Below are positions 1 to 64,000 of a stretch of 64,000 bases of DNA, piece by piece. The position numbers were made by a program, and so were the translations under genes. Numbering within the stretch: the stretch's first letter is position 1; each line of letters starts with the position of its first letter. Under the pieces are notes generated by a model, which searched no databases, was not told where the DNA came from, and was given only the letters and a program-made list of their open reading frames with translations. The DNA is from Winogradskyella flava (lineage in GTDB: Bacteria > Bacteroidota > Bacteroidia > Flavobacteriales > Flavobacteriaceae), in contig NZ_JACLCP010000002.1 in NCBI RefSeq assembly GCF_014243395.1, forward strand, positions 1 through 64,000, read 5' to 3'.

Positions 1-3000
1 TCTCCCTCGAAGTCCTCGTCGTTGGTAAGCAAGTTACCAGAGACCGCTAGATCCACGAAGGTATTGTTGATGTCATCTATGGCATCTGTACAATTGGCAA
101 GAATTTCTGTCGAAATTGAAGTTGAACAGCCATTGGCATCTAAAACAATAATCGTGTAGTTTCCAGCAAATAAACCAGTAAATGTTCCAATTGTTTCAAA
201 ATTAGATCCATTATCAATTGAATAGGAGTAAGGTGCAGTTCCACCCGTGCTTTCAATAGTTATAGACCCTTGATCTTGACAAACGATATTAGTTTGAGCA
301 GTAATCAATGCTGAGACAACAGAATCAGGTTCTGAAATAGTAATAGTTTTCAAAACAGGATCACAAACTGATCCATCTAATGTTACACTTACGGTATAGT
401 CACCAGCAATAACATTAGAAATAGAACTTGATGTTACACCAGCATCAGTCTGACCATTAGACCAGGTAAATGTAAATGTAGCCGTAGGATTGATTAAAGA
501 ACTAGCAGAAACTGAAGTTGAACCAGATGCGTCACCATAGCAAAGAACATTAGTAGTTGCTCCAGTTATTAAGGACGTATCACAGTCATTTGTGCAGTTA
601 ATTTGAACACTTTGTGTTGCTTCACACCCATTAGCATCATTTACGGTCACCGTATGATTACCAATAGGTAAATTGTTGGCTATTGCAGTGGTTTGACCTC
701 CTGCTGAAGCACTCCATTCAAAAGTGTATGGCCCGACGCCTCCAGAAGGATTGGCAGTTGCCGATCCATTTGTACAACCTTCAATAGAAGTTGCATCTAT
801 TTTATCAATTAAAACTACAATAGGTTCGGGTTGAGATATCGTAAAGTTGACAGATACAGTACAGTCATTAGCATCAAGTATAGTGAAAGTATAATCACCA
901 GCCACTAAATCAGTAAAGAAGCGTTCTGATTGCGTTGTTGTACCACCATCTAAAGAATAACGATATGGAGCAGTACCACCTTCCCCTTGGTATTTTATAC
1001 TACCAGTACTCTCACCATGGCATTTAACGCTTTTATTATAAATAAAATCTGCACTAAGTGGATGACTTGGTTGAGTTATTGTAATTTCCTTACTGGTTTC
1101 ACAGCCATTACCATCCGTAACTGATATTGTATATGTTCCAGCATTTACATTTGTTAAATTTTGACTTGTAGAACCATCGCTCCAAGCGTAAGTATAGTGC
1201 TGGGTTCCACCTTCTACATTGATAAAAACATCGCCAGTATTTTCGCCATAACAGGATACGTTAGTTATGGAATCTACAGTTATAATTAACGGGTTCGGTT
1301 GGGTTATTTCTACATCTACTGTAGATGTACACTGATTATTATCTATTATGGTCACTGTATAGGTACCTGCTGTAAATGGAGGAGGAAAAAAACCACTAGA
1401 TTGTGTTGTTACTCCACCGTCTATGGAATACAAATATGGTGGTGTGCCACCAGAGCCAGCGACCTTAAAATCACCAGAATCATTGCCATGACAGTCTACA
1501 TTTTTTACCCATTCCAAATGTACAGATAACTCTTCGTCTGGTTGGTCAACTTCAAATTCTTCTTTAACGGTACAACCATTAGCATCTGTAACAGTCACTG
1601 AGTACATACCAGCAAAAACTCCTGTTAAATTTGGGCTTGTAGAAGAATTACTCCATAAATAAGTATAGGGACCGGTACCGCCAGAAACTGTAAGGTCTAT
1701 TCCGCCAGAATCTTCAAGTTTACACAAAGCATCAGTAATCGTTGCTGTAAGTTCTAAATCTTCAATGGTAATAGGATTACCACTGAATTCATTAATGCAC
1801 TCAGAGTAAACGCTTCTTACACTAAGATTATATATGCCTTCTGGTCGAGAAAATATTGGTGAACTTTGAAAAGTACCATTATTAAGCTGATATTCAAATT
1901 CTGGACCTAAAGGGCTTGTTACTTCTATAATGTAATTATCACTAGTAGAATCACAGCTAATATCTATTTCAGGGTCCGAGGGTAAATTAACAAAGGTCAT
2001 TGTCACTGTGGCCTCATCACAGACAGACTCGTTTGGAGCAGGTAAACATACACGATAATCAAAAGTGACATCACCAGTAAAATTGTCTTGAGGAATATAG
2101 CTATATGTACCATCTTGATTTAGTTCAAAATATTGACCAGCAGGTGTTGGACCTGAAATTACTTCATAAGTAGAATTTTCTGGAACATTGTTTGTTAACA
2201 TTAAATCACCAAAATATTTCTCATTTATGCAGTTAGTCTGCATTTTGTCGATGGCATACTTTTGGAGCAAGAAAAATTTACCATCACCATGATCTCTTGT
2301 TGATGCATTAAATTCAATTCTTGATATTCTAGAACCAACAGGCACTATATCACTTAAATAAAATAAAGCAATACCTATAGTACCATTGTTTTCTACAACT
2401 CTATTCGTTCTCCAATAATCTGTACCTGGGTTAGGTGGTCCAAATTGAGGACCAGAGAGTGCTCCACCATTTGGCCTAACAAAAGTTTGACCTAATAACT
2501 GTTCAGGGCCTCCGCCTGCAGGCGTTCCATACATAGCAACATGATAACAATTATTAACGTTTCGCTCTGTAACAGCCAATATTCCGCCTTCATTAGATGG
2601 AATTGCAGGATCATAAAAAATACTTTGCTTTTGGGCGTCGGTAGTTTCAACCGCATCAAAATCTAAACAGATATTTCGTCCATTAGGATTTGCTGTGAAG
2701 TAATGGTTTAAGTTTTTATCTTGGAAAGCCTCTAAGGCGTCAGAATTCCAAAATGGACTACCATCGCCAGCATTATTATTATTATTATTATTATTTCCAT
2801 TTCCTACACCCGTATTACCACCATTGCCATATGCATAAGCATTACCATTGGCATTGGTATTACTTCCATTTCTAATTGTAACTCCGTTTTTTAAAATTTT
2901 ATTAGGTCCATGACCATCTGGTCCTAACCTTGTCAATTCATAATCCGATGGCACAACAAAAGTGCTGTAAACCTGACCATTAATTGTAATGGACTTAATG

Positions 3001-3173
3001 GTCGCCGGACTTGTTTGGTTAGGTTGGGTAACTTCTTCCCATTCAAATGTAACACCAGTTTGAATTGAGGGCGCTTGCTGAGCAAACATTAAACTTGGTA
3101 AAACGACAAAAAAGGCCATATATATAGCCTTAGTTATGTTTACAACAGAAATACAATTGTATTTGTTTTTCAT
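1..3173 (-). CDS. SprB-repeat secreted adhesin (C-terminus outside window)
   Basis: The frame is open from an ATG at 3173 to the left edge, about 1057 residues, and does not stop inside the window. It starts with a signal peptide ending in LPSLMFA-QQ. A low-complexity Gly/Asn stretch follows (a run of Asn coded by ATT repeats on the plus strand near 2771-2797). Then comes a bacterial cadherin-like segment (YSYIPQDNFTGDVTFDYRV), and then many repeats of the SprB type: GGTxPYxYxWS, AGTYTVTVTDANGC, ITQP. The last visible residues (NLLTNDEDFEG) start another cadherin/VCBS-like domain. SprB-type proteins are T9SS-exported surface adhesins used in gliding or attachment. The T9SS sorting domain, if present, lies outside the window. 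It is divergent from sixA. Family assignment is firm; the exact role is inferred. Confidence 0.85.
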   Translation of the reverse strand, partial: MKNKYNCISVVNITKAIYMAFFVVLPSLMFAQQAPSIQTGVTFEWEEVTQPNQTSPATIKSITINGQVYSTFVVPSDYELTRLGPDGHGPNKILKNGVTIRNGSNTNANGNAYAYGNGGNTGVGNGNNNNNNNNAGDGSPFWNSDALEAFQDKNLNHYFTANPNGRNICLDFDAVETTDAQKQSIFYDPAIPSNEGGILAVTERNVNNCYHVAMYGTPAGGGPEQLLGQTFVRPNGGALSGPQFGPPNPGTDYWRTNRVVENNGTIGIALFYLSDIVPVGSRISRIEFNASTRDHGDGKFFLLQKYAIDKMQTNCINEKYFGDLMLTNNVPENSTYEVISGPTPAGQYFELNQDGTYSYIPQDNFTGDVTFDYRVCLPAPNESVCDEATVTMTFVNLPSDPEIDISCDSTSDNYIIEVTSPLGPEFEYQLNNGTFQSSPIFSRPEGIYNLSVRSVYSECINEFSGNPITIEDLELTATITDALCKLEDSGGIDLTVSGGTGPYTYLWSNSSTSPNLTGVFAGMYSVTVTDANGCTVKEEFEVDQPDEELSVHLEWVKNVDCHGNDSGDFKVAGSGGTPPYLYSIDGGVTTQSSGFFPPPFTAGTYTVTIIDNNQCTSTVDVEITQPNPLIITVDSITNVSCYGENTGDVFINVEGGTQHYTYAWSDGSTSQNLTNVNAGTYTISVTDGNGCETSKEITITQPSHPLSADFIYNKSVKCHGESTGSIKYQGEGGTAPYRYSLDGGTTTQSERFFTDLVAGDYTFTILDANDCTVSVNFTISQPEPIVVLIDKIDATSIEGCTNGSATANPSGGVGPYTFEWSASAGGQTTAIANNLPIGNHTVTVNDANGCEATQSVQINCTNDCDTSLITGATTNVLCYGDASGSTSVSASSLINPTATFTFTWSNGQTDAGVTSSSISNVIAGDYTVSVTLDGSVCDPVLKTITISEPDSVVSALITAQTNIVCQDQGSITIESTGGTAPYSYSIDNGSNFETIGTFTGLFAGNYTIIVLDANGCSTSISTEILANCTDAIDDINNTFVDLAVSGNLLTNDEDFEG

Positions 3174-3498
3174 ATTCCACATAATAACTTATAATGTCTG
3201 TATTGCTGCTTTTATAAAACTGCTGCAATAACTACATAATTAGATGTAGTAATGCATTATTTAGCTTTTAAACAACAAAACTCTTATTGCTTTTATAAAA
3301 ATAGAGGGAGATACTAGTAATGTAAATTTAAGCGGATTAATATATTTTTGATTTGGGGTCATTTACATTAATTTTACAAAAACAAAAGAACTTATAACCT
3401 AAATCATAAGCAAACATTAGAGTTGAACCGGCAAAATAGTCGTTAAAACGGAGATATACAACATTTTGTCGAAAAAAAATGCATTTAATCGATATTAC
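3174..3498. other. Divergent intergenic region with inverted repeats
   Basis: This is the non-coding gap between the adhesin (minus) and sixA (plus). It holds two nested-looking inverted repeats: TATTGCTGC against GCTGCAATA (3199-3229, one mismatch) and ACTACAT against ATGTAGT (3231-3250, perfect, 6-base loop). Their position between divergent genes suits an operator, but no clear TTG-N19-TAnnTTTG promoter could be placed for either gene. Confidence 0.4.
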
Positions 3499-3984
3499 AT
3501 GAAGATACTTACACTTGTTAGACATGGTAAATCCTCTTGGGAATTTGATGTTTCTGATGACAAAAGGCCTCTCAAATCCAGAGGTCGGTCAGATGCGAAA
3601 CTAGTTGCTAATCAATTTATTAATAATAATCAATTACCACAAATGGTGTTTTCGAGCCCAGCAAAAAGAGCCCTTGAAACTTGTAAGATTTTTACTCAGA
3701 CCATTGGATTCTCAGAAAATTCTGTTATAATCGAAGACGATTTGTATGATTTTGGAGGAGAAAATGTTATTAAGTTTGTTAAAAGTCTTTCTAACGAGAT
3801 TGATGATGTTATGATTTTTGGTCATAACCATGCTTTTACATCCATTGCTAATATATTTGGAGACACCTATATCGATAATCTTCCAACCAGTGGTTTGGTA
3901 AGACTTAATTTTGAAATTAACAAGTGGGAAGACTTAGAAAAAGGTAGAACCGAGTATATTATTGTACCAAAGGAACTTAGATAA
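3499..3984 (+). CDS. sixA: SixA-type phosphohistidine phosphatase
   Basis: About 161 residues of the histidine phosphatase superfamily. The N-terminal TLVRHGKSSW carries the catalytic RHG. The second conserved part (FSSPAKRALETC) and the FGHNHAF motif with the second catalytic His are also present. The start at 3499 is preferred over an in-frame ATG at 3466 because family members begin directly with MKxLxLVRH. The stop overlaps the ppk1 start (TAATG), so the genes are probably translationally coupled. SixA removes phosphate from phosphohistidine; next to ppk1 it may act in phosphate or polyphosphate control, which is inference. Confidence 0.87.
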   Translation: MKILTLVRHGKSSWEFDVSDDKRPLKSRGRSDAKLVANQFINNNQLPQMVFSSPAKRALETCKIFTQTIGFSENSVIIEDDLYDFGGENVIKFVKSLSNEIDDVMIFGHNHAFTSIANIFGDTYIDNLPTSGLVRLNFEINKWEDLEKGRTEYIIVPKELR

Positions 3985-6038
3985 TGACTAAAGATAAAAA
4001 TACTTATATAAATAGAGAATTAAGTTGGTTACAGTTTAATGCTCGCGTACTCCAGGAGGCGGCAGACGAAAATGTTCCACTAATAGAAAGGCTTCGATTT
4101 CTGGGTATATTTTCCAATAATTTAGACGAATTTTTTAAAGTTAGATATGCTACTGTAAAACGTATTGATCAAGCTGGTAAAGGTGGCAAGAGCGAACTAG
4201 GAGGTATAAAGGCGGGTGAGCTGTTGGAAGATATAACTAAGATTGTTATAGAACAACAATCCGAAAGTTTAAAAATATTAAAGTCCATAAATAGAGAACT
4301 GGAGAACGAAAAAATTCATGTTATTGATGAGACAGAAATTGATGAGCAACACCATGATTTTATTAAAAATTATTTCTATCAAGAAGTAAGCCCGGCATTG
4401 GTTGTTATTGTATTAAGTGAAGATGTCGAAATCCCAAGTCTTAAAGACAGTGCAGCATATTTGGCAGTAAAAATGTCCCATGCTACCAATCAAGATCAAT
4501 TTGCACTAATTGAAATTTCTAGGGCTATGGATAGGTTTGTAGTTCTGCCAAGCAAAGGTGATTCAAACTATATTATTATGCTTGACGACTTACTTCGTTA
4601 TTGCCTGAATGACATCTTTAACATTTTTAATTATGATAGTATTTCTGCTCATATGATTAAAATTACTAGGGATGGAGAACTTGATTTCGATAGTGATTTT
4701 AGTAAGAGCTTCATAGATAAATTGTCTGACAGTGTCAAGGACAGACAAGTTGGAGAACCTGTTCGTTTCGTTTATGATAAAAGTATTAATGAGGATACAT
4801 TGACCTTTCTTATGGCTCGTATGGAGATCGATTCAAAAGATAGTATCATACCAGGTGGACGCTACCACAATCGTAGGGATTATATGGATTTCCCAAGTTT
4901 AGGTCGTAACGATTTGTTATACAATAAGATTAAGCCATTACCAGTTAAGGGGTTAAGTTTTGAGCAGAGTATTTTTAAGACTATTGCCAAAAAAGACTAC
5001 TTGGTCTACACACCTTACCATACATTTTCGTATATCGTGAAATTTCTAAGGGAAGCAGCCTTAGACCCCAAGGTCAAAACAATTAAAATTACCATATATA
5101 GGTTGGCCCAGATTTCGCACGTTGCCAGTTCATTGATCAATGCGGCTAAAAATGGCAAGAAAGTTACTGTTTCTATTGAACTTAGAGCACGCTTTGATGA
5201 AGAGGCTAATATTAACTATGCCGAGCAAATGCAAGATGCGGGCGTGAACATGTTGTTTGGTGTTACTGGCCTAAAAGTACATTGTAAAATGTGTGTTATT
5301 GAACGCGATGAGGACAATAAATTGGTACGTTATGGTTTTATAAGTACAGGAAATTTCAATGAATCCACGGCAAAAGTCTATACTGATTTTACGTTACTAA
5401 CTGCTAATTCAAAAATCCTGAAAGATGTTAATAAGGTGTTCGGTTTTTTTGAAGTCAACTATAAAATATACAGATATAAGCATATTATTACTTCACCTCA
5501 CTACACCAAATCCAAGTTATTTGCGCTTATTGATGACGAAATTAATAATGCAAAGCAGGGTAAGCCAGCTTATATAAAGTTAAAAATGAATAGCATTAGT
5601 AGTTATAAGATGGTAGACAAACTTTATGAAGCGAGTAGAGCTGGTGTTAAAATACAAATGATCGTTAGAGGTTTATGCTGTTTAGTTCCTGGAGTTGAAG
5701 GTATGAGTGAAAATATTGAAATAATAAGTATTATCGATAAATTCCTAGAGCATACTAGACTATTCATATTTTGTAATAATGATGATTCAAAAATTTATAT
5801 TTCTTCAGCCGATTGGATGACAAGGAATATTGATAATAGGGTAGAGGTAAGTTGCCCGATTTATGACAAGGATATTAAACGAGAATTGCAGCATTTGTAT
5901 GATATTTGCTGGAACGACAACGTAAAAGCGCGTTGGATAAATGAAACCCAAGATAATAGGTATCGTAGAAATGATTTGCCAAAAGTTAGAGCACAGTTCG
6001 ATACCTATAACTATTACTTAAACAATCTGGAGGGATAG
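3984..6038 (+). CDS. ppk1: Polyphosphate kinase 1
   Basis: 684 residues, the usual length for Ppk1. The enzyme reversibly transfers the terminal ATP phosphate to polyphosphate. The N-terminal RELSWLQFNARVLQEA and FSNNLDEFFKVR segments, the KVHCKM motif with the phospho-acceptor His (about residue 433; H435 in E. coli), the following STGNFNE block and the C-terminal VRGLCCLVPG and HTRLFIF segments are all visible. It lies between sixA and ppx with a 1-nt overlap upstream and a 1-nt gap downstream, a compact operon that both makes and degrades polyphosphate. Confidence 0.97.
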   Translation: MTKDKNTYINRELSWLQFNARVLQEAADENVPLIERLRFLGIFSNNLDEFFKVRYATVKRIDQAGKGGKSELGGIKAGELLEDITKIVIEQQSESLKILKSINRELENEKIHVIDETEIDEQHHDFIKNYFYQEVSPALVVIVLSEDVEIPSLKDSAAYLAVKMSHATNQDQFALIEISRAMDRFVVLPSKGDSNYIIMLDDLLRYCLNDIFNIFNYDSISAHMIKITRDGELDFDSDFSKSFIDKLSDSVKDRQVGEPVRFVYDKSINEDTLTFLMARMEIDSKDSIIPGGRYHNRRDYMDFPSLGRNDLLYNKIKPLPVKGLSFEQSIFKTIAKKDYLVYTPYHTFSYIVKFLREAALDPKVKTIKITIYRLAQISHVASSLINAAKNGKKVTVSIELRARFDEEANINYAEQMQDAGVNMLFGVTGLKVHCKMCVIERDEDNKLVRYGFISTGNFNESTAKVYTDFTLLTANSKILKDVNKVFGFFEVNYKIYRYKHIITSPHYTKSKLFALIDDEINNAKQGKPAYIKLKMNSISSYKMVDKLYEASRAGVKIQMIVRGLCCLVPGVEGMSENIEIISIIDKFLEHTRLFIFCNNDDSKIYISSADWMTRNIDNRVEVSCPIYDKDIKRELQHLYDICWNDNVKARWINETQDNRYRRNDLPKVRAQFDTYNYYLNNLEG

Positions 6039-6039
6039 T

Positions 6040-6951
6040 ATGCTGAAGATACAGAAATATGCTGCCATAGATATAGGTTCTAATGCCGTAAGGTTATTAA
6101 TTTCCAACATTATTGAGCAAGATGATAAACCTGTGGTTTTTAAAAAGAATTCCTTGGTTCGAGTACCAATTCGATTGGGTGCCGATGTTTTTCTAAATGG
6201 AGAAATATCAGAATACAACCAACTGCGTATGGTAGATACGATGCAGGCGTTTAGTTTACTCATGAAATCTCATGGTGTTGTTCGTTATAAGGCTTGTGCT
6301 ACATCTGCAATGCGTGAGGCAAAAAATAGTAGCCCTCTCACAGATAAAATATTGGAAAGCTGTGGAATTAATATCGATATTATAGATGGTGAAGAAGAAG
6401 CTGCCATTATAGCCGAAACGGATTTGCATTTATTTATTGATTCTAACAAAACTTATCTTTATGTTGATGTAGGAGGCGGAAGTACTGAGTTTTCCATTAT
6501 TCATAATGGTAAGAAGATTAAATCAAAGTCTTTTAGGATAGGAACCGTAAGATTATTGAATGATATTGTCAAAAATGAAACTTGGGTTGAATTGGAGCAC
6601 TGGATTAAGGAGAATACAAAAGACTATTATAAAATAGAACTTATAGGCTCAGGTGGTAATATTAATAAGATTTTTAAAATTTCAGGTAAAGATGTTGGCA
6701 AACCCTTAACCTATTTTTACCTAACTACTTATTATAAGATGTTACAGAATTACTCTTATGAAGAGCGTATTACTGAATTAAATCTTAATCAAGATAGGGC
6801 AGATGTTATTATTCCAGCGACGAGGATTTACCTTTCTGCAATGAAGTGGAGCGGAGCTAAGGATATTTTTGTACCAAAAATAGGACTGTCTGATGGTATT
6901 ATTAAAAGCATATATTATGAAACAGTTTCTAGTGTTGAAGTTGAAGAATAA
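6040..6951 (+). CDS. ppx: Ppx/GppA-family exopolyphosphatase
   Basis: 303 residues of the Ppx/GppA phosphatase family with the sugar kinase/actin-like ATPase fold. The phosphate-binding loop AAIDIGSNAVRLL and the second loop VDVGGGSTEF are clear. It is about the length of the short N-terminal-domain-only members common in Bacteroidota and lacks the C-terminal HD-like domain of E. coli Ppx. It starts one nucleotide after ppk1. It probably hydrolyses terminal polyphosphate (or pppGpp); which substrate it prefers cannot be told from sequence. Confidence 0.9.
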   Translation: MLKIQKYAAIDIGSNAVRLLISNIIEQDDKPVVFKKNSLVRVPIRLGADVFLNGEISEYNQLRMVDTMQAFSLLMKSHGVVRYKACATSAMREAKNSSPLTDKILESCGINIDIIDGEEEAAIIAETDLHLFIDSNKTYLYVDVGGGSTEFSIIHNGKKIKSKSFRIGTVRLLNDIVKNETWVELEHWIKENTKDYYKIELIGSGGNINKIFKISGKDVGKPLTYFYLTTYYKMLQNYSYEERITELNLNQDRADVIIPATRIYLSAMKWSGAKDIFVPKIGLSDGIIKSIYYETVSSVEVEE

Positions 6952-7053
6952 ATTCAGAATTTCACCATTAAACGCCTTTTTCTCTATTAAAATCCATAAT
7001 TTTATTTAAAAATTATAATTTAAAATTATATTCGCTTTTTCAAATTTATGATT

Positions 7054-7584
7054 ATGAAGAAATTATTACTTGTATCGGTTTTAATGTTTTTTACAACTAT
7101 ATCTTTTTCACAAGATGTGAGATATGGGGTTAGGGTAGCAATAAATAACTCTAACTTAAAATTTGACCCAGATGTTGATTTTGAAAATGATACCCGAAAC
7201 GGTTTTGCATTTGCTGGTTTTGTAGATTTTGGATTCTCAGAAGAGCTGTCCTTAAGAACAGAATTACAATGGTCTGCAGAAGGTGGAAAAGATGAAAGTA
7301 TAAGAGCAGATTATATACATATGCCTCTGCTTTTAAAACTTTCTACATCAGACCGTTTCTCTCTTATGGCTGGACCACAAGCATCTTTAAAGACTTGGAA
7401 AGACACAGATGGGTTTGCAACGTTTGCTTTTTCTGGGGTTATTGGTGCAGAATATATGATAACTAGCGAGCTATTTATTGATGCCAGATTTGCATATGGT
7501 TTTACAAATATTCTAGACGAAGACTTGACAGATGTTGAGGCCAAAAACCATGTTTTACAAGTGGGCTTTGGAATAAAAATTTAA
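7054..7584 (+). CDS. Small outer-membrane beta-barrel protein
   Basis: About 176 residues beginning with a signal peptide (MKKLLLVSVLMFFTTISFSQ). Alternating hydrophobic strands follow (RYGVRVAINNSNL, FSLMAGPQASLK, FIDARFAYGF) and it ends LQVGFGIKI, a terminal strand typical of PorT/OMP_b-brl_2 family porin-like proteins. An in-frame ATG lies two codons upstream at 7048; the MKK start fits signal peptides better. A rho-independent terminator follows directly. The cargo or function is unknown. Confidence 0.75.
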   Translation: MKKLLLVSVLMFFTTISFSQDVRYGVRVAINNSNLKFDPDVDFENDTRNGFAFAGFVDFGFSEELSLRTELQWSAEGGKDESIRADYIHMPLLLKLSTSDRFSLMAGPQASLKTWKDTDGFATFAFSGVIGAEYMITSELFIDARFAYGFTNILDEDLTDVEAKNHVLQVGFGIKI

Positions 7585-7610
7585 TAAACGTTCTATAAAC
7601 AAAATCGAGA

Positions 7611-7643
7611 AGCTTCAGCAATTATTAGTTGGAGCTTTTTTTA
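7611..7643 (+). terminator. Rho-independent terminator
   Basis: Stem AGCTTCAGC (7611-7619) with GTTGGAGCT (7628-7636), two G-U pairs, then seven T. It ends the barrel-protein transcript and overlaps the miaE stop codon of the converging strand. Confidence 0.75.
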
Positions 7644-8222
7644 TCCGTGAATGGTTTCTTTATTACCTAAACCTTTCATGATGTCGGCTTCATAGTTAAG
7701 GAGTTCTTTCCATTTGTTATCCACCTCTTCTCGATCTCCATATTTTCTTGCAAAATTCAGGAACATGGTATAGTGGCTAGCTTCGCTAATCATTAGTTTT
7801 CTATAGAATTTTGCTAGCTTTTTATCTTCTAATTCTTCAGATAGTAAACGAAAACGTTCGCAGCTTCTTGCTTCAATTAAAGCGGCGTACAAAAGTCTGT
7901 GAACCAATTGTGTTGTTCTGCTGCCACCTTTAGGGAAAAACTTTAGTAAGGCAATGACATAGTCATCTTTACGGTCACGACCAAGCGTCCAGCCTTTTTC
8001 CAATATTAAGTCATGAACCATTTTAAAGTGGCTCATTTCTTCATTCACCAAGTCTATCATTTCCTCTACCAATTCCGTGTATTCTGGAAAACTTACAATT
8101 AGGGAAATAGCCGTGCTTGCTGCTTTTTGTTCACAATAAGCATGGTCAGTTAAGATGTCTTCAATATTTTTTTCAACAATATTTACCCATCTTGGATCTG
8201 TTGGTAATTTAAGTCCTAACAT
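7641..8222 (-). CDS. miaE: tRNA-(ms2io6A)-hydroxylase
   Basis: 193 residues of the ferritin-like di-iron MiaE family, which hydroxylates the isopentenyl group of ms2i6A37 in tRNA. The iron-binding carboxylate and histidine motifs are visible in order: DHAYCEQKA, NEEMSHF, EARSCERF and SEASHYTMF. The length matches the family. It lies 7 nt after the upstream lipoprotein gene, so the two are probably cotranscribed. Confidence 0.92.
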   Translation of the reverse strand: MLGLKLPTDPRWVNIVEKNIEDILTDHAYCEQKAASTAISLIVSFPEYTELVEEMIDLVNEEMSHFKMVHDLILEKGWTLGRDRKDDYVIALLKFFPKGGSRTTQLVHRLLYAALIEARSCERFRLLSEELEDKKLAKFYRKLMISEASHYTMFLNFARKYGDREEVDNKWKELLNYEADIMKGLGNKETIHG

Positions 8223-8229
8223 TTATATT

Positions 8230-8808
8230 TTATTTGATGTAAACAACATTAATCTGTCCTGTATCATCAATAATTAGTTGATGTAAGGAGCGTTTATTTG
8301 TATTTGGTATCTCATACATAACATCAATCACAATATTAGTATTGGATAGCTCATTGTTATTTATTTGTATCGATTTGAGAACAGCCAATTCATTAAAATT
8401 ATGAAGAGGAGAGTCCGAAGTACTATGAGGTTTAAAATTCAATAATGTATTGGCTCTGTCCTTATCAAAGCTTTCTTTATAAATTAACTTATCGTTTTTT
8501 TCAACAAGAATATCATACTTGTAGTATCTATAGTACGTTTGATAGTTAATGGTGTCTTTTACTTTTGTAAAGCGTACACTATTTTCCATATCAGTATATG
8601 TCCTAATCTTAATATGATAACCGTTACTCAGTAGCGTATCAACTTCCCGCTCTACATAACTTTCAGGTTCATAGACATCTATTTCAATAGTGACTTTTTT
8701 ATTAAATTCCTCAATATCCTCAGTTAATGCCTGATACTGTGTTTTCCTGCCTTCACAGCTCGTGAAGACTATAATTAGAATAATAAATAGCCCTAGTAAT
8801 CTTTTCAT
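8230..8808 (-). CDS. Hypothetical lipoprotein
   Basis: 192 residues. The N-terminus MKRLLGLFIILIIVFTSCEG is a type II signal peptide with a lipobox (FTSC), so the mature protein is probably an acylated envelope protein. The rest is charged and beta-rich with no motif I recognise. It sits between dnaX and miaE on the same strand, 93 nt after dnaX and 7 nt before miaE. The function is unknown. Confidence 0.7.
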   Translation of the reverse strand: MKRLLGLFIILIIVFTSCEGRKTQYQALTEDIEEFNKKVTIEIDVYEPESYVEREVDTLLSNGYHIKIRTYTDMENSVRFTKVKDTINYQTYYRYYKYDILVEKNDKLIYKESFDKDRANTLLNFKPHSTSDSPLHNFNELAVLKSIQINNNELSNTNIVIDVMYEIPNTNKRSLHQLIIDDTGQINVVYIK

Positions 8809-8901
8809 CTGTTTATTTTTATTGTTTTTTAATGGTCAGATGGAATTCGCCTATAATCAACTCGCTTGTTATAAAGAGTTGTTATGGCTCATTTCATAAG
8901 C

Positions 8902-10629
8902 TTATATATCTAATCCAAAAGTTTTTTTAAGTAATTCAATATTTGGATTTTTTTCTTTTAATTTTTCATATTTCTCCTGAGGTGTAAAAGCATATTTTTT
9001 TGCTATCTCTTCATTAACGGTAATTTCCAAGTGTAAATCGTAATTTTTAAGTGTTTTACGTAGATAGGCTAATAAGGGAAATTGTGAACGTTCTAATTCA
9101 ATTTTATTAGTGTTGTTGGAATAGGTTAGATGAATGGTAGTCTCATTTAGTTTTGGTTCATCCATTTGTAAAATAGACGCTAAAATCTTTTCACCCTTTT
9201 TATCCATAGAAGCCGCATAGGCATTCCATGCTTCAGTAAGCGCTTCTTGTTTTACAGGTTCCTTTGGTAAGTCTTCCTCATCAATAATAACATCCAACTG
9301 ACGAATTTGATGTTCTTTTTTTTCCCTAATGCTTTTTAACGATAAGCCAGATGTTGTTTTTTTGGCGCTGTCGATAGAAATTTTTGGAATAACCTTAGGC
9401 TCTGCAACGGCTGTAAGTACTTCTTCATTTGTACTATGCTGCACTTCAGTTTTGTTGATGTCTTGAGCAACTTTCCGTTCTTGCTTTGGCTTTTGAACAG
9501 GAATAGGTGTTATACCCTTGACTTTAAAATACGATGGTGGAATTATGAAGTGCTTATTGTTTTTTTTTTCTCCATCATAAGTGATAGAGGCCAATTGCAT
9601 CAATGTAAGTTCAACCAGTAAACGCTGATTCTTACTGGTTTTATATTTTAAATCACAATCATTGGCTAGTTGTATGCCTTTCATTAAAAAGGCATTAGAA
9701 GTTTTAAGGCACTGTTCAACATACTTTTGCTTAGTTTCTTCACCAACTTCTAGCAGCTCTATAGTTGCTTGATTCTTACAAACCATTAAATCCCTAAAGT
9801 GAGAGGCCAAACCAGCTATGTAATGATGTCCATCAAAACCTTTAGATAAAATAGAATTAAATTGTACTAGCAACTCTGGAATCCTGTTGTCAAGAATTAA
9901 ATCTGTACTTTCAAAATAAGTTTCGTAATCCAGTACGTTGAGATTTTCAGTAACGGCTTGTCTAGTCAGGTTCTTTCCGGAAAAGCTTACTACGCGATCA
10001 AAGATGGATAGTGCATCACGCATGGCGCCATCAGCCTTTTGAGCAATGATATGTAGCGCATCATCCTCTGCATTAATACCTTGCTCTTGAGCAATATACT
10101 TTAAGTATTCTTTGGCATCAGTAACTGTAATACGCTTAAAATCAAATATTTGACAACGCGATAAAATCGTTGGAATTATTTTATGTTTCTCTGTAGTAGC
10201 AAGAATGAAAATACAATGTTTTGGCGGCTCTTCTAAGGTCTTTAAAAAGGCGTTAAAAGCGGCTTGTGATAACATGTGTACCTCGTCAATAATATAGACT
10301 TTGTATTTACCCACCTGAGGCGGAATCCTAACCTGATCGGTTAAGTTTCTAATATCATCTACTGAGTTATTGGAAGCAGCATCAAGCTCAAAAATATTAA
10401 AGGCAAAATCTTCGTCTTCGCTAGTGTTGCCATCACTATTAATCATCTTTGCCAAGATACGAGCACAAGTGGTTTTACCAACACCACGCGGACCTGTAAA
10501 AAGCAATGCTTGGGCTAAGTGGTTATTTTCGATGGCGTTCAGTAATGTATTTGTAATAGCCTGCTGACCTACAACATCCTTAAAGGTCTGAGGTCTGTAT
10601 TTACGAGCCGATACTACAAAATGTTCCAT
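8902..10629 (-). CDS. dnaX: DNA polymerase III subunit gamma/tau
   Basis: About 575 residues. Clamp-loader AAA+ domain with Walker A GPRGVGKTT, Walker B IIDEVHML and sensor motif ILSRCQIF; the C-terminal half is a tau-like region. Between Walker A and LDAASNNSVDD the four-cysteine zinc module of E. coli DnaX is absent and replaced by a short acidic linker, as I recall for flavobacterial DnaX proteins. The start at 10629 (MEHFVVSARKYRP) is preferred over the ATG at 10638 because a TAAATTTG -7 box at 10647-10654 would put the transcription start almost on the upstream codon. Confidence 0.95.
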   Translation of the reverse strand: MEHFVVSARKYRPQTFKDVVGQQAITNTLLNAIENNHLAQALLFTGPRGVGKTTCARILAKMINSDGNTSEDEDFAFNIFELDAASNNSVDDIRNLTDQVRIPPQVGKYKVYIIDEVHMLSQAAFNAFLKTLEEPPKHCIFILATTEKHKIIPTILSRCQIFDFKRITVTDAKEYLKYIAQEQGINAEDDALHIIAQKADGAMRDALSIFDRVVSFSGKNLTRQAVTENLNVLDYETYFESTDLILDNRIPELLVQFNSILSKGFDGHHYIAGLASHFRDLMVCKNQATIELLEVGEETKQKYVEQCLKTSNAFLMKGIQLANDCDLKYKTSKNQRLLVELTLMQLASITYDGEKKNNKHFIIPPSYFKVKGITPIPVQKPKQERKVAQDINKTEVQHSTNEEVLTAVAEPKVIPKISIDSAKKTTSGLSLKSIREKKEHQIRQLDVIIDEEDLPKEPVKQEALTEAWNAYAASMDKKGEKILASILQMDEPKLNETTIHLTYSNNTNKIELERSQFPLLAYLRKTLKNYDLHLEITVNEEIAKKYAFTPQEKYEKLKEKNPNIELLKKTFGLDI

Positions 10630-10646
10630 AAAAAACAACTGAATTA

Positions 10647-10654
10647 CAAATTTA
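10647..10654 (-). promoter_or_regulatory. Probable dnaX -7 promoter element
   Basis: TAAATTTG on the minus strand matches the Bacteroidota -7 consensus TAnnTTTG. No TTG was found at the -33 spacing, so this is a half-site prediction. Confidence 0.45.
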
Positions 10655-10718
10655 AGAATAACCTCTAAATAGCCCTTTATGAAGCTTAAAAATTAATAGT
10701 AGTTATTAACAATTTGAT

Positions 10719-10726
10719 TACTTTTG
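10719..10726 (+). promoter_or_regulatory. rnpB -7 promoter element
   Basis: TACTTTTG matches TAnnTTTG. The RNA's first paired bases begin about 5 nt downstream, the expected distance to the transcription start. The -33 box is not clear. Confidence 0.6.
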
Positions 10727-10729
10727 CGC

Positions 10730-11045
10730 CAAGCAGATCGCCTTATCGATTCTAAGTATATTTAGGATAGGAAAGTCCGAACACCATAGTGTAACATAGT
10801 GGCTAACAGCCACCAGTCGTAAGGCTAGGAAAAGTGCAACAGAAAGTATGTACAGGTCATGCTGTAGTGAAATCAGGTAAACTCTATGTGGTGCAATGTC
10901 ATGTAAACTAGTGCTTGAGCGTGCACGCGCGATGCTAGAGGGTAGGCAGCTAAAATTTATTGGTAACAATAAATGTAGATAAATGATAAGGGCTCTTTTC
11001 TTCAAAGAAAAGTGTACAGAATTCGGCTTATAGATTTGCTTAGTT
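10730..11045 (+). ncRNA. rnpB: RNase P RNA, bacterial class A
   Basis: Catalytic RNA of RNase P, which trims tRNA 5' leaders. The conserved 5' core AGGAAAGTCCGAAC (near 10769), the internal AGTGCAACAGAAAG, the AAACTC block and the 3' core ACAGAATTCGGCTTATAG are all present in order. Helix P1 closes the molecule: AAGCAGATC (10731-10739) pairs with GATTTGCTT (11033-11041) with one G-U pair. About 316 nt is a normal size. A -7 box lies just upstream and a terminator just downstream. The opposite-strand open frame here is an artefact. Confidence 0.95.
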
Positions 11046-11049
11046 ATAC

Positions 11050-11084
11050 GAGCTTCATGGAAACATGGAGCTTTGTTTTTATTT
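11050..11084 (+). terminator. rnpB rho-independent terminator
   Basis: Stem AGCTTCATG / CATGGAGCT with a GAAA loop, followed by TTTGTTTTTATTTATT. It is directly after the last P1 bases of rnpB. Confidence 0.85.
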
Positions 11085-11091
11085 ATTATTT

Positions 11092-11190
11092 TCAAAAAAA
11101 ACTAAAAGCATTGCCGCCATAATTCTTGGTATGCAAATACTGTTCTAGTGCACTTAAATCCATATACTTCTCTTTTGAATAAAGCATAAG
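11092..11190 (-). pseudogene. Broken duplicate of the rsmD 3' end
   Basis: On the minus strand this reads YLHTKNYGGNAFSFF-stop, preceded by KYMDLSALEQ. That aligns without gaps to the C-terminus of intact rsmD 1.6 kb away (KHTDLSDMERYSHTKNYGGNAFSFFE). DNA identity is high over roughly 65 nt and fades upstream. There is no start or catalytic domain, so this is a remnant of about 30 codons. It lies between rnpB and the T9SS propeller gene, forming a direct repeat that brackets that gene. Confidence 0.8.
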
Positions 11191-11212
11191 AATTTTTGTT
11201 AATGACTCAACT

Positions 11213-12670
11213 TTAGTGCTGGCTTTTTTTAATGATTTTCTTGAACGAAAACGTAGAACGAAGCGTTGATATTTTTAGGATGTAAATACCATCTGCCAAA
11301 TCATTTATAGAGAGTGCTTCAAAATTTGAACTAAATGTTTTGACTAGCTGGCCTGTTGAGTGTATAACATCCACTTTAGCAATAGTTTGATGGTTAGAAA
11401 AGTGAATTCGTCCAGAAGTAGGGTTAGGATATATAGAAAACCCTTCTACTGCATAATCATTGGTTTCTAAATTAGTATCTAATTCAAAAATGTAGGCTGC
11501 CCCAGCTTTTTCCTCGTCATTCATATTGTTTTCGTCAGTATCATTATACGGTGAGCCGGCGAAAATGACTTCATTACTTATGCTTACAGAATTACCAAAC
11601 CAATAATAATTATCTGGGTCGCTATTCGTTATACTTTGTTCTAATTCCCATAATGATGTAGAACTATTCAGTACATATGTTCTAACGGAACCTGCTTGAG
11701 GAATAGTGCTGCCATCGGTATCGCTATAAGAATGCCTGTAAGCACCAATTATTAAGCGGTTATTTTCAGCGTCCATACTTTGTCCAAAGCCAGAAGGGCC
11801 ACTAATTGTTTGACTATAATCATATTGAAATGTGGTAGTATTGTACGTGTAAACATATACTTTTTGTGATTCTACAGAGGCGATGAATAGAAAGTCATTA
11901 AAAAAGAAAACTTTTTTCCCGAAACGCTGACTCGCACTTAAATCTGGTGATAGTATTTTCTGTATTTGCACCCATTGTCCAGAGTTTGGAGCTTTTTCAA
12001 AAATATATGCAGCCCCAGAGTTGTTGATGCCGTTTTCATCAAAATCAAAAGTACCAACAACAATACGGTTGTTATTTATATCTACAGCTGCATCTGATGT
12101 AAGTCCATCTGTAGTTGTAATTTCTTGTAAGAAATCCCAAGTGTTCGTGTTGGTATTGTATTCAATTATGTTGACATTTCCCAAATCGGAACCAACAACT
12201 AATACATTATTATCTAATCCTGTTTCTAAACCAAAGTTCCCATTTTGCCTTGGAGCATTAGCAAATAATTCTGCTTGTTCTGTCCAAATTCCATTGACAT
12301 TTTTTTTATAAATATACACCGAGCCTATATCGAAGAGCGATGAGTTATTTGTTGAGTAATCACTAATTACCAGAGTGTTATTATCAATAATAATTCTTCT
12401 TCCGAATTCATCAAATGGTTCGGTTTCGTTACGTTGTAGTTTGTAGCTTTCCATCCAAGTACCACCTATTTGATCGAAGACATAAACTGCTCCTGTTGGT
12501 CTGTTTCTATAGGCTCCTGAAATAATTTGATTGTCATTAATAACTCCACTAAAGCCAAAATAATCGTCGTCTGCTCTATCGCTAGCAACTATTTTGTGGG
12601 TTTCTTGCCATGTCTGGCTAAATCCAAAAACTGTAAAAAGTGAGATTGATAAATGTAAATAGAGCTTCAT
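11213..12670 (-). CDS. T9SS-sorted beta-propeller (FG-GAP-like) secreted protein
   Basis: 485 residues. A signal peptide (MKLYLHLSISLFTVFGFSQ) is followed by about six blades of FG-GAP-like repeats, e.g. DYFGFSGVINDNQIISGAY and YWFGNSVSISNEVIFAGSPY. The C-terminal ~75 residues are a type A T9SS sorting domain (FSIYPNPTSGRIHF, DLADGIYILKI, KKIIKK). The protein is therefore probably exported through the type IX system and anchored or released outside. It is flanked by a partial and an intact rsmD 3' end, suggesting insertion by recombination. Ligand unknown. Confidence 0.88.
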   Translation of the reverse strand: MKLYLHLSISLFTVFGFSQTWQETHKIVASDRADDDYFGFSGVINDNQIISGAYRNRPTGAVYVFDQIGGTWMESYKLQRNETEPFDEFGRRIIIDNNTLVISDYSTNNSSLFDIGSVYIYKKNVNGIWTEQAELFANAPRQNGNFGLETGLDNNVLVVGSDLGNVNIIEYNTNTNTWDFLQEITTTDGLTSDAAVDINNNRIVVGTFDFDENGINNSGAAYIFEKAPNSGQWVQIQKILSPDLSASQRFGKKVFFFNDFLFIASVESQKVYVYTYNTTTFQYDYSQTISGPSGFGQSMDAENNRLIIGAYRHSYSDTDGSTIPQAGSVRTYVLNSSTSLWELEQSITNSDPDNYYWFGNSVSISNEVIFAGSPYNDTDENNMNDEEKAGAAYIFELDTNLETNDYAVEGFSIYPNPTSGRIHFSNHQTIAKVDVIHSTGQLVKTFSSNFEALSINDLADGIYILKISTLRSTFSFKKIIKKSQH

Positions 12671-12686
12671 TATTTATATTTTTGGT

Positions 12687-12694
12687 CAAAAATA
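12687..12694 (-). promoter_or_regulatory. Probable -7 promoter element
   Basis: TATTTTTG on the minus strand, 17 nt before the start of the propeller gene, matches TAnnTTTG. No matching TTG -33 box was seen. Confidence 0.4.
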
Positions 12695-12735
12695 GGAGAG
12701 TGGATTTAAAACTTCTACTGTTTCTAGAATTTTAA

Positions 12736-13269
12736 CTATTCAAAAAAACTAAAAGCATTACCGCCATAATTCTTAGTATGCGAATACCGTTCCATATCAC
12801 TCAAATCGGTATGTTTGGAATGCTCAACAATAACCAATCCATCGTCTTCTAACAATTCATTTTTAAATATGAGGTCAGGTATTTTTGCAAATAATTCGCC
12901 ATCAAAGTTATAAGGTGGATCCGCAAAGATGATGCTGTGTTTTTGTTTAGAATGTTGTAAAAATTTAAATACATCACTTTTAATGGTGTGTATAGGCATG
13001 TTAAAGGACTCTGCTGTCTCATTAATAAATTTGATACAGCCATAATTGTCATCAACTGCTGTAATTTGCTCAGTACCACGAGAAGCAAATTCATAGCTTA
13101 TGTTGCCGGTTCCTGCAAACAAATCTAGTACAGAGATATCATCGAAATAATATTGGTTATTGAGGATGTTGAACAAGGCCTCTTTCGCCATATCGGTAGT
13201 TGGCCTTACAGGTAGTTTCTTAGGCGCCAATATTTTTCTGCCCTTATGAGAACCAGAAATTATACGCAT
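12736..13269 (-). CDS. rsmD: 16S rRNA (guanine(966)-N2)-methyltransferase
   Basis: 177 residues. Starts MRIISGSHKGRKI, typical of RsmD. The SAM-binding motif LDLFAGTGNIS and the catalytic motif ADPPYNF are clear; family members carry DPPY/F. It methylates G966 of 16S rRNA. Its start overlaps the stop of the DUF3822 gene (TAATG), and the two often occur together in Bacteroidota. Its 3' end is duplicated at 11092-11190. Confidence 0.95.
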   Translation of the reverse strand: MRIISGSHKGRKILAPKKLPVRPTTDMAKEALFNILNNQYYFDDISVLDLFAGTGNISYEFASRGTEQITAVDDNYGCIKFINETAESFNMPIHTIKSDVFKFLQHSKQKHSIIFADPPYNFDGELFAKIPDLIFKNELLEDDGLVIVEHSKHTDLSDMERYSHTKNYGGNAFSFFE

Positions 13270-14084
13270 TAAAAGGAATTTAGTATTAAATAGTAATGAT
13301 GTAACTCATAGCGTTTTTGATCGGTAACAACATCCGAAAACTTATAATTGTAATTGGATTCTACAATACTCACATGTCTGACATAAGTGTAAAGAATGTT
13401 GAAGAGTTTATCATCCTTATCTATTAAACCGCTTAGAATCACTGGCATTGATTCTACATCGAGCTGTAGTTGCTCAAAAACAAATAATACATAATAGATG
13501 AAATCTTCTTTACTGTGGTATTCAAAACTATTGAACAGCTGGAGTTTCCCATTATGAACTACTAGTACCTCCAATGTCATTTTATTGACATTAATAAAGA
13601 TCTTGGATTTATCAGATGCTTGATCTTCCCCTAATATGGTTTCGATTAGAAGTGTAGAGGAGTGTTTATAGACAAATTCACCAAAGGTGTCAAAAATGTA
13701 ATTATTGATGTTTACATAAGGTATATAGACATTAACACTATTGTTGATGCTAATTTCATCATGTGTGATATAATCGGTTTTTAAAATTTTAGCATTGAAT
13801 TTTAGGTAATCTACTTTTTGCCTCTCATCGTATAAACTCTTAGGGACAACCGTAGATAATTCATTCTGGTGGGTCACCGTAACCGTGCGAAATTCATCAG
13901 AAAAAACCGCACTCGCGCTTAGTTCTGTCTTAAGGCGATGTAAGGCATCAAAAGGAGTAAGCTTACTTTGAAAATCAATTTTATTTAAATATTCAATAGT
14001 ATTAGTGCTCCTATTTAGAATGCAAAAAGAAAGCCCATTCAAACTTACTTGAATGGACAATTCTTTGTTAGTATTTTGTTTCAA
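13269..14084 (-). CDS. DUF3822 family protein
   Basis: 271 residues. The sequence (LSIQVSLNGLSFCILN near the start, then PFDALHRLKTEL) matches the DUF3822 family of Bacteroidota, which has an actin/ASKHA-like look and is found next to rsmD. The only plausible start is a TTG at 14084, since there is no in-frame ATG nearby and the preceding gene's stop lies 3 nt upstream. It is coupled to rsmD. Function unknown. Confidence 0.8.
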   Translation of the reverse strand: MKQNTNKELSIQVSLNGLSFCILNRSTNTIEYLNKIDFQSKLTPFDALHRLKTELSASAVFSDEFRTVTVTHQNELSTVVPKSLYDERQKVDYLKFNAKILKTDYITHDEISINNSVNVYIPYVNINNYIFDTFGEFVYKHSSTLLIETILGEDQASDKSKIFINVNKMTLEVLVVHNGKLQLFNSFEYHSKEDFIYYVLFVFEQLQLDVESMPVILSGLIDKDDKLFNILYTYVRHVSIVESNYNYKFSDVVTDQKRYELHHYYLILNSF

Positions 14085-14086
14085 AA

Positions 14087-14812
14087 TTATTCCTTGGTTG
14101 AAAGGTCTTTACCCCAATTTCCGCTCGTGTTTACTTCTTCCATAGATCCAATTTTAACAGTAGGACCCTTAACACCAGCTATTGAGAAAACTTGCTTTTC
14201 TTTGTCAATGAGATATTTTTCTTGACCATCTAATACGATAGCCTTATCAACACTAGCTTCGAATACTGGGATATCGTCTAGCTTGCCAGCTTGTAATTTG
14301 AACTGAGCACCATCTTTACCAACACCAACATCGGCCATACTTTTAAAACGATTGTCTCCTTTAAAGATAGAATCTTTAACTGTGTAATAACTTAGTGTAT
14401 CAATAAGTGTAATGGTCTTCATGGTTTCAACACCACCGAAAGCACGGGTTCTTTCTTCATCTAAAATTAGTGTATCGCGTCTTTGCGTAATTGGTACTTT
14501 GCCATTTTCTACAAAATTAATCAGCTTGTTAAAGTCTCCCGCATATTCACCATTAACTTCTTTATATGCTAATTGCGAATCTCTAATATCCACTAATCGA
14601 TCGATAACAACTTTATAGCGCTCAACTTTAAGTTTGTTGAATTTAATTTCTTCATATACGGACATGAAAGTCATATAGCCCAAGAAAATAATTAATATCC
14701 AAAGTAAAATGTTGATAATGGGTTTTAATTTTTTGGGAACAAATTTGTCAATTAACCAAACAATACCAATGGTTAATAAAATAATAACTACAATCGCTAT
14801 AATTACTTTCAT
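14087..14812 (-). CDS. Conserved two-helix membrane protein
   Basis: 241 residues with two N-terminal membrane segments (VIIAIVVIILLTIGIVWLI and INILLWILIIFLGYMTF), then a soluble region of about 190 residues rich in charged residues and beta strands. I know no functional domain for it. It is the first gene of a three-gene unit with DUF3822 and rsmD. The soluble domain probably faces the periplasm, which is inference from the helix count. Confidence 0.7.
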   Translation of the reverse strand: MKVIIAIVVIILLTIGIVWLIDKFVPKKLKPIINILLWILIIFLGYMTFMSVYEEIKFNKLKVERYKVVIDRLVDIRDSQLAYKEVNGEYAGDFNKLINFVENGKVPITQRRDTLILDEERTRAFGGVETMKTITLIDTLSYYTVKDSIFKGDNRFKSMADVGVGKDGAQFKLQAGKLDDIPVFEASVDKAIVLDGQEKYLIDKEKQVFSIAGVKGPTVKIGSMEEVNTSGNWGKDLSTKE

Positions 14813-14841
14813 ATTCGGAGTATATTAATTAAGGTCTCACG

Positions 14842-14849
14842 CAAATCTA
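14842..14849 (-). promoter_or_regulatory. Probable -7 element of the rsmD operon
   Basis: TAGATTTG on the minus strand matches TAnnTTTG, 30 nt upstream of the membrane-protein start. No good -33 TTG was seen. Confidence 0.45.
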
Positions 14850-14968
14850 CAATTTTTTTTTGTTCGTAAAAACTATCTAAATAAAAATCACATAAAATTG
14901 CAGATGCGATCACTATAATTCATCCTAGAACTTAGAATAATGGTATATTGTTCCATATTTTTATACGT

Positions 14969-16411
14969 ATGATACCCAATGCTTCTGCATTCTATTCGTT
15001 GCTGAAATCTAAATTTCCATTTCAACCTACATCCAAACAAGATATGGTGTTGATGCAGCTATCACAGTTTATTTTTAACACCTCCTCAAACTCCATATAT
15101 CTATTAAAAGGTTATGCAGGTACAGGTAAGACCAGTATAATAGGCACTATAGTTTCAAATTTGTGGGAAGCAAAAAAGAGTGCGGTGCTTTTGGCGCCTA
15201 CTGGAAGGGCAGCAAAGGTAATTTCTAACTATTCTAAAAAGGAGGCATTCACTATTCATAAAAAAATATATTTTCCTAAAAAGGAAAAGGGTGGTGGTGT
15301 AAAGTTTGTGATGCAACCCAATAAACACCGGAATACTATTTTTATTGTTGATGAAGCTTCTATGATACCGGATGTACCCTCTGATTCTAAACTTTTTGAA
15401 AATGGATCACTTTTAGATGATTTAATGCAATATGTGTATTCTGGTCATCAGTGTAAATTACTCTTAATTGGAGACAAGGCGCAATTACCACCTATAAAGT
15501 CTGATCTAAGTCCAGCATTGGATGCCGACAAATTAAGCTTAAACTTCAACAAGGAAGTTTCTGGTATCGAACTCGATGAAGTTGTAAGGCAAGAACAAGA
15601 CTCTGGTATTCTCGAGAATGCCACCGAGTTAAGAGCGGTTTTAGAATCTAACTTTTACGATAGTTTTAAATTTAGTGTAAGTCCTTACAAGGATATTGTG
15701 CGTTTAATAGATGGTCATGAAATTATGGACGCCATCAATGATGCTTATAGTAATGAGGGTTATGAGGAAACAGCAATTATCGTTAGAAGTAACAAGCGAG
15801 CCAATCAATACAATCAACAAATAAGACAACGTATTTTATTTAATGACAGTGAGTTGTCTGCCGGAGACTATCTTATGGTAGTAAAGAATAATTACTTTTG
15901 GATTAAGCCCACAAGCGAAGCAGGTTTTATCGCTAATGGTGATATTATTGAGGTTTTGGAGATATTCAACATTAAAGAATTATATGGTTTTAAATTTGCA
16001 GAAGTAAAAGTGAAAATGGTCGATTATCCTCGAATGTCACCTTTTGAAACGGTCCTACTTTTAGATACCATTGCTGCGGAAAGCGCATCGTTAAGCTATG
16101 AAGAATCAAATCGCCTATATCAAGAAGTAGCTAAGGACTATGCCGATGAAAAATCGAATTATAAGCGATTTATGGGGGTAAAGAATAATAAGTACTTTAA
16201 TGCTCTGCAGGTGAAATTTTCTTATGCCATCACTTGTCATAAATCGCAAGGGGGTCAATGGAATACCATTTTTGTTGAGCAGCCTTATTTGCCAAATGGG
16301 ATGGATAAGGATTATATACGTTGGTTATATACTGCTGTAACCAGAGCAAAAGAAAAACTATATTTAATTGGTTTCAAAGATGACATGTTTACGGAAAATC
16401 ATTTAAATTAG
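14969..16411 (+). CDS. RecD-like superfamily 1 DNA helicase
   Basis: About 480 residues. Walker A GYAGTGKTSI, motif II DEASMIPD, motif III LLIGDKAQLPPI and the C-terminal UvrD_C_2-type motifs CHKSQGGQW and YTAVTRAKEKLYLIGF identify an SF1B helicase like RecD/RecD2 or the flavobacterial exonuclease V-type helicase. It is shorter than RecD2 because the N-terminal domain is missing. The second Met (MIPNASAF) is preferred as start over the ATG at 14948. It probably acts in repair of stalled or broken DNA. Confidence 0.85.
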   Translation: MIPNASAFYSLLKSKFPFQPTSKQDMVLMQLSQFIFNTSSNSIYLLKGYAGTGKTSIIGTIVSNLWEAKKSAVLLAPTGRAAKVISNYSKKEAFTIHKKIYFPKKEKGGGVKFVMQPNKHRNTIFIVDEASMIPDVPSDSKLFENGSLLDDLMQYVYSGHQCKLLLIGDKAQLPPIKSDLSPALDADKLSLNFNKEVSGIELDEVVRQEQDSGILENATELRAVLESNFYDSFKFSVSPYKDIVRLIDGHEIMDAINDAYSNEGYEETAIIVRSNKRANQYNQQIRQRILFNDSELSAGDYLMVVKNNYFWIKPTSEAGFIANGDIIEVLEIFNIKELYGFKFAEVKVKMVDYPRMSPFETVLLLDTIAAESASLSYEESNRLYQEVAKDYADEKSNYKRFMGVKNNKYFNALQVKFSYAITCHKSQGGQWNTIFVEQPYLPNGMDKDYIRWLYTAVTRAKEKLYLIGFKDDMFTENHLN

Positions 16412-16415
16412 AGGA

Positions 16416-16991
16416 ATGACCATAGAAACCGTGTTAAGTATCTTTTTAGGAATAGGATTGGCAGCATCTGCCGGTTTTAGGGTGTTTTTACCACTTTTCG
16501 CTTTAAGTTTGGCATCCTATTTTGATGTTTGGGAGCTCAACGAATCTTGGTCATGGATTGGAGGTACTGCAGCGCTAGTCACTTTAGGAATTGCAACTCT
16601 GGTAGAAATAGTAGCGTATTATATCCCACTAATAGATAATGCCTTGGATACTATTGCCGTTCCATTGGCAACAGTGGCAGGCACAGCGGTGATGGTATCT
16701 ACAATGGTGGATTTAAGTCCTGTAATTACTTGGACATTGGCCATAATTGCTGGAGGCGGAACGGCTGCTGCAATCAAAGGATCTGCAGGAGCAACACGAT
16801 TAGGTTCTACTGTTTCTACTGCTGGTATTGCAAACCCTTTGGTTTCTACTGTAGAGACTGTGACTGCTATAATAATGTCCATTATATCCATCTTTATACC
16901 TGTACTAGCTATAATTTTGGTGATACTCATTTTTTATGCTGTATTTAGGCTTTACAAAAAGTTAACACCTAATAAGCCAAAATCATCGTAA
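16416..16991 (+). CDS. DUF4126 family membrane protein
   Basis: 191 residues, very hydrophobic, with several membrane segments (LSIFLGIGLAASAGFRVFLP, TAALVTLGIATLVEIVAYY, IFIPVLAIILVILIFYAVF) and a Gly/Ala/Thr-rich middle (AGGGTAAAIKGSAGATR). This matches DUF4126. It starts 4 nt after the helicase stop and ends 33 nt before kdsB. Function unknown. Confidence 0.8.
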   Translation: MTIETVLSIFLGIGLAASAGFRVFLPLFALSLASYFDVWELNESWSWIGGTAALVTLGIATLVEIVAYYIPLIDNALDTIAVPLATVAGTAVMVSTMVDLSPVITWTLAIIAGGGTAAAIKGSAGATRLGSTVSTAGIANPLVSTVETVTAIIMSIISIFIPVLAIILVILIFYAVFRLYKKLTPNKPKSS

Positions 16992-17024
16992 AACCTTATT
17001 TTTGATTTTATCTAAAATAGATAC

Positions 17025-17753
17025 ATGAAAATCATATCCATGATACCAGCACGATACAGTGCTTCTCGATTTCCAGGAAAGCTTATGCAGAATTTAGTTG
17101 GTAAGTCGGTTATTCTTAGGACGTATGAAGCGACAGTCGCTACAAAGCTTTTTAGCGAAGTTTACGTAGTCACTGATAGTGATATTATTTTTAATGAAAT
17201 AGTAAGTAATGGTGGTAAAGCCATTATGAGCAAAACGGAACACGAGTCGGGAAGTGATAGGATTGCTGAGGCTGTGGCAGATGTAGAATGTGATATCGTG
17301 GTTAATGTACAAGGAGATGAACCCTTTACGGAGCGTGAAAGTCTCCGTAAGGTTTTGGAAGTATTTAAAGATGATGAAGCAAAGGAAATTGATTTGGCAT
17401 CTCTAATGGTTGAAATAACGGATTGGGAAGAAATCAATAATCCGAATACGGTAAAAGTTATTGTAGATCAGAATAATTTTGCGCTATATTTTTCAAGAAG
17501 TCCAATTCCATTTCCAAGGGATAAAGAAGTAGGAGCGCGTTACTTTAAGCATAAAGGTATATATGCGTTTAGGAAAGAAGCATTACTGGATTTTACCGTG
17601 ATGCCAATGCAGTTTCTTGAAGCAACCGAGAAGATTGAATGTATTCGCTATTTGGAATATGGAAAACGAATTAAGATGGTTGAAACCCAAGTGCAAGGTG
17701 TTGAAATAGATACACCAGAGGATCTAGAAAGGGCAAAGCGATTGTGGAAGTAG
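17025..17753 (+). CDS. kdsB: CMP-Kdo synthetase (3-deoxy-manno-octulosonate cytidylyltransferase)
   Basis: 242 residues, the standard KdsB length. The nucleotide-binding start [16 protein letters not shown], the NVQGDEPF motif and the ending [13 protein letters not shown] are characteristic. It activates Kdo with CTP for lipid A core synthesis. Because kdnB lies two genes downstream, the true substrate may be the 8-amino sugar Kdo8N, as in Shewanella; this is inference. It overlaps the next gene by 10 nt. Confidence 0.95.
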
Positions 17754-18454
17754 ATTATGCAAACATAAAGGTAATTGGTTTTGATGCAGATGATACGTTA
17801 TGGGTCAACGAAACGTATTTTAGGGAAGCTGAAGAAGAGGTCGGTAGATTGTTATCGCACTATGAAACACCAAATAAGATTGACCAAGAGCTTTTTAGAA
17901 TGGAGATTAAAAACCTTCCGACTTACGGTTATGGCGTAAAAGGTTTTGTATTGTCCATGATAGAGTTGGCTATTGAATTATCCAATAGTTCGGTTTCAAA
18001 TGACATCATTTCTAAAATGTTGGATATTGGTAAGGACATGATTAATAAGCCAATTGAGTTACTTGATGGTGTAGAGCAAGTATTGAAATCATTATCTAAA
18101 GACTATAGATTGATTTTAGCTACCAAAGGTGATTTATTAGATCAAGAGCGAAAGTTGGAAAAATCCGGTTTGTTACAATATTTTCATCATATTGAAGTAT
18201 TAAGTGAAAAGCAAGAGGCAAATTACAAGAAGCTTTTAAGACATTTAGATATAAATCCGTCTGAATTTTTAATGGTAGGTAATTCACTTAAATCCGATAT
18301 TTTGCCACTGGTCAATATAGGAGCACAGGCCATACATGTTCCATTTCATACGACTTGGCAACACGAAAAAGTCACCAAAAAAGAAACCAATGGTATGGAA
18401 TATAAAACCGTTGATAGTCTAAGTGAAATTTTAAAATTATTTAAAGGCAAATAA
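17744..18454 (+). CDS. HAD superfamily phosphatase
   Basis: 236 residues. HAD motif I is [12 protein letters not shown] (DxDxT), motif [10 protein letters not shown] and motif [14 protein letters not shown]. This is a subfamily I HAD hydrolase and is too large to be KdsC. The start is a GTG at 17744 inside the kdsB end. Substrate unknown; coupling to kdsB and kdnB suggests a sugar-phosphate role, but that is weak. Confidence 0.85.
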
Positions 18455-18494
18455 ATAAACTAAGTTTTTATTTTTGTCAAAGATTAAAGAGTTA

Positions 18495-19577
18495 ATGATA
18501 TATAAGAATTATCCGATGGTGTCCAGAGTAGTTTTTGGGCGCGGAAGTTTTAATCAGCTAGATGAAATTCTGTCGCCAAAGCGCATTGGACGCAATGCAC
18601 CATTTATTTTTTATGTTGATGACGTTTTTAAGGGCAATCATTGGTTGACTTCTAGAATAACTTTGTCGTATAAGGATAAAATTATTTATGTACCTACCAA
18701 AGAGGAGCCTAAAACATCGCAAATAGATAAATATGTTGAAGATATAATTCTTGAATATAGCGAACTCCCATCAGGTATTATAGGCATTGGTGGAGGTATT
18801 GTTATGGATATTGCAAAAGCGGTATCCTTAATGTTAACAAACCAAGGAGAATCCAAAGATTATCAAGGCTGGGATTTAATAAAGAATCCTGCAATTTATC
18901 ATGTAGGTATTCCAACAATTTCTGGTACAGGTGCCGAAGTTTCCAGAACGACTATTCTAACTGGTCCAGAGCGTAAATTAGGCATAAACAGCGATCACAC
19001 ACCTTTTGATCAAGTAATATTAGATCCGGAGCTTACGAAAGGCGTTCCGAAAGATCAGTGGTTTTATACAGGTATGGATTGCTTTGTACATTGTGTAGAA
19101 TCGCTTAACGGTACTTTTCTTAATGCGTTTAGCCAAAGCTATGGTGAAAAAGCATTTGAGCTTTGCCAAGAGATATTTTTAAGAGACGAACTAACTTTGG
19201 AAGAAGCTCAAGACAAGTTGATGATGGCGTCTTGGCACGGTGGTATGAGTATTGCTTATTCACAGGTTGGCGTAGCGCATGCAATGAGCTACGGTTTAAG
19301 CTATTTACTAGGCATAAAGCATGGTATAGGTAATTGTATAGTATTTGATCACTTAGATGAATATTATCCCAATGGCGTAGCCATGTTCAAGGAAATGAAA
19401 GTCAAGCATAATATTGAATTGCCTCAAGGTATTTGTGCCCATTTGGAAGAAGATCAATTTGATACTATGATTGATGTTGCCCTGAGCTTAGAACCACTTT
19501 GGGAAAATGCTATCGGCAAAAATTGGAAAACTAAGATTACCCGACAAAAGCTTCTGGAGCTCTACAAAAAAATGTAA
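18495..19577 (+). CDS. kdnB: Kdo 8-oxidase KdnB, iron-type alcohol dehydrogenase family
   Basis: About 360 residues. The start YKNYPMVSRVVFGRGSFNQL and blocks GIGGGIVMDIAKAV, DYQGWDLIKNPA, VGIPTISGTGAE, WFYTGMDCFVHCVESL and HGIGNCI match what I know of Shewanella KdnB, which oxidises C8 of Kdo before KdnA transaminates it to Kdo8N. The His residues in TGMDCFVHC and HGIGNC suit the metal site. The ATG at 18495 is preferred to a TTG at 18474, which lies in a TATTTTTG promoter-like box. No KdnA aminotransferase is in the window. Confidence 0.85.
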   Translation: MIYKNYPMVSRVVFGRGSFNQLDEILSPKRIGRNAPFIFYVDDVFKGNHWLTSRITLSYKDKIIYVPTKEEPKTSQIDKYVEDIILEYSELPSGIIGIGGGIVMDIAKAVSLMLTNQGESKDYQGWDLIKNPAIYHVGIPTISGTGAEVSRTTILTGPERKLGINSDHTPFDQVILDPELTKGVPKDQWFYTGMDCFVHCVESLNGTFLNAFSQSYGEKAFELCQEIFLRDELTLEEAQDKLMMASWHGGMSIAYSQVGVAHAMSYGLSYLLGIKHGIGNCIVFDHLDEYYPNGVAMFKEMKVKHNIELPQGICAHLEEDQFDTMIDVALSLEPLWENAIGKNWKTKITRQKLLELYKKM

Positions 19578-19578
19578 G

Positions 19579-20127
19579 ATGCGCTGGTTGGCAAAATTCA
19601 TCTATTTTAAATTGCTCGGCTGGAAAGTTGTGGGCAACACGGATTTTTCAAAAGACACTATTAAGAAAGCCGTTATTATTGCGGTACCACATACGAGTTG
19701 GCACGATTTCTACATGGGCTTGCTTTTAAGAAAAGTTGTGGATGTAAAAACAAATTTTGTTGGGAAAAAGGAACTCTTCAAATGGCCTTTTGGTTATTAT
19801 TTTAAAGCAGTAGGCGGAAGAGCATTAGACCGAACCTCGGGCCAGAATAAGGTAGAGCAGATTTCGAAACTTTTTCAGGATGAAGATGAATTTAGATTAA
19901 CTCTGGCACCAGAAGGCACTAGGAAAAAAGTCAAAGAATGGAAAACAGGCTTTTACTACATTGCTAAAGCGGCAAATGTGCCTATAATTATGTTCACGCT
20001 CGATTTTAAAAATAAGCAGAACAAGGTTTCTGAACCCTTTTACCCAACGGATGATATAGAAGCCGATTTTAAATATATGTATAACTTTTATCAGGGCGTG
20101 GAAGGCAAGATAAAAGCATATAGTTAG
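19579..20127 (+). CDS. PlsC-like lysophospholipid/lipid acyltransferase
   Basis: About 182 residues. Acyltransferase motif I is HTSWHD (HX4D) and motif III APEGTR, with a block GRALDRTS between them. This fits the PlsC/LPLAT superfamily, short 1-acyl-glycerol-3-phosphate acyltransferase-like members. The ATG at 19579 directly follows the kdnB stop by one nucleotide; an upstream in-frame start would lie inside kdnB. It probably acylates a lipid at the inner membrane. It converges on DUF3052 with no gap. Confidence 0.85.
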   Translation: MRWLAKFIYFKLLGWKVVGNTDFSKDTIKKAVIIAVPHTSWHDFYMGLLLRKVVDVKTNFVGKKELFKWPFGYYFKAVGGRALDRTSGQNKVEQISKLFQDEDEFRLTLAPEGTRKKVKEWKTGFYYIAKAANVPIIMFTLDFKNKQNKVSEPFYPTDDIEADFKYMYNFYQGVEGKIKAYS

Positions 20128-20541
20128 TTATGTTCTGTCTTTTAAGCGATACATAAACTTAAGACCGCTCCAATCTTCATCAATAGCACAAACTTTAATG
20201 TCAACTAAACCAATCTTTAAGACTTCTGCTCTTACACTTTCTCTATTGATATCTGATGTAATTTTTGAAGTTCCCTTTGGCCAGCTTACCCATAATATGC
20301 CATTTTGATTTAAATACGGCTTCAAATTTTTGATAGTGTCTTGTAATGCTTCTCTTGAAGTGAAAAAAGCATGAATAAAATCAATGGATTCAGATTTTGG
20401 AGACCTTATAAACACTAAGTCTTTCGGAAGAATATCAAATAGATTTGTATAGTCATCGGGCTCATCATGGAGATAAATTTTATAACCTGCTTTTAAGCCT
20501 AGTTTTTTTGCCAATGGTGTCTTAGAATAGCCCGAACTCAT
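20128..20541 (-). CDS. DUF3052 family protein
   Basis: 137 residues. The start MSSGYSKTPLAKKLGLKAGY and the segment LWVSWPKGTSK match DUF3052, a small family of unknown function with a Rossmann/methyltransferase-like feel. The stop abuts the stop of the acyltransferase on the other strand. Confidence 0.8.
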   Translation of the reverse strand: MSSGYSKTPLAKKLGLKAGYKIYLHDEPDDYTNLFDILPKDLVFIRSPKSESIDFIHAFFTSREALQDTIKNLKPYLNQNGILWVSWPKGTSKITSDINRESVRAEVLKIGLVDIKVCAIDEDWSGLKFMYRLKDRT

Positions 20542-20571
20542 TTCAAACTTTAATTGTAATTAACATGATTT

Positions 20572-20690
20572 TTGGCACAAGATTTGTACTAAGTATTGTG
20601 CAATGAAACATAAAGTAAACTTTTAAGTCCCTAAAAAGAAACATTGTTATTGAAAAAGCTGTCTTTTCCTATGGAGATAGCTTTTTTTCT
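20572..20690 (+). other. Candidate sigma-54-like promoter with short RNA
   Basis: Plus-strand TTGGCAC (20572-20578), five bases, then TTGT (20584-20587) has the -24/-12 spacing of sigma-54 promoters, although the -12 element reads TTGT rather than TTGC. About 65 nt later comes a strong hairpin with a T tract (20653-20688). No plus-strand gene follows for over 2 kb, so a short RNA of about 100 nt is possible. It contains only a 7-codon frame (MKHKVNF). Confidence 0.3.
20653..20690. terminator. Rho-independent terminator overlapping a stop codon
   Basis: Stem AAAGCTGTCT / AGATAGCTTT with one G-U pair. On the plus strand it is followed by TTTTTTT; on the minus strand it spans the stop of the SnoaL-like gene and is followed by TTTTTC. 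It could work in both directions. Confidence 0.6.
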
Positions 20691-21145
20691 TCAATAAACT
20701 TATCCAACAAATAATTGGTTTGAGATTGTAGTTTGGTTTTAAAGTAGCGTGTATGGCCAATTATAAAACCTTTGAATCCCATCGCCTGTTTTGCCCATTT
20801 ATGAAGATTGAATGTATCTGTATGCTTAAGAATTAATCCGTCTTTTAAGTCAAATTGGGCATCAATCTTATTATGCACAGATCTACCAGTTTTGCTGAAT
20901 TTATAAAAAGCTTCCCAATGTGCAGCGCCACTTGTCTCATCTGCTTTTATATTTGAGGCGATAACCTTAAAGTCTTTTCCTTTTTGGGATGCACATAACA
21001 TTTGCCACATGGCTTTAGCTTTGTCTCCTCTTAAAATCCCAAAGGCTGGATCTTCAAATACGATATTGTCATGATAACAAGAACACATCGTTTCTGAATC
21101 AAGATTGCTGAAAGCATTATAAAACTTGGCGACTACATTTTCCAT
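20669..21145 (-). CDS. NTF2/SnoaL-like small protein
   Basis: About 158 residues. The N-terminal half (VVAKFYNAFSNLDSETMCSC, FEDPAFGILRG) and the cone-fold beta strands ending DAQFDLKDGLILKHTDTFNLHKW are typical of nuclear transport factor 2/SnoaL-like proteins. A C-terminal extension follows (GFIIGHTRYFKTKL). The start MENVVAKFY at 21145 fits the family better than the upstream ATG at 21193. Ligand unknown. Confidence 0.75.
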   Translation of the reverse strand: MENVVAKFYNAFSNLDSETMCSCYHDNIVFEDPAFGILRGDKAKAMWQMLCASQKGKDFKVIASNIKADETSGAAHWEAFYKFSKTGRSVHNKIDAQFDLKDGLILKHTDTFNLHKWAKQAMGFKGFIIGHTRYFKTKLQSQTNYLLDKFIEEKKLSP

Positions 21146-21262
21146 AGATAATTTATTTTCCAAAAGCTTAAAACCAATTACCCTGTTTAGCAAATAACTA
21201 GTCTTTGTTATAAAGGTAATTAATATATTTTAGGATAAATATGTTAATTACTAAGGAAAAGA

Positions 21263-21289
21263 AAAGGCTTCTGATTTTCAGAAGCCTTT
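21263..21289 (-). terminator. Terminator downstream of the bicarbonate transporter
   Basis: Perfect 12-bp stem AAAGGCTTCTGA / TCAGAAGCCTTT with a 3-base loop, 20 nt after the stop of the SbtA-like gene on the minus strand. The stem's own T run follows on that strand. Confidence 0.75.
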
Positions 21290-21309
21290 ATAATGATAAG
21301 TGTTATAAC

Positions 21310-22281
21310 TTAAAAGATACTGCATGCTTGAATAATACAGAGGTATAGCGGCATACCCAAGGTAATATTAAATGGAAATGTTATTGCCAAAGCCATTGGT
21401 AAATATAAACTTGGATTTGCTTTTGGTACTGCAATTCTCATGGCTGCCGGAACTGCGATGTATGAAGCACTGGCTGCGAGTATGGCGAAGAGTAAACGGT
21501 TACCTTCACTATCTGTAAATACAGAGCTTATTACAGCTACTAAGCTGCCATTAATAATTGGTATAACAACGGCAAATATTAATGCAAACCAACCTTTCTT
21601 TAAAAATGCAGATAGTTTCTTACCACTAGTAATACCCATGTCCAGTAAGAAGACGGCTAGGAATCCCTTGAATATATCTGTGGTAAAAGGTTTAATCCCT
21701 TGAGCCTGTTGTTCGCTTGCAAGAAAACCTACTACCAAGCTTCCTAAAATCAAAAGTACACTGCCATTGGTAAGCGCATGTTTTACGACTTTACCCATTG
21801 AGATTTTTATGGCATTTTCTTTATCATAAATAGAAATAAGTAGTAGACCTATTATGATAGAGGGTGCTTCCATCAAGGCCATTACAGCAACCATATGACC
21901 TCCAAAACTAATTTGCTCAATTTCCAAGAAAGAGATAGCGGTTACAAATGTTACTGCACTAACTGAGCCATAAGAAGCTGCAATAGCACCAGCGTTGGCC
22001 ACATTGAACTTTCTTCTCAATATAAAGTACGTATAAACGGGTACAATGAGCGCTAAAAAAATGCCAAACAAAAGCGACCAAATTATTTCTAAATTAAGGT
22101 CGCTATGTGAGAGTTCCTGTCCGCCTTTAAATCCTATCGATAAAAGTAAGTACAGTGATATAAATTTAGAAGAGTTGGGAGGTATTTCTAAATCACTTTT
22201 AAGCTGTACAGCTAGTATGCCGAGAAAAAAGAATAAGAGGGCAGGATTCGTTAAGTTATCGAATAATAAATGTAAGTCCAT
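21310..22281 (-). CDS. sbtA: SbtA-family sodium-dependent bicarbonate transporter
   Basis: 323 residues, about ten membrane segments. The repeat signatures (FLGILAVQLKSDLEIP, LLLSIGFKGGQEL, AAASYGSVSAVTFVTA-like segment, FLLDMGITSGKKL, AASASYIAVPAAMR) match SbtA. It imports bicarbonate with sodium. In a heterotroph it would feed anaplerotic carboxylation or pH balance, which is inference. It lies with two small genes of the same strand and divergent from a LysR regulator. Confidence 0.9.
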   Translation of the reverse strand: MDLHLLFDNLTNPALLFFFLGILAVQLKSDLEIPPNSSKFISLYLLLSIGFKGGQELSHSDLNLEIIWSLLFGIFLALIVPVYTYFILRRKFNVANAGAIAASYGSVSAVTFVTAISFLEIEQISFGGHMVAVMALMEAPSIIIGLLLISIYDKENAIKISMGKVVKHALTNGSVLLILGSLVVGFLASEQQAQGIKPFTTDIFKGFLAVFLLDMGITSGKKLSAFLKKGWFALIFAVVIPIINGSLVAVISSVFTDSEGNRLLFAILAASASYIAVPAAMRIAVPKANPSLYLPMALAITFPFNITLGMPLYLCIIQACSIF

Positions 22282-22324
22282 TAAACTAATTATTGCAAGA
22301 ACGAATCTATCCTTGGCCGTTTTA

Positions 22325-22636
22325 CTATTTTACGAAGGAAATGTTCAGCGTGCCGTTTATGACTACGTTATAACCTTCCTTTCGAGCTATAGTAATATAA
22401 TCTTTGGCGATTTGTTTTTCGTTTAATAATTCTTGGATACGATTATTTTCATAAGTAGTGTCTGCATCTTCACAACCCTCACAGACTCTTAATTTTTGAA
22501 GTTTATGAAAGTTAACTTTCTGTTCTATAAGTACATTTACAATGTGGTTAGCTTCGGAAGGCGTAAATAGACCTTCTACTAGTTGTACTTCTTGAGTTGC
22601 TTTTTCTACGTTTGTGTTTGTTTTGGTAATTGACAT
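22325..22636 (-). CDS. Small conserved protein next to sbtA
   Basis: 103 residues, soluble, alpha/beta pattern. The middle (SEANHIVNVLIEQKVNFHKL) resembles proteins I recall beside SbtA in flavobacteria. A CEGCED motif carries two cysteines. It is 43 nt before sbtA and probably cotranscribed. It does not look like the P-II-type SbtB. A regulatory partner role for SbtA is only suggested by position. Confidence 0.65.
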   Translation of the reverse strand: MSITKTNTNVEKATQEVQLVEGLFTPSEANHIVNVLIEQKVNFHKLQKLRVCEGCEDADTTYENNRIQELLNEKQIAKDYITIARKEGYNVVINGTLNISFVK

Positions 22637-22669
22637 AATTCTTTTGTTTTAATAGTTGTTTGTTTATGA

Positions 22670-22891
22670 TTAATTTGAACCCATGAGTTTTACAATGGCA
22701 ACACATGAAACGATAAAGCTACATATGGCAATGTGCTCCATAAAAACGTTGTCATTCATATAAGACATGGTTAATAAGCCTGTTAGCGCTAATATTGTTA
22801 ATGCTGCGCCTGCCTTTGTTCTTCTAGCAGATTTGTCAGTATCTGTATTTCGCATTCCCTTAATTGTAGCATTAGAATCTAATCTTGACAT
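22670..22891 (-). CDS. Small two-helix membrane protein
   Basis: 73 residues: a short soluble N-terminus (MSRLDSNATIKGM), then two membrane helices (AGAALTILALTGLLTMSYM and IAICSFIVSCVAIVKLM). It is the first gene of the sbtA unit, 33 nt before the next. No family recognised. Confidence 0.55.
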   Translation of the reverse strand: MSRLDSNATIKGMRNTDTDKSARRTKAGAALTILALTGLLTMSYMNDNVFMEHIAICSFIVSCVAIVKLMGSN

Positions 22892-23000
22892 ATTAAATAG
22901 ATGTTTATTTGATTAATAAAAATTTATTATGATGCAAAATTGAAACAAATATTTTATTTATTTTTATATATATTTTTAATAGTATATATAAACAAAACTT

Positions 23001-23924
23001 ATGAATTATACCTTGCATCAACTTCAGATTTTCTTAAAGATTACACAACTAAAGAGTATCACAAAGGCATCTGAGGCTCTTTTTTTAAGCCAACCAGCCG
23101 TATCTATCCAGTTGAAAAAATTTCAAGATCAATTCTCTATTCCATTGACAGAAGTTGTTGGAAGACAATTGTATGTTACTGATTTTGGATGGGAAATAGC
23201 TGAAGCAGCTCAAAAGATCATTAACGAAGTTCAAGCCATTAACTATAAAACGATGTCGTTTAAAGGGCAAATTGCAGGTAGATTAAAAATATCCGTGGTG
23301 TCGACTGGTAAATATGTAATGCCCTATTTTTTGACAGACTTTACCAACCAAAATCAAGGTGTTGATTTAATCATGGACGTTACCAATAAAACAAGTGTTA
23401 TTAAAAGTTTGGAAAACAATGAAGTCGATTTTTCTCTAGTATCTGTTGTTCCAGATCAGCTGAATCTTGATAGGGTAGAGCTCATGGAAAACAAGCTTTA
23501 TTTGGTTGGCGGCACCAAGGAAAAGTTTAATAAAAATATCGCGAAAGCCAAAATTTTTGAAACCTATCCCATGTTATATCGCGAGGATGGTTCAGCAACA
23601 CGAAACGCTATGGAGTCATTCATTACGAGTCGTAATATATCCAATCCAAAAAAGATGGAATTAACATCTAACGAAGCTTTGAAGCAAGCGGTTATTGCAG
23701 GTTTAGGTTATTCCATTATGCCTTTAATAGGTATAAAAAATGAACTCAAGAATGGTGACTTACGAATTATTCCTTACAAAGGTTTACCCTTAGTGACTAA
23801 CTGGAATTTAGTCTGGCAGAAGTCTAAAAACCTATCACCAACAGCCAAAGCGTATCTAGAATTTATTAAAGCTGAAAAACAGCGCATCATCGAAGAGAAC
23901 TTTAATTGGTACGATCAATATTAG
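23001..23924 (+). CDS. LysR-family transcription regulator (CbbR/CynR-like)
   Basis: 307 residues. The N-terminal helix-turn-helix (LHQLQIFLKITQLKSITKAS then LSQPAVSIQLKKFQ) and the C-terminal LysR substrate-binding domain (LKISVVSTGKYVMPYF, GLGYSIMPLIGI) are clear. It is divergent from the sbtA unit, the usual arrangement for a LysR protein controlling its neighbour. The 109-bp gap contains a very AT-rich inverted stretch (TATATATA ... TATATATA, about 22965-22993) that could hold the operator. The effector is unknown. Confidence 0.9.
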   Translation: MNYTLHQLQIFLKITQLKSITKASEALFLSQPAVSIQLKKFQDQFSIPLTEVVGRQLYVTDFGWEIAEAAQKIINEVQAINYKTMSFKGQIAGRLKISVVSTGKYVMPYFLTDFTNQNQGVDLIMDVTNKTSVIKSLENNEVDFSLVSVVPDQLNLDRVELMENKLYLVGGTKEKFNKNIAKAKIFETYPMLYREDGSATRNAMESFITSRNISNPKKMELTSNEALKQAVIAGLGYSIMPLIGIKNELKNGDLRIIPYKGLPLVTNWNLVWQKSKNLSPTAKAYLEFIKAEKQRIIEENFNWYDQY

Positions 23925-25015
23925 CGACTCTTAATTTTGTCAATAAGCTTACGAATACCAGAATAGATAAACATATTGGTTTTGGCGTAATAAAACGATA
24001 TAAAACAAACCGTTGTTAAGAATAGGACGGCACCAATTATGGCTTGCCATGGTAAAAGGGTTTTACCAATAAGTTGATGCAGACCAATACCTGTAAAACT
24101 TCCATAAATAATGATGAAATGAATCACATATATGGACAGTGTTTTTTGCCCAATTTTAAGAATCAACGGTTGACTTATGTATTTTTCAAAAAGATAGAAT
24201 ATACCGAACAAAACCAATACGTTGCCCAATCTCGTAAATAAATAATTATACCATGCAACATCTTTTAATAGTTGAATATCTGTTAGGTAATATAGTTTCA
24301 TCAGGACATAGGAAGATTTCAATATTAACAAAATACCAACGATAAAGAAACCTGCGACAATAGCGGTTTTAAATTTAGAACGTCCTAAATAGCGATAGAA
24401 AATAGTTGAGATAAATGCTCCAAAGCATATGTAACCAAACCATGGAATAATATTAAAAATAGAACCATAGTCCTTAGTTAGGTAATTAGAAAACAATTTG
24501 GGAATATTAGGTAAATCCAAATAGCGATATAAAGGCTCTGTTAAAAAAATCAAGATACCCAATAGTAATGTTAGTATGGAGAAAATCAAGGTTTTCTTAA
24601 ACGTTAAATGGTAGATACAAACAATTAGAATCAAGGACAGACCAATGCATTGTAATACATCGACCACCAAAAAATAAATGCTGAACTTACCAAAAAGCCA
24701 CTCAAAAATCGGTATGCGCAATAGATAACCAATACCAATAAGCATTAAACCTCGTATTAGTCCTTTACGCATACGTTGTTTTGTAGTGCCTTTATGTTTG
24801 GCCTTTATGAGAAGGTAAGAGAAAATCAATCCAGAAATTGTAAAAAATGTTGGTGCAGTGATACCTCTAAAGTATTCCCAAATCTGAAATACTGTGTTAG
24901 ATTCATCTCTGTAGGATACATCAAGCAACGTATCAATAAAATGCCCTTGCAACATCATAAGAATGGCAAATGCACGTACAGCATCAATAAAATATAAACG
25001 TTGGGTAGTGCTCAA
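23921..25015 (-). CDS. DUF1624-like membrane acyltransferase
   Basis: 364 residues, about ten membrane segments. The start RLYFIDAVRAFAILMMLQGH and the FRGITAPTFFTISGLIF segment match the heparan-alpha-glucosaminide N-acetyltransferase/DUF1624 family, which moves acyl groups across the membrane onto sugars. The start is a TTG at 25015; no better in-frame ATG exists upstream of the RLYFIDAVRA motif. Its end overlaps the LysR gene end by 4 nt. Acceptor unknown. Confidence 0.8.
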   Translation of the reverse strand: MSTTQRLYFIDAVRAFAILMMLQGHFIDTLLDVSYRDESNTVFQIWEYFRGITAPTFFTISGLIFSYLLIKAKHKGTTKQRMRKGLIRGLMLIGIGYLLRIPIFEWLFGKFSIYFLVVDVLQCIGLSLILIVCIYHLTFKKTLIFSILTLLLGILIFLTEPLYRYLDLPNIPKLFSNYLTKDYGSIFNIIPWFGYICFGAFISTIFYRYLGRSKFKTAIVAGFFIVGILLILKSSYVLMKLYYLTDIQLLKDVAWYNYLFTRLGNVLVLFGIFYLFEKYISQPLILKIGQKTLSIYVIHFIIIYGSFTGIGLHQLIGKTLLPWQAIIGAVLFLTTVCFISFYYAKTNMFIYSGIRKLIDKIKSR

Positions 25016-25163
25016 TTATAGGTCGATTGAGTAGCAAATATAGGATTTAGAGAATTAATTGGCTTATTACAAGTCCTAATTATCGTCTTAGAATATGAAT
25101 CGTAGTGCTTTGTTTTTTAATTGTTTTAAGATATACTTTTAGGATATGTTTTTATCTACGTTG

Positions 25164-25589
25164 TTAGTTACAGGGCTTATTTTCTCCAAATAAACCTTTT
25201 TCGATCGCCCTTTTATACTTCTTTCCGATTTCTTTATTTCTTTTGATATAATCTTTTAAATGTTCTTCTTTGGTTTCAAATTCTGCAATTATATCATCGA
25301 GTAGAATTATATTTAATATACAATGATTCAATACTTTAATGGTTTCTGATTCCTGGCCAATGCATTGAATTTTTAGAACTTTTGTGTCTTTTGGAAGGGT
25401 AATACTATAATTACCATTTTCATCCGAAGTAGTTTTAAACTGCATGTCCAAAGTATGGATAAACACTTTAGAAAGAGGTTCTAGATGTTCATTTAATACT
25501 TGACCACTAACAGTTTTTGTTTGGCCAAATAAATCAATAGGGCTAAAGAACAGAACAAGTACTGTTATAATTAATCTCAATTTACTCAT
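25164..25589 (-). CDS. Exported CarboxypepD_reg-like domain protein
   Basis: 141 residues. Signal peptide MSKLRLIITVLVLFFSPIDLFGQ, then one carboxypeptidase regulatory-like beta-sandwich (VSGQVLNEHLEPLSKVFIHT ... TSDENGNYSITLPK), the domain found at the N-terminus of TonB-linked proteins. A charged helical tail follows. Stand-alone members are common in Flavobacteriaceae; function unknown. Confidence 0.75.
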   Translation of the reverse strand: MSKLRLIITVLVLFFSPIDLFGQTKTVSGQVLNEHLEPLSKVFIHTLDMQFKTTSDENGNYSITLPKDTKVLKIQCIGQESETIKVLNHCILNIILLDDIIAEFETKEEHLKDYIKRNKEIGKKYKRAIEKGLFGENKPCN

Positions 25590-25608
25590 ACCTTATAACT
25601 AACAATTA

Positions 25609-25636
25609 GATAAAGTCAGTTGTCACTGACTTTATC
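25609..25636. promoter_or_regulatory. Perfect 12-bp hairpin upstream of exported protein
   Basis: GATAAAGTCAGT pairs perfectly with ACTGACTTTATC around a TGTC loop, about 20 nt before the minus-strand start at 25589. There is no T tract, so an operator or leader structure is more likely than a terminator. Confidence 0.45.
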
Positions 25637-25789
25637 ATAAGATACTGAAACAATACTTCGACAGGCTTAGTATAGCAGTTCAACACAAATAAACGAAGTT
25701 AGATTTTTAAATTTTGTAAATCAACTACATACCATTTATTATTCAAAGAAATTATTAACAGTCCAAGGGATTTACTACTTTTAAGTCCA

Positions 25790-27175
25790 ATGGATAAGCT
25801 TAACGATTTTACCGCTGCATTTTCGTCACTAGCCTGGGGGTTACCCTTGCTTATACTTTTGATAGGAGGAGGGTTGTACCTATTAATACGTTCTAGGTTT
25901 ATACCGTTTCGGTATTTAGGACATGCCGTCAATGTTCTAAGAGGAAAATATGACGATCCCAATGACGCAGGACAAATCTCGCATTTTCAAGCCTTATCTA
26001 CAGCATTATCCTCAACCATTGGTATGGGCAATATCGCAGGAGTGGCGTTAGCTATTTCTGTTGGTGGTCCTGGTGCCATGTTCTGGATGTGGGTAAGTGC
26101 CATTGTAGGAATGAGTACTAAATTCTTCACATCGACATTGGCAATTTTGTATAGAGGTAAGGATAGCAATGGTGAGTTACAAGGTGGTCCCATGTATTTT
26201 ATCATGGAAGGCCTTGGTAAAAATTGGAAATTTTTGGCTGTGATGTTTAGTGTTTTTGGTATGATGGGCGCACTTCCGGTCGTGAATGTCAATCAACTAA
26301 AACAAGCCATAAACGATATCATTTTAATTCCAAATGGCGTAGAAGTGACCTTTAATACTAACCTCACCATTGCACTAGTTTTGGTGGTATTTACAAGCAT
26401 GGTTATTCTTGGAGGATTGAAGCGAATTAGCAAATGGGCATCTAAGATGGTACCTTCCATGGTCATTTTGTATTTCATTTTGGTGATTATCATTCTTGTT
26501 ATTAACTATGCCCAAGTACCAAAGTATTTAGCACTGATTGTAACTGACGCCTTTGCAGCAGACTATTTCCCTAAGGACAAGCCTTTCTTAGGAGGTGTTT
26601 TAGGGGCATTGATTCTACATGGTATTAAGCGTGGTGCGTTTTCTAATGAAGCAGGGCTCGGAACAGCACCTTTGGCACATGGCGCGGCAAAAACCGACGA
26701 ACCCGTTAGAGAGGGTTTGGTGGCCATGCTCGGACCAGTGATAGATACATTGATAGTTTGCACGTTAACAGCTTTGGCTATATTGGTTACGGGTGTTTGG
26801 GAAACAGAAGGTGTAAATGGTGTAAGTTTAACAGCTTTGGCGTTTCAACAGGTATTGCCCTATGGACAGTATCTATTGATGATTTGTGTATTTTTCTTTA
26901 GTGTGTCTTCGCTTTTCAGTTATGCCTATTATGGTACCAAATGCATGTCATTTTTAATTGGCGCAGACAAAAAACATTACTACAATTATATATATATTCT
27001 AAGCATTATTCTTGCGGCAACGACACCGTTTGAAGCCATGATCAATTTTATTGATGGTGTTTTTGCCTTTATGGCCATACCAACAATGATTGCAACAATA
27101 CTGTTAGCTCCAAGAGTGATAAAAGAATTACGGTCTTACATTGAACGTTTAAAAACCAGTAAATATGAACGCTAA
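25790..27175 (+). CDS. Sodium:alanine/glycine symporter (AGCS family)
   Basis: 461 residues, about eleven membrane helices. Family signatures are FQALSTALSSTIGMGNIAGV, GGPGAMFWMWVSA, LQGGPMYFIMEGLG and GIKRGAFSNEAGLGTAP. AGCS proteins import alanine or glycine with sodium. A TACTTTTA -7-like box lies at 25776-25783, only 6 nt before the ATG. It overlaps the next gene by 11 nt, so the three transport genes form one unit. Confidence 0.92.
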   Translation: MDKLNDFTAAFSSLAWGLPLLILLIGGGLYLLIRSRFIPFRYLGHAVNVLRGKYDDPNDAGQISHFQALSTALSSTIGMGNIAGVALAISVGGPGAMFWMWVSAIVGMSTKFFTSTLAILYRGKDSNGELQGGPMYFIMEGLGKNWKFLAVMFSVFGMMGALPVVNVNQLKQAINDIILIPNGVEVTFNTNLTIALVLVVFTSMVILGGLKRISKWASKMVPSMVILYFILVIIILVINYAQVPKYLALIVTDAFAADYFPKDKPFLGGVLGALILHGIKRGAFSNEAGLGTAPLAHGAAKTDEPVREGLVAMLGPVIDTLIVCTLTALAILVTGVWETEGVNGVSLTALAFQQVLPYGQYLLMICVFFFSVSSLFSYAYYGTKCMSFLIGADKKHYYNYIYILSIILAATTPFEAMINFIDGVFAFMAIPTMIATILLAPRVIKELRSYIERLKTSKYER

Positions 27176-27416
27176 CGCTAAAGCCTATTGGCGCGATAAT
27201 ATTAAATATGTCCTAATCCTTTTGAGCATTTGGTTTATAGTCTCTTATGGTGCTGGGATTTTGTTTAAAGAACAACTCAATGCCATAAAAATTGGCGGAT
27301 TTAAGTTAGGGTTTTGGTTCGCCCAACAGGGAGCGATGTATGTATTCGTAATCCTCATTTTTGTATACGTCAGATTAATGAATAAGCTCGATAAAAAATA
27401 TGGCTATGATGAATAG
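27165..27416 (+). CDS. DUF4212 small subunit of a sodium:solute symporter
   Basis: 83 residues with two membrane helices (YVLILLSIWFIVSYGAGILF and FWFAQQGAMYVFVILIFVYV) and the FAQQG motif typical of DUF4212. DUF4212 proteins are encoded just before VC_2705-type symporters, as here (17-nt overlap), and probably form a complex with them. Confidence 0.92.
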   Translation: MNANAKAYWRDNIKYVLILLSIWFIVSYGAGILFKEQLNAIKIGGFKLGFWFAQQGAMYVFVILIFVYVRLMNKLDKKYGYDE

Positions 27417-29136
27417 TATCCTTTTCATGGCTCAGTTGGATGTGCAAACGTGGACTTATATCTTAGTTGGCATTACGTTTACATTGTATATAGGCATCGC
27501 TATTTGGTCTAGAGCTGGTTCTACAAAAGAGTTTTATGTCGCAGGAGGTGGTGTGTCACCACTGGCAAATGGTATGGCAACTGCTGCAGATTGGATGAGT
27601 GCTGCATCTTTTATTTCCATGGCTGGTATTATATCCTTCGCAGGATATGATGGTGCAGTATACCTTATGGGATGGACAGGTGGCTACGTACTTCTGGCAT
27701 TACTTTTAGCACCGTATTTACGAAAGTTCGGGAAATTCACAGTTCCAGATTTTATTGGTGATCGTTATTATTCGAAAACGGCTAGAATAGTTGCTGTATT
27801 TTGTGCACTGTTGGTCTCTTTTACTTATGTTGCTGGACAAATGCGAGGTGTAGGTATTGTGTTTTCTAGATTTTTGGAGGTCGATATTAATACAGGTGTT
27901 ATTATAGGCATGCTCATTGTTTTATTCTACGCTGTCTTAGGTGGCATGAAAGGTATAACCTATACACAGGTTGCACAATATTGCGTCTTAATATTTGCCT
28001 TTATGGTGCCAGCGATTTTTATTTCCATCCAAATGACAGGAAACCCAATTCCGCAATTAGGTTTTGGTTCAGAATTAAATGATGGCTCGGGCATCTATTT
28101 GTTGGATAAATTGGATGGTTTAAGTACCGAATTGGGATTTGCAGAATACACGGAAGGGTCTAAGTCCATGATAGATGTATTTGCTATCACTTTAGCCTTA
28201 ATGGTGGGTACTGCAGGTTTGCCACATGTTATCGTTAGATTCTTTACCGTTAAGCGTGTAAAAGATGCACGTAAATCTGCTGGCATCGCATTGCTTCTCA
28301 TAGTTATTCTTTACACCACTGCACCTGCAGTGGCCGTCTTTGCCAGAACAAATATGATTGAAACGGTTTCTAATCAACCTTATGCCAATGTACCAGAATG
28401 GTTTAAAAAATGGGAGACTACCGAACTTATAAAATTTGAAGATAAAAATAATGACGGCTTAATTAGTTACGTGGCTGATGAAGTCAAAAACGAGCTTACT
28501 GTAGATAGGGACATCATGGTTTTAGCTAATCCAGAAATAGCAAAACTACCTAATTGGGTAATTGCCTTAGTGGCAGCAGGTGGTTTGGCAGCTGCACTGT
28601 CTACTGCAGCAGGCTTATTGTTGGTGATTTCTTCTTCCGTATCCCATGATTTGATTAAGAAAATCATTAAACCCTCTATTTCAGAAAAAGGCGAGCTTAT
28701 TGCCGCACGATTATCTGCTGTTGGAGCGGTTTGTGTTGCTGGTTACTTCGGAATCAATCCTCCTGGATTTGTAGCGGCAGTTGTGGCCTTGGCCTTTGGA
28801 TTAGCAGCAGCCTCCTTTTTTCCAGCTATAATTCTTGGTATTTTTTATAAACGTATGAATAAAGAAGGGGCCATTGCTGGAATGGTGGTCGGCATAGTGA
28901 GTATGCTTCTATATATGATGAAATATAAGTTGGGCTGGTTCGATGCCGAATTGCCTGATAAAAGCGAGTGGTGGTTTGGAATTTCTCCGGAAGGTTTTGG
29001 AACTATTGCTATGATACTTAACTTTATGGTGTCCATTATAATAATGAAATTTACTAAAGCTCCACCTCAAGAGGTTCAACATATTGTCGAAGATATTAGA
29101 ATACCAAGCGGGGCAAAGGAGGCTAGTCTACATTAA
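27400..29136 (+). CDS. Sodium:solute symporter, VC_2705/ActP-like
   Basis: 578 residues, about thirteen membrane helices. SSS-family motifs include STKEFYVAGGGVSP, GMATAADWMSAASFISMAG and GLPHVIVRFFTVK. With DUF4212 upstream and acs 4.5 kb downstream, a monocarboxylate such as acetate is the likely substrate (inference). Several Met codons lie near the start (27400, 27406, 27409, 27427); the exact one is uncertain. Confidence 0.9.
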   Translation: MAMMNSILFMAQLDVQTWTYILVGITFTLYIGIAIWSRAGSTKEFYVAGGGVSPLANGMATAADWMSAASFISMAGIISFAGYDGAVYLMGWTGGYVLLALLLAPYLRKFGKFTVPDFIGDRYYSKTARIVAVFCALLVSFTYVAGQMRGVGIVFSRFLEVDINTGVIIGMLIVLFYAVLGGMKGITYTQVAQYCVLIFAFMVPAIFISIQMTGNPIPQLGFGSELNDGSGIYLLDKLDGLSTELGFAEYTEGSKSMIDVFAITLALMVGTAGLPHVIVRFFTVKRVKDARKSAGIALLLIVILYTTAPAVAVFARTNMIETVSNQPYANVPEWFKKWETTELIKFEDKNNDGLISYVADEVKNELTVDRDIMVLANPEIAKLPNWVIALVAAGGLAAALSTAAGLLLVISSSVSHDLIKKIIKPSISEKGELIAARLSAVGAVCVAGYFGINPPGFVAAVVALAFGLAAASFFPAIILGIFYKRMNKEGAIAGMVVGIVSMLLYMMKYKLGWFDAELPDKSEWWFGISPEGFGTIAMILNFMVSIIIMKFTKAPPQEVQHIVEDIRIPSGAKEASLH

Positions 29137-29221
29137 AAAGCCTCTTTATAAAGAAAGAAGCTTAGTTTGAGTCAATAAAGTAATGCAATATGTATCCGTT
29201 TATATTTTAAAGTAAAATTAG

Positions 29222-29353
29222 TTTAAATGTCAGTTCGAGTGATTTTGAGATTATTGAAATCAAAATATCTTTTGATTGAAGATGCCTTAGCGTAACTTAA
29301 AAAATCGTATCGAGAACTATTTAAAATCAAAAATTTCACTCGAAATGACGCAT
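29222..29353. repeat. REP-like intergenic palindromic element
   Basis: GTCAGTTCGAGTG at the left is answered by CACTCGAAATGACG at the right, with TATCGAGAACT inside. These words recur in the arrays near 46.3 and 56.5-57.1 kb. It lies between two converging genes, the typical place for REP elements. Confidence 0.65.
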
Positions 29354-29379
29354 TTTCTTATATATGCATAACGATCAAT

Positions 29380-31545
29380 TTATTTTTTCTTCAAAAGAAT
29401 TTTTTCATTTGAGAATTGATGGGCTTCATCTAAAAACGCCATCATCTTAGACCAGTTTTCGTTAGGCTCAAAGTTGTGCTTGTAATACTTCGACGTTTTA
29501 ATTTTTAGGATATTATCTTCAACTGCAGCTGTACTCATAAAAGCTCCAGTGTCGTTGTCAATAGATTTATTTAATTTATCCAAACCTGCTACGGTATAAC
29601 CTTCTGGAATTACAAAGTCAATATTGTAGTTATAACTTCTGGCGTAATCTACATGGACATCGGCAGTTCTCGATCGTTCTTTTTCTTCCAAATCAATTTG
29701 GCCACCAATAAGCTTTCCAATTTCAATGATATAGTTTGGTCCAGCTTTCTTTAATAAGGCATTAGTAATACTGAAATTCTCAGTAAATGAAAAGTAGGAA
29801 TCAAAGGCATAACGTCCTGTAGCATCTATGGTATAGGTATAGTCTTCAAATTCCTCTAAATTGAAATCGGCTTCTGCTGCAGCTTTAAACTTTTCTTCTT
29901 GTTTTGTTTGGAGTTTTTCTGCTAGGGCATCCAATTCCTTTTTATATCTGGCCTTGTCTTTTTTACGTCGCATCATCTCGATCCAATTCTTAGTACCGTA
30001 TTTGGCATAGTCTTCATTAACATAATCATTAAACAGCAAGCGTTCATAAAGTTGTTCTGTTTTAGTATGTCCCTTAAAATGGTTAGCAGATGACACATTA
30101 ATAGCGGAAAAATCATCACTAAGATTTACGGTAATATCTTTTTTAGTTTCATTGTCTAAATGTGTAGAAACGGGTAATGTTCCTCTCTTAATAACATCAA
30201 TTTTCTTCTTCGTTGGAGATAATAGATAAACATCTGTACCTTCAATTAGTGGCGAGAATTCGTTGATATTAGTATGAATGCCAAAAAGTTCTGCGTATAG
30301 TGGCGTAGGCGTATTCACCCGAATTAGTACATTGACATTATTTTCTAAAAGTAAGTCATCAATGCTACCATCATAACGTTTTTTGGCAACAACGACGTCA
30401 TATGTAATTTTTTCCCTTTGAAGAAATTCCGTAAAATGACGTACAAATTGCTTTTGATTCTGAATAAACACCGGAATACCATAATTCGTAAAAGGATTAT
30501 ACATAATATTGGCCTCCCTGGCGAAAATAGCTTCTACAAATCGTGTGAGGTAATAGTGGCGCATATAGTAATAAGCAGCTGTTACTTTCTCAGTAGAATT
30601 CTCATAGGTTTTCTGTTTAAAGAAATCCTTCACATCACCGATATTGCCATTTGGTCTAAACCTATTTTCATATAGATCTAAAACCTCTTCCTTTGAAACA
30701 GATGTTTTTATGATGTCTTCCCTTTCTGGAAGAAAGGCCATGGCTCTGTCTTCAAATTTCCCAGAACGTGCAAAATACACTTGAAACTTATAAGACGGTA
30801 ATTCCAATAAAGGAAAGAACCATCGTTTGTACTCACTTTTATCAATATCTGAAGCTGATAGTTCATAACGTCTTAAATTTCGTTTTTCAGTTGGTAGTTC
30901 CTTTAGTTTTGGAGCACCATTGTATGTGTTGAAATTGATAAAAAAGTCATTCTCTGTCTCTATAAATAGCTTGTAATCTATGATTGGATATTCCTCATTC
31001 AATGTGGTTTCAACAGGATCGAAACCAAAGGCATATGTCGATTTAAAAGGTTCTAAGCGATAGAAATAAAAATCAATAATATCACCAATTTCTAAATTGG
31101 AAATAGCAATTTTATTTTCACCATCAACTTCAACAGATTCTTCCTCGACGTCAATTTCTATTTCCTTTCCATCTGGCTTCACAATTTTAATCCCCACAAA
31201 ATTATTTCCCTTTTCTCTCCAAGTGATACGTCCTTTGGTAGATCGAAATCGTTTTTGGAATTTAAACTCAGAAAACTCTTCCACTGCAGCCTTATCCAAG
31301 AGTTTAATCCGCTTCCTTATCGAGGTTTTATAGGTGACATTTTTACCAAACTTATGGAAGTCATAGTTAATATTCTTGTAGAGTACCACTGCCGATTCGT
31401 TTGTCCATTTTTCTGGAATCTCAGTTGCATTTTTATAGGCATCATTAGCGCCCCAGAAAAAGTCTTTGGCCTCTAGGGCTTCCTTAGATTGCCCAAAGCT
31501 TGAAATGGATACAAATAGGAGTAGGACAGTTGAATATAGCTTCAT
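29380..31545 (-). CDS. DUF3857 protein, probably catalytically inactive transglutaminase-like
   Basis: About 721 residues. Signal peptide MKLYSTVLLLFVSISSFGQ; DUF3857 region (VTYKTSIRKRIKLLDKAAVEEF, AISNLEIGDIIDFYFY). The middle part where a transglutaminase core would sit (TNYGIPVFIQNQKQFVRHF) has no Cys-His-Asp set like the paralogue downstream of it on the map (31550-33478). The ATG at 31545 is chosen since earlier in-frame starts lie before the signal peptide. The two genes are separated by only 4 nt and are cotranscribed. Role in the envelope unknown. Confidence 0.8.
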   Translation of the reverse strand: MKLYSTVLLLFVSISSFGQSKEALEAKDFFWGANDAYKNATEIPEKWTNESAVVLYKNINYDFHKFGKNVTYKTSIRKRIKLLDKAAVEEFSEFKFQKRFRSTKGRITWREKGNNFVGIKIVKPDGKEIEIDVEEESVEVDGENKIAISNLEIGDIIDFYFYRLEPFKSTYAFGFDPVETTLNEEYPIIDYKLFIETENDFFINFNTYNGAPKLKELPTEKRNLRRYELSASDIDKSEYKRWFFPLLELPSYKFQVYFARSGKFEDRAMAFLPEREDIIKTSVSKEEVLDLYENRFRPNGNIGDVKDFFKQKTYENSTEKVTAAYYYMRHYYLTRFVEAIFAREANIMYNPFTNYGIPVFIQNQKQFVRHFTEFLQREKITYDVVVAKKRYDGSIDDLLLENNVNVLIRVNTPTPLYAELFGIHTNINEFSPLIEGTDVYLLSPTKKKIDVIKRGTLPVSTHLDNETKKDITVNLSDDFSAINVSSANHFKGHTKTEQLYERLLFNDYVNEDYAKYGTKNWIEMMRRKKDKARYKKELDALAEKLQTKQEEKFKAAAEADFNLEEFEDYTYTIDATGRYAFDSYFSFTENFSITNALLKKAGPNYIIEIGKLIGGQIDLEEKERSRTADVHVDYARSYNYNIDFVIPEGYTVAGLDKLNKSIDNDTGAFMSTAAVEDNILKIKTSKYYKHNFEPNENWSKMMAFLDEAHQFSNEKILLKKK

Positions 31546-31549
31546 TGAT

Positions 31550-33478
31550 TTAGTTTTTAGTAAGTATAATTTGTTCTTTATAGACAGTGTTAAGTTCTTC
31601 GTTGAATGTGTTCCATTCGTCAAAATCCGAAGTCTCAATTTTCGCATTTTTAATCTTGAATACTTTCTTATAGCTCAAAAGACCCGTGGACGTAGTAAAT
31701 GTTACGGACAAGTCGTAGTTGTCGCTGGAGATATCAATGTCCTTTGGAAGCTGACTTATGTTGTAACCATCTGGAATACTCAAATTTGTAGTGGATTCTA
31801 AGTATTTTTTTGAATTAAATATATAGTCGACATCACGTTCCTTAAAATCATAATTGGATAACTCTTTATCGATATCAAGATCAATGTAGATGGAATTATC
31901 AAAAGATGATGCAGCATTTTTAATTTCAATATCATAATCCATGGAAACATTAAGGTCTCTGTTGGATAAGTCAGAAGTTTCAATATTAGACACCTTGATG
32001 TTACTATTGCCTTTATTTAAAAAATACTCCAAGAACTCTTCCTTCTTGTCGGATTTCAACTGGTCAAAAAAGTAGAGCAAGCCCGATCTGCTTTCACCAT
32101 TGTAAGTTTTGCTTGCGGTACCTTTTAGCACCTCTTTGTCAAGACTCAGATTGTAAACAAAAGCCTCTTTATTAAATTCGGCATTGCTAACGGGAACTTC
32201 TTTTAAAATGTATTTGTCATTATCTTCAATCATCACTTGTTTGCCTTGTATGCGATCAGCATATTCACCAAAGGCATTGAATTTTTCAGTACCATCAAGG
32301 AACAAGATATCACCATCTTTAAATAGTGAACAGATCATATGATTGTCTACGGATAAATTTGGTGTGGAATAATCATACGCAATATGCTTGGTACCAATCC
32401 ATGTTAATCGCGCATCAAAACCAGCTTCAATCAACATTTGCTTCGTAAGATTAGCCATACCCTTGCAATCGCCATATTTCTTATTGAAGACATTTGCGGC
32501 TTCATCCGGTTGAAATCCTGCAATACCATCTTCAAAAGCGATATACCTTATATTGTCCTGGACCCAATAATAAATGCTCTTGATTTTCTCTTCATCCGTT
32601 TTGGCGTCTTTAATCAACTCAGCAACTTTTGACTTAAAAGGTGTATTATCATTTTTTAAACTCTTGGTCAACGAACTATACCAATTGTACAAATCTTGGG
32701 TGGAATTGAATATAGGCTTGGTTTCACCATTCTTGGTATAGGATTTGGCTAATATCAATAAATGCGGATATATATATGTTGGTCCAGGAGCATTAGAGGC
32801 TTTTGCCATGGCGGATATATCCTTTAGCTTGTAGATATGCCTCGTGGACTTGCTTTTTGGACTTGGCTCTGTAGTTTTTTCAATATCAAAGCCCTCAAAA
32901 TTCATCTCCTTTAGTTCAATATCCAACCAATCAGGAATGTCAACACTTATAATTTTATTGGCCGTAGGATATTCATCATTAAAATAGAGTTTGGTAAAAT
33001 ACTTAATGTCTTTGTAGGTCTTTTTGATGTAGGTATTGTAGCGATACCCTTGAATAGGAAAATCAACAGCTGTATACTTTACACGTGCATCATTATGAAA
33101 TAAATCTTCACTATTATAGGCTTCATCCTTAAAGTAGAATCGTGCCGAGCGATCATTTTTATAGTTGATTTCAAATGCTTCAATGTCTGACTGTCCATCG
33201 TAGAAGCAATATTTCTGAATATCAGCACGAGTACTCATATTTATCATTTTCTCTCTCATTTCGTGAGATACGGTCACTTTATTGTGCTTACTATCAAAAT
33301 CAAAGGATACAAAATCAGTGCTTTCTTCCAAGGCAACATCATCTTCGTCATTATCGAATATGGACTTTAGTTTTTTGGCTTTTGCAATGTCGGTAGCATC
33401 GGGTTCTATTTTTCGTTGTGCATTGGTATTTGAGATGGTGATCACAAAAAATAGTAGCGGTAATAAGCGTTTAATCAT
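31550..33478 (-). CDS. DUF3857 transglutaminase-like exported protein
   Basis: 642 residues. Signal peptide MIKRLLPLLFFVITISNTNAQ; DUF3857 in the first half; then a transglutaminase core with Cys in KYGDCKGMANL, His in SVDNHMIC and Asp in LFLDGTEKF, so the triad is intact. Such proteins are common in Bacteroidota and are periplasmic or surface exposed. First gene of the pair with 29380-31545. Confidence 0.87.
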   Translation of the reverse strand: MIKRLLPLLFFVITISNTNAQRKIEPDATDIAKAKKLKSIFDNDEDDVALEESTDFVSFDFDSKHNKVTVSHEMREKMINMSTRADIQKYCFYDGQSDIEAFEINYKNDRSARFYFKDEAYNSEDLFHNDARVKYTAVDFPIQGYRYNTYIKKTYKDIKYFTKLYFNDEYPTANKIISVDIPDWLDIELKEMNFEGFDIEKTTEPSPKSKSTRHIYKLKDISAMAKASNAPGPTYIYPHLLILAKSYTKNGETKPIFNSTQDLYNWYSSLTKSLKNDNTPFKSKVAELIKDAKTDEEKIKSIYYWVQDNIRYIAFEDGIAGFQPDEAANVFNKKYGDCKGMANLTKQMLIEAGFDARLTWIGTKHIAYDYSTPNLSVDNHMICSLFKDGDILFLDGTEKFNAFGEYADRIQGKQVMIEDNDKYILKEVPVSNAEFNKEAFVYNLSLDKEVLKGTASKTYNGESRSGLLYFFDQLKSDKKEEFLEYFLNKGNSNIKVSNIETSDLSNRDLNVSMDYDIEIKNAASSFDNSIYIDLDIDKELSNYDFKERDVDYIFNSKKYLESTTNLSIPDGYNISQLPKDIDISSDNYDLSVTFTTSTGLLSYKKVFKIKNAKIETSDFDEWNTFNEELNTVYKEQIILTKN

Positions 33479-33656
33479 AGTAAAGTTAATGAGAAGCTAA
33501 TATATTTAAATGTTGTAGATATCAAAAGGAAATAGCTTAATACGTCCGTAATTTCGTTTACTGGTGTAGTATATAATGATTTTAATCTTGAAGTATTTAT
33601 GAAGACATATTGCGCTTATTTTATTAAATTCACGTCCAAAATATCTAGAATTTACC

Positions 33657-35567
33657 ATGAGTAACTATCATATTAAGCAGTTTGAAGAATATTTTCAGGT
33701 CTATAGAAAATCGGTGCGACATCCTGAAGTGTTTTGGGAAGAAATAGCAGAAGAGCACTTTTATTGGCGAAAGAAATGGGACAATATTTTAAACTGGGAC
33801 TTTTCAAAACCAGAAGTAAAATGGTTTGAAGGTGCTAAACTCAACATTACCGAAAATTGTTTAGATAGGCACTTACATACGAGAGGTGACAAAACCGCTA
33901 TTTTATTTGAACCCAATGATCCAAATGAGCCTGCAGAACACATCACTTACAAGCAACTGCATGAACGTGTCTGTAGATTCGCGAATGTGCTTCACGATAA
34001 AGGCATTAAAAAGGGAGATCGGGTTTGTATTTATTTACCAATGATTCCTGAATTGGCGATAGCAGTATTAGCCTGTGCAAGAATTGGTGCTATACATTCC
34101 GTAGTGTTTGCAGGTTTTTCCTCAACAGCCTTATCGACAAGAATTAATGATTGCGATGCCAAAATGGTAATTACTTCTGATGGCGCTTTTCGAGGACCCA
34201 AAACTATTGATTTAAAAGGTATCGTAGATGAAGCGTTAGAAGATTGTCCTGGAGTGGTATCTGTGTTGGTGGCTAAGCGCATTAATTCGGATATCAATAT
34301 GAAAGAAGGTATGGATGAATGGTTACAGCCTTTATTGGACGAAGCTTATAAGGATTATACGGCTGTTGTTATGGACGCCGAAGATCCTTTGTTTATTCTC
34401 TATACCTCAGGATCTACAGGTATGCCTAAAGGAATGATGCACACCACTGCAGGATATATGGTCTACACCGCTTATACCTTTAAGAATGTATTTCAATATC
34501 GAGAAGATGATGTGTATTGGTGTACGGCAGATATTGGCTGGATAACAGGACATAGCTATATTGTCTATGGCCCTTTATGCAATGGTGCAACCACGGTAAT
34601 GTTTGAAGGTGTACCTAGTTATCCAGATTTTGGACGTTTCTGGAATATTGTAGAAAAGCATAAGGTGAACCAATTTTATACAGCACCAACGGCCATTAGA
34701 GCTTTGGCAAAACATGGTACAGAACTCGTGGATAAGCACGATTTATCCTCGCTAAAAGTATTGGGAACCGTTGGCGAACCTATAAACGAAGAAGCCTGGC
34801 ATTGGTACAATGAAAACATAGGTAAAAAGAAAAGCCCTATCGTAGATACATGGTGGCAAACTGAAACAGGAGGTATCATGATTACGCCAATTCCGTTTTC
34901 AACACCAACCAAGCCCACTTATGCAACCTTACCGTTTATTGGAATTCAGCCAGCCTTAATGGACGAAAATGGTCAAGAGATAAAAGGCAACCAAGTAGAG
35001 GGAAGACTTTGTATTAAATATCCATGGCCATCCATGGCAAGGACGATTTGGGGCAATCACCAACGCTACAAGGAGACCTATTTCTCTGCTTTTGAAAATA
35101 TGTACTTCACTGGAGATGGTGCCTTGCGCGATGAGGTAGGTTATTATAGAATAACGGGTCGTGTTGATGATGTTATTATTGTATCTGGCCATAATCTGGG
35201 CACGGCACCGATTGAGGATGCCATTAACGAACACCAAGCTGTCGCTGAGTCTGCCATTGTTGGGTTTCCTCATGATGTTAAGGGTAGTGCATTATATGGC
35301 TACATTACACTAAAAGATGCTGGAGAAACTAGAGACCATGATAATGTTCGTAAAGAGATCAATCAATTGATTACGGATAGAATAGGGCCAATCGCGAAAT
35401 TAGATAAAATTCAGTTTACAACAGGATTGCCAAAAACACGTTCGGGCAAGATTATGAGACGTATTTTAAGAAAAATAGCATCTAATGACACGAGTAATCT
35501 TGGAGATACGAGTACGTTGCTAAATCCCGAAGTCGTTCAAGATATTATGGATAACGTACTTTCTTAA
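33657..35567 (+). CDS. acs: Acetyl-CoA synthetase
   Basis: 636 residues, standard length. The AMP-binding motif LYTSGSTGMPKGMMHT, WCTADIGWITGHSYI, WWQTETGG and the C-terminal PKTRSGKIMRRILR with the acetylation-controlled lysine are present. It converts acetate, ATP and CoA into acetyl-CoA. Close to the DUF4212/SSS uptake pair, it completes an acetate uptake and activation route. A strong terminator follows. Confidence 0.97.
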   Translation: MSNYHIKQFEEYFQVYRKSVRHPEVFWEEIAEEHFYWRKKWDNILNWDFSKPEVKWFEGAKLNITENCLDRHLHTRGDKTAILFEPNDPNEPAEHITYKQLHERVCRFANVLHDKGIKKGDRVCIYLPMIPELAIAVLACARIGAIHSVVFAGFSSTALSTRINDCDAKMVITSDGAFRGPKTIDLKGIVDEALEDCPGVVSVLVAKRINSDINMKEGMDEWLQPLLDEAYKDYTAVVMDAEDPLFILYTSGSTGMPKGMMHTTAGYMVYTAYTFKNVFQYREDDVYWCTADIGWITGHSYIVYGPLCNGATTVMFEGVPSYPDFGRFWNIVEKHKVNQFYTAPTAIRALAKHGTELVDKHDLSSLKVLGTVGEPINEEAWHWYNENIGKKKSPIVDTWWQTETGGIMITPIPFSTPTKPTYATLPFIGIQPALMDENGQEIKGNQVEGRLCIKYPWPSMARTIWGNHQRYKETYFSAFENMYFTGDGALRDEVGYYRITGRVDDVIIVSGHNLGTAPIEDAINEHQAVAESAIVGFPHDVKGSALYGYITLKDAGETRDHDNVRKEINQLITDRIGPIAKLDKIQFTTGLPKTRSGKIMRRILRKIASNDTSNLGDTSTLLNPEVVQDIMDNVLS

Positions 35568-35586
35568 GCAAGACCTGTTTTTAAAT

Positions 35587-35640
35587 CTCCAAATTCCAAA
35601 TGAACAACAGAAACCTTGGAATTTGGAGTTTGTTTTAATT
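35587..35640 (+). terminator. acs rho-independent terminator
   Basis: Perfect 13-bp stem CTCCAAATTCCAA (35587-35599) with TTGGAATTTGGAG (35616-35628), followed by TTTGTTTTAATTTTTTT. Confidence 0.9.
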
Positions 35641-36386
35641 TTTTTCTGGTCTATTAAAAATGAAAGAAGAGACAGATTGCCACACTCGTTCCTCGTTCGC
35701 AATGACATTACAATTTAATTTCGAGTTTATTCTTCAATAACCCATAAACCATCATCATACTTGAAATTCCGATAAGGTCGGAATCTGCTGAAAGCAGAAA
35801 TAATGAGCTGTATGAAAATTATTACCAGCAGTATCAAGGATGGAAGATATTATCATCATTGAATTTAATAATACTAATGCACTAAAGCGAGAGGTACAGA
35901 GTAATTTCCTCTTTCAGCAAAAGACTTTTTGTTTCGTTTTTGGTCTTTCAAAAATGAAAGAATAAAAAAATTATGACCGTTCAGCCTGTCAAAGTCTTAT
36001 TAATGATAATATATTAGCAGTAATATTCCTTCTCTTCATTTTGTCTTGAAACAAAAGGAAGCAAAAATTCAAAACGATTTTTAGGAAATTGCAAGGCACC
36101 ATTCGCTAATTCATTAATGTGGTTTTGGTTTTATAATAACAGGATTTCAATCCCTGATTTTCGAGTTTAAAATATCTATGGCTCATTATTTCTTAAAATC
36201 GTTGCTTCCGACTATGTCGGAATTCCAAGTGTATGGAAGTTTCTAAATAATATTTGTTTCTTGAAATTCCGATAAGGTCGGAACCTGCTGAACGCAGAAA
36301 TAATGAGCTTTAAAAACAGTGCTGGTAACCAACTCAAGGATTGGAGATCTAATTAACTTTTTTATCTTCGCCCCAAATTAAAACCA
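35641..36386. repeat. Repeat-rich intergenic region
   Basis: About 750 bp without a gene. It holds a CACTCGTTCCTCGTTCGCAA-type element (about 35683-35707). A two-hairpin repeat (TTCCGATAAGGTCGGAA then CTGC-N5-GCAG and AATAATGAGCT) occurs in direct orientation at 35760-35848 and 36260-36348, exactly 500 bp apart. A partial inverted copy lies at 36178-36226 (GGCTCATTATTTCT, TTCCGACTATGTCGGAA). Several scattered REP-like words are also present. No coding frame with family support is seen. Confidence 0.7.
36341..36370 (+). promoter_or_regulatory. Promoter of the HAD-cyclase operon
   Basis: TTG (36341-36343), exactly 19 nt, then TATCTTCG (36363-36370), close to TAnnTTTG. The start codon is 17 nt downstream. 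The -33 box lies inside the second copy of the intergenic repeat. Confidence 0.6.
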
Positions 36387-37043
36387 ATGCTCAAAGCCGT
36401 TTTATTCGACATGGATGGTGTCATAGTAGACACAGAACCTTTACATAGAAAAGCCTATTTCCAAATGTTTCGGGATGTCAATATTAATGTTAGCGAAGAC
36501 TTATACACGTCATTTACGGGGCAATCGACCATTAATATTTGTAAACGCTTGGTCCAACATTTTCAGCTAAAGGACACACCAGAACTTTTAATGCGTTTGA
36601 AGCGTCAGCATTTTAAGTATTTGTTCGAAAATGATACGGATTTAGCCTTAATTGATGGAGTTTTGGAGCTGATTAAAGATTATCATGACAACGGATTAAA
36701 GTTAGTTGTGGCCTCTTCGGCATCCATGACTAATATCAATCGGATTTTTGAGCGTTTTGACTTGAACCCGTATTTCATGGGTAAATTCAGTGGTGCGGAC
36801 TTGCAGCAATCCAAACCACATCCAGAAATTTTTATAAAAGCAGCAGCACACACAGGTTGTGATACGTCCGAGTGCATGGTGATTGAAGATTCTACCAACG
36901 GTATAATAGCAGCACACGCCGCAGGCATATTTTGCACTGCCTTTAAGAGTGCCCATTCCACCGGACAAGACTATGCCAAAGCCAATTTGGTAATTTCTAA
37001 TTTTAAAGAGATTAAATCCACAAAGATAGAATCACTAGTATAA
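36387..37043 (+). CDS. HAD phosphatase, beta-phosphoglucomutase-like
   Basis: 218 residues. Motif I FDMDGVIVDTEP, cap domain, motif II VVASSA, motif III KPHPEIF and motif IV VIEDSTNGI fit the HAD-IA phosphatase/beta-phosphoglucomutase group. Substrate probably a small sugar phosphate. It lies 11 nt before the cyclase gene. Confidence 0.88.
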   Translation: MLKAVLFDMDGVIVDTEPLHRKAYFQMFRDVNINVSEDLYTSFTGQSTINICKRLVQHFQLKDTPELLMRLKRQHFKYLFENDTDLALIDGVLELIKDYHDNGLKLVVASSASMTNINRIFERFDLNPYFMGKFSGADLQQSKPHPEIFIKAAAHTGCDTSECMVIEDSTNGIIAAHAAGIFCTAFKSAHSTGQDYAKANLVISNFKEIKSTKIESLV

Positions 37044-37054
37044 TCTAATAAACC

Positions 37055-38149
37055 ATGCTTAGCCCAAAGGTCAAGAGAAATATCAAACGCATCATTCCTT
37101 TTGGGATTATCTGGTTATGCACAAGTTTAGTGTTTTTATGGACAGAATATGCGGTCATAGGTACGCCATCTCATACGCCCGAATCTGCTATTTCAATTAG
37201 TTTCGAAATCATAGTTTTTGCCAGTATTACCACCTTTTTTATAGGGGCTCTAGTGGGGTTAATAGAATTAGTTTTTTTAAATCGGTTATTTATAAAAAAG
37301 AGCTTTAGATCAAAAATTGTCTATAAGTTTCTGTTTTATGCTTTGGTGATGTATGTCATAGTACTTATAGCCTATCTAATAGCGGCAAGTATGGAATTAG
37401 ATGTGTCCATAAGTGATAGCAAAGTGTGGGATAAATACAAGCTTTTCTTTTTTAGTATTACACATATAAGTACAGTAGTTCAGCTAGGTTTTTCATTACT
37501 ATTATCATTGCTTTATGCCGAAATAAGCGAGCATTTAGGGCAAAATATTTTGCGTAACTTTTTTACAGGGAAATATCATAAACCTATTTCTGAAGAGCGG
37601 ATATTTATGTTTACTGATATGAAATCCTCTACAACGATTGCCGAAGAATTGGGCCATGACACCTATTTTAAATTACTGCGTGATTATTATCACGATATGT
37701 CTGATGCAATTATAAAGAGTGAAGGGGAAGTTTATCAATATATTGGAGATGAGGTTGTTATTTCATGGCCATTAAACAAAACATCTAAGTCTGTGTCGTG
37801 TATTAATTGTTTTTTTAATATGAAAAGCGATCTAAATAAAAGGAAAGATTGGTATATGAAGACCTATGGTTTTTTTCCAGACTTTAAAGCGGCTTTACAT
37901 TATGGTGAAGTCACTAGTGGCGAAATTGGAGCTTTAAAGAAAGAGATATTTTTCGTTGGTGATGTATTAAACACTACCGCAAGAATCCAGGACCTTTGTA
38001 ATGCTTATCATACGGATCTATTACTATCGGAACAGCTCGCATCTTTTTTAGAATTGGATAAAACTTACGTTTTAAAACATCTAGGCACTTCTAATTTTAG
38101 AGGCAAACAAGAACGCTTAGCCTTGGTAACCCTAGAAGAGCGTGCTTAA
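37055..38149 (+). CDS. Membrane class III adenylate/guanylate cyclase
   Basis: 364 residues. Four membrane helices in the first ~170 residues (IIPFGIIWLCTSLVFLW, ITTFFIGALVGLIELVFL, FLFYALVMYVIVLIAYLIAA, ISTVVQLGFSLLLSLLY), then a class III cyclase domain. The metal-binding Asp residues are in FTDMKSST and YIGDEVV, and the transition-state Asn-Arg pair is in VLNTTARIQ, so it looks active. ATP or GTP preference cannot be decided. It may signal for the HAD partner or an unlinked cAMP-binding protein. Confidence 0.88.
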   Translation: MLSPKVKRNIKRIIPFGIIWLCTSLVFLWTEYAVIGTPSHTPESAISISFEIIVFASITTFFIGALVGLIELVFLNRLFIKKSFRSKIVYKFLFYALVMYVIVLIAYLIAASMELDVSISDSKVWDKYKLFFFSITHISTVVQLGFSLLLSLLYAEISEHLGQNILRNFFTGKYHKPISEERIFMFTDMKSSTTIAEELGHDTYFKLLRDYYHDMSDAIIKSEGEVYQYIGDEVVISWPLNKTSKSVSCINCFFNMKSDLNKRKDWYMKTYGFFPDFKAALHYGEVTSGEIGALKKEIFFVGDVLNTTARIQDLCNAYHTDLLLSEQLASFLELDKTYVLKHLGTSNFRGKQERLALVTLEERA

Positions 38150-38206
38150 AAAAAGCTCAGCAGAGCTATCTGGAAGTTATTGGTAATAAAATATTTGTCT
38201 CACGTC

Positions 38207-38236
38207 TTGCTCACTTATAGGCTTTTATTATCTTTA
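38207..38236 (+). promoter_or_regulatory. Canonical Bacteroidota promoter, first copy of a 24-bp repeat
   Basis: TTG (38207-38209), 19 nt, then TATCTTTA (38229-38236). The bases 38228-38251, from the -7 box into the initial transcribed region, are identical to 47940-47963. A terminator-like hairpin starts only about 15-20 nt after the expected transcription start. Confidence 0.55.
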
Positions 38237-38255
38237 AGTCCCTTAATTAATAACA

Positions 38256-38285
38256 GCGACTCATTATGAGGCGCTTTATTTTTTT
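38256..38285 (+). terminator. Terminator-like hairpin just after a promoter
   Basis: GCGACTCAT / ATGAGGCGC stem with one A-G mismatch (38256-38274), then TTTATTTTTTT. Coupled with the promoter upstream it would give an RNA of about 45 nt, or act as an attenuator. Confidence 0.5.
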
Positions 38286-38305
38286 AACTAATATAAATTT
38301 GTCTT

Positions 38306-38401
38306 ATGGGTAACAAAAAGTGTATGAAACCCAACAGTGTGAAAAGAGTTCTTGCAAAACATGTTTATGTTAAGAGCAAGTTATTGGAATATGATAATTG
38401 A
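38306..38401 (+). CDS. Possible 31-residue basic peptide
   Basis: ATG at 38306, stop at 38399-38401. The peptide starts MGNKKCMKPNSVKRVLAKH and is lysine-rich. A TAAATTTG -7-like box lies at 38294-38301, which would make the message almost leaderless. No homology is known to me. This may be chance. Confidence 0.2.
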   Translation: MGNKKCMKPNSVKRVLAKHVYVKSKLLEYDN

Positions 38402-38443
38402 AGGCTAATTAATCCAACTTAAATGCAACAACACTAAATTATT

Positions 38444-38473
38444 TTGTAACACACTAAATATGAGATAGATTTA
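38444..38473 (+). promoter_or_regulatory. Probable promoter of the STAND-GGCT operon
   Basis: TTTTG with TTG at 38444-38446, 19 nt, then TAGATTTA (38466-38473), one base from TAnnTTTG. The expected transcription start near 38480 leaves a leader of about 22 nt before the ATG at 38502. Confidence 0.5.
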
Positions 38474-38501
38474 TACTAACCAACTAACCATTATTTATAA
38501 A

Positions 38502-41213
38502 ATGTATTTTTATTTATACCAAATAGATGAAGATGAAATAAAAAATTGGATTCTTGATTTTTTTTCAGATCATCCTGTTCTGGCCTCAATTTTAATTTCA
38601 TTTGTTATAATAGCCTATTTCGTATTTCAGAATTTGCCTAAACTAAAGGATTTTTTAGAGAGCTTAGACTTCTTTAAAAAGATATTGACAAGAAATAGCA
38701 ATGCAGATATTGTAAAGAGTAAGCTTATAGATCATTCTAATAGAATTCCAATAACCAACTCGTCTAACAGGTATATTGAAAATGAGCATAATGTAAATCG
38801 ATTACTTGAGCTTATTCGAAATGATAATAATCGCATCATTACGGTAACAGGTGAAGCAGGAATTGGAAAAACAAAATTGGTAGAATATGTCAGTACCAAC
38901 TTACTTAAAAAAGAGTATGTCAACCAAATTTACATGGATTTTGAGAATGTAAATAGTAGAGATTTTACAAAAGCTACAGATACTACAGAAGACATATTAA
39001 AAGACACTAAAACAAAGGTTGTTAATAACGCGTTGGGTGCTAAAGAAAGTATTGAAGAGTATGGACATATTGCAAAAGACTACCAAAGACCAACACTTAT
39101 TTTTATAGACAATTACGAACAAGTATTAGATAATAGCGAACTTAGTTTAAGCATTTTTAATGATATCATTAATCCTTTAGTGGATAATAATCCTCTCATC
39201 AAGGTTATTATCACAAGCCGAACAAATATAGAAGAAGCAAGTGTAAATTTTAAAGTACAACCACTATCAAATATTCCGCTAGAAGATCTTAAAGACTTTA
39301 AAGGCGACTTAACACAGCATTTCACAGCTATTGAGCTATTTTGTAAACTTTACAATCAAGATAGTGTTCATGATGATAAGGATTATAAAGATGATAAGTT
39401 TACCAAAGAACAATTTGAAAATATAGTTATGTTATGCCATAAGGTGTCTAATTTACCCTTAGGTATTCATCTTATTGCCACGTCGAGCGCACATGGAGAA
39501 ATTTCGTTTGCTGAGATTTTATCAGACTTAAAGTCTCATTTTAATAAGCAAATTCCTAATCTGTTTAGAGAGTTTAGTGATAGGCATAAATCATTATACA
39601 ATGTGTTTGATTGGACCTATGGATTATTATCAGACTCTGAGAAGGAATTCTATAAGCACCTCATGTATTTTCCAAATGGATTCTTTTTAAATAATCTTCC
39701 ACATTGGGAGGGTTTTAAAAACCATACTGAGACCAAGCAAAAGGTATTAAAACTTAATAAAGGAAGTTTTTTAAGAGACCAGAAATACCATCCGAGACTA
39801 AGAAATCGATACGAAATAATTATTCTATTTAGGGAGTTATTAGGTATTGATACTAAAAATAGCCGTGATAGCTTTTCTAAAGATTATGTACAAGCCATTC
39901 ATTTAGCCGCTTATAAAAGAGTAAAGGAAATTGATGATTTGATCCATGACAAAAACACTGACATGGCAAATGTAGATTTAATAAAGGAGGAAATAAGATT
40001 GGAGTATGAGAATATTACTTACTTTATTGAACAATCTGCTACAACTAACCTAAAATTGGCAGTCGATATGTTGGTAAGTCTTGAGAGAATTCTTAATGAG
40101 TTTGGACCTTACATACTATTGGAGGATATGTACGATCCATTACTAAATCGAGTTACTGACCCAGTGCAAAGGGCACGTTTATTAATGTCAAAAGCGAGAG
40201 TTTTAAAGAGCACAAAAAATAGAGAAGCTAGTATTCCACCTATAGAAGAAGCTATTGAGCTATTAGAACAAACCGATGTGAAATCTGAAATTTTAGGTGA
40301 AGCCTACAGAATAGGAACATATTTATCGAGCCAAATAAGTGGAAATCAACTAACAGATACCATTTTTGATAAATTCAATGATTTAGATGAATCTGATAAA
40401 GCAAAACTGGGAGAATTAAATCTAGCGTTTATTACCTTAGAGCAAGCAAAAAAATATGAAAGCTCCGGAAATATGAAATTAGCAATAAGCAGTTTTGATA
40501 GAGCCATTTCATTTATGGAAGGTTACAAGGTACAACAAGCTCAAGCTTATAATTTTGTTGGAATGACCTATTGGCGTTATGGCGAATCAAAGAAAGCAGA
40601 AAAGTACTTTCTTGAAGCCATAAAAAAGTATAGTGGAATTGGAGAAGAACGATGGATATTAGGCTTTAATACCAACTTAGGACTATTATACTGTGATGAA
40701 GGCAATCTTAATAAGAGCTTGGAATATACTCAGAAGGTATCCGAAGCACTTAAAGTCCAAGGACCTTTCGGCTGGTCCATGATAAACATGTTAGGTTTAG
40801 GTAGAGTTTATTGCCGTAAACGTAAGACTACTAGTTATTTCAATAAGTCAGAAGAATATTTATTACACAGTTATAGAAACTTAAAGGATATAAAGTATGC
40901 AGAATCTGCTATACTGGCATCGGTTGAGTTGGCTGAGCTTTATTATAAATACGATAAATATGACTTGGCTAGAGAGTATTCTGAAAAGAGTATAACGTAT
41001 GCAAAGGAAGAAGGCTACACTAATTATATGAGATATTTTAGAGCAGTTTGTCTTTTGGGGCTTATCAATGCGAAAGATAAAAAAAATGAAGAATCTTTTC
41101 AGAACTTAGAAGAGGCAGAGAATATTCTTAGCCGTATAGAGGACAATAAGTGGTTAACTTATGAACTAACTAAAGAAAGATATAACAGCTTAAAAAAAAT
41201 ACATGCAAAATGA
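38502..41213 (+). CDS. Membrane-anchored STAND (NB-ARC-like) ATPase with TPR repeats
   Basis: 903 residues. One membrane helix near residues 27-45 (LASILISFVIIAYFVFQNL). NB-ARC/STAND NTPase core: Walker A GEAGIGKT (117-124), Walker B TLIFIDN (about 198-204), the IITSRTN sensor (about 236-242) and NLPLGI (about 317-322, GLPLA-like). From about residue 550 to the end there are helical TPR-type repeats (e.g. AQAYNFVGMTYWRYGESKKA, YNTNLGLLYCDEGNLNKSLEY-like unit). STAND proteins are signal-triggered switches, several of them antiviral. The stop overlaps the next start by 4 nt (ATGA), so the two form a coupled pair. No nuclease or TIR effector is fused. Confidence 0.85.
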   Translation: MYFYLYQIDEDEIKNWILDFFSDHPVLASILISFVIIAYFVFQNLPKLKDFLESLDFFKKILTRNSNADIVKSKLIDHSNRIPITNSSNRYIENEHNVNRLLELIRNDNNRIITVTGEAGIGKTKLVEYVSTNLLKKEYVNQIYMDFENVNSRDFTKATDTTEDILKDTKTKVVNNALGAKESIEEYGHIAKDYQRPTLIFIDNYEQVLDNSELSLSIFNDIINPLVDNNPLIKVIITSRTNIEEASVNFKVQPLSNIPLEDLKDFKGDLTQHFTAIELFCKLYNQDSVHDDKDYKDDKFTKEQFENIVMLCHKVSNLPLGIHLIATSSAHGEISFAEILSDLKSHFNKQIPNLFREFSDRHKSLYNVFDWTYGLLSDSEKEFYKHLMYFPNGFFLNNLPHWEGFKNHTETKQKVLKLNKGSFLRDQKYHPRLRNRYEIIILFRELLGIDTKNSRDSFSKDYVQAIHLAAYKRVKEIDDLIHDKNTDMANVDLIKEEIRLEYENITYFIEQSATTNLKLAVDMLVSLERILNEFGPYILLEDMYDPLLNRVTDPVQRARLLMSKARVLKSTKNREASIPPIEEAIELLEQTDVKSEILGEAYRIGTYLSSQISGNQLTDTIFDKFNDLDESDKAKLGELNLAFITLEQAKKYESSGNMKLAISSFDRAISFMEGYKVQQAQAYNFVGMTYWRYGESKKAEKYFLEAIKKYSGIGEERWILGFNTNLGLLYCDEGNLNKSLEYTQKVSEALKVQGPFGWSMINMLGLGRVYCRKRKTTSYFNKSEEYLLHSYRNLKDIKYAESAILASVELAELYYKYDKYDLAREYSEKSITYAKEEGYTNYMRYFRAVCLLGLINAKDKKNEESFQNLEEAENILSRIEDNKWLTYELTKERYNSLKKIHAK

Positions 41214-41821
41214 ATGACTTAATCCCATATCCTTGGAAGGATTTTTTAAAAGGCAACAACGGTTTTAATTTGTTTGGTTATGGTAGCTTAATAAATCAAT
41301 TTTCTTCCAAGGAAGCAATTAGTAATTCAACACAGCTAAAACCTGTCATGGGATTTGGGATAAAACGTGTATTAAATTATGATCCAGATGAGAACGTTCG
41401 CAGTAGACCTATTTATCAAGATCCAGAGCGAGGTGATGAATATTTTGGTGTGTTCAACATAGAATATTCGGGCAATGGACTGGATAGAGCAAATGGAGTC
41501 ATGAGAACAGTCGAGCCAAATGATTTCGAAAATTTTGTAAAAAGAGAAGTGGGTTATTCATTAGTTAAAATAAAGTGTCAAGATTTTTATAATCCTAGCT
41601 CACCAATTATAGACGCCTATACACTTGTAGCACCAAAAGTATTTAATGGTAGGCAACTAGTAAATAATGAATTATTACCAAATGTACCTTATTATAAAAT
41701 ATGTAGAGAGGGTGCCGCAGAAGTCTCAGATGCGTTTTTACAAGTCTGGTTAGATACGTCTTTTTTAGGCGACGGAAGAGGTGTAAGGACATGGGAACAG
41801 GAGGAAGGTCTTGACTTTTAA
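41210..41821 (+). CDS. Gamma-glutamylcyclotransferase-like (GGCT/ChaC fold) enzyme
   Basis: 203 residues. FGYGSLIN (YGSL at 24-27) is the nucleotide-independent substrate loop of the GGCT/AIG2/ChaC fold. KREVGYSLVKI places the catalytic Glu at residue 113. The GVFNIEYSG strand and NGVMRTVEPNDFENF stretch also fit. Such enzymes release 5-oxoproline from gamma-glutamyl compounds including glutathione. Here it overlaps a STAND switch, so it could be the effector or a partner that reads or destroys a metabolite; this is inference. Confidence 0.75.
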   Translation: MNDLIPYPWKDFLKGNNGFNLFGYGSLINQFSSKEAISNSTQLKPVMGFGIKRVLNYDPDENVRSRPIYQDPERGDEYFGVFNIEYSGNGLDRANGVMRTVEPNDFENFVKREVGYSLVKIKCQDFYNPSSPIIDAYTLVAPKVFNGRQLVNNELLPNVPYYKICREGAAEVSDAFLQVWLDTSFLGDGRGVRTWEQEEGLDF

Positions 41822-41933
41822 TTTTTTAATTTCTAGGAATACCAACTAACCATTTAATAGAATAATTATACCTTTAGTCTAGTAAAAGCCACTAGTTTTA
41901 AAAATGTTAGTAATTTCCATTTTATCCCCTCGA

Positions 41934-42068
41934 GTACCATCGCCTTAATGGTACCTAATGACATAGTTCGTTGTTGACTGCACGACATGCAATTTACCCT
42001 TTACTGGGTATGGTTTGCTTATAGTGCTTGTGCTTAATTTTGAGTATTAATCAACTAAACGCTATGGA
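41934..42068 (+). promoter_or_regulatory. Duplicated promoter/inverted-repeat block, copy 1
   Basis: Three inverted repeats in order: GTACCAT-N7-ATGGTAC (41934-41954), TGCA-N5-TGCA (41979-41991), TACCC-N6-GGGTA (41995-42010). Then a promoter: TTTG (42014-42017), 17 nt, TAATTTTG (42035-42042), leaving a ~22-nt leader before the patatin ATG. From about 41944 to 42074 it aligns without gaps to 46492-46622 with about 11 differences. The differences inside the inverted repeats fall in loops or keep a G-U pair. Confidence 0.75.
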
Positions 42069-42070
42069 TT

Positions 42071-44476
42071 ATGAAATTTGTTTCCAAACCTGCAAATAAC
42101 CTTGGTCATTGGCTGAGCTTGATATTAAAAGAAGTGTCAAATCGTGCCATGTCGGTGATTTTTGTGCTTCTAATATTCATTCTGCTTTGGTTTGTACCTC
42201 AAATAAATGATCTTATTCTTGTATTAAACCAAAGCTGTAATCATTGGATTACGACACCGGTTTTCTTTACAACCTTGGTGGTCTTTGCATTTTTTATAAG
42301 TGCGCTTGGTGACTATTTTTCCCCTCCAGGACTTAGGCAAACCAACAATGGTATATTCCCAGACTATCCAACTAAAAAAATGTATTATTTCAGGGTGCCA
42401 AAAGATGCCATGGAAGTTTTTATCGATGCTAAGATTAGGGGAGTGTATCCTCAAAATGCAACACTTCAAGAAAGTAGCGGACAATATATAAGACGTGTGT
42501 TTCCAAAATTGCTCGGAAGCTTATTGATTTTGGTAGCCACCTTTGCTGTCAATCATACATTTACTGAAGTTTATGGCAAAAGCATAGCTGGTGGTAATAC
42601 CATTTTTTATGTGTTTTTGGTGGCATTCCTGTTGTTGTTGCACCAAAATATTGCGCTATGGATTACGGAGCAATTGGCAAAATTCCCGAAGCTTATCACA
42701 TACGGACCTATAGTATTAGCGTCTGTCTGTATCGTGGTTATTGTAATATTGGGCTTTTTTAACAGAGGCGGTACAAGGGAAGATTCTGTCCGTTTGTTTT
42801 ATGCCTTACTATCATTAACTATGCTATTCTTGATATTGTCCTTATCCTACAATACCTATGTGCTATGGTTGAAACAAAAAATAGGAGGTCGATTAATTGT
42901 CCTTTGTATAATGTTTATCTTATTGGGATATCTTGCCTTGTTTTTTGACCCTACACTATTTGAAGCTTATTTCACGCCTATTTCGATTATCATGATTTGT
43001 TTAATAGGCATTTACACGGCCCTTAATGTGGTTAAGATTTTTGGTAAGCTATTGGATTTACAATTATTGGGCATTACGACTATAATAGCCATTGCATTGG
43101 CGACCTATAACGCTGGAAAAAAGGACTTTGATCATTATGAAGCGAGTCATACAAGCGAGATGAAACATCAGCCCTCAGACCGTCTCAGCATAAAGGCATA
43201 TAGTGAGGCATGGGTTGCGGATCGACTAGAGTTAATAAAGCAGCAAAAGGCAGGTGAGAAGTTCCCCATCATTTTAGTGTCTGCCGAAGGTGGTGGATCT
43301 AGGGCGGGCTTATGGTCGTTTTTGGTACAAAGTTATTTGTTTGATCATGACCCAGATTATTTCGAAAAGTACCTTTTCGCCATGACGGGTGCCTCTGGTG
43401 GTGGCGTAGGCAATAATATGTTCTATGTGCAGGCCAATGAGTTGTTATCGAACCCCAATGCCAAACCCTTAAAGTTCGATAATTGGTCGCCTAAATATAG
43501 TTGCGAAAATGACACTTTAGGTTTTAAATATAGAGCCAGCCGTATCTATAACAACGATTACTTATCGAGTTCCGTCGCTAGCCTTTTGGGTAGGGATCTA
43601 CTGAAAAGTATCACCAATATTTGTATTGATTATGAAGATAGAGGTCGCATGCTAGAGCAGCAATGGTCTAGTGCATTTAATGAGGTCTTTGACCGAAATG
43701 ACGACCCTTTAAATAAGGCCTATTTGGATATGATGCCACAAAAAGGGGTTCATGATTATATCCGGCCATTGCTTATTACAAACACAACGGAACTAAAATC
43801 AGGAGAGCGCATGGTCATTAGCCCAGTCGCTATTGCAGAAGACAAGAATAACATGGCCGCTTTTAAGGATATGCTGGCGCTATATCCACATAAGGATAAA
43901 ATGATAAGACGGTCTGCGGCGATGTCTATGAATGCACGTTTTCCTTATGTGAGTCCAGCGGCGCGTATCACAGGTTTAGGGCAGTATGGTGATGCTGGCT
44001 ATTATAACAATATAGGCGGTGAGGTTACGGTAAGACTAAAAAATGCATTAGTAAAAGCCTTGACCTTGGCTATCGAAAACGATAGTACCATAGCCGATAA
44101 ATATATAATAAAGCACCTTGTGATCTCCAATTTTGAAAAGCACACGGCGCTGAGCTACAGCAGTCAGCTTTTGGCCCCTTTAAGCTTGGTGGCCAGTGCG
44201 ACCTTTGCACATCCCAAACAAAATGAAAATAGCTTTTCAAATCTTATAGATATAGAATCCAAACGCGTTAAAATTCCTATAGAAGCCCCAACGGGTATTA
44301 GCAAATGGGTACGCTCGTTTACAAGTGATACCGAAACCGATTCCATAGAACCTGTAATTCCATTAGGACGCTATATGTCTAGGGCAGCCGTGCGAGCCTT
44401 AGAGTATCGACTAGAAGATAAGGCCGTTGTAGACTGTCTTAATGAGGTCTTAGAAATGCGCAACCCAAATCCATAA
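42071..44476 (+). CDS. Membrane patatin-like phospholipase
   Basis: 801 residues. About eight membrane helices fill residues 25-345. The C-terminal patatin domain has the oxyanion loop EGGGSRAG (407-413), the nucleophile Ser442 in TGASGGG and the catalytic Asp641 in YGDAGY, so the Ser-Asp dyad is intact. Patatins hydrolyse membrane lipids; defence systems such as CBASS use them as effectors, but no cyclase or sensor is adjacent here. The ATG shares its upstream region with 46619. The next gene follows after 39 nt. Confidence 0.87.
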   Translation: MKFVSKPANNLGHWLSLILKEVSNRAMSVIFVLLIFILLWFVPQINDLILVLNQSCNHWITTPVFFTTLVVFAFFISALGDYFSPPGLRQTNNGIFPDYPTKKMYYFRVPKDAMEVFIDAKIRGVYPQNATLQESSGQYIRRVFPKLLGSLLILVATFAVNHTFTEVYGKSIAGGNTIFYVFLVAFLLLLHQNIALWITEQLAKFPKLITYGPIVLASVCIVVIVILGFFNRGGTREDSVRLFYALLSLTMLFLILSLSYNTYVLWLKQKIGGRLIVLCIMFILLGYLALFFDPTLFEAYFTPISIIMICLIGIYTALNVVKIFGKLLDLQLLGITTIIAIALATYNAGKKDFDHYEASHTSEMKHQPSDRLSIKAYSEAWVADRLELIKQQKAGEKFPIILVSAEGGGSRAGLWSFLVQSYLFDHDPDYFEKYLFAMTGASGGGVGNNMFYVQANELLSNPNAKPLKFDNWSPKYSCENDTLGFKYRASRIYNNDYLSSSVASLLGRDLLKSITNICIDYEDRGRMLEQQWSSAFNEVFDRNDDPLNKAYLDMMPQKGVHDYIRPLLITNTTELKSGERMVISPVAIAEDKNNMAAFKDMLALYPHKDKMIRRSAAMSMNARFPYVSPAARITGLGQYGDAGYYNNIGGEVTVRLKNALVKALTLAIENDSTIADKYIIKHLVISNFEKHTALSYSSQLLAPLSLVASATFAHPKQNENSFSNLIDIESKRVKIPIEAPTGISKWVRSFTSDTETDSIEPVIPLGRYMSRAAVRALEYRLEDKAVVDCLNEVLEMRNPNP

Positions 44477-44515
44477 TCATAACAGCCCTAACCAATTATT
44501 TAAAACATACCAATC

Positions 44516-46240
44516 ATGAAAACCATAAGATTAAGCCTTTTAGTAATAGCAGTGTCATTAGTCAGTTTTGCCCAAGACGGACCAAGGCTTCAGGTCACCG
44601 GAAATGGGGCCTTTATCCAAAGGGGTACTATAGATACCGAGCTGTTAACAGCCCTCATTCAACAAAAGCAAGAAGAAGTTAAGCAACGTGTTTTTAGAAA
44701 TACGATTATACGCCAGTTTAATCACAGTTCTTATACCAAACGTCTAAACAACTTTACCACCTACAGCTACTTATATAGCCTTATGGATGTTTTAACCAGT
44801 GGTAAGAACAAGACGGTAATGACCAAGCAAATTGTAGAACGCTCCGCAGAGTTCGCGGCGGTTTATGGCATTATACTATTGGCGAATAGTAGTTTAAATG
44901 AATCCGCGAAGGTCCAATTTACACCAGGCGATCGTGGTGCCATGATACCCATGGAAAGCGTCAAAGATTTTAATATTAGAATAGATATGTGTCTTGATAT
45001 TTTACTCAAAAACGAGAGCACGTTATTAGAGAAGTTTAAGTTTAAGGAAACCTTGAGCAATAATAAATACTATCAATCTTGGTATATCAATGATAATACC
45101 TATTTAAAGGCCTTAGAAAGTAATGATGGTGCAGATGCCGACTTCTGGATGAATGAGCGTCGTATTCTTAAGGATAAGATCGATAAATTCATAGAATATT
45201 ATGAAGCCATTGAGAATGTAGCAGAAATCATAGGAAACAATTATGCCCTAAAAACAGAGCTAAAAACCATCAAAGACGGCTTTTTTGAAGGCTCGCAAGA
45301 GGATTTTAGCGATGTCCTAGCAGAGATTGAAGAGCGCTTAGCGACCACAATACCAGACGATTTAAAGCAGGACTTATTGAATATTAAGAGTTACCTCGAT
45401 GACAAGACCGAAGTATTTGGGCAGCTGTATAACTTTTATAAAGATTTGGAGAAATCTAGGTTTAAGGATTTTACCATGACCAAGGCGCAATATAACGCCA
45501 TGAAGTACATACTGCTTGAGTTTATTGATTTGGCTAGAAACCAGTATGTGAATAATGATGTCATCTCTAGCATTTTAGAATTTATGCTAGAATATACATC
45601 GATAGAATACACCACAGATAACGGCATATCCATGTTAGAAGAACAAGCTGAGGCGCAACCGCGGAATGCAAAAGGTTATTTGTACTTGGATGTCCCCTCA
45701 TTAATCACGGCAATAGATGCCAATTTAGGTTCTGTAAAGCGCAAGGGTATTTTAAACTACGTCACACCATTTTTTAGTATTGGTACAAATTATGCCTCTT
45801 TTGATAATGACAATGCCCTAATGGTAGATGGCGAAGAAATTAACGATTTGTATTTTGCCTCGGAGAAGTTAGGCTTAAAATGGAAGGTCTGGAACTGGAA
45901 ATACACACATAGTTTTGAAGCCGGAGAAACCTTTAATTACTATGGCTATAAAAAGCGCAAGTGGAATAGACCACAGCAAGAACCTTTGCTAAGCGACCTT
46001 TATGTGATGGCTTATGGCTCTGGGCTATTATACAATTTGGTAGACTTAAAATCCCAAGATGGCTTTGATTATGCCGTTTTTGGCGCAGGTGTAGGGATTA
46101 CTTTTTTTAATGGACTCTCGCTTAATGTAAGCTATGCGAGTCCCTTAGTAGATAAACAACTTGATAACGGTTTCTTTAATGTAGGGTTTGATATCCCTAT
46201 CATAGATTATATTTCTGCCTTAAGCAAAAAAGGGAGTTAA
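44516..46240 (+). CDS. Exported protein of unknown function
   Basis: 574 residues. Signal peptide MKTIRLSLLVIAVSLVSFAQ. The middle ~350 residues are mainly helical and charged; the last ~130 alternate beta strands (FDYAVFGAGVGITFFNG, LDNGFFNVGFDIPII) like an outer-membrane or surface barrel segment. No family recognised. It is probably cotranscribed with the patatin. Confidence 0.7.
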   Translation: MKTIRLSLLVIAVSLVSFAQDGPRLQVTGNGAFIQRGTIDTELLTALIQQKQEEVKQRVFRNTIIRQFNHSSYTKRLNNFTTYSYLYSLMDVLTSGKNKTVMTKQIVERSAEFAAVYGIILLANSSLNESAKVQFTPGDRGAMIPMESVKDFNIRIDMCLDILLKNESTLLEKFKFKETLSNNKYYQSWYINDNTYLKALESNDGADADFWMNERRILKDKIDKFIEYYEAIENVAEIIGNNYALKTELKTIKDGFFEGSQEDFSDVLAEIEERLATTIPDDLKQDLLNIKSYLDDKTEVFGQLYNFYKDLEKSRFKDFTMTKAQYNAMKYILLEFIDLARNQYVNNDVISSILEFMLEYTSIEYTTDNGISMLEEQAEAQPRNAKGYLYLDVPSLITAIDANLGSVKRKGILNYVTPFFSIGTNYASFDNDNALMVDGEEINDLYFASEKLGLKWKVWNWKYTHSFEAGETFNYYGYKKRKWNRPQQEPLLSDLYVMAYGSGLLYNLVDLKSQDGFDYAVFGAGVGITFFNGLSLNVSYASPLVDKQLDNGFFNVGFDIPIIDYISALSKKGS

Positions 46241-46481
46241 TGCTTGGTGCGGCAGAAGACGTATAAGAGTTTATTGGTGAAATGGTATAGTTATAAAACT
46301 TGTGTATCACTTCGATTAATTCGTCGTAGACGAATTGTACTTCGACTGCGCTCAGCAGAACTATCGAGAAGCTTTTATCCAATATAGACCAATTTTAACA
46401 TTTCATAGATTTTCTAGTCCTTTTATCTAATTAACGACCAGAGTACTATAAAAATTTATAATTTAAGTGTATCCCTTTTGA
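46241..46481. repeat. Intergenic region with a REP-like element
   Basis: No gene. The element at 46308-46372 consists of AATTCGTCGTAGACGAATT (a palindrome) followed by TACTTCGACTGCGCTCAGCA and ACTATCGAGAAGC. It is nearly identical to 56446-56511 in the same orientation. Confidence 0.75.
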
Positions 46482-46616
46482 GTGCCATATCCTTAATGGT
46501 ACATAATTATATAGTTCGTTGTTGACTGCACGAAATGCAATTTACCCTTCACTGGGTATATTTTGCTTATAGAGCTTGTGCCTAATTTTGAGTATTAATC
46601 GACTAAACGCTATGGA
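46482..46616 (+). promoter_or_regulatory. Duplicated promoter/inverted-repeat block, copy 2
   Basis: Same layout as copy 1, 4548 bp away without gaps: GTGCCAT-N7-ATGGTAC (46482-46502), TGCA-N5-TGCA (46527-46539), TACCC-N6-GGGTA (46543-46558), then TTTG and TAATTTTG (46583-46590). It lies directly before the gene at 46619 and even keeps the same bases around the ATG. Confidence 0.75.
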
Positions 46617-46618
46617 TT

Positions 46619-47728
46619 ATGAAATCAAGAAATGTTCATTCCACCAAAAGAAATGCTTTTAAGGAATTAAAAAAAATTCTAACGAAAAAGATTTTTTGTA
46701 CCATTTATTTATTCTCTTCATTTTTAATAGGTCAAGATGTTTTATCAGTGGCTAAAGTAAATACACCTGAACAAGTCAGCACAACCAGTAAAGAGAAAAT
46801 ACATATAGATTTCGTTGGAACAGGAAATTTACAAGGATCTTTATCAAAAGGTGAGGCTATTGATGGTAGTGCTGGAATAGGAGTTATTTATGAAAGATTT
46901 AGAGGCAATACTAAACAGTATAAGGGTAGATTTTGGAATATGAGAGAGCGGTTTATTGATACGGCTGATATAGACAATGATAATGATACTACAGAGTTAA
47001 AAACCAGACGATGGAAAGAATGGAGAGCTTCACATGAAAGAAGTATCATCGGAGTAAAAAGCTACGAAATTGAGGCTACTATAAATGTTGCTGCAACAAC
47101 TGATACCATATCTGCAGAATTTAATGAGAATATGTTAATAAGAAATCAAAGAGATTTCGGATTTTTTATTCTAAATCCTTTTACAAATGATCAGTCTCTA
47201 TTTATAAATACAAATGTATATCTAAATCCTGATGGCGACCATTGGATGAACAATGTAGCCAAGATTATTAGTGGTTTTAATGGTCGTGTTATAGCATCCA
47301 ACAGTGTATGGAATGTGGGTGAAAATCAAAATATAAACCTTGGTGTTTTAGCTCTACGCTGTGGTATTTTTCATGAATTTTTACCAGATAATAAGATTAG
47401 AGATGAAGATGGTAAGACAAAATACAGTGTCTTTTTAGGCTTGAATATGGGTTATAGAGGAATTTTTGGTGATATCATTTCTGAGAATAATAGAGATTTA
47501 AGAATAGCCACCTTAGGGACGGATAGAACGGATTTTTCTGGACTTGAATTTAATTTTGGATTTAGACTTGAAAACATCCGCGCAGAATTTCAAATGCCTT
47601 TTTTATTTGGTAGCGATAGAAATTCTATACTTGGTCTAACAAATACCCAATTTTTGTTTACTATACGTTTTGTTGGCGGATTTGGTTTAAAGTTAAACAC
47701 AAAAAATCCAAAGAAGGAAGAAGAGTAA
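46619..47728 (+). CDS. Putative outer-membrane/exported protein
   Basis: 369 residues. A basic N-terminus is followed by a hydrophobic segment (IFCTIYLFSSFLIGQ) that can serve as signal peptide. The rest has many beta strands (IHIDFVGTGNLQGSL, SVFLGLNMGYRGIFG, FNFGFRLENIRAEF) and ends FLFTIRFVGGFGLKL, like a membrane barrel. No family recognised. The start is supported by a promoter 22 nt upstream of the expected leader. Confidence 0.6.
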   Translation: MKSRNVHSTKRNAFKELKKILTKKIFCTIYLFSSFLIGQDVLSVAKVNTPEQVSTTSKEKIHIDFVGTGNLQGSLSKGEAIDGSAGIGVIYERFRGNTKQYKGRFWNMRERFIDTADIDNDNDTTELKTRRWKEWRASHERSIIGVKSYEIEATINVAATTDTISAEFNENMLIRNQRDFGFFILNPFTNDQSLFINTNVYLNPDGDHWMNNVAKIISGFNGRVIASNSVWNVGENQNINLGVLALRCGIFHEFLPDNKIRDEDGKTKYSVFLGLNMGYRGIFGDIISENNRDLRIATLGTDRTDFSGLEFNFGFRLENIRAEFQMPFLFGSDRNSILGLTNTQFLFTIRFVGGFGLKLNTKNPKKEEE

Positions 47729-47914
47729 TACTTAACTGGTAAGCAGACTTTAATGGATTGGATAAATGTCATCCTGGCAAACCAGATTATTGTCTTTATG
47801 ATTTCAGTTCGTTAGAGACTAAATACTCATAATGTAAAACAGAAAGTGAAACTTTAGTTATCCGTTTTGTAATTTAATTTAACAATAATACTTTTATTTA
47901 TATAATATAAATCT

Positions 47915-47940
47915 GCCCTTGCACACCCAAGGGCTTTTCT
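47915..47940 (+). terminator. Terminator after the 46619 gene
   Basis: Perfect stem GCCCTTG (47915-47921) / CAAGGGC (47928-47934), loop CACACC, then TTTTCTTAT. It lies in the otherwise empty 47729-48094 gap and overlaps the following promoter. Confidence 0.65.
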
Positions 47941-47963
47941 TATCTTTAAGTCCCTTAATTAAT
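47919..47963 (+). promoter_or_regulatory. Promoter of the defence operon, second copy of a 24-bp repeat
   Basis: TTG (47919-47921), 19 nt, TATCTTTA (47941-47948). Bases 47940-47963 are identical to 38228-38251. The -33 TTG is part of the terminator stem. The first gene starts 132 nt later, so the leader would be long. Confidence 0.55.
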
Positions 47964-48094
47964 TTCTCATTGACTCTATTATTTTAAATCATTAAACAGG
48001 TTGCTTCTTAATACGAAGTGACTGTGGCTAAAAAGTACACTGTAAATTCAAAGATTTAATCTAAATCATCATTAATAAAGATTGAAAATAGAAA

Positions 48095-51000
48095 ATGACA
48101 ATAAAAGAATACTTAGAAATAGTAAGTAAAAGACTTCAATCTGGAATATCAAGAGAACATTCGTATAGAGGAGATTTAGAAACACTAATCCGAGAATTAG
48201 TAAAAGGAATTGAAATAACAAACGAACCTGCAAACGTAACTGATTGTGGAAACCCAGATTATGTAATCACAAAAGGAAAAATTCCTGTTGGTTACATTGA
48301 GGCGAAAGATATTGGAAAAGACCTAAACAGTAATTCTTACAAAGAACAATTTGGACGTTACAAAAAAGCTCTTGAAAATCTAATAATTACAGATTACATC
48401 TGGTTTCAATTCTTTCAAAACGGAGAATTAGTTCACGAAATCAAAATTGGAGAAATTGAAAACAATTCAGTCAAACCAATTCCTGAAAACTTCTCAAAAT
48501 TTGAGAACTTAATAAAAGACTTTTCCACTCACATTGGCCAAACCATAAAATCGTCAAAAAAATTGGCGGAAATGATGGCTGGTAAAGCTCGTTTATTACA
48601 AGACATTCTAGAACGAGCAATTACATCTGATCAAGAAACACAAGAAAACACTTCCTTAAAAGGACAATACGACACTTTCAAACAGATATTAATTCACGAT
48701 TTAAAACCTAAAGATTTTGCAGACATTTATGCTCAAACTTTGGCTTATGGAATGTTTGCAGCTCGTTTGCACGATCCAACTTTAGACGATTTCAGCCGAC
48801 AAGAAGCAGCAGAATTAATACCGAAATCAAATCCTTTTTTACGTAAACTATTTGGCTACATTGCTGGACCAGATATTGATGAAAGAATTGTAACTGTAGT
48901 TGACAACCTTGCAGAAGTTTTTAGAGCTACAAACGTTGAACAACTTTTAAAGAATTTTGGAAAGGCTACTCAAATGCACGACCCAATAATTCACTTCTAC
49001 GAAACCTTTTTGGCAGAATACGACCCAAAATTACGTAAAGCAAGAGGTGTTTGGTACACACCAGAACCAGTTGTAAACTTTATAGTTCGTGCAGTTGACG
49101 ATATTTTAAAAAACGAATTTGATTTACCACAAGGTATAGCAGACACAAGTAAAACCAAAATAAAATTAGACACACAAACACCTGATAAACGTTCTGCAAC
49201 AGGCTATAAACAAATAGAAAAAGAAGTACATAAAGTACAAATACTTGACCCAGCAACAGGAACTGGAACATTTTTAGCAGAAGTTGTAAAGTTCATTTAC
49301 AATAAAAACTTTAAGGCAATGAAAGGTGCTTGGAGTGGATATGTAGAAGAACATTTAATACCAAGATTAAACGGTTTTGAGTTATTAATGGCATCCTACT
49401 CGATGGCACATCTAAAATTAGATATGTTATTAACCGAAACAGGTTATAAATCAACTAAAAATGAACGTTTAAATATTTACTTAACTAACTCTTTAGAAGA
49501 ACATCATAAAGATACTGGAACTTTATTTTCTAATTGGTTAAGTAGTGAAGCTAATGAAGCTAATCATATTAAGCGTGACACACCTGTAATGTGTGTTGTT
49601 GGAAATCCACCATATGCATCAAGTAGCACAAATAAAGGGGCTTGGATTGAAAACTTAATCTCAGATTATAAAAAAAATCTAAAAGAAAAATCATACAATT
49701 CTCTTTCAGATGATTATGTGAAATTTATAAGGTATGGACAATATTATATTCAGAAAAATAATGAAGGAGTTTTAGCATATATCTCAAATAACAGTTTTAT
49801 TGATGGTTTAATCCATCGACAAATGAGGAGAAATTTATTAGAAACGTTTGATAGTATTTATATTCTAGACCTACATGGTGATTCTAAAAAAAAGGAAGTA
49901 TGTAAAGATGGTTCACCTGACCAAAATGTATTTGATATTATGCAAGGGGTTTCGATTAATATTTTTATTAAAACTGGAGTTAAACGAAAAAATGAACTAG
50001 GTAAAGTTTATCATTTTGACTTGCAAGGGAAGAGAAATGTTAAATATGATTTTCTAAATAAAAATTCTCTCAAAAATATTAAATGGTCTTTGTTGGAAAC
50101 TAAGGAGCCTAATTACTTCTTCATAAACAAGGATTTTTCTGGTCAAAATAAATATAATAAAGGATTTAAAATTGATGAGATTTTTTTAAAGTATAATAAT
50201 GGTATAGAAACTGGGAAAGACCTATTTTTCTATGGTAAATCAAAGGAGGAGCTAAAAGATAAATTAGAGAATGAATTCTCTAACAAACCTGAGACTATTA
50301 ACAATTATAAAATCACTAATACATCAAGTTTTCAATTTCAAGATAAATTTAATTCATCTACTTTCGATTACAAGAAAATTAGACCTGTAAGTTATCGACC
50401 ATTTGATATTATTTCATCCTATTATGATGAAAAACTACAAAGAAGACCTGCATTTACTACAATGAAACATATGTTTTCTGAAAATATTGGTCTTTTAGTA
50501 CCAAGACAGTTTTCAGGTGATTTCAAACACATTTTTATATCTAAATACCCTACTGATTGCAACTTAACTGGTACGGCAAAAAAGTTTGGTAGCTCACCTT
50601 TGATTCCTCTTTATTTATATGAGGAAAACAATGGACAACAAAGTATTGCAAATGAACTAGAAAGAACCCCAAACTTAAACAAAGAAATCGTAAATAAAAT
50701 TGCAGAAAAGTTAGGCTTAAAATTTACCAACGAAAAAGAAGAAACTAAAGACACTTTTGCACCAATTGACATTTTAGATTACATCTATGCTGTTTTACAC
50801 TCACCAACTTACAGAGAAAAATACAAAGAGTTTTTAAAAATAGATTTTCCAAGAGTTCCATATCCAAAAGACGAGAAGACGTTTTGGAATCTAGTTAAAC
50901 TAGGAAAAGAAGTACGTGAAATTCATTTGTTAGAAAACAACAAAGTTGAAGATTACATTACAAGTTATGAAATGGCAGAAGATGCAGAAAACGATCATAA

Positions 51001-51280
51001 CTTAATTACCACAAAAATTGTAAAGAAAGATTGGGAAATAATTGACAACGAAAAACAACTTGGTAGAATTTGGATAAACGAATGCAAATATTTCGACAAT
51101 GTTCCAGTAACTGCTTGGGAGTTTTATATTGGTGGATATCAACCAGCACAAAAATGGTTAAAAGACAGAAAAGAAAGAGAATTAAAGTTTGAAGATATTT
51201 TACATTATCAGAAAATCATAGTTGCTCTCAATGAAACAGATAGAATAATGAAAGAAATAGACAAAATTGAAATTGAATAG
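48095..51280 (+). CDS. Single-chain type IIG/ISP-like restriction-modification enzyme
   Basis: 1061 residues. N-terminal nuclease of the PD-(D/E)XK kind: Asp in NPDYVITK and IEAKD after VGY. A helical segment follows (KKLAEMMAGKARLLQ). Then an N6-adenine methyltransferase with ARGVWYTPEPVV, DPATGTGTF (SAM-binding) and catalytic VGNPPY. The C-terminal ~400 residues probably recognise the target. One protein would thus both cut and methylate. It is the first gene of a six-gene codirectional run. Confidence 0.88.
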   Translation: MTIKEYLEIVSKRLQSGISREHSYRGDLETLIRELVKGIEITNEPANVTDCGNPDYVITKGKIPVGYIEAKDIGKDLNSNSYKEQFGRYKKALENLIITDYIWFQFFQNGELVHEIKIGEIENNSVKPIPENFSKFENLIKDFSTHIGQTIKSSKKLAEMMAGKARLLQDILERAITSDQETQENTSLKGQYDTFKQILIHDLKPKDFADIYAQTLAYGMFAARLHDPTLDDFSRQEAAELIPKSNPFLRKLFGYIAGPDIDERIVTVVDNLAEVFRATNVEQLLKNFGKATQMHDPIIHFYETFLAEYDPKLRKARGVWYTPEPVVNFIVRAVDDILKNEFDLPQGIADTSKTKIKLDTQTPDKRSATGYKQIEKEVHKVQILDPATGTGTFLAEVVKFIYNKNFKAMKGAWSGYVEEHLIPRLNGFELLMASYSMAHLKLDMLLTETGYKSTKNERLNIYLTNSLEEHHKDTGTLFSNWLSSEANEANHIKRDTPVMCVVGNPPYASSSTNKGAWIENLISDYKKNLKEKSYNSLSDDYVKFIRYGQYYIQKNNEGVLAYISNNSFIDGLIHRQMRRNLLETFDSIYILDLHGDSKKKEVCKDGSPDQNVFDIMQGVSINIFIKTGVKRKNELGKVYHFDLQGKRNVKYDFLNKNSLKNIKWSLLETKEPNYFFINKDFSGQNKYNKGFKIDEIFLKYNNGIETGKDLFFYGKSKEELKDKLENEFSNKPETINNYKITNTSSFQFQDKFNSSTFDYKKIRPVSYRPFDIISSYYDEKLQRRPAFTTMKHMFSENIGLLVPRQFSGDFKHIFISKYPTDCNLTGTAKKFGSSPLIPLYLYEENNGQQSIANELERTPNLNKEIVNKIAEKLGLKFTNEKEETKDTFAPIDILDYIYAVLHSPTYREKYKEFLKIDFPRVPYPKDEKTFWNLVKLGKEVREIHLLENNKVEDYITSYEMAEDAENDHNLITTKIVKKDWEIIDNEKQLGRIWINECKYFDNVPVTAWEFYIGGYQPAQKWLKDRKERELKFEDILHYQKIIVALNETDRIMKEIDKIEIE

Positions 51281-51287
51281 ATTATAG

Positions 51288-52187
51288 ATGAGTAAATTTT
51301 TAACAGGAAACGACTTAGAAAGTAAACTCACAGATATTATTTGGAATGCCAAAAAGTATGTGGTTATAGTATCACCTTTTATAAAGCTAGACGAACACAC
51401 AAAAAGTGTCCTAGACAAGATTAAGGATACACCAAAGATTGCTCTATATATTATTTTTGGTAAAAATGAAGATTCTACATATAACAGCTTTAAAGAAGAA
51501 GATGTTACTTATTTTAAGTCTTTTAAAAATATCGTAATTCTATATAACAAAAATCTTCATGCAAAGCATTATGCTAATGAAAGTGAGGGACTAATAACGT
51601 CTTTGAACTTATATGGTTATTCAATGCTACACAATATTGAGTATGGTGTTTATTTTTCAAAAACACCGCTTAATCCAATAGATAGACTTTACGAGGAAAC
51701 CTATGAGTATACACACCGATTAGTTTATCAATTAAGTGATGTTGTTTTTCTGAAAAAGCCACAGTTCTCTAAGTCATTATTCGGTTTAAAGAAAGAAACC
51801 CTAGGTGCAAGAGTGATTTTTGACGTTACCGAAGAATTTTTTAATTCATCGCGCAATTATGAAAAGAAGAGCTTTGATGATTTTGATGTTGAAACTGAGA
51901 CTATAATACAAAAGAAGTATGCGGTTAAACCCGAAAGAAGTATAGCGGTAAATAGCAATTCAGCCTATAAAAAGAATAGAATTAATGAGGTAAAGAGTAC
52001 AGTGAAAATAGGTTATTGTATAAGAACAAGAGTAGAGATACCTTATAATCCAGAACAGCCTATGTGCTTAGATGCTTGGAAAGTATGGAATCAGTATAGA
52101 GACCATGATTTTCCTGAGAAATATTGTCATAAAACTGGGAAAGCGTCTTATGGTAAAACTAGTATGGCGAATCCTATTTTAAAATGA
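51288..52187 (+). CDS. PLD-like domain protein with Cys-rich tail
   Basis: 299 residues. A phospholipase D-like half-site: VVIVSPFIKLD, then LHAKHYANE (HxK) and LITSLNL (SxN). The C-terminus has GYCIRTR and KYCHKTGK, a likely metal-binding tail. Such proteins occur as nucleases or accessory factors near restriction systems. It starts 7 nt after the restriction gene. A DISARM assignment is not supported because the other DISARM genes are missing. Confidence 0.75.
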   Translation: MSKFLTGNDLESKLTDIIWNAKKYVVIVSPFIKLDEHTKSVLDKIKDTPKIALYIIFGKNEDSTYNSFKEEDVTYFKSFKNIVILYNKNLHAKHYANESEGLITSLNLYGYSMLHNIEYGVYFSKTPLNPIDRLYEETYEYTHRLVYQLSDVVFLKKPQFSKSLFGLKKETLGARVIFDVTEEFFNSSRNYEKKSFDDFDVETETIIQKKYAVKPERSIAVNSNSAYKKNRINEVKSTVKIGYCIRTRVEIPYNPEQPMCLDAWKVWNQYRDHDFPEKYCHKTGKASYGKTSMANPILK

Positions 52188-52194
52188 AGTTATA

Positions 52195-52389
52195 ATGATA
52201 ATATTAGATAGGACTTATAAGAAAATTGAATACAGTAGCTTGACTTTAGAGCAAAAAGAAAACCAAAAACTCTCGGCCTTACGAGATTGGTTGTTGCCTA
52301 TGCCAATGAATGGGCAGGTTACGGTTGGTGAGGTCAAACAAGAGTTGGATATGGTTGCGGAGGAGAGTGCTAAATATGGTGAGGTATGA
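52195..52389 (+). pseudogene. Orphan C-terminal tail of a type I restriction S subunit
   Basis: 64 residues. LRDWLLPMPMNGQVTVG matches the extreme C-terminus of HsdS proteins I know from Bacteroidota (LRDWLLPMLMNGQV). The target-recognition domains are missing, and no hsdR or hsdM is nearby. The frame is still intact, starts 7 nt after the PLD gene and overlaps the ATPase start by 4 nt (ATGA). It is either a remnant of a replaced type I system or retained only for translational coupling. Confidence 0.7.
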
Positions 52390-54257
52390 GGTTAGCGGCG
52401 ATTTACATACCAGAAGGAGTTCTTAAACATATTTTCGGGAATGATCATAAAGGGCAAACTTTAAATTTAGGAGGTAAATATTTTTATAAGATTGAAGAGC
52501 CAAGAGATAATTATTATGTTATCAAAAGTCGAGAAGAAAATCCGCTGTATATAAAAGACTTTTGGAGTGAAAAAATAGAATCTATTTCTTCAATTGTAGG
52601 AAAGAATGGTGCAGGAAAGTCCAGTTTATTAAATGCATTTAGAGACCGTTCTTTCTGCCAATATATAGTTGAAGACACTAATGGTGAAAACCCAGAGATT
52701 TGGGAGGATACAATTGATCATTTTGATTTAATTTACTACACCCCCTTTTTAAATATTCACAACGCTGATTACGAGCATAATAATTTCTACGATGTTTCAA
52801 AGTATTCTACAATGTTGGATGATACGGGATATGAAAATTTAGAGCTTAGTTCACTTTTAGAAATTCATAAATCTGAAAATATAAAAAGGTGGATAAAATT
52901 TAGAAAATTAGAGAGTATCGAGCAATATTTGGAGAATATAGGCTTACCAATTTTCAATAAGATTCAAATTAAAATGAATCACATATCAGTGACGAATAAT
53001 GATACATCCTATAATTTTCGTCCATTTTTTGAAAGTTTTAAAAAAATTAAAGACAATGAAATAGGAAAGAAGTATGAAGAGGCTAGGAAAGAGAAAGGGG
53101 AGCTTGAGTCGCCAATTGAAAGAAGGAATTATTTAAACAAACTAAGACTAAAGCTTTATATCATAGAATGTATTATCGAGAAAGTTCATAAAATACTTGA
53201 GAGTAGTGGAAACAAATATTTAAAAGAAGGGTATATAACTTCAAATTTTAATGAAGGAAGTGAAGAGTTTATAAAAATTGGAACCTTAAAAGAATCTTTT
53301 TTTTGGTTCTTAGATAATGCATACGTGCAACTCACCAAGGAGTCTCAAAAAATTAAACTACCATCCGAGGAGGTAAAATTATTAATAGAACTGTTAATAG
53401 AAGATTTGCCTATTGATGAGGAAATTGAAGATTGGTCAGAGTATTATGTAGATATAGAAAGAGCACCAAAAATTATTAATGCATATGAAGCATTCATAAA
53501 AGCATTTCAAAAAGACTTTACATATGATAGAAGAACTCCATTGATTTTTAGACCAGATGTAAATTTAAGCTCTGGCGAGAAAGTCATGTATGATTTGTTT
53601 TCTTCATTAAACGAAAATCAGTATAGACTTTTAAATAATCTTCAGAACACGCATCATTTATTTAATAAAAGTAAAAAATCTTGTAATAACTGTATTATTC
53701 TTTTAGACGAACCCGAAATGGGTTTTCATCCACAATGGAAGAAAAATTTTATAAAGTCAATTACTTCGATTTTCCCATTAATATTTAAAGGAAAACAAGT
53801 TCAAATAATTTTCACAACCCACGATCCCTTGACTTTATCAGATATACCAAATTCTTGTATTACATTTTTAGATAAGACTGATGATGGAAAAACAATCATT
53901 AATGAAAATAAAATTCGGCAAACATTTGGCGCAAATATTCATGATTTATTAGCACATAGTTTTTTTCTCGAGAATGGATTTATGGGAGAGTTTGCTGAAG
54001 AATTAATAACAGACTTAATTAACTATTTAACTTACAATAACGACGAAGATATCTCAGAAGAAAATACTAAACCAATAAGAGATTGGGATAATAAAAAAGC
54101 AGAAAAGGTTATTCAAATTATAGATGAACCACTGATAAAAGAGCGAGTGCAATCACTTTTTAATAAAAAAGTCCTTTATAATGATAAAGAATTACTTCGT
54201 CTAAAGATTAAGCAATTGAATAATGAACTAAATAGATTAGAAGATGAGAAAGATTAA
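52386..54257 (+). CDS. Septu-like AAA ATPase (PtuA-like)
   Basis: 623 residues of the ABC/SMC-type AAA ATPase group. Walker A is SIVGKNGAGKSS, the signature is LSSGEKVMYDLF, Walker B is IILLDEPEMGF, and the His switch is in FTTHDP. Between Walker A and the signature there is a long helical insert. It overlaps the following HNH gene by 14 nt. An ATPase of this kind with an HNH partner is the layout of Septu (PtuA-PtuB). Assignment to Septu itself is likely but not proven. Confidence 0.8.
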   Translation: MRLAAIYIPEGVLKHIFGNDHKGQTLNLGGKYFYKIEEPRDNYYVIKSREENPLYIKDFWSEKIESISSIVGKNGAGKSSLLNAFRDRSFCQYIVEDTNGENPEIWEDTIDHFDLIYYTPFLNIHNADYEHNNFYDVSKYSTMLDDTGYENLELSSLLEIHKSENIKRWIKFRKLESIEQYLENIGLPIFNKIQIKMNHISVTNNDTSYNFRPFFESFKKIKDNEIGKKYEEARKEKGELESPIERRNYLNKLRLKLYIIECIIEKVHKILESSGNKYLKEGYITSNFNEGSEEFIKIGTLKESFFWFLDNAYVQLTKESQKIKLPSEEVKLLIELLIEDLPIDEEIEDWSEYYVDIERAPKIINAYEAFIKAFQKDFTYDRRTPLIFRPDVNLSSGEKVMYDLFSSLNENQYRLLNNLQNTHHLFNKSKKSCNNCIILLDEPEMGFHPQWKKNFIKSITSIFPLIFKGKQVQIIFTTHDPLTLSDIPNSCITFLDKTDDGKTIINENKIRQTFGANIHDLLAHSFFLENGFMGEFAEELITDLINYLTYNNDEDISEENTKPIRDWDNKKAEKVIQIIDEPLIKERVQSLFNKKVLYNDKELLRLKIKQLNNELNRLEDEKD

Positions 54258-55248
54258 AATCACCAAAGATCTTCGTGATTTTGTTAAGGCTTTTAATGTT
54301 GATCTTTTTACAAATACAAGAACGAAAGGTTTTAAAAGCCCTCAAGATAAATTAAATGATCTTCTTCTTAAGATAAAACCTCGTAAACATAAAGAATTTA
54401 GACTTTATGTTGAAAAAATAATAAACAAGTACGATGATATTTTAAATGCGGATCCTACTAAAATGGAAATCTTAATTTCTGAATTTGATTCTATTGTGCA
54501 TAGTTCACAATTAGGCAGAAAAATAGCGAGTAAGAAATATAGCTTCCATGAAAATGTAGTTGAAGCAATGCGTTATGAAGATTTAAGAGATAAAGAATTT
54601 CCTGAGTATCTAATAAATTCTGATTTACGTACATGTGTTTATTGTAACGCTCAATCTGCTATTACAATTGAACCTGTTTACTATAACAAAGAGAAAAGAA
54701 AGAAGAGAAAAAAAATTTTGTCCAAATTGCAACTAGATCATTTCTATCCAAAGTCTAAATACCCTTTTTTAGCTACAAGTTTTTTTAATTTATATCCGAC
54801 GTGTGCTAATTGTAATTTAGCCAAAGGTAAAGAAGATGCAAAATTTGAGTTATATACTTTGGGCAATGATCTTGACCCATTTCATTTTTGGATTGATGAC
54901 GAATCTATTATAGATTATTGGATCAGCCTTGATATAAAAAGTCTAAAAATTCATTTAGATTCTTTGGATGGTGATATTGAGTTACTTCAAAATCATAATG
55001 AGTTATTCCAAATTCAAAAGATATACGATGCCCAAAAAGATATAGGTGAAGAATTAGTTTGGAAATTTAAAGCTAATCCAAGTACTTACAGAAGTTTACT
55101 TAGTAAGTCTTTTAATAAAATTTTCCCTGATTCCTCAGTCATTGATAGGATGATTATTGGCAATTACAGCAAGCCAGAAGAAACATTTAAAAGGACTATG
55201 GCAAAATATACTCAAGATATTGCAAGGCAACTTAAATTAGTAAAATAA
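54244..55248 (+). CDS. HNH nuclease (PtuB-like)
   Basis: 334 residues. The HNH core has CVYC, then LQLDHFYPKSKYP, FNLYPTCANCNLAKGK: two CxxC pairs, the His in DHF and the Asn in NLYP. This matches the HNH/TIGR02646 type found with PtuA and with retron-linked ATPases. The N-terminal ~125 residues are helical. It overlaps the ATPase by 14 nt and the next start by 1 nt. Confidence 0.83.
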   Translation: MRKIKITKDLRDFVKAFNVDLFTNTRTKGFKSPQDKLNDLLLKIKPRKHKEFRLYVEKIINKYDDILNADPTKMEILISEFDSIVHSSQLGRKIASKKYSFHENVVEAMRYEDLRDKEFPEYLINSDLRTCVYCNAQSAITIEPVYYNKEKRKKRKKILSKLQLDHFYPKSKYPFLATSFFNLYPTCANCNLAKGKEDAKFELYTLGNDLDPFHFWIDDESIIDYWISLDIKSLKIHLDSLDGDIELLQNHNELFQIQKIYDAQKDIGEELVWKFKANPSTYRSLLSKSFNKIFPDSSVIDRMIIGNYSKPEETFKRTMAKYTQDIARQLKLVK

Positions 55249-56084
55249 TGAACAAACCTCAAACCATACAAATTTTTTTACCAGATGGTTCACCAACGAG
55301 TATTCGTGAAGCAGAATTAACCAATAGGTTAGTAAAAGCCATTTTATTTCCAAGAAATAAAATACAAGAAGTTGCTAAACGTGATATGGTCCATTTTACA
55401 GGTGTATATTTCTTATTTGGTAATACAGGAGATGGAGCTAAACCATTAGTTTATATAGGTGAAGGCGAAGATTGTTTTAAGCGTATTCAATCTCATAATC
55501 GCAATAAAGATTTTTGGACACACTGTGTTATTATATCTACCAAAACAGATGAGTATACCAAAACAGATGGTAAATACCTAGAACACCATTGTTTAAATAG
55601 GGCACAAGAAATAGGTCGTTATGAGATAGATAATGATACTGGGTCTAAGAAGCCATCCATTTCAGAAAGTCGAGAGTATGACTTGTTAGATAATTTTCAG
55701 ACTGCCAAGATTCTATTGGCAACTTTAGGCTATCCAATTTTTGAAGAGAAACGCAAAGCAAAAAGAACAGACTTATATTATTGCTCAGGCAAAAAAGCAA
55801 ATGGTATAGCTGAGTACACAGATGAGGGATTTTTGGTACATAAAGGCAGTATTTGCAATTTTGAGTTATCCAAAGGTGCAGGTAAATGGGCTCGTAGTAT
55901 AAGAGAAAAGCTAGTGTCTCAAGAGATCTTAATTGTTCAAAATGATGTTTATATTTTTCAGAAAGACTACCTTTTTAATTCGCCAAGTGGAGCTGCTGCG
56001 GCCATTTTAGGTAGAAATGCTAATGGCTGGACATCTTGGAAAAATAAAAACGGTAAAACTCTAGATGAATTAAAACGAAAGTAA
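55248..56084 (+). CDS. GIY-YIG nuclease with DUF4357
   Basis: 278 residues. The N-terminal GIY-YIG region reads VYFLFGNTG ... LVYIGEGED, with the conserved Glu in YLEHHCLN. The C-terminal DUF4357 shows SGAAAAILGRNANGWTSWKNK. Such proteins occur in phage-defence and restriction contexts. It is the last gene of the operon, coupled to the HNH gene by a TAATG overlap. It is not part of canonical two-gene Septu. Confidence 0.83.
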   Translation: MNKPQTIQIFLPDGSPTSIREAELTNRLVKAILFPRNKIQEVAKRDMVHFTGVYFLFGNTGDGAKPLVYIGEGEDCFKRIQSHNRNKDFWTHCVIISTKTDEYTKTDGKYLEHHCLNRAQEIGRYEIDNDTGSKKPSISESREYDLLDNFQTAKILLATLGYPIFEEKRKAKRTDLYYCSGKKANGIAEYTDEGFLVHKGSICNFELSKGAGKWARSIREKLVSQEILIVQNDVYIFQKDYLFNSPSGAAAAILGRNANGWTSWKNKNGKTLDELKRK

Positions 56085-56277
56085 AAAGGATAGGAGTTCA
56101 GTTCTTTGTTTTCAAAACCCAAACCCTCACTAGACTACCACGACTCCAAATAACCATACCGAGTATTGCGAGTTTATAATATAAATGTTAAATCCATGCT
56201 AAATCTTTGATTTCTAGCGCTTAGCAGCATCTAAACCTTTCTTGTTTTTCGTATCTTTAGAACAAAAGAAGCACGTT

Positions 56278-56418
56278 ATGAAAACAAGGGATTATTTACA
56301 GGCAACATTAGAGCGTTTAGGTTGGCGTTGGTTTCGCAAGGCTACAGCAAAGCCAGTAATAGCACAACAGCAAATTAAGCCTAAGATCACGGACGAGGAT
56401 ACGTTTATGTTTATATAG
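56278..56418 (+). CDS. Possible 46-residue protein
   Basis: ATG at 56278, stop at 56418. The sequence MKTRDYLQATLERLGWRWF is helical and basic, then a Lys/Gln linker. A TATCTTTAG -7-like box is at 56252-56260, 18 nt upstream. No homologue is known to me. The 56085-56277 gap before it has no other feature. Confidence 0.35.
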   Translation: MKTRDYLQATLERLGWRWFRKATAKPVIAQQQIKPKITDEDTFMFI

Positions 56419-56445
56419 TCCGTTGGACATTTTAATAAAATTCAT

Positions 56446-56511
56446 CACTTCGAGTGATTCGTCTTGAGACGAATTGTACTTCGACTGCGCTCAGCAGAAC
56501 TATCGAGAAGC
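56446..56511. repeat. REP-like element, copy of 46308-46372
   Basis: Starts CACTTCGAGTG, then palindrome ATTCGTCTTGAGACGAAT, then TACTTCGACTGCGCTCAGCA and ACTATCGAGAAGC. It marks the beginning of the repeat array that follows, whose units read mainly in the opposite orientation. Confidence 0.75.
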
Positions 56512-56528
56512 AGAATTTTTATATAGTA

Positions 56529-57115
56529 GTTCTCGATACAAATTTTTCTCATTGCAATCTAAAAATCCACTCGAACTGACAGTAGTGTCTGATTTGATGC
56601 TCAAAGGGCACAAGGGGTTCATTTAGGTTTTTTTCTATTAAAAAGTTCTCGATAGTTCTGCTAGGCTCGCCTGTGCTGAGCGTAGTGGAAGTATCAAAGT
56701 ATAATTTTCTATCAAAAAGTTCTCGATAGTTCCACTGAGCTTGTCGAAGTGCAATTTTTCTCATTTCCAATCGAAAAATCCACTCGAACTGACAGTAATA
56801 TACAATCGAAAAATCCAATCGAAGTGACAAATTTTTCTTCCAACAAGTTCTCGATAGTTCTGCTTAGCACGCCTGTGCTGAGCACCGCCGAAGTATCGAA
56901 GTGCAATTTTCTATCAAATAGTTCTCGATAGTTCCACTGAGCACGCCTGTGCTGAGCCTAGTCGAAGTATCGAAGTGCAATTTTCTATCAAATAGTTCTC
57001 GATAGTTCCACTGAGCTTGTCGAAGTGCAATTTTTCTCATTTCCAATCGAAAAATCCACTCGAACTGACAGTAATATACAATCGAAACATCCACTCGAAG
57101 TGACAAATTTTTCCA
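56529..57115. repeat. REP-like tandem array
   Basis: GTTCTCGATA begins units at 56529, 56645, 56719, 56847, 56921 and 56995. The short units are 74 bp and contain CTGTGCTGAGC-type palindromes (e.g. AGCAC-N4-GTGCT); two long units (56719-56836 and 56995-57112) add TCATTTCCAATCGAAAAATC and CTCGAACTGACAGTAATATA and differ at about two bases. All open frames here are by-products of the repeats. The gap to 57248 holds no gene. Confidence 0.85.
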
Positions 57116-57248
57116 AATGCACACCACGTCATTTAGGAATTTTATCTCATCATTGGCAGATTGCTTCACTTCCTCCTCCGCTGAAGTTTCGGTGGACGAG
57201 GTGTTCGCATTGACGGTTCGATTTTTTCTTTTGCAATGACGGTTTAAA

Positions 57249-59741
57249 CTAGCCCTCAAAATCAAAATCATCGCCACCACCGCCATTACCATCACGTCCT
57301 GAGCGTTCGCGTTTTGGCTTTTGATTAAAACGGTAGGTAAAGGCCACATTATAAGAGCGCACACGTCTTTGGAACTCACCATAGTTTTCAAAGGTATCTG
57401 TAAAATTATCACTACGACGTATACGAGAATTAAAGACATCCCTAACATTAAACGCTATGGAGGCTTTGTCCTTAAATAAGTCCTTACTAAAGGCCAAATC
57501 CGTAGAGAAAATGCCTTTGTTACGACTTTGTGCCGTTTCGCTTGGGCCCCGATAAAAAATACGGGTTTGCCAATCGATATTGCCAGGTAAAGTATACTTG
57601 TTGTTCAGTCTTACAAACCAACTCAGGTTATCGGCATCAAAGTTCTGGCCTTCAAAATCACCTCTGGTCACGGAATTAAATAAGTTAAAATTACCGTTGA
57701 GGTTCCACTTTTTAGTCGGTCTATAGGTGAGGGTAAACTCCAAGCCAAAACGATCGTTGGTCGCCAAATTAATCGGTGTACGTCTAATGACGGGCACCAA
57801 ATCCAAGTCCTCGTTCAATTGATCGAAATTTGGATCGTTAATGTTAATGGTTTGCAGGGTTTCAAAACTATAGAAATTGTCCGTGGCCAGTGCCACAAAA
57901 TTAAAGGCATCCTTAGCACGTTGAAAATAGATAGAACTGGTTAAGGATAATTTTCCAAACTTCTTATAATAGCCAATATCAAAGGCATTGGAGGTGCTTG
58001 GATCTATATCTGGGTTACCTTGAAACAGATTAATGGGACTACTTCGCGAGGGGAAGGGATTAATAAAACGTGAGCGCGGGCGTCTAATACGTCGGTTATA
58101 ACCTAAGGTAATGTTCTCGTCTTCCGATAATTCAAAAGCCAGATTCACGGTAGGGAATAACTGATGGTAGTCTTTTTTATCAAAGTCACCACTAGTCACT
58201 TGGTCTATGGTAATACGCGTCCCTTCGTAGCGTAAGCCCAAAAGAAAAGAGAACTTCTCACCAATCTTGTTGCCGTATTGGGAATAAAAGGCATTGACAT
58301 ATTGTCTAAAATTTAATGAGTTACTGAGGTCGGTATTCACCTCAAAGGTCTCGCCTTGGTCAAAACTGGTCTCCACAAGATAGTCCGTTAGCAAATCGAG
58401 AAACTCACCGCGATACCCAAATTCTAATTGTCCTGTCTCTTTTATAGGTTGCACATAGTCGGCTTGCAATAAGATGCGATCTTGGTTTTCATCGGTCTCC
58501 ACGTTTTCGGCATCAAAACCATTCTGGATAATCAAAGAGCGTTCTAACTCACGGCTATCCTCGTATTGAAAATCTGCGGTTAGCCTGTGCTGGCTATTGC
58601 CATTAAACTGCTTATCGAAACTTAAGGCGTACTGTATGGTTTTGTCGTCTTCCAACTCCAAATCATTTCGAAGCGTTGTATTTAAAAGATCGTTATTAAG
58701 ATCAAAGCGTTCGGTATTGTTAAAGGTATCACTCTCATTATCACTATCGCGATAGACTAAGGTGGCCGTTAAGGAACTGGTATCATTAATATACCATTCG
58801 ATACCCGTATTGGTACTGTAGCCCTTTCGGGTACGATCGAAATCACGATCCTCAAAACTAAATGCCGTATTACCTGGTTCTACATCAAAGAATTCGGTTT
58901 CATTAAATGCGTTTCCTGGAGATTCCCTGTAGTTATAACTGGTGGTATTAAAAATATTAACATCGCCTGTTCTATAATTAATATTTCCAGAAATACCAGC
59001 TTGATTGGGATAGCCAGCATTTACCGTAACAGCACCATTTAAACCTTGTAACTTACTACGTCTTAAAATGATATTTAATATTCCAGCAGAACCCTCTGAA
59101 TCGTATCGTGCCGATGGCGAGGTAATCACTTCCACACGTTCTATAGCTTCTGCGGGTAATTGTCTTAAGGCTTCCGTTGAATTTAAACCAACAAGACCTG
59201 AGGGTTTTCCGTTAATCAAAATCCTAACATCGTCATTGCCTCTTAAAGACACAGCACCTTCTACATCTACCGAAACCGATGGCACGTTGTCTAACACATC
59301 ACTTACGGTACCACCTCTAACGGTGAGGTCTTTCCCGACATTATAGATTTTCTTGTCGAGTTTAATTTCTACGGTGGTCCGTTCTGCTATAATTTCGACT
59401 TCCTCGAGGGACTCCACATCTGGAGAGAGCGCTACCGTTCCTAAATCCATGGATTTATCTAAGGTTTTATTGAGGTAATCCTTAGTTTTATAGGAGATGT
59501 ATTCTACGGAAATGTTATAGGTGCCTGCAGCAATATCTATGCTAAATTTACCTTTGGCGTCGGTGATACCACCTGTGACAATACTATTATCTGCTGGCTT
59601 TTTAAAGGTAATCGTAGCATATTCTAGTGGAATATTGGATTCGTTTTCTACAACGGTTCCTTTAATCGTCACTTCCTTTTGCGCAAAAGAGAGCGTGCAT
59701 ATACAGATAAATACAAGTGTAAGCGTAAAGTTTAATTTCAT
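57249..59741 (-). CDS. TonB-dependent receptor/outer-membrane barrel family protein
   Basis: About 830 residues. Signal peptide MKLNFTLTLVFICICTLSFAQ, then a CarboxypepD_reg-like domain (IKGTVVENESNIPLEYATIT), a plug with VLDNVPSVSVDVEGAVSLRG and IERVEVITSPSARY, and a long 22-strand-like barrel (outer-membrane beta-barrel family). The C-terminus is an unusual RDGNGGGGDDFDFEG tail after the last barrel strand (VAFTYRF). The codon at 59744 is GTG; the ATG at 59741 is taken as start. Imported substrate unknown. Confidence 0.9.
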   Translation of the reverse strand: MKLNFTLTLVFICICTLSFAQKEVTIKGTVVENESNIPLEYATITFKKPADNSIVTGGITDAKGKFSIDIAAGTYNISVEYISYKTKDYLNKTLDKSMDLGTVALSPDVESLEEVEIIAERTTVEIKLDKKIYNVGKDLTVRGGTVSDVLDNVPSVSVDVEGAVSLRGNDDVRILINGKPSGLVGLNSTEALRQLPAEAIERVEVITSPSARYDSEGSAGILNIILRRSKLQGLNGAVTVNAGYPNQAGISGNINYRTGDVNIFNTTSYNYRESPGNAFNETEFFDVEPGNTAFSFEDRDFDRTRKGYSTNTGIEWYINDTSSLTATLVYRDSDNESDTFNNTERFDLNNDLLNTTLRNDLELEDDKTIQYALSFDKQFNGNSQHRLTADFQYEDSRELERSLIIQNGFDAENVETDENQDRILLQADYVQPIKETGQLEFGYRGEFLDLLTDYLVETSFDQGETFEVNTDLSNSLNFRQYVNAFYSQYGNKIGEKFSFLLGLRYEGTRITIDQVTSGDFDKKDYHQLFPTVNLAFELSEDENITLGYNRRIRRPRSRFINPFPSRSSPINLFQGNPDIDPSTSNAFDIGYYKKFGKLSLTSSIYFQRAKDAFNFVALATDNFYSFETLQTININDPNFDQLNEDLDLVPVIRRTPINLATNDRFGLEFTLTYRPTKKWNLNGNFNLFNSVTRGDFEGQNFDADNLSWFVRLNNKYTLPGNIDWQTRIFYRGPSETAQSRNKGIFSTDLAFSKDLFKDKASIAFNVRDVFNSRIRRSDNFTDTFENYGEFQRRVRSYNVAFTYRFNQKPKRERSGRDGNGGGGDDFDFEG

Positions 59742-59774
59742 CACAAGACGTATGGTTAGTATTTTTTAGATGCG

Positions 59775-59782
59775 CAAAAATA
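59775..59782 (-). promoter_or_regulatory. Probable -7 element of the receptor gene
   Basis: TATTTTTG on the minus strand matches TAnnTTTG, 33 nt before the ATG. No -33 TTG was found at normal spacing. Confidence 0.45.
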
Positions 59783-59857
59783 CTTTGACTTGTGCCGTTT
59801 ATGGTTAATCTTTTGTTAAAGACTGATAGGTTTTATGCATAGAAAAATAAGACGTGT

Positions 59858-60337
59858 CTATCGACCGTCATCGTCCTCATCTTTATCTTTCTTCCGTTTT
59901 TTTCTTTTTTTCTTTTTCTTTTTAACGACCTCTTTTTCATCAAAGTTACCTTTGATCATCTCCTTGATTTTGGCCATATCATTTTCGGAAATAAGCTCTT
60001 CCAATTCTTTAAAATGCGAATTATCTAGTTTTTCTACAGCATCTTTACGGTCCAGGCTATGCTCGTATCTTTCTTTGAGCAATGCTATTTTTTTATCATA
60101 GTAACTTTCGATATACTGTTTGATGATGACCTTTTGAAATTCATCAGCCTCCAAAGTCGTAAGGAAATTATCGATATATTCTTGTTTGCGATCTTCCATC
60201 ATTTGCTTGCGCTTCGCAATTTCAAGTTCTGTAGGTTCTCTATTGGTTTGCGGAACACCATTCATATTTCTGCGTCTCTGACCGAATACATTTAGGCCTA
60301 AAACCAATGCGAAAGTGATTAATACGATCTTTTTCAT
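59858..60337 (-). CDS. Exported protein with lysine-rich tail
   Basis: 159 residues. Signal peptide MKKIVLITFALVLGLNVFGQ, a helical middle (ERYEHSLDRKDAVEKL), and a tail of alternating Lys/Arg and Asp runs (KKKKKKRKKRKKDKDEDDDG). The C-terminal charge pattern is striking but similar proteins occur in flavobacteria. Function unknown. It follows the ArsC-like gene by 8 nt. Confidence 0.65.
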   Translation of the reverse strand: MKKIVLITFALVLGLNVFGQRRRNMNGVPQTNREPTELEIAKRKQMMEDRKQEYIDNFLTTLEADEFQKVIIKQYIESYYDKKIALLKERYEHSLDRKDAVEKLDNSHFKELEELISENDMAKIKEMIKGNFDEKEVVKKKKKKRKKRKKDKDEDDDGR

Positions 60338-60345
60338 CTCTGTCT

Positions 60346-60687
60346 TTAAATAATGTTTAATATAGATTCTGGAGGTCTGCCAATCACGGCCTTATCTCCA
60401 TTAATAACAATTGGTCGTTCTATGAGCTTTGGATGTTTTACCATAGCTTCAATAATTTGAGCGTCCGTAAGCGTTTTACCTTTGTAATCTGATTTCCAAA
60501 TGGCTTCGTTCTTGCGAACTAGCTCCAAAGGTGTAATGCCCAATTTTGAAATGATGGCTTTTAATTCGTTTGTGTTAAGTTGATCTTCTAAATACTTAAT
60601 CACATCAAATGCTTTATTGGCATCTTCTAAAATCGCCAAGCCCTCTCTGGATTTTCTACATCTTGGGTTATGGTATATCTTAATCAT
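60346..60687 (-). CDS. ArsC-family (arsenate reductase-like) protein
   Basis: 113 residues, thioredoxin-like ArsC/Spx family. The redox Cys is in HNPRCRKSRE; later ERPIVINGDKAVIGRPPE contains the Arg that contacts the anion in ArsC. The length fits glutaredoxin-dependent arsenate reductases; a general stress role is equally possible. It overlaps the upstream gene by 8 nt. Confidence 0.85.
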   Translation of the reverse strand: MIKIYHNPRCRKSREGLAILEDANKAFDVIKYLEDQLNTNELKAIISKLGITPLELVRKNEAIWKSDYKGKTLTDAQIIEAMVKHPKLIERPIVINGDKAVIGRPPESILNII

Positions 60688-61351
60688 AGTACACTATTTT
60701 TCGTCGTATGTCATAAACCATTTTGTCCTCAGCATTTACATACTGTTGAATCAATACATTTCCAAACTTATCTATGTCTAGGTTTTGCACTTGAGTAGTT
60801 TCGGAAATTGTTCCATTGTCGATAGTCATTTCAACGAGAAGCCCGTTCTCATAACTGTTTTTAACGTGCGTACTCACCATTTCGGTATTTGTTTCTGAAT
60901 CAACAATCTTATTAAACCTTTCCGTGAGTAGGTTATCAGTGACTATGAATTCTGAATACGACACCCAAGTAACGCCGAAATTTGTATCTAGGGCAATCTT
61001 ACCATTTCCCAGAACTTTAAAGGTACCCATGTCGGTTGTATCCTTGCTCTTTTCATCGAGGGCATAAAATATTCTTGTCCTGTCTGTATTTTTATAATGG
61101 TAGGTTTTGCTTACGGCTAATGAGTCCTTATCTGTATAATACTCAGAATATTCAATCACGGTAGTAAGCAAGCCCCTTTGATCAAAATTATAAATCTTTT
61201 TTATTACAGGTACATCTGGCATGGTTACCATTTCTTCGACTTGTTTCACCTTTCCCTTGAGATCATTTAATACCAAATCGTTTGGTAACGCATTCTGTCC
61301 CAAGGAAAATGATAACCAACATAGCGTTACTAAACTAAGAAAATGTCTCAT
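60680..61351 (-). CDS. Exported protein of unknown function
   Basis: 223 residues. Signal peptide MRHFLSLVTLCWLSFSLGQ. The rest is made of short strand pairs like RHS/YD-type motifs (YNFDQRGLLTTVIEYSEYY, VQNLDIDKFGNVLIQQYV). No named family. It lies between prfB and arsC, 28 nt after prfB. Confidence 0.65.
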   Translation of the reverse strand: MRHFLSLVTLCWLSFSLGQNALPNDLVLNDLKGKVKQVEEMVTMPDVPVIKKIYNFDQRGLLTTVIEYSEYYTDKDSLAVSKTYHYKNTDRTRIFYALDEKSKDTTDMGTFKVLGNGKIALDTNFGVTWVSYSEFIVTDNLLTERFNKIVDSETNTEMVSTHVKNSYENGLLVEMTIDNGTISETTQVQNLDIDKFGNVLIQQYVNAEDKMVYDIRRKIVYYD

Positions 61352-61378
61352 ATAATATTTACATTACTATCTTTACAA

Positions 61379-62480
61379 TTATTGTGCCGTATCTTTTTGT
61401 CCCATCATCATTAAATAGGCTTTTAAGAATGGCTCAATATCGCCATCCATGACGGCATCAACATTACCGGTTTCGTGGGCCGATCTCACATCTTTCACCA
61501 ATTTATAAGGATGCATCACATAATTACGGATCTGGCTTCCCCATTCAATTTTCATCTTGCTCGCTTCAATATCATCGCGCTGCGCCATTTGTTTCTGGAG
61601 TTCAATCTCGTACAACTGCGACTTCAACATTTGCAAAGCTCTTGCTCTGTTATCATGTTGCGAACGTGTTTCCGAGCATTGTATCTGAATGCCTGTCGGT
61701 TTATGTAAGAGCTGTACTTTAGTTTCGACCTTATTGACGTTTTGTCCACCAGCACCGCTAGATCGCGCTGTTGTGATTTCTAAGTCCGACGGATTGATAT
61801 CGATTTCTATGGAATCATCAACCAGTGGATAGACATAGACCGAAGCAAAACTAGTATGTCGTTTGGCATTACTATCAAAAGGGGAGATGCGCACCAAACG
61901 ATGCACGCCATTTTCACCTTTAAGCCAGCCAAAGGCGTAGTCGCCATCAATTTCCAAAGTCACGGTTTTAATACCAGCAACATCACCTTCCTGTAAATTG
62001 AGTTCCCTAACCTTGTAACCACTTTTTTCGGCATACATAAGGTACATACGCATAAGCATACTGGCCCAATCACAACTCTCCGTGCCACCGGCACCTGCTG
62101 TAATTTGTAAAACAGCACTAAGACTGTCGCCTTCGTCCGAAAGCATATTCTTAAACTCTAGCTTTTCAATAGCAGTTATTGCTTTATCGTAACGAATTTC
62201 CACATTTTCGAGTTCGGCTTCGCCTTCTTTAAAGAATTCGTAAATGACCTCTAGGTCTTCATGCAATTCTTTCGCCGTATTAAAATCTTGTACCCAGCTT
62301 TTTTTCTCTCGGATGGAGCGCATGATCTTTTCGGCCTTTTGCGAGTCGTTCCAAAAATTAGGGTCAAAGGTTTGTTCTTCTTCGTTGGTAATTTCTATAA
62401 GCTTGGCATCTAAGTCAAAGATACTGCCTTAGCTTAACTAGGCGTGTATTGAGATCTTTAATCTGATCTGAGGTTATCAT
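61379..62480 (-). CDS. prfB: Peptide chain release factor 2 with programmed +1 frameshift
   Basis: 366 residues after frameshifting. Translation starts at the ATG at 62480 and reaches an in-frame TGA at codon 22 (62417-62415) in CTTTGAC. A +1 shift at CTT (62420-62418) continues as [10 protein letters not shown]. An internal SD-like AAGGCAG lies just upstream. The GGQ motif ([11 protein letters not shown]) and the SPF anticodon tripeptide (RISPFD) are intact. RF2 reads UGA and UAA; the shift is the standard autoregulation. Confidence 0.97.
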
Positions 62481-62496
62481 ACTGTAAGTCTTTCTG

Positions 62497-62504
62497 CAAA
62501 TATA
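62497..62504 (-). promoter_or_regulatory. prfB -7 promoter element
   Basis: TATATTTG on the minus strand, 16 nt before the prfB ATG, matches TAnnTTTG exactly. Upstream -33 is weak (TATGG instead of TTG). Confidence 0.5.
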
Positions 62505-62535
62505 AGATGTGGTATTAAAGTGCCATAATTTTAAA

Positions 62536-62563
62536 TTGGTTTTTTAGAAATTCCGTAGTTTTA
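62536..62563 (+). promoter_or_regulatory. Probable promoter of the metalloprotease gene
   Basis: TTG (62536-62538), 17 nt, TAGTTTTA (62556-62563). The ATG at 62582 is 18 nt downstream. Confidence 0.45.
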
Positions 62564-62581
62564 TACATCAAAATTCCAACC

Positions 62582-64000
62582 ATGAAAAAATTCGCTTTTC
62601 TCCTTTGCCTTGTATGCATTGGTTTTCAGATTAATGCCCAGATTCTAAATAAAAAAGATTTAAAAACTTACGAAGGCTTTTTCGATTTCTACTATGAAGA
62701 AAGCACGGATAAAATTTACCTAAAGGTTGAAAAACTAAACAAAGAATTTCTTTATGTCAATGCCTTAGCCTCTGGTATTGGAAGTAACGATATTGGTTTG
62801 GATAGAGGGCAATTAGGAAATGAGCGCGTGGTGTATTTTAAAAAGGCAGGGAACAAGCTACTGCTGATTCAGCCTAACTTGAAATACCGTGCCAATACCG
62901 ATAACGACCTTGAAAAGAAAAGTATTGAGCAAGCATTTGCCAAATCCGTAGTGTTTGGATTTAAAATACTTTCTGAAAAAGACAAGCATTACATTATTGA
63001 TTTCACACCGTTTTTAATGCAGGACACGCATGGTGTGGCTAGTCGCTTAAAACGAAATAAGGAAGGTACTTATAAATTAGATGCATCTAAAAGTGCCTTA
63101 TCTCTAGAACGTACCAAAGCATTTCCCAAAAATGTGGAGTTTGAGGCGATGCTGACGTTTAAGGGGGAACCTACAGGTAGAAATTTAAGGACGGTAACAC
63201 CAACCGCCTCTCTAGTGACTGTGGTTCAGCATCATTCGTTTGTAAAGCTTCCCGATAATAAATACAAACCAAGAGCATTTGATCCGCGTAGTGGTGCGAT
63301 TTCCATGTCGTATTTGGATTATGCCACGCCTGTGCAGGAAGATATTAAGAAGCGCTTTATTATTAGACACCGCTTGGAAAAGAAAAACCCAAGGGCGAAG
63401 CGTAGTGAGGCTGTTGAGCCGATTATCTATTATTTAGATCCTGGTACACCAGAACCAGTGCGTTCTGCCTTGTTGGATGGTGCACGTTGGTGGAATGAAG
63501 CTTATGAAGCCATAGGCTTTAAGGATGCATTTCAGGTAAAGATGTTACCCAAAAATGCAGATCCTATGGATTGTAGATACAATGTGATACAGTGGGTGCA
63601 TCGAAGTACAAGAGGTTGGAGTTATGGTGCAAGTGTGGTGGACCCAAGAACAGGCGAAATCATAAAAGGTCATGTCAGTTTGGGTAGCTTACGGATACGA
63701 CAAGATTTTATGATTGCCCAAGCCTTGATGAATCAACCTTTTGCAGCGCGTGATGATAATTATAAACCGATGTTGGACATGGCCTTGGCGCGTATAAGAC
63801 AGTTGAGTGCGCATGAAGTAGGGCACACCATTGGCTTTACACATAACTTTGCTGCGAGTACCAATAATAGGGCTTCTGTTATGGATTATCCACATCCAAA
63901 GATTGCGCTGCAAGGCGATAATATTGATTTTAGTAATGCTTATGACACGGGCATTGGTGATTGGGATAAGGTCACCGTGGCCTATAGTTATTCTGAATTT
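62582..64000 (+). CDS. Zinc-dependent metalloprotease (C-terminus outside window)
   Basis: About 473 residues are visible and the frame stays open to the right edge. Signal peptide MKKFAFLLCLVCIGFQINAQ. A DUF5117-like N-terminal region (YLKVEKLNKEFLYVNALASG) leads to the metzincin-type motif SAHEVGHTIGFTHNF (HExxHxxGxxH) and ASVMDYPHP with the Met-turn. It is probably exported and degrades proteins. The start at 62582 is supported by the signal peptide and a promoter upstream. Length and C-terminal sorting domain cannot be seen. Confidence 0.9.
   Translation, partial: MKKFAFLLCLVCIGFQINAQILNKKDLKTYEGFFDFYYEESTDKIYLKVEKLNKEFLYVNALASGIGSNDIGLDRGQLGNERVVYFKKAGNKLLLIQPNLKYRANTDNDLEKKSIEQAFAKSVVFGFKILSEKDKHYIIDFTPFLMQDTHGVASRLKRNKEGTYKLDASKSALSLERTKAFPKNVEFEAMLTFKGEPTGRNLRTVTPTASLVTVVQHHSFVKLPDNKYKPRAFDPRSGAISMSYLDYATPVQEDIKKRFIIRHRLEKKNPRAKRSEAVEPIIYYLDPGTPEPVRSALLDGARWWNEAYEAIGFKDAFQVKMLPKNADPMDCRYNVIQWVHRSTRGWSYGASVVDPRTGEIIKGHVSLGSLRIRQDFMIAQALMNQPFAARDDNYKPMLDMALARIRQLSAHEVGHTIGFTHNFAASTNNRASVMDYPHPKIALQGDNIDFSNAYDTGIGDWDKVTVAYSYSEF

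What the first reader, a model, noticed from the sequence alone, without database searches (positions are those of the whole stretch)
38502..41821. STAND-TPR ATPase coupled to a gamma-glutamylcyclotransferase-like enzyme: candidate new two-gene system
A membrane-anchored STAND/NB-ARC-TPR protein overlaps by 4 nt a GGCT-fold protein with YGSL and the catalytic Glu retained. STAND proteins are conformational switches in defence and stress, and GGCT enzymes act on glutathione-type gamma-glutamyl compounds. I know no described system with this pair. The STAND protein carries no fused effector, so the GGCT may be the effector (metabolite or redox attack) or a partner. The neighbourhood is accessory and next to a defence operon.
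Basis: partly seen in the sequence, partly recalled or inferred. Interest (0 to 1): 0.75.

Follow-up and report, generated by a model that had tools for sequence, protein, structure and literature searches.

The report
NLR-like switch with cyclotransferase-like partner
In some marine bacteria a probably membrane-bound, immune-receptor-like protein is locked together, as neighbouring genes or as one fused protein, with an enzyme-like domain that may destroy glutathione-type compounds, which suggests an undescribed way for bacteria to shut down infected cells.

The parts
38502..41213 (+). STAND(NB-ARC-like)-TPR protein with N-terminal hydrophobic helix, 903 aa
   Evidence: the model of the fused homologue P0024 resembles 6mfv (STAND with TPR sensor), Apaf-1 and plant NRC2 NB-ARC
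38571..38627 (+). N-terminal hydrophobic stretch (residues 24-42), likely membrane anchor
   Evidence: Kyte-Doolittle 2.24; N-terminal maxima of 1.82-2.98 in 11 of 11 sequences examined, window included. Weak in P0026 (1.82) and L006 (1.90); elsewhere in the chains maxima reach 1.97
38850..38873 (+). Walker A, GEAGIGKT (residues 117-124)
39102..39122 (+). Walker B region, FIDNYEQ (residues 201-207)
40125..41210 (+). TPR array, approximate extent (residues about 542-903); Pfam TPR hits at 652-710
   Evidence: helical repeats in the model of homologue P0024; TPR-superhelix matches
41210..41821 (+). GGCT-fold protein, 203 aa; its start codon overlaps the stop codon of the STAND gene (ATGA)
41279..41290 (+). 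YGSL motif (residues 24-27)
41546..41548 (+). Glu113, predicted catalytic glutamate
   Evidence: in 64 of 64 aligned rows; a weak profile alignment (domain i-Evalue 7.2) puts it on a Glu of the AIG2-like protein 2jqv

Best explanation
The two genes are one functional unit: a membrane-anchored NLR-like (STAND) switch whose output module is a GGCT-fold enzyme, made as a separate partner here and as the C-terminal domain of the same chain in relatives. Proposed mechanism: the TPR array binds a phage- or damage-derived ligand; the ATPase exchanges nucleotide and oligomerises at the inner membrane; clustering activates or positions GGCT; GGCT cyclises the gamma-glutamyl group of a small thiol or gamma-glutamyl amine to 5-oxoproline, draining that pool and stopping the infected cell (abortive infection). 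Shown: co-location, fusion, conserved predicted catalytic residues, predicted fold, conserved Walker motifs, accessory distribution. Inferred: membrane anchoring (hydropathy only), defence role, ligand, oligomerisation, enzymatic activity, substrate, toxicity, and that GGCT is output rather than input.
For: Coupling: STAND-TPR directly upstream of GGCT in the window, L002, L003 and L004; one intact 1093-aa chain in Kordia periserrulae (L005); a TPR-GGCT fusion with a broken STAND part in L006. Two more fused proteins, P0024 and P0026, 72% and 70% identical to the window's GGCT. Scanning 397 family genomes added no STAND of this kind without GGCT: the STAND at E<=1e-30 is in three genomes, the GGCT strongly in those three plus a fourth with the fused gene. 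Apart from the window these are the same genes as L002, L003 and L005, so they are not extra cases. The Kordia STAND finds only itself and the window's gene (E 7e-23, 23% identity) at E<=1e-20. STAND and GGCT identities correlate at r=0.90 over 7 pairs. GGCT is the most conserved part (60% mean identity against 38-39% for ATPase, ARC/WHD and TPR and 19% for the N-terminus), as expected for an enzyme acting on a fixed metabolite. Defence context: inside hsdM-hsdS-[pair]-hsdR in L002, beside a HEC-05/GmrSD_N gene in L005, within 8.2 kb of a SIR2_2 gene and STAND-like genes in L006, 6.3 kb from a type IIG R-M gene in the window. Precedent for a GGCT-family enzyme as growth-stopping effector: RipAY, which depletes GSH in yeast, needs an activator, and is inactive as E216Q (PMC4959522, abstract and passages seen).
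Against: No activity or phage protection has been measured. L003 and L004 show no recognisable defence genes (by eye; one gene of each scanned). In characterised antiviral STAND proteins the effector is usually N-terminal and a highly variable sensor, TPRs for example, C-terminal (PMC10907252, section 12 read): a C-terminal GGCT occupies the usual sensor position, and the TPR segments here (39%) do not diverge faster than the ATPase (38%), so there is no sign of an arms-race sensor. A glutathione target is uncertain: the genome has a GshB-type synthetase but no hit to two glutamate-cysteine ligase families, the search for a third had no working control, and it carries BshC of bacillithiol synthesis. 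Distant GGCT relatives lie apart from STAND or look secreted.
Confidence: 0.47

Rival explanations
1. Reverse polarity: the N-terminal hydrophobic helix is the output (oligomerisation inserts or opens a helix bundle in the membrane, like a resistosome), and TPR plus GGCT form the sensor, GGCT binding or processing a gamma-glutamyl metabolite or phage-modified compound.
For: Domain order matches the usual layout of antiviral STAND proteins, effector first and sensor last (PMC10907252 section 12). An N-terminal hydrophobic stretch is found in 11 of 11 sequences examined.
Against: The N-terminus is the least conserved part (19% mean identity) and the GGCT the most conserved (60%), with the predicted catalytic residues intact. 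In G1005 a GGCT relative overlaps a different membrane protein with a weak effector-associated-domain match, as expected if GGCT is a portable output.
Confidence: 0.21
2. Not defence: a MalT-like metabolic or stress switch in which the STAND-TPR part senses a metabolite or peptide and controls a gamma-glutamyl enzyme for thiol or amine homeostasis.
Against: Rare and patchy: only the window's own genome in 60 relatives and in 395 of the phylum, 4 strong hits in 397 of the family; four of six loci near defence-type genes, one inside a restriction operon.
Confidence: 0.22
3. GGCT is an immunity or regulatory partner that restrains the STAND protein (antitoxin-like) rather than an effector.
For: Stop-start overlap of the two genes.
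Against: Single-chain fusions and strictly conserved predicted catalytic residues are not expected of a mere inhibitor.
Confidence: 0.06
4. Two unrelated neighbours that happen to overlap.
For: Bacterial genes often overlap by 4 nt (general knowledge); distant GGCTs are not linked to STAND.
Against: 6 of 6 close loci with visible context coupled, 3 intact fusions and 1 broken one.
Confidence: 0.02

Closest known systems
Avs / bacterial NACHT (NLR-related) antiphage proteins
   Same: STAND-family ATPase with a helical-repeat C-terminal part; accessory; often near defence-type genes
   Different: No recognised N-terminal enzymatic effector; the candidate output is a C-terminal or separate GGCT; best Pfam matches are ATPase_2 and AAA_22, with NACHT far below cut-off (17.0 against 26.7 bits)
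STAND protein with TPR sensor, PDB 6mfv
   Same: STAND plus TPR; top Foldseek match to the fused homologue's model (E 9.9e-12)
GGCT/ChaC/GGACT gamma-glutamyl cyclotransferases (human GGCT 2rbh, ChaC2 6ky1, yeast 5hwi)
   Same: Predicted fold, YGSL and Glu
   Different: Below Pfam detection; extra N-terminal YPW segment and a conserved LLPNxPYY...C region; tied to a STAND switch
RipAY (Ralstonia ChaC-like effector; PMC4959522 abstract and passages seen)
   Same: A GGCT-family enzyme that stops growth when expressed in yeast and needs an activating partner
   Different: A secreted effector acting in plants and activated by thioredoxin; not STAND-linked
Effector-associated-domain (EAD) conflict systems (PMC7159879, passages seen)
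   Same: NTPase cores coupled to effectors by fusion or adaptor; a GGCT relative in G1005 overlaps a protein with a weak EAD11 match
   Different: AIG2, GGCT, glutamyl and EAD11 do not occur in that paper's main text; no EAD was seen in the window pair

Membership tests
STAND / NB-ARC ATPases | P-loop NTPase with Walker A/B, sensor and GxP-type motif, followed by helical regions | tested here: met
   ATPase_2 and AAA_22 over cut-off, NB-ARC 21.3 bits against 23.5; motifs; the homologue P0024's model matches Apaf-1, NRC2 and 6mfv
STAND / NB-ARC ATPases | Ligand-triggered oligomerisation | not testable with these tools
   none
GGCT superfamily | GGCT-like fold | tested here: met
GGCT superfamily | YGSL loop and catalytic Glu | tested here: met
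   position of the Glu supported by the fold match and a weak profile alignment, not by a residue-level superposition
GGCT superfamily | Recognised by a curated sequence profile (customary, not strictly defining) | tested here: not met
   no Pfam family for the window protein; of 64 A2 members 1 reaches GGACT, at E 0.096; the G1005 relative reaches AIG2_2 at E 0.05
GGCT superfamily | Cyclotransferase activity releasing 5-oxoproline | not testable with these tools
   none
Avs / bacterial NACHT defence proteins | N-terminal effector domain fused to STAND | tested here: not met
   no Pfam domain before the ATPase, only a hydrophobic stretch
Avs / bacterial NACHT defence proteins | Match to known antiphage models | tested here: not met
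   PADLOC gives only weak TPR and mad8 hits for the window protein, and TPR, mad8 and BrxF for fused homologues
Antiphage defence system | Neighbourhood of defence-type genes | tested here: met
   4 of 6 loci; genes to scan were picked by eye and no background rate was computed
Antiphage defence system | Protection against phage | not testable with these tools
   none

The most novel reading that the evidence does not exclude
A new kind of immune output in bacteria: an NLR-like switch that kills or stalls infected cells by cyclising gamma-glutamyl metabolites (glutathione-type thiol or gamma-glutamyl-amine depletion), with the GGCT module portable between a STAND core (two-gene or fused) and other membrane-anchored conflict proteins such as the one in G1005.
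Probability: 0.33. Interest if true: 0.8.

Novelty: new variant of a known kind. Interest (0 to 1): 0.63.

Why it matters
Known bacterial NLR-like outputs are, to my knowledge (recalled), mainly nucleases, NADases, proteases and membrane disruptors. A STAND switch wired to a gamma-glutamyl cyclotransferase would add attack on a thiol or amine pool to that list, and gives an unusually clean experimental handle: two genes, or one fused chain, each part with an obvious single-residue knockout.

Tried and rejected
Chance neighbourhood: rejected by recurrence and fusions.

Phage- or plasmid-borne cargo: no GGCT relative confirmed in viral contigs (two short peptide patterns, 19 stretches tested), none in plasmids or phages at E 1e-5.

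Clean insertion site: the upstream cyclase was found in 14 of 38 genomes, own included, but in the three neighbourhoods fetched (of the 13 others) none of the other 22 window genes tested matched, so no empty site could be defined.

Upstream cyclase (37055) and downstream genes (42071-47728) as part of the system: not recognised beside the pair in the gene lists, by eye only; no search was made for them there.

Glutathione as the certain substrate: dropped because the host thiol evidence is mixed.

Fast-diverging TPR as a sign of a phage sensor: dropped, the TPR segments are as conserved as the ATPase.

Promoter and terminator scan: 24 promoter-like sites against 18.4 +/- 4.2 in shuffles, 2 terminator-like against 1.3 +/- 1.2, so no operon boundary is claimed.

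Papers: nine searches. Four returned no paper; one search returned 7 and one search returned 3; some searches returned 203, 610 and 202, of which 20, 15 and 15 were listed. Nothing listed describes the pair by title or opening abstract. I opened four: PMC7159879 (passages), PMC8195603 (term counts only), PMC4959522 (abstract and passages), PMC10907252 (passages and section 12).

Full report

Does the pair stay together? A scan of genome contigs with two peptide patterns from the GGCT alignment returned 57 confirmed loci. The five closest (79, 67, 59, 40 and 35% identity: Tamlana, Pseudozobellia, an uncultured Flavobacteriaceae genome, Kordia, a Flammeovirgaceae MAG) all carry a related STAND-TPR: adjacent and overlapping by 1 nt (L002), 4 nt (L003) or up to 23 nt (L004), in one 1093-aa chain in Kordia, and as a TPR-GGCT fusion with the STAND part broken across frames in the MAG. 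With the window that is 6 of 6. The other 52 loci, at most 33% identical, show no STAND by tblastn with three STAND queries at E 1e-4; some of their flanks are short. Protein searches add two fusions, P0024 and P0026. Of the eight close STAND homologues, two (P0022, P0023) are adjacent pairs, two are fusions, two (P0027, P0028) share contig lengths with GGCT hits (P0008, P0013), which suggests but does not prove adjacency, and two (P0025, P0029) are unresolved. One search scored only 8000 candidates, so its list is incomplete.

Reverse test. In 397 family genomes the GGCT alignment hits 7: four strongly (G000, G070, G406, G237) and three weakly (E 9e-9 to 5e-7). The STAND alignment at E<=1e-30 hits exactly G000, G070 and G406. 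The stretches returned from G406, G070 and G237 lie letter for letter inside L002, L003 and L005, so these are the same cases as above; what the scan adds is that no STAND of this clade appeared without GGCT in 397. The Kordia STAND at E<=1e-20 hits only G237 and the window's gene at 23% identity; G070 and G406 did not reach that threshold. Only two candidates per genome were scored in the two STAND scans, so relatives may be missed. Other scans: the window's own genome alone in 60 relatives and in 395 of the phylum, own plus one in 295 of the class. The system is rare and patchy.

A counter-example. The other class hit, G1005 (L090), has a GGCT relative (31% identity) with no STAND in the 17 kb fetched. 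It overlaps by 17 nt a 321-aa protein with an N-terminal hydrophobic segment (by eye) and a weak, below-cut-off match to Effector-associated domain 11 (PF19964, E 0.011, 16.2 bits against 26). PADLOC finds nothing in it. If real, this points to GGCT as a portable output module; it is only a lead. The 49 relatives P0037-P0085 at 28-37% identity could not be placed in context; P0052, P0058 and P0059 carry lipobox-like N-termini and look secreted and free-standing (by eye). Some of these are as close to the window's GGCT as the Flammeovirgaceae one, so the 6 of 6 is limited to loci whose context I could see.

Defence context. L002: hsdM, hsdS, the pair, then hsdR with 8 bases between. L005: HEC-05/GmrSD_N gene 0.4 kb downstream. 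L006: SIR2_2 gene about 8.1 kb away and two STAND-like genes nearer; PADLOC matched only the SIR2 gene of the three. Window: type IIG R-M at 48095, a weak DrmC-like gene, PDC-M62A/B and PDC-S14 candidates. L003 and L004: none recognised by eye, with one gene of each scanned. This is 4 of 6; I chose the genes to scan because they looked like defence genes, and no background expectation was computed.

Direction of signalling. Mean pairwise identity over nine paired sequences (36 pairs) is 19% for the N-terminus, 38-39% for ATPase, ARC/WHD and TPR segments, and 60% for GGCT (two of the nine pairings rest on contig length; P0025, P0029 and L006 were not used). A highly conserved GGCT fits an enzyme on a fixed metabolite. 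Against a phage-sensing TPR, the TPR segments diverge no faster than the ATPase. The rival, GGCT in the C-terminal sensor position of a usual antiviral STAND layout (PMC10907252 section 12), cannot be excluded. STAND and GGCT identities correlate over 7 certain pairs (r 0.90; of 5040 pairings only the true one reaches it), which shows joint inheritance but not mechanism.

Substrate. The host genome has BshC, a GshB-type synthetase above curated cut-offs for two NCBIfam models but below TIGR01380's, no hit to GCS2 or Glu_cys_ligase, both with working controls, and an uninformative search for PF08886. Glutathione is possible, not established.

Literature. Nine searches listed no description of the pair; most listed papers were not opened. 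In PMC7159879 'AIG2', 'GGCT' and 'glutamyl' do not occur, nor 'EAD11'; in PMC8195603 'AIG2', 'GGCT', 'glutamyl' and 'cyclotransferase' do not occur. RipAY (PMC4959522; abstract and passages) is the nearest precedent I found for a GGCT-family enzyme used to stop growth.

Change of odds on checking. Because the family-scan genomes turned out to be the same genes as L002, L003 and L005 and the TPR divergence does not support a sensor role, I lowered the best explanation from 0.50 to 0.47, the novel case from 0.35 to 0.33 and interest from 0.64 to 0.63, and raised the reverse-polarity rival from 0.20 to 0.21 and the non-defence rival from 0.20 to 0.22.

Noticed in passing
L090:6256-7813 (-): GGCT relative overlapping a protein (P0092) with a hydrophobic N-terminus and a weak EAD11 match; possible second GGCT-based conflict system.
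   Followed up: partly
window 52386-56084: PADLOC candidate systems PDC-M62A/B (PtuA/PtuB-like ATPase and HNH-type protein) followed by PDC-S14.
   Followed up: no
window 48095-52187: Type IIG restriction-modification gene with Type_ISP_C domain, followed by a weak DrmC-like ORF.
   Followed up: no
window 37055-38149: Class III nucleotide cyclase with hydrophobic N-terminal half, and a moderate match to Pycsar cyclase models (PycC, 38.8 bits).
   Followed up: partly
window 42071-44476: Large, hydrophobic predicted protein without Pfam or NCBIfam hit; its sequence reads patatin-like (GASGGG), from recall.
   Followed up: no
L063:243-2139: A distant GGCT (E 9e-9) with a TPR-like ORF (by eye) about 200 nt upstream in another genome of the family.
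   Followed up: no
G000 (L066, L067): Host has BshC and a GshB-type synthetase but no hit to two tested glutamate-cysteine ligase families; its thiol chemistry is unclear.
   Followed up: partly
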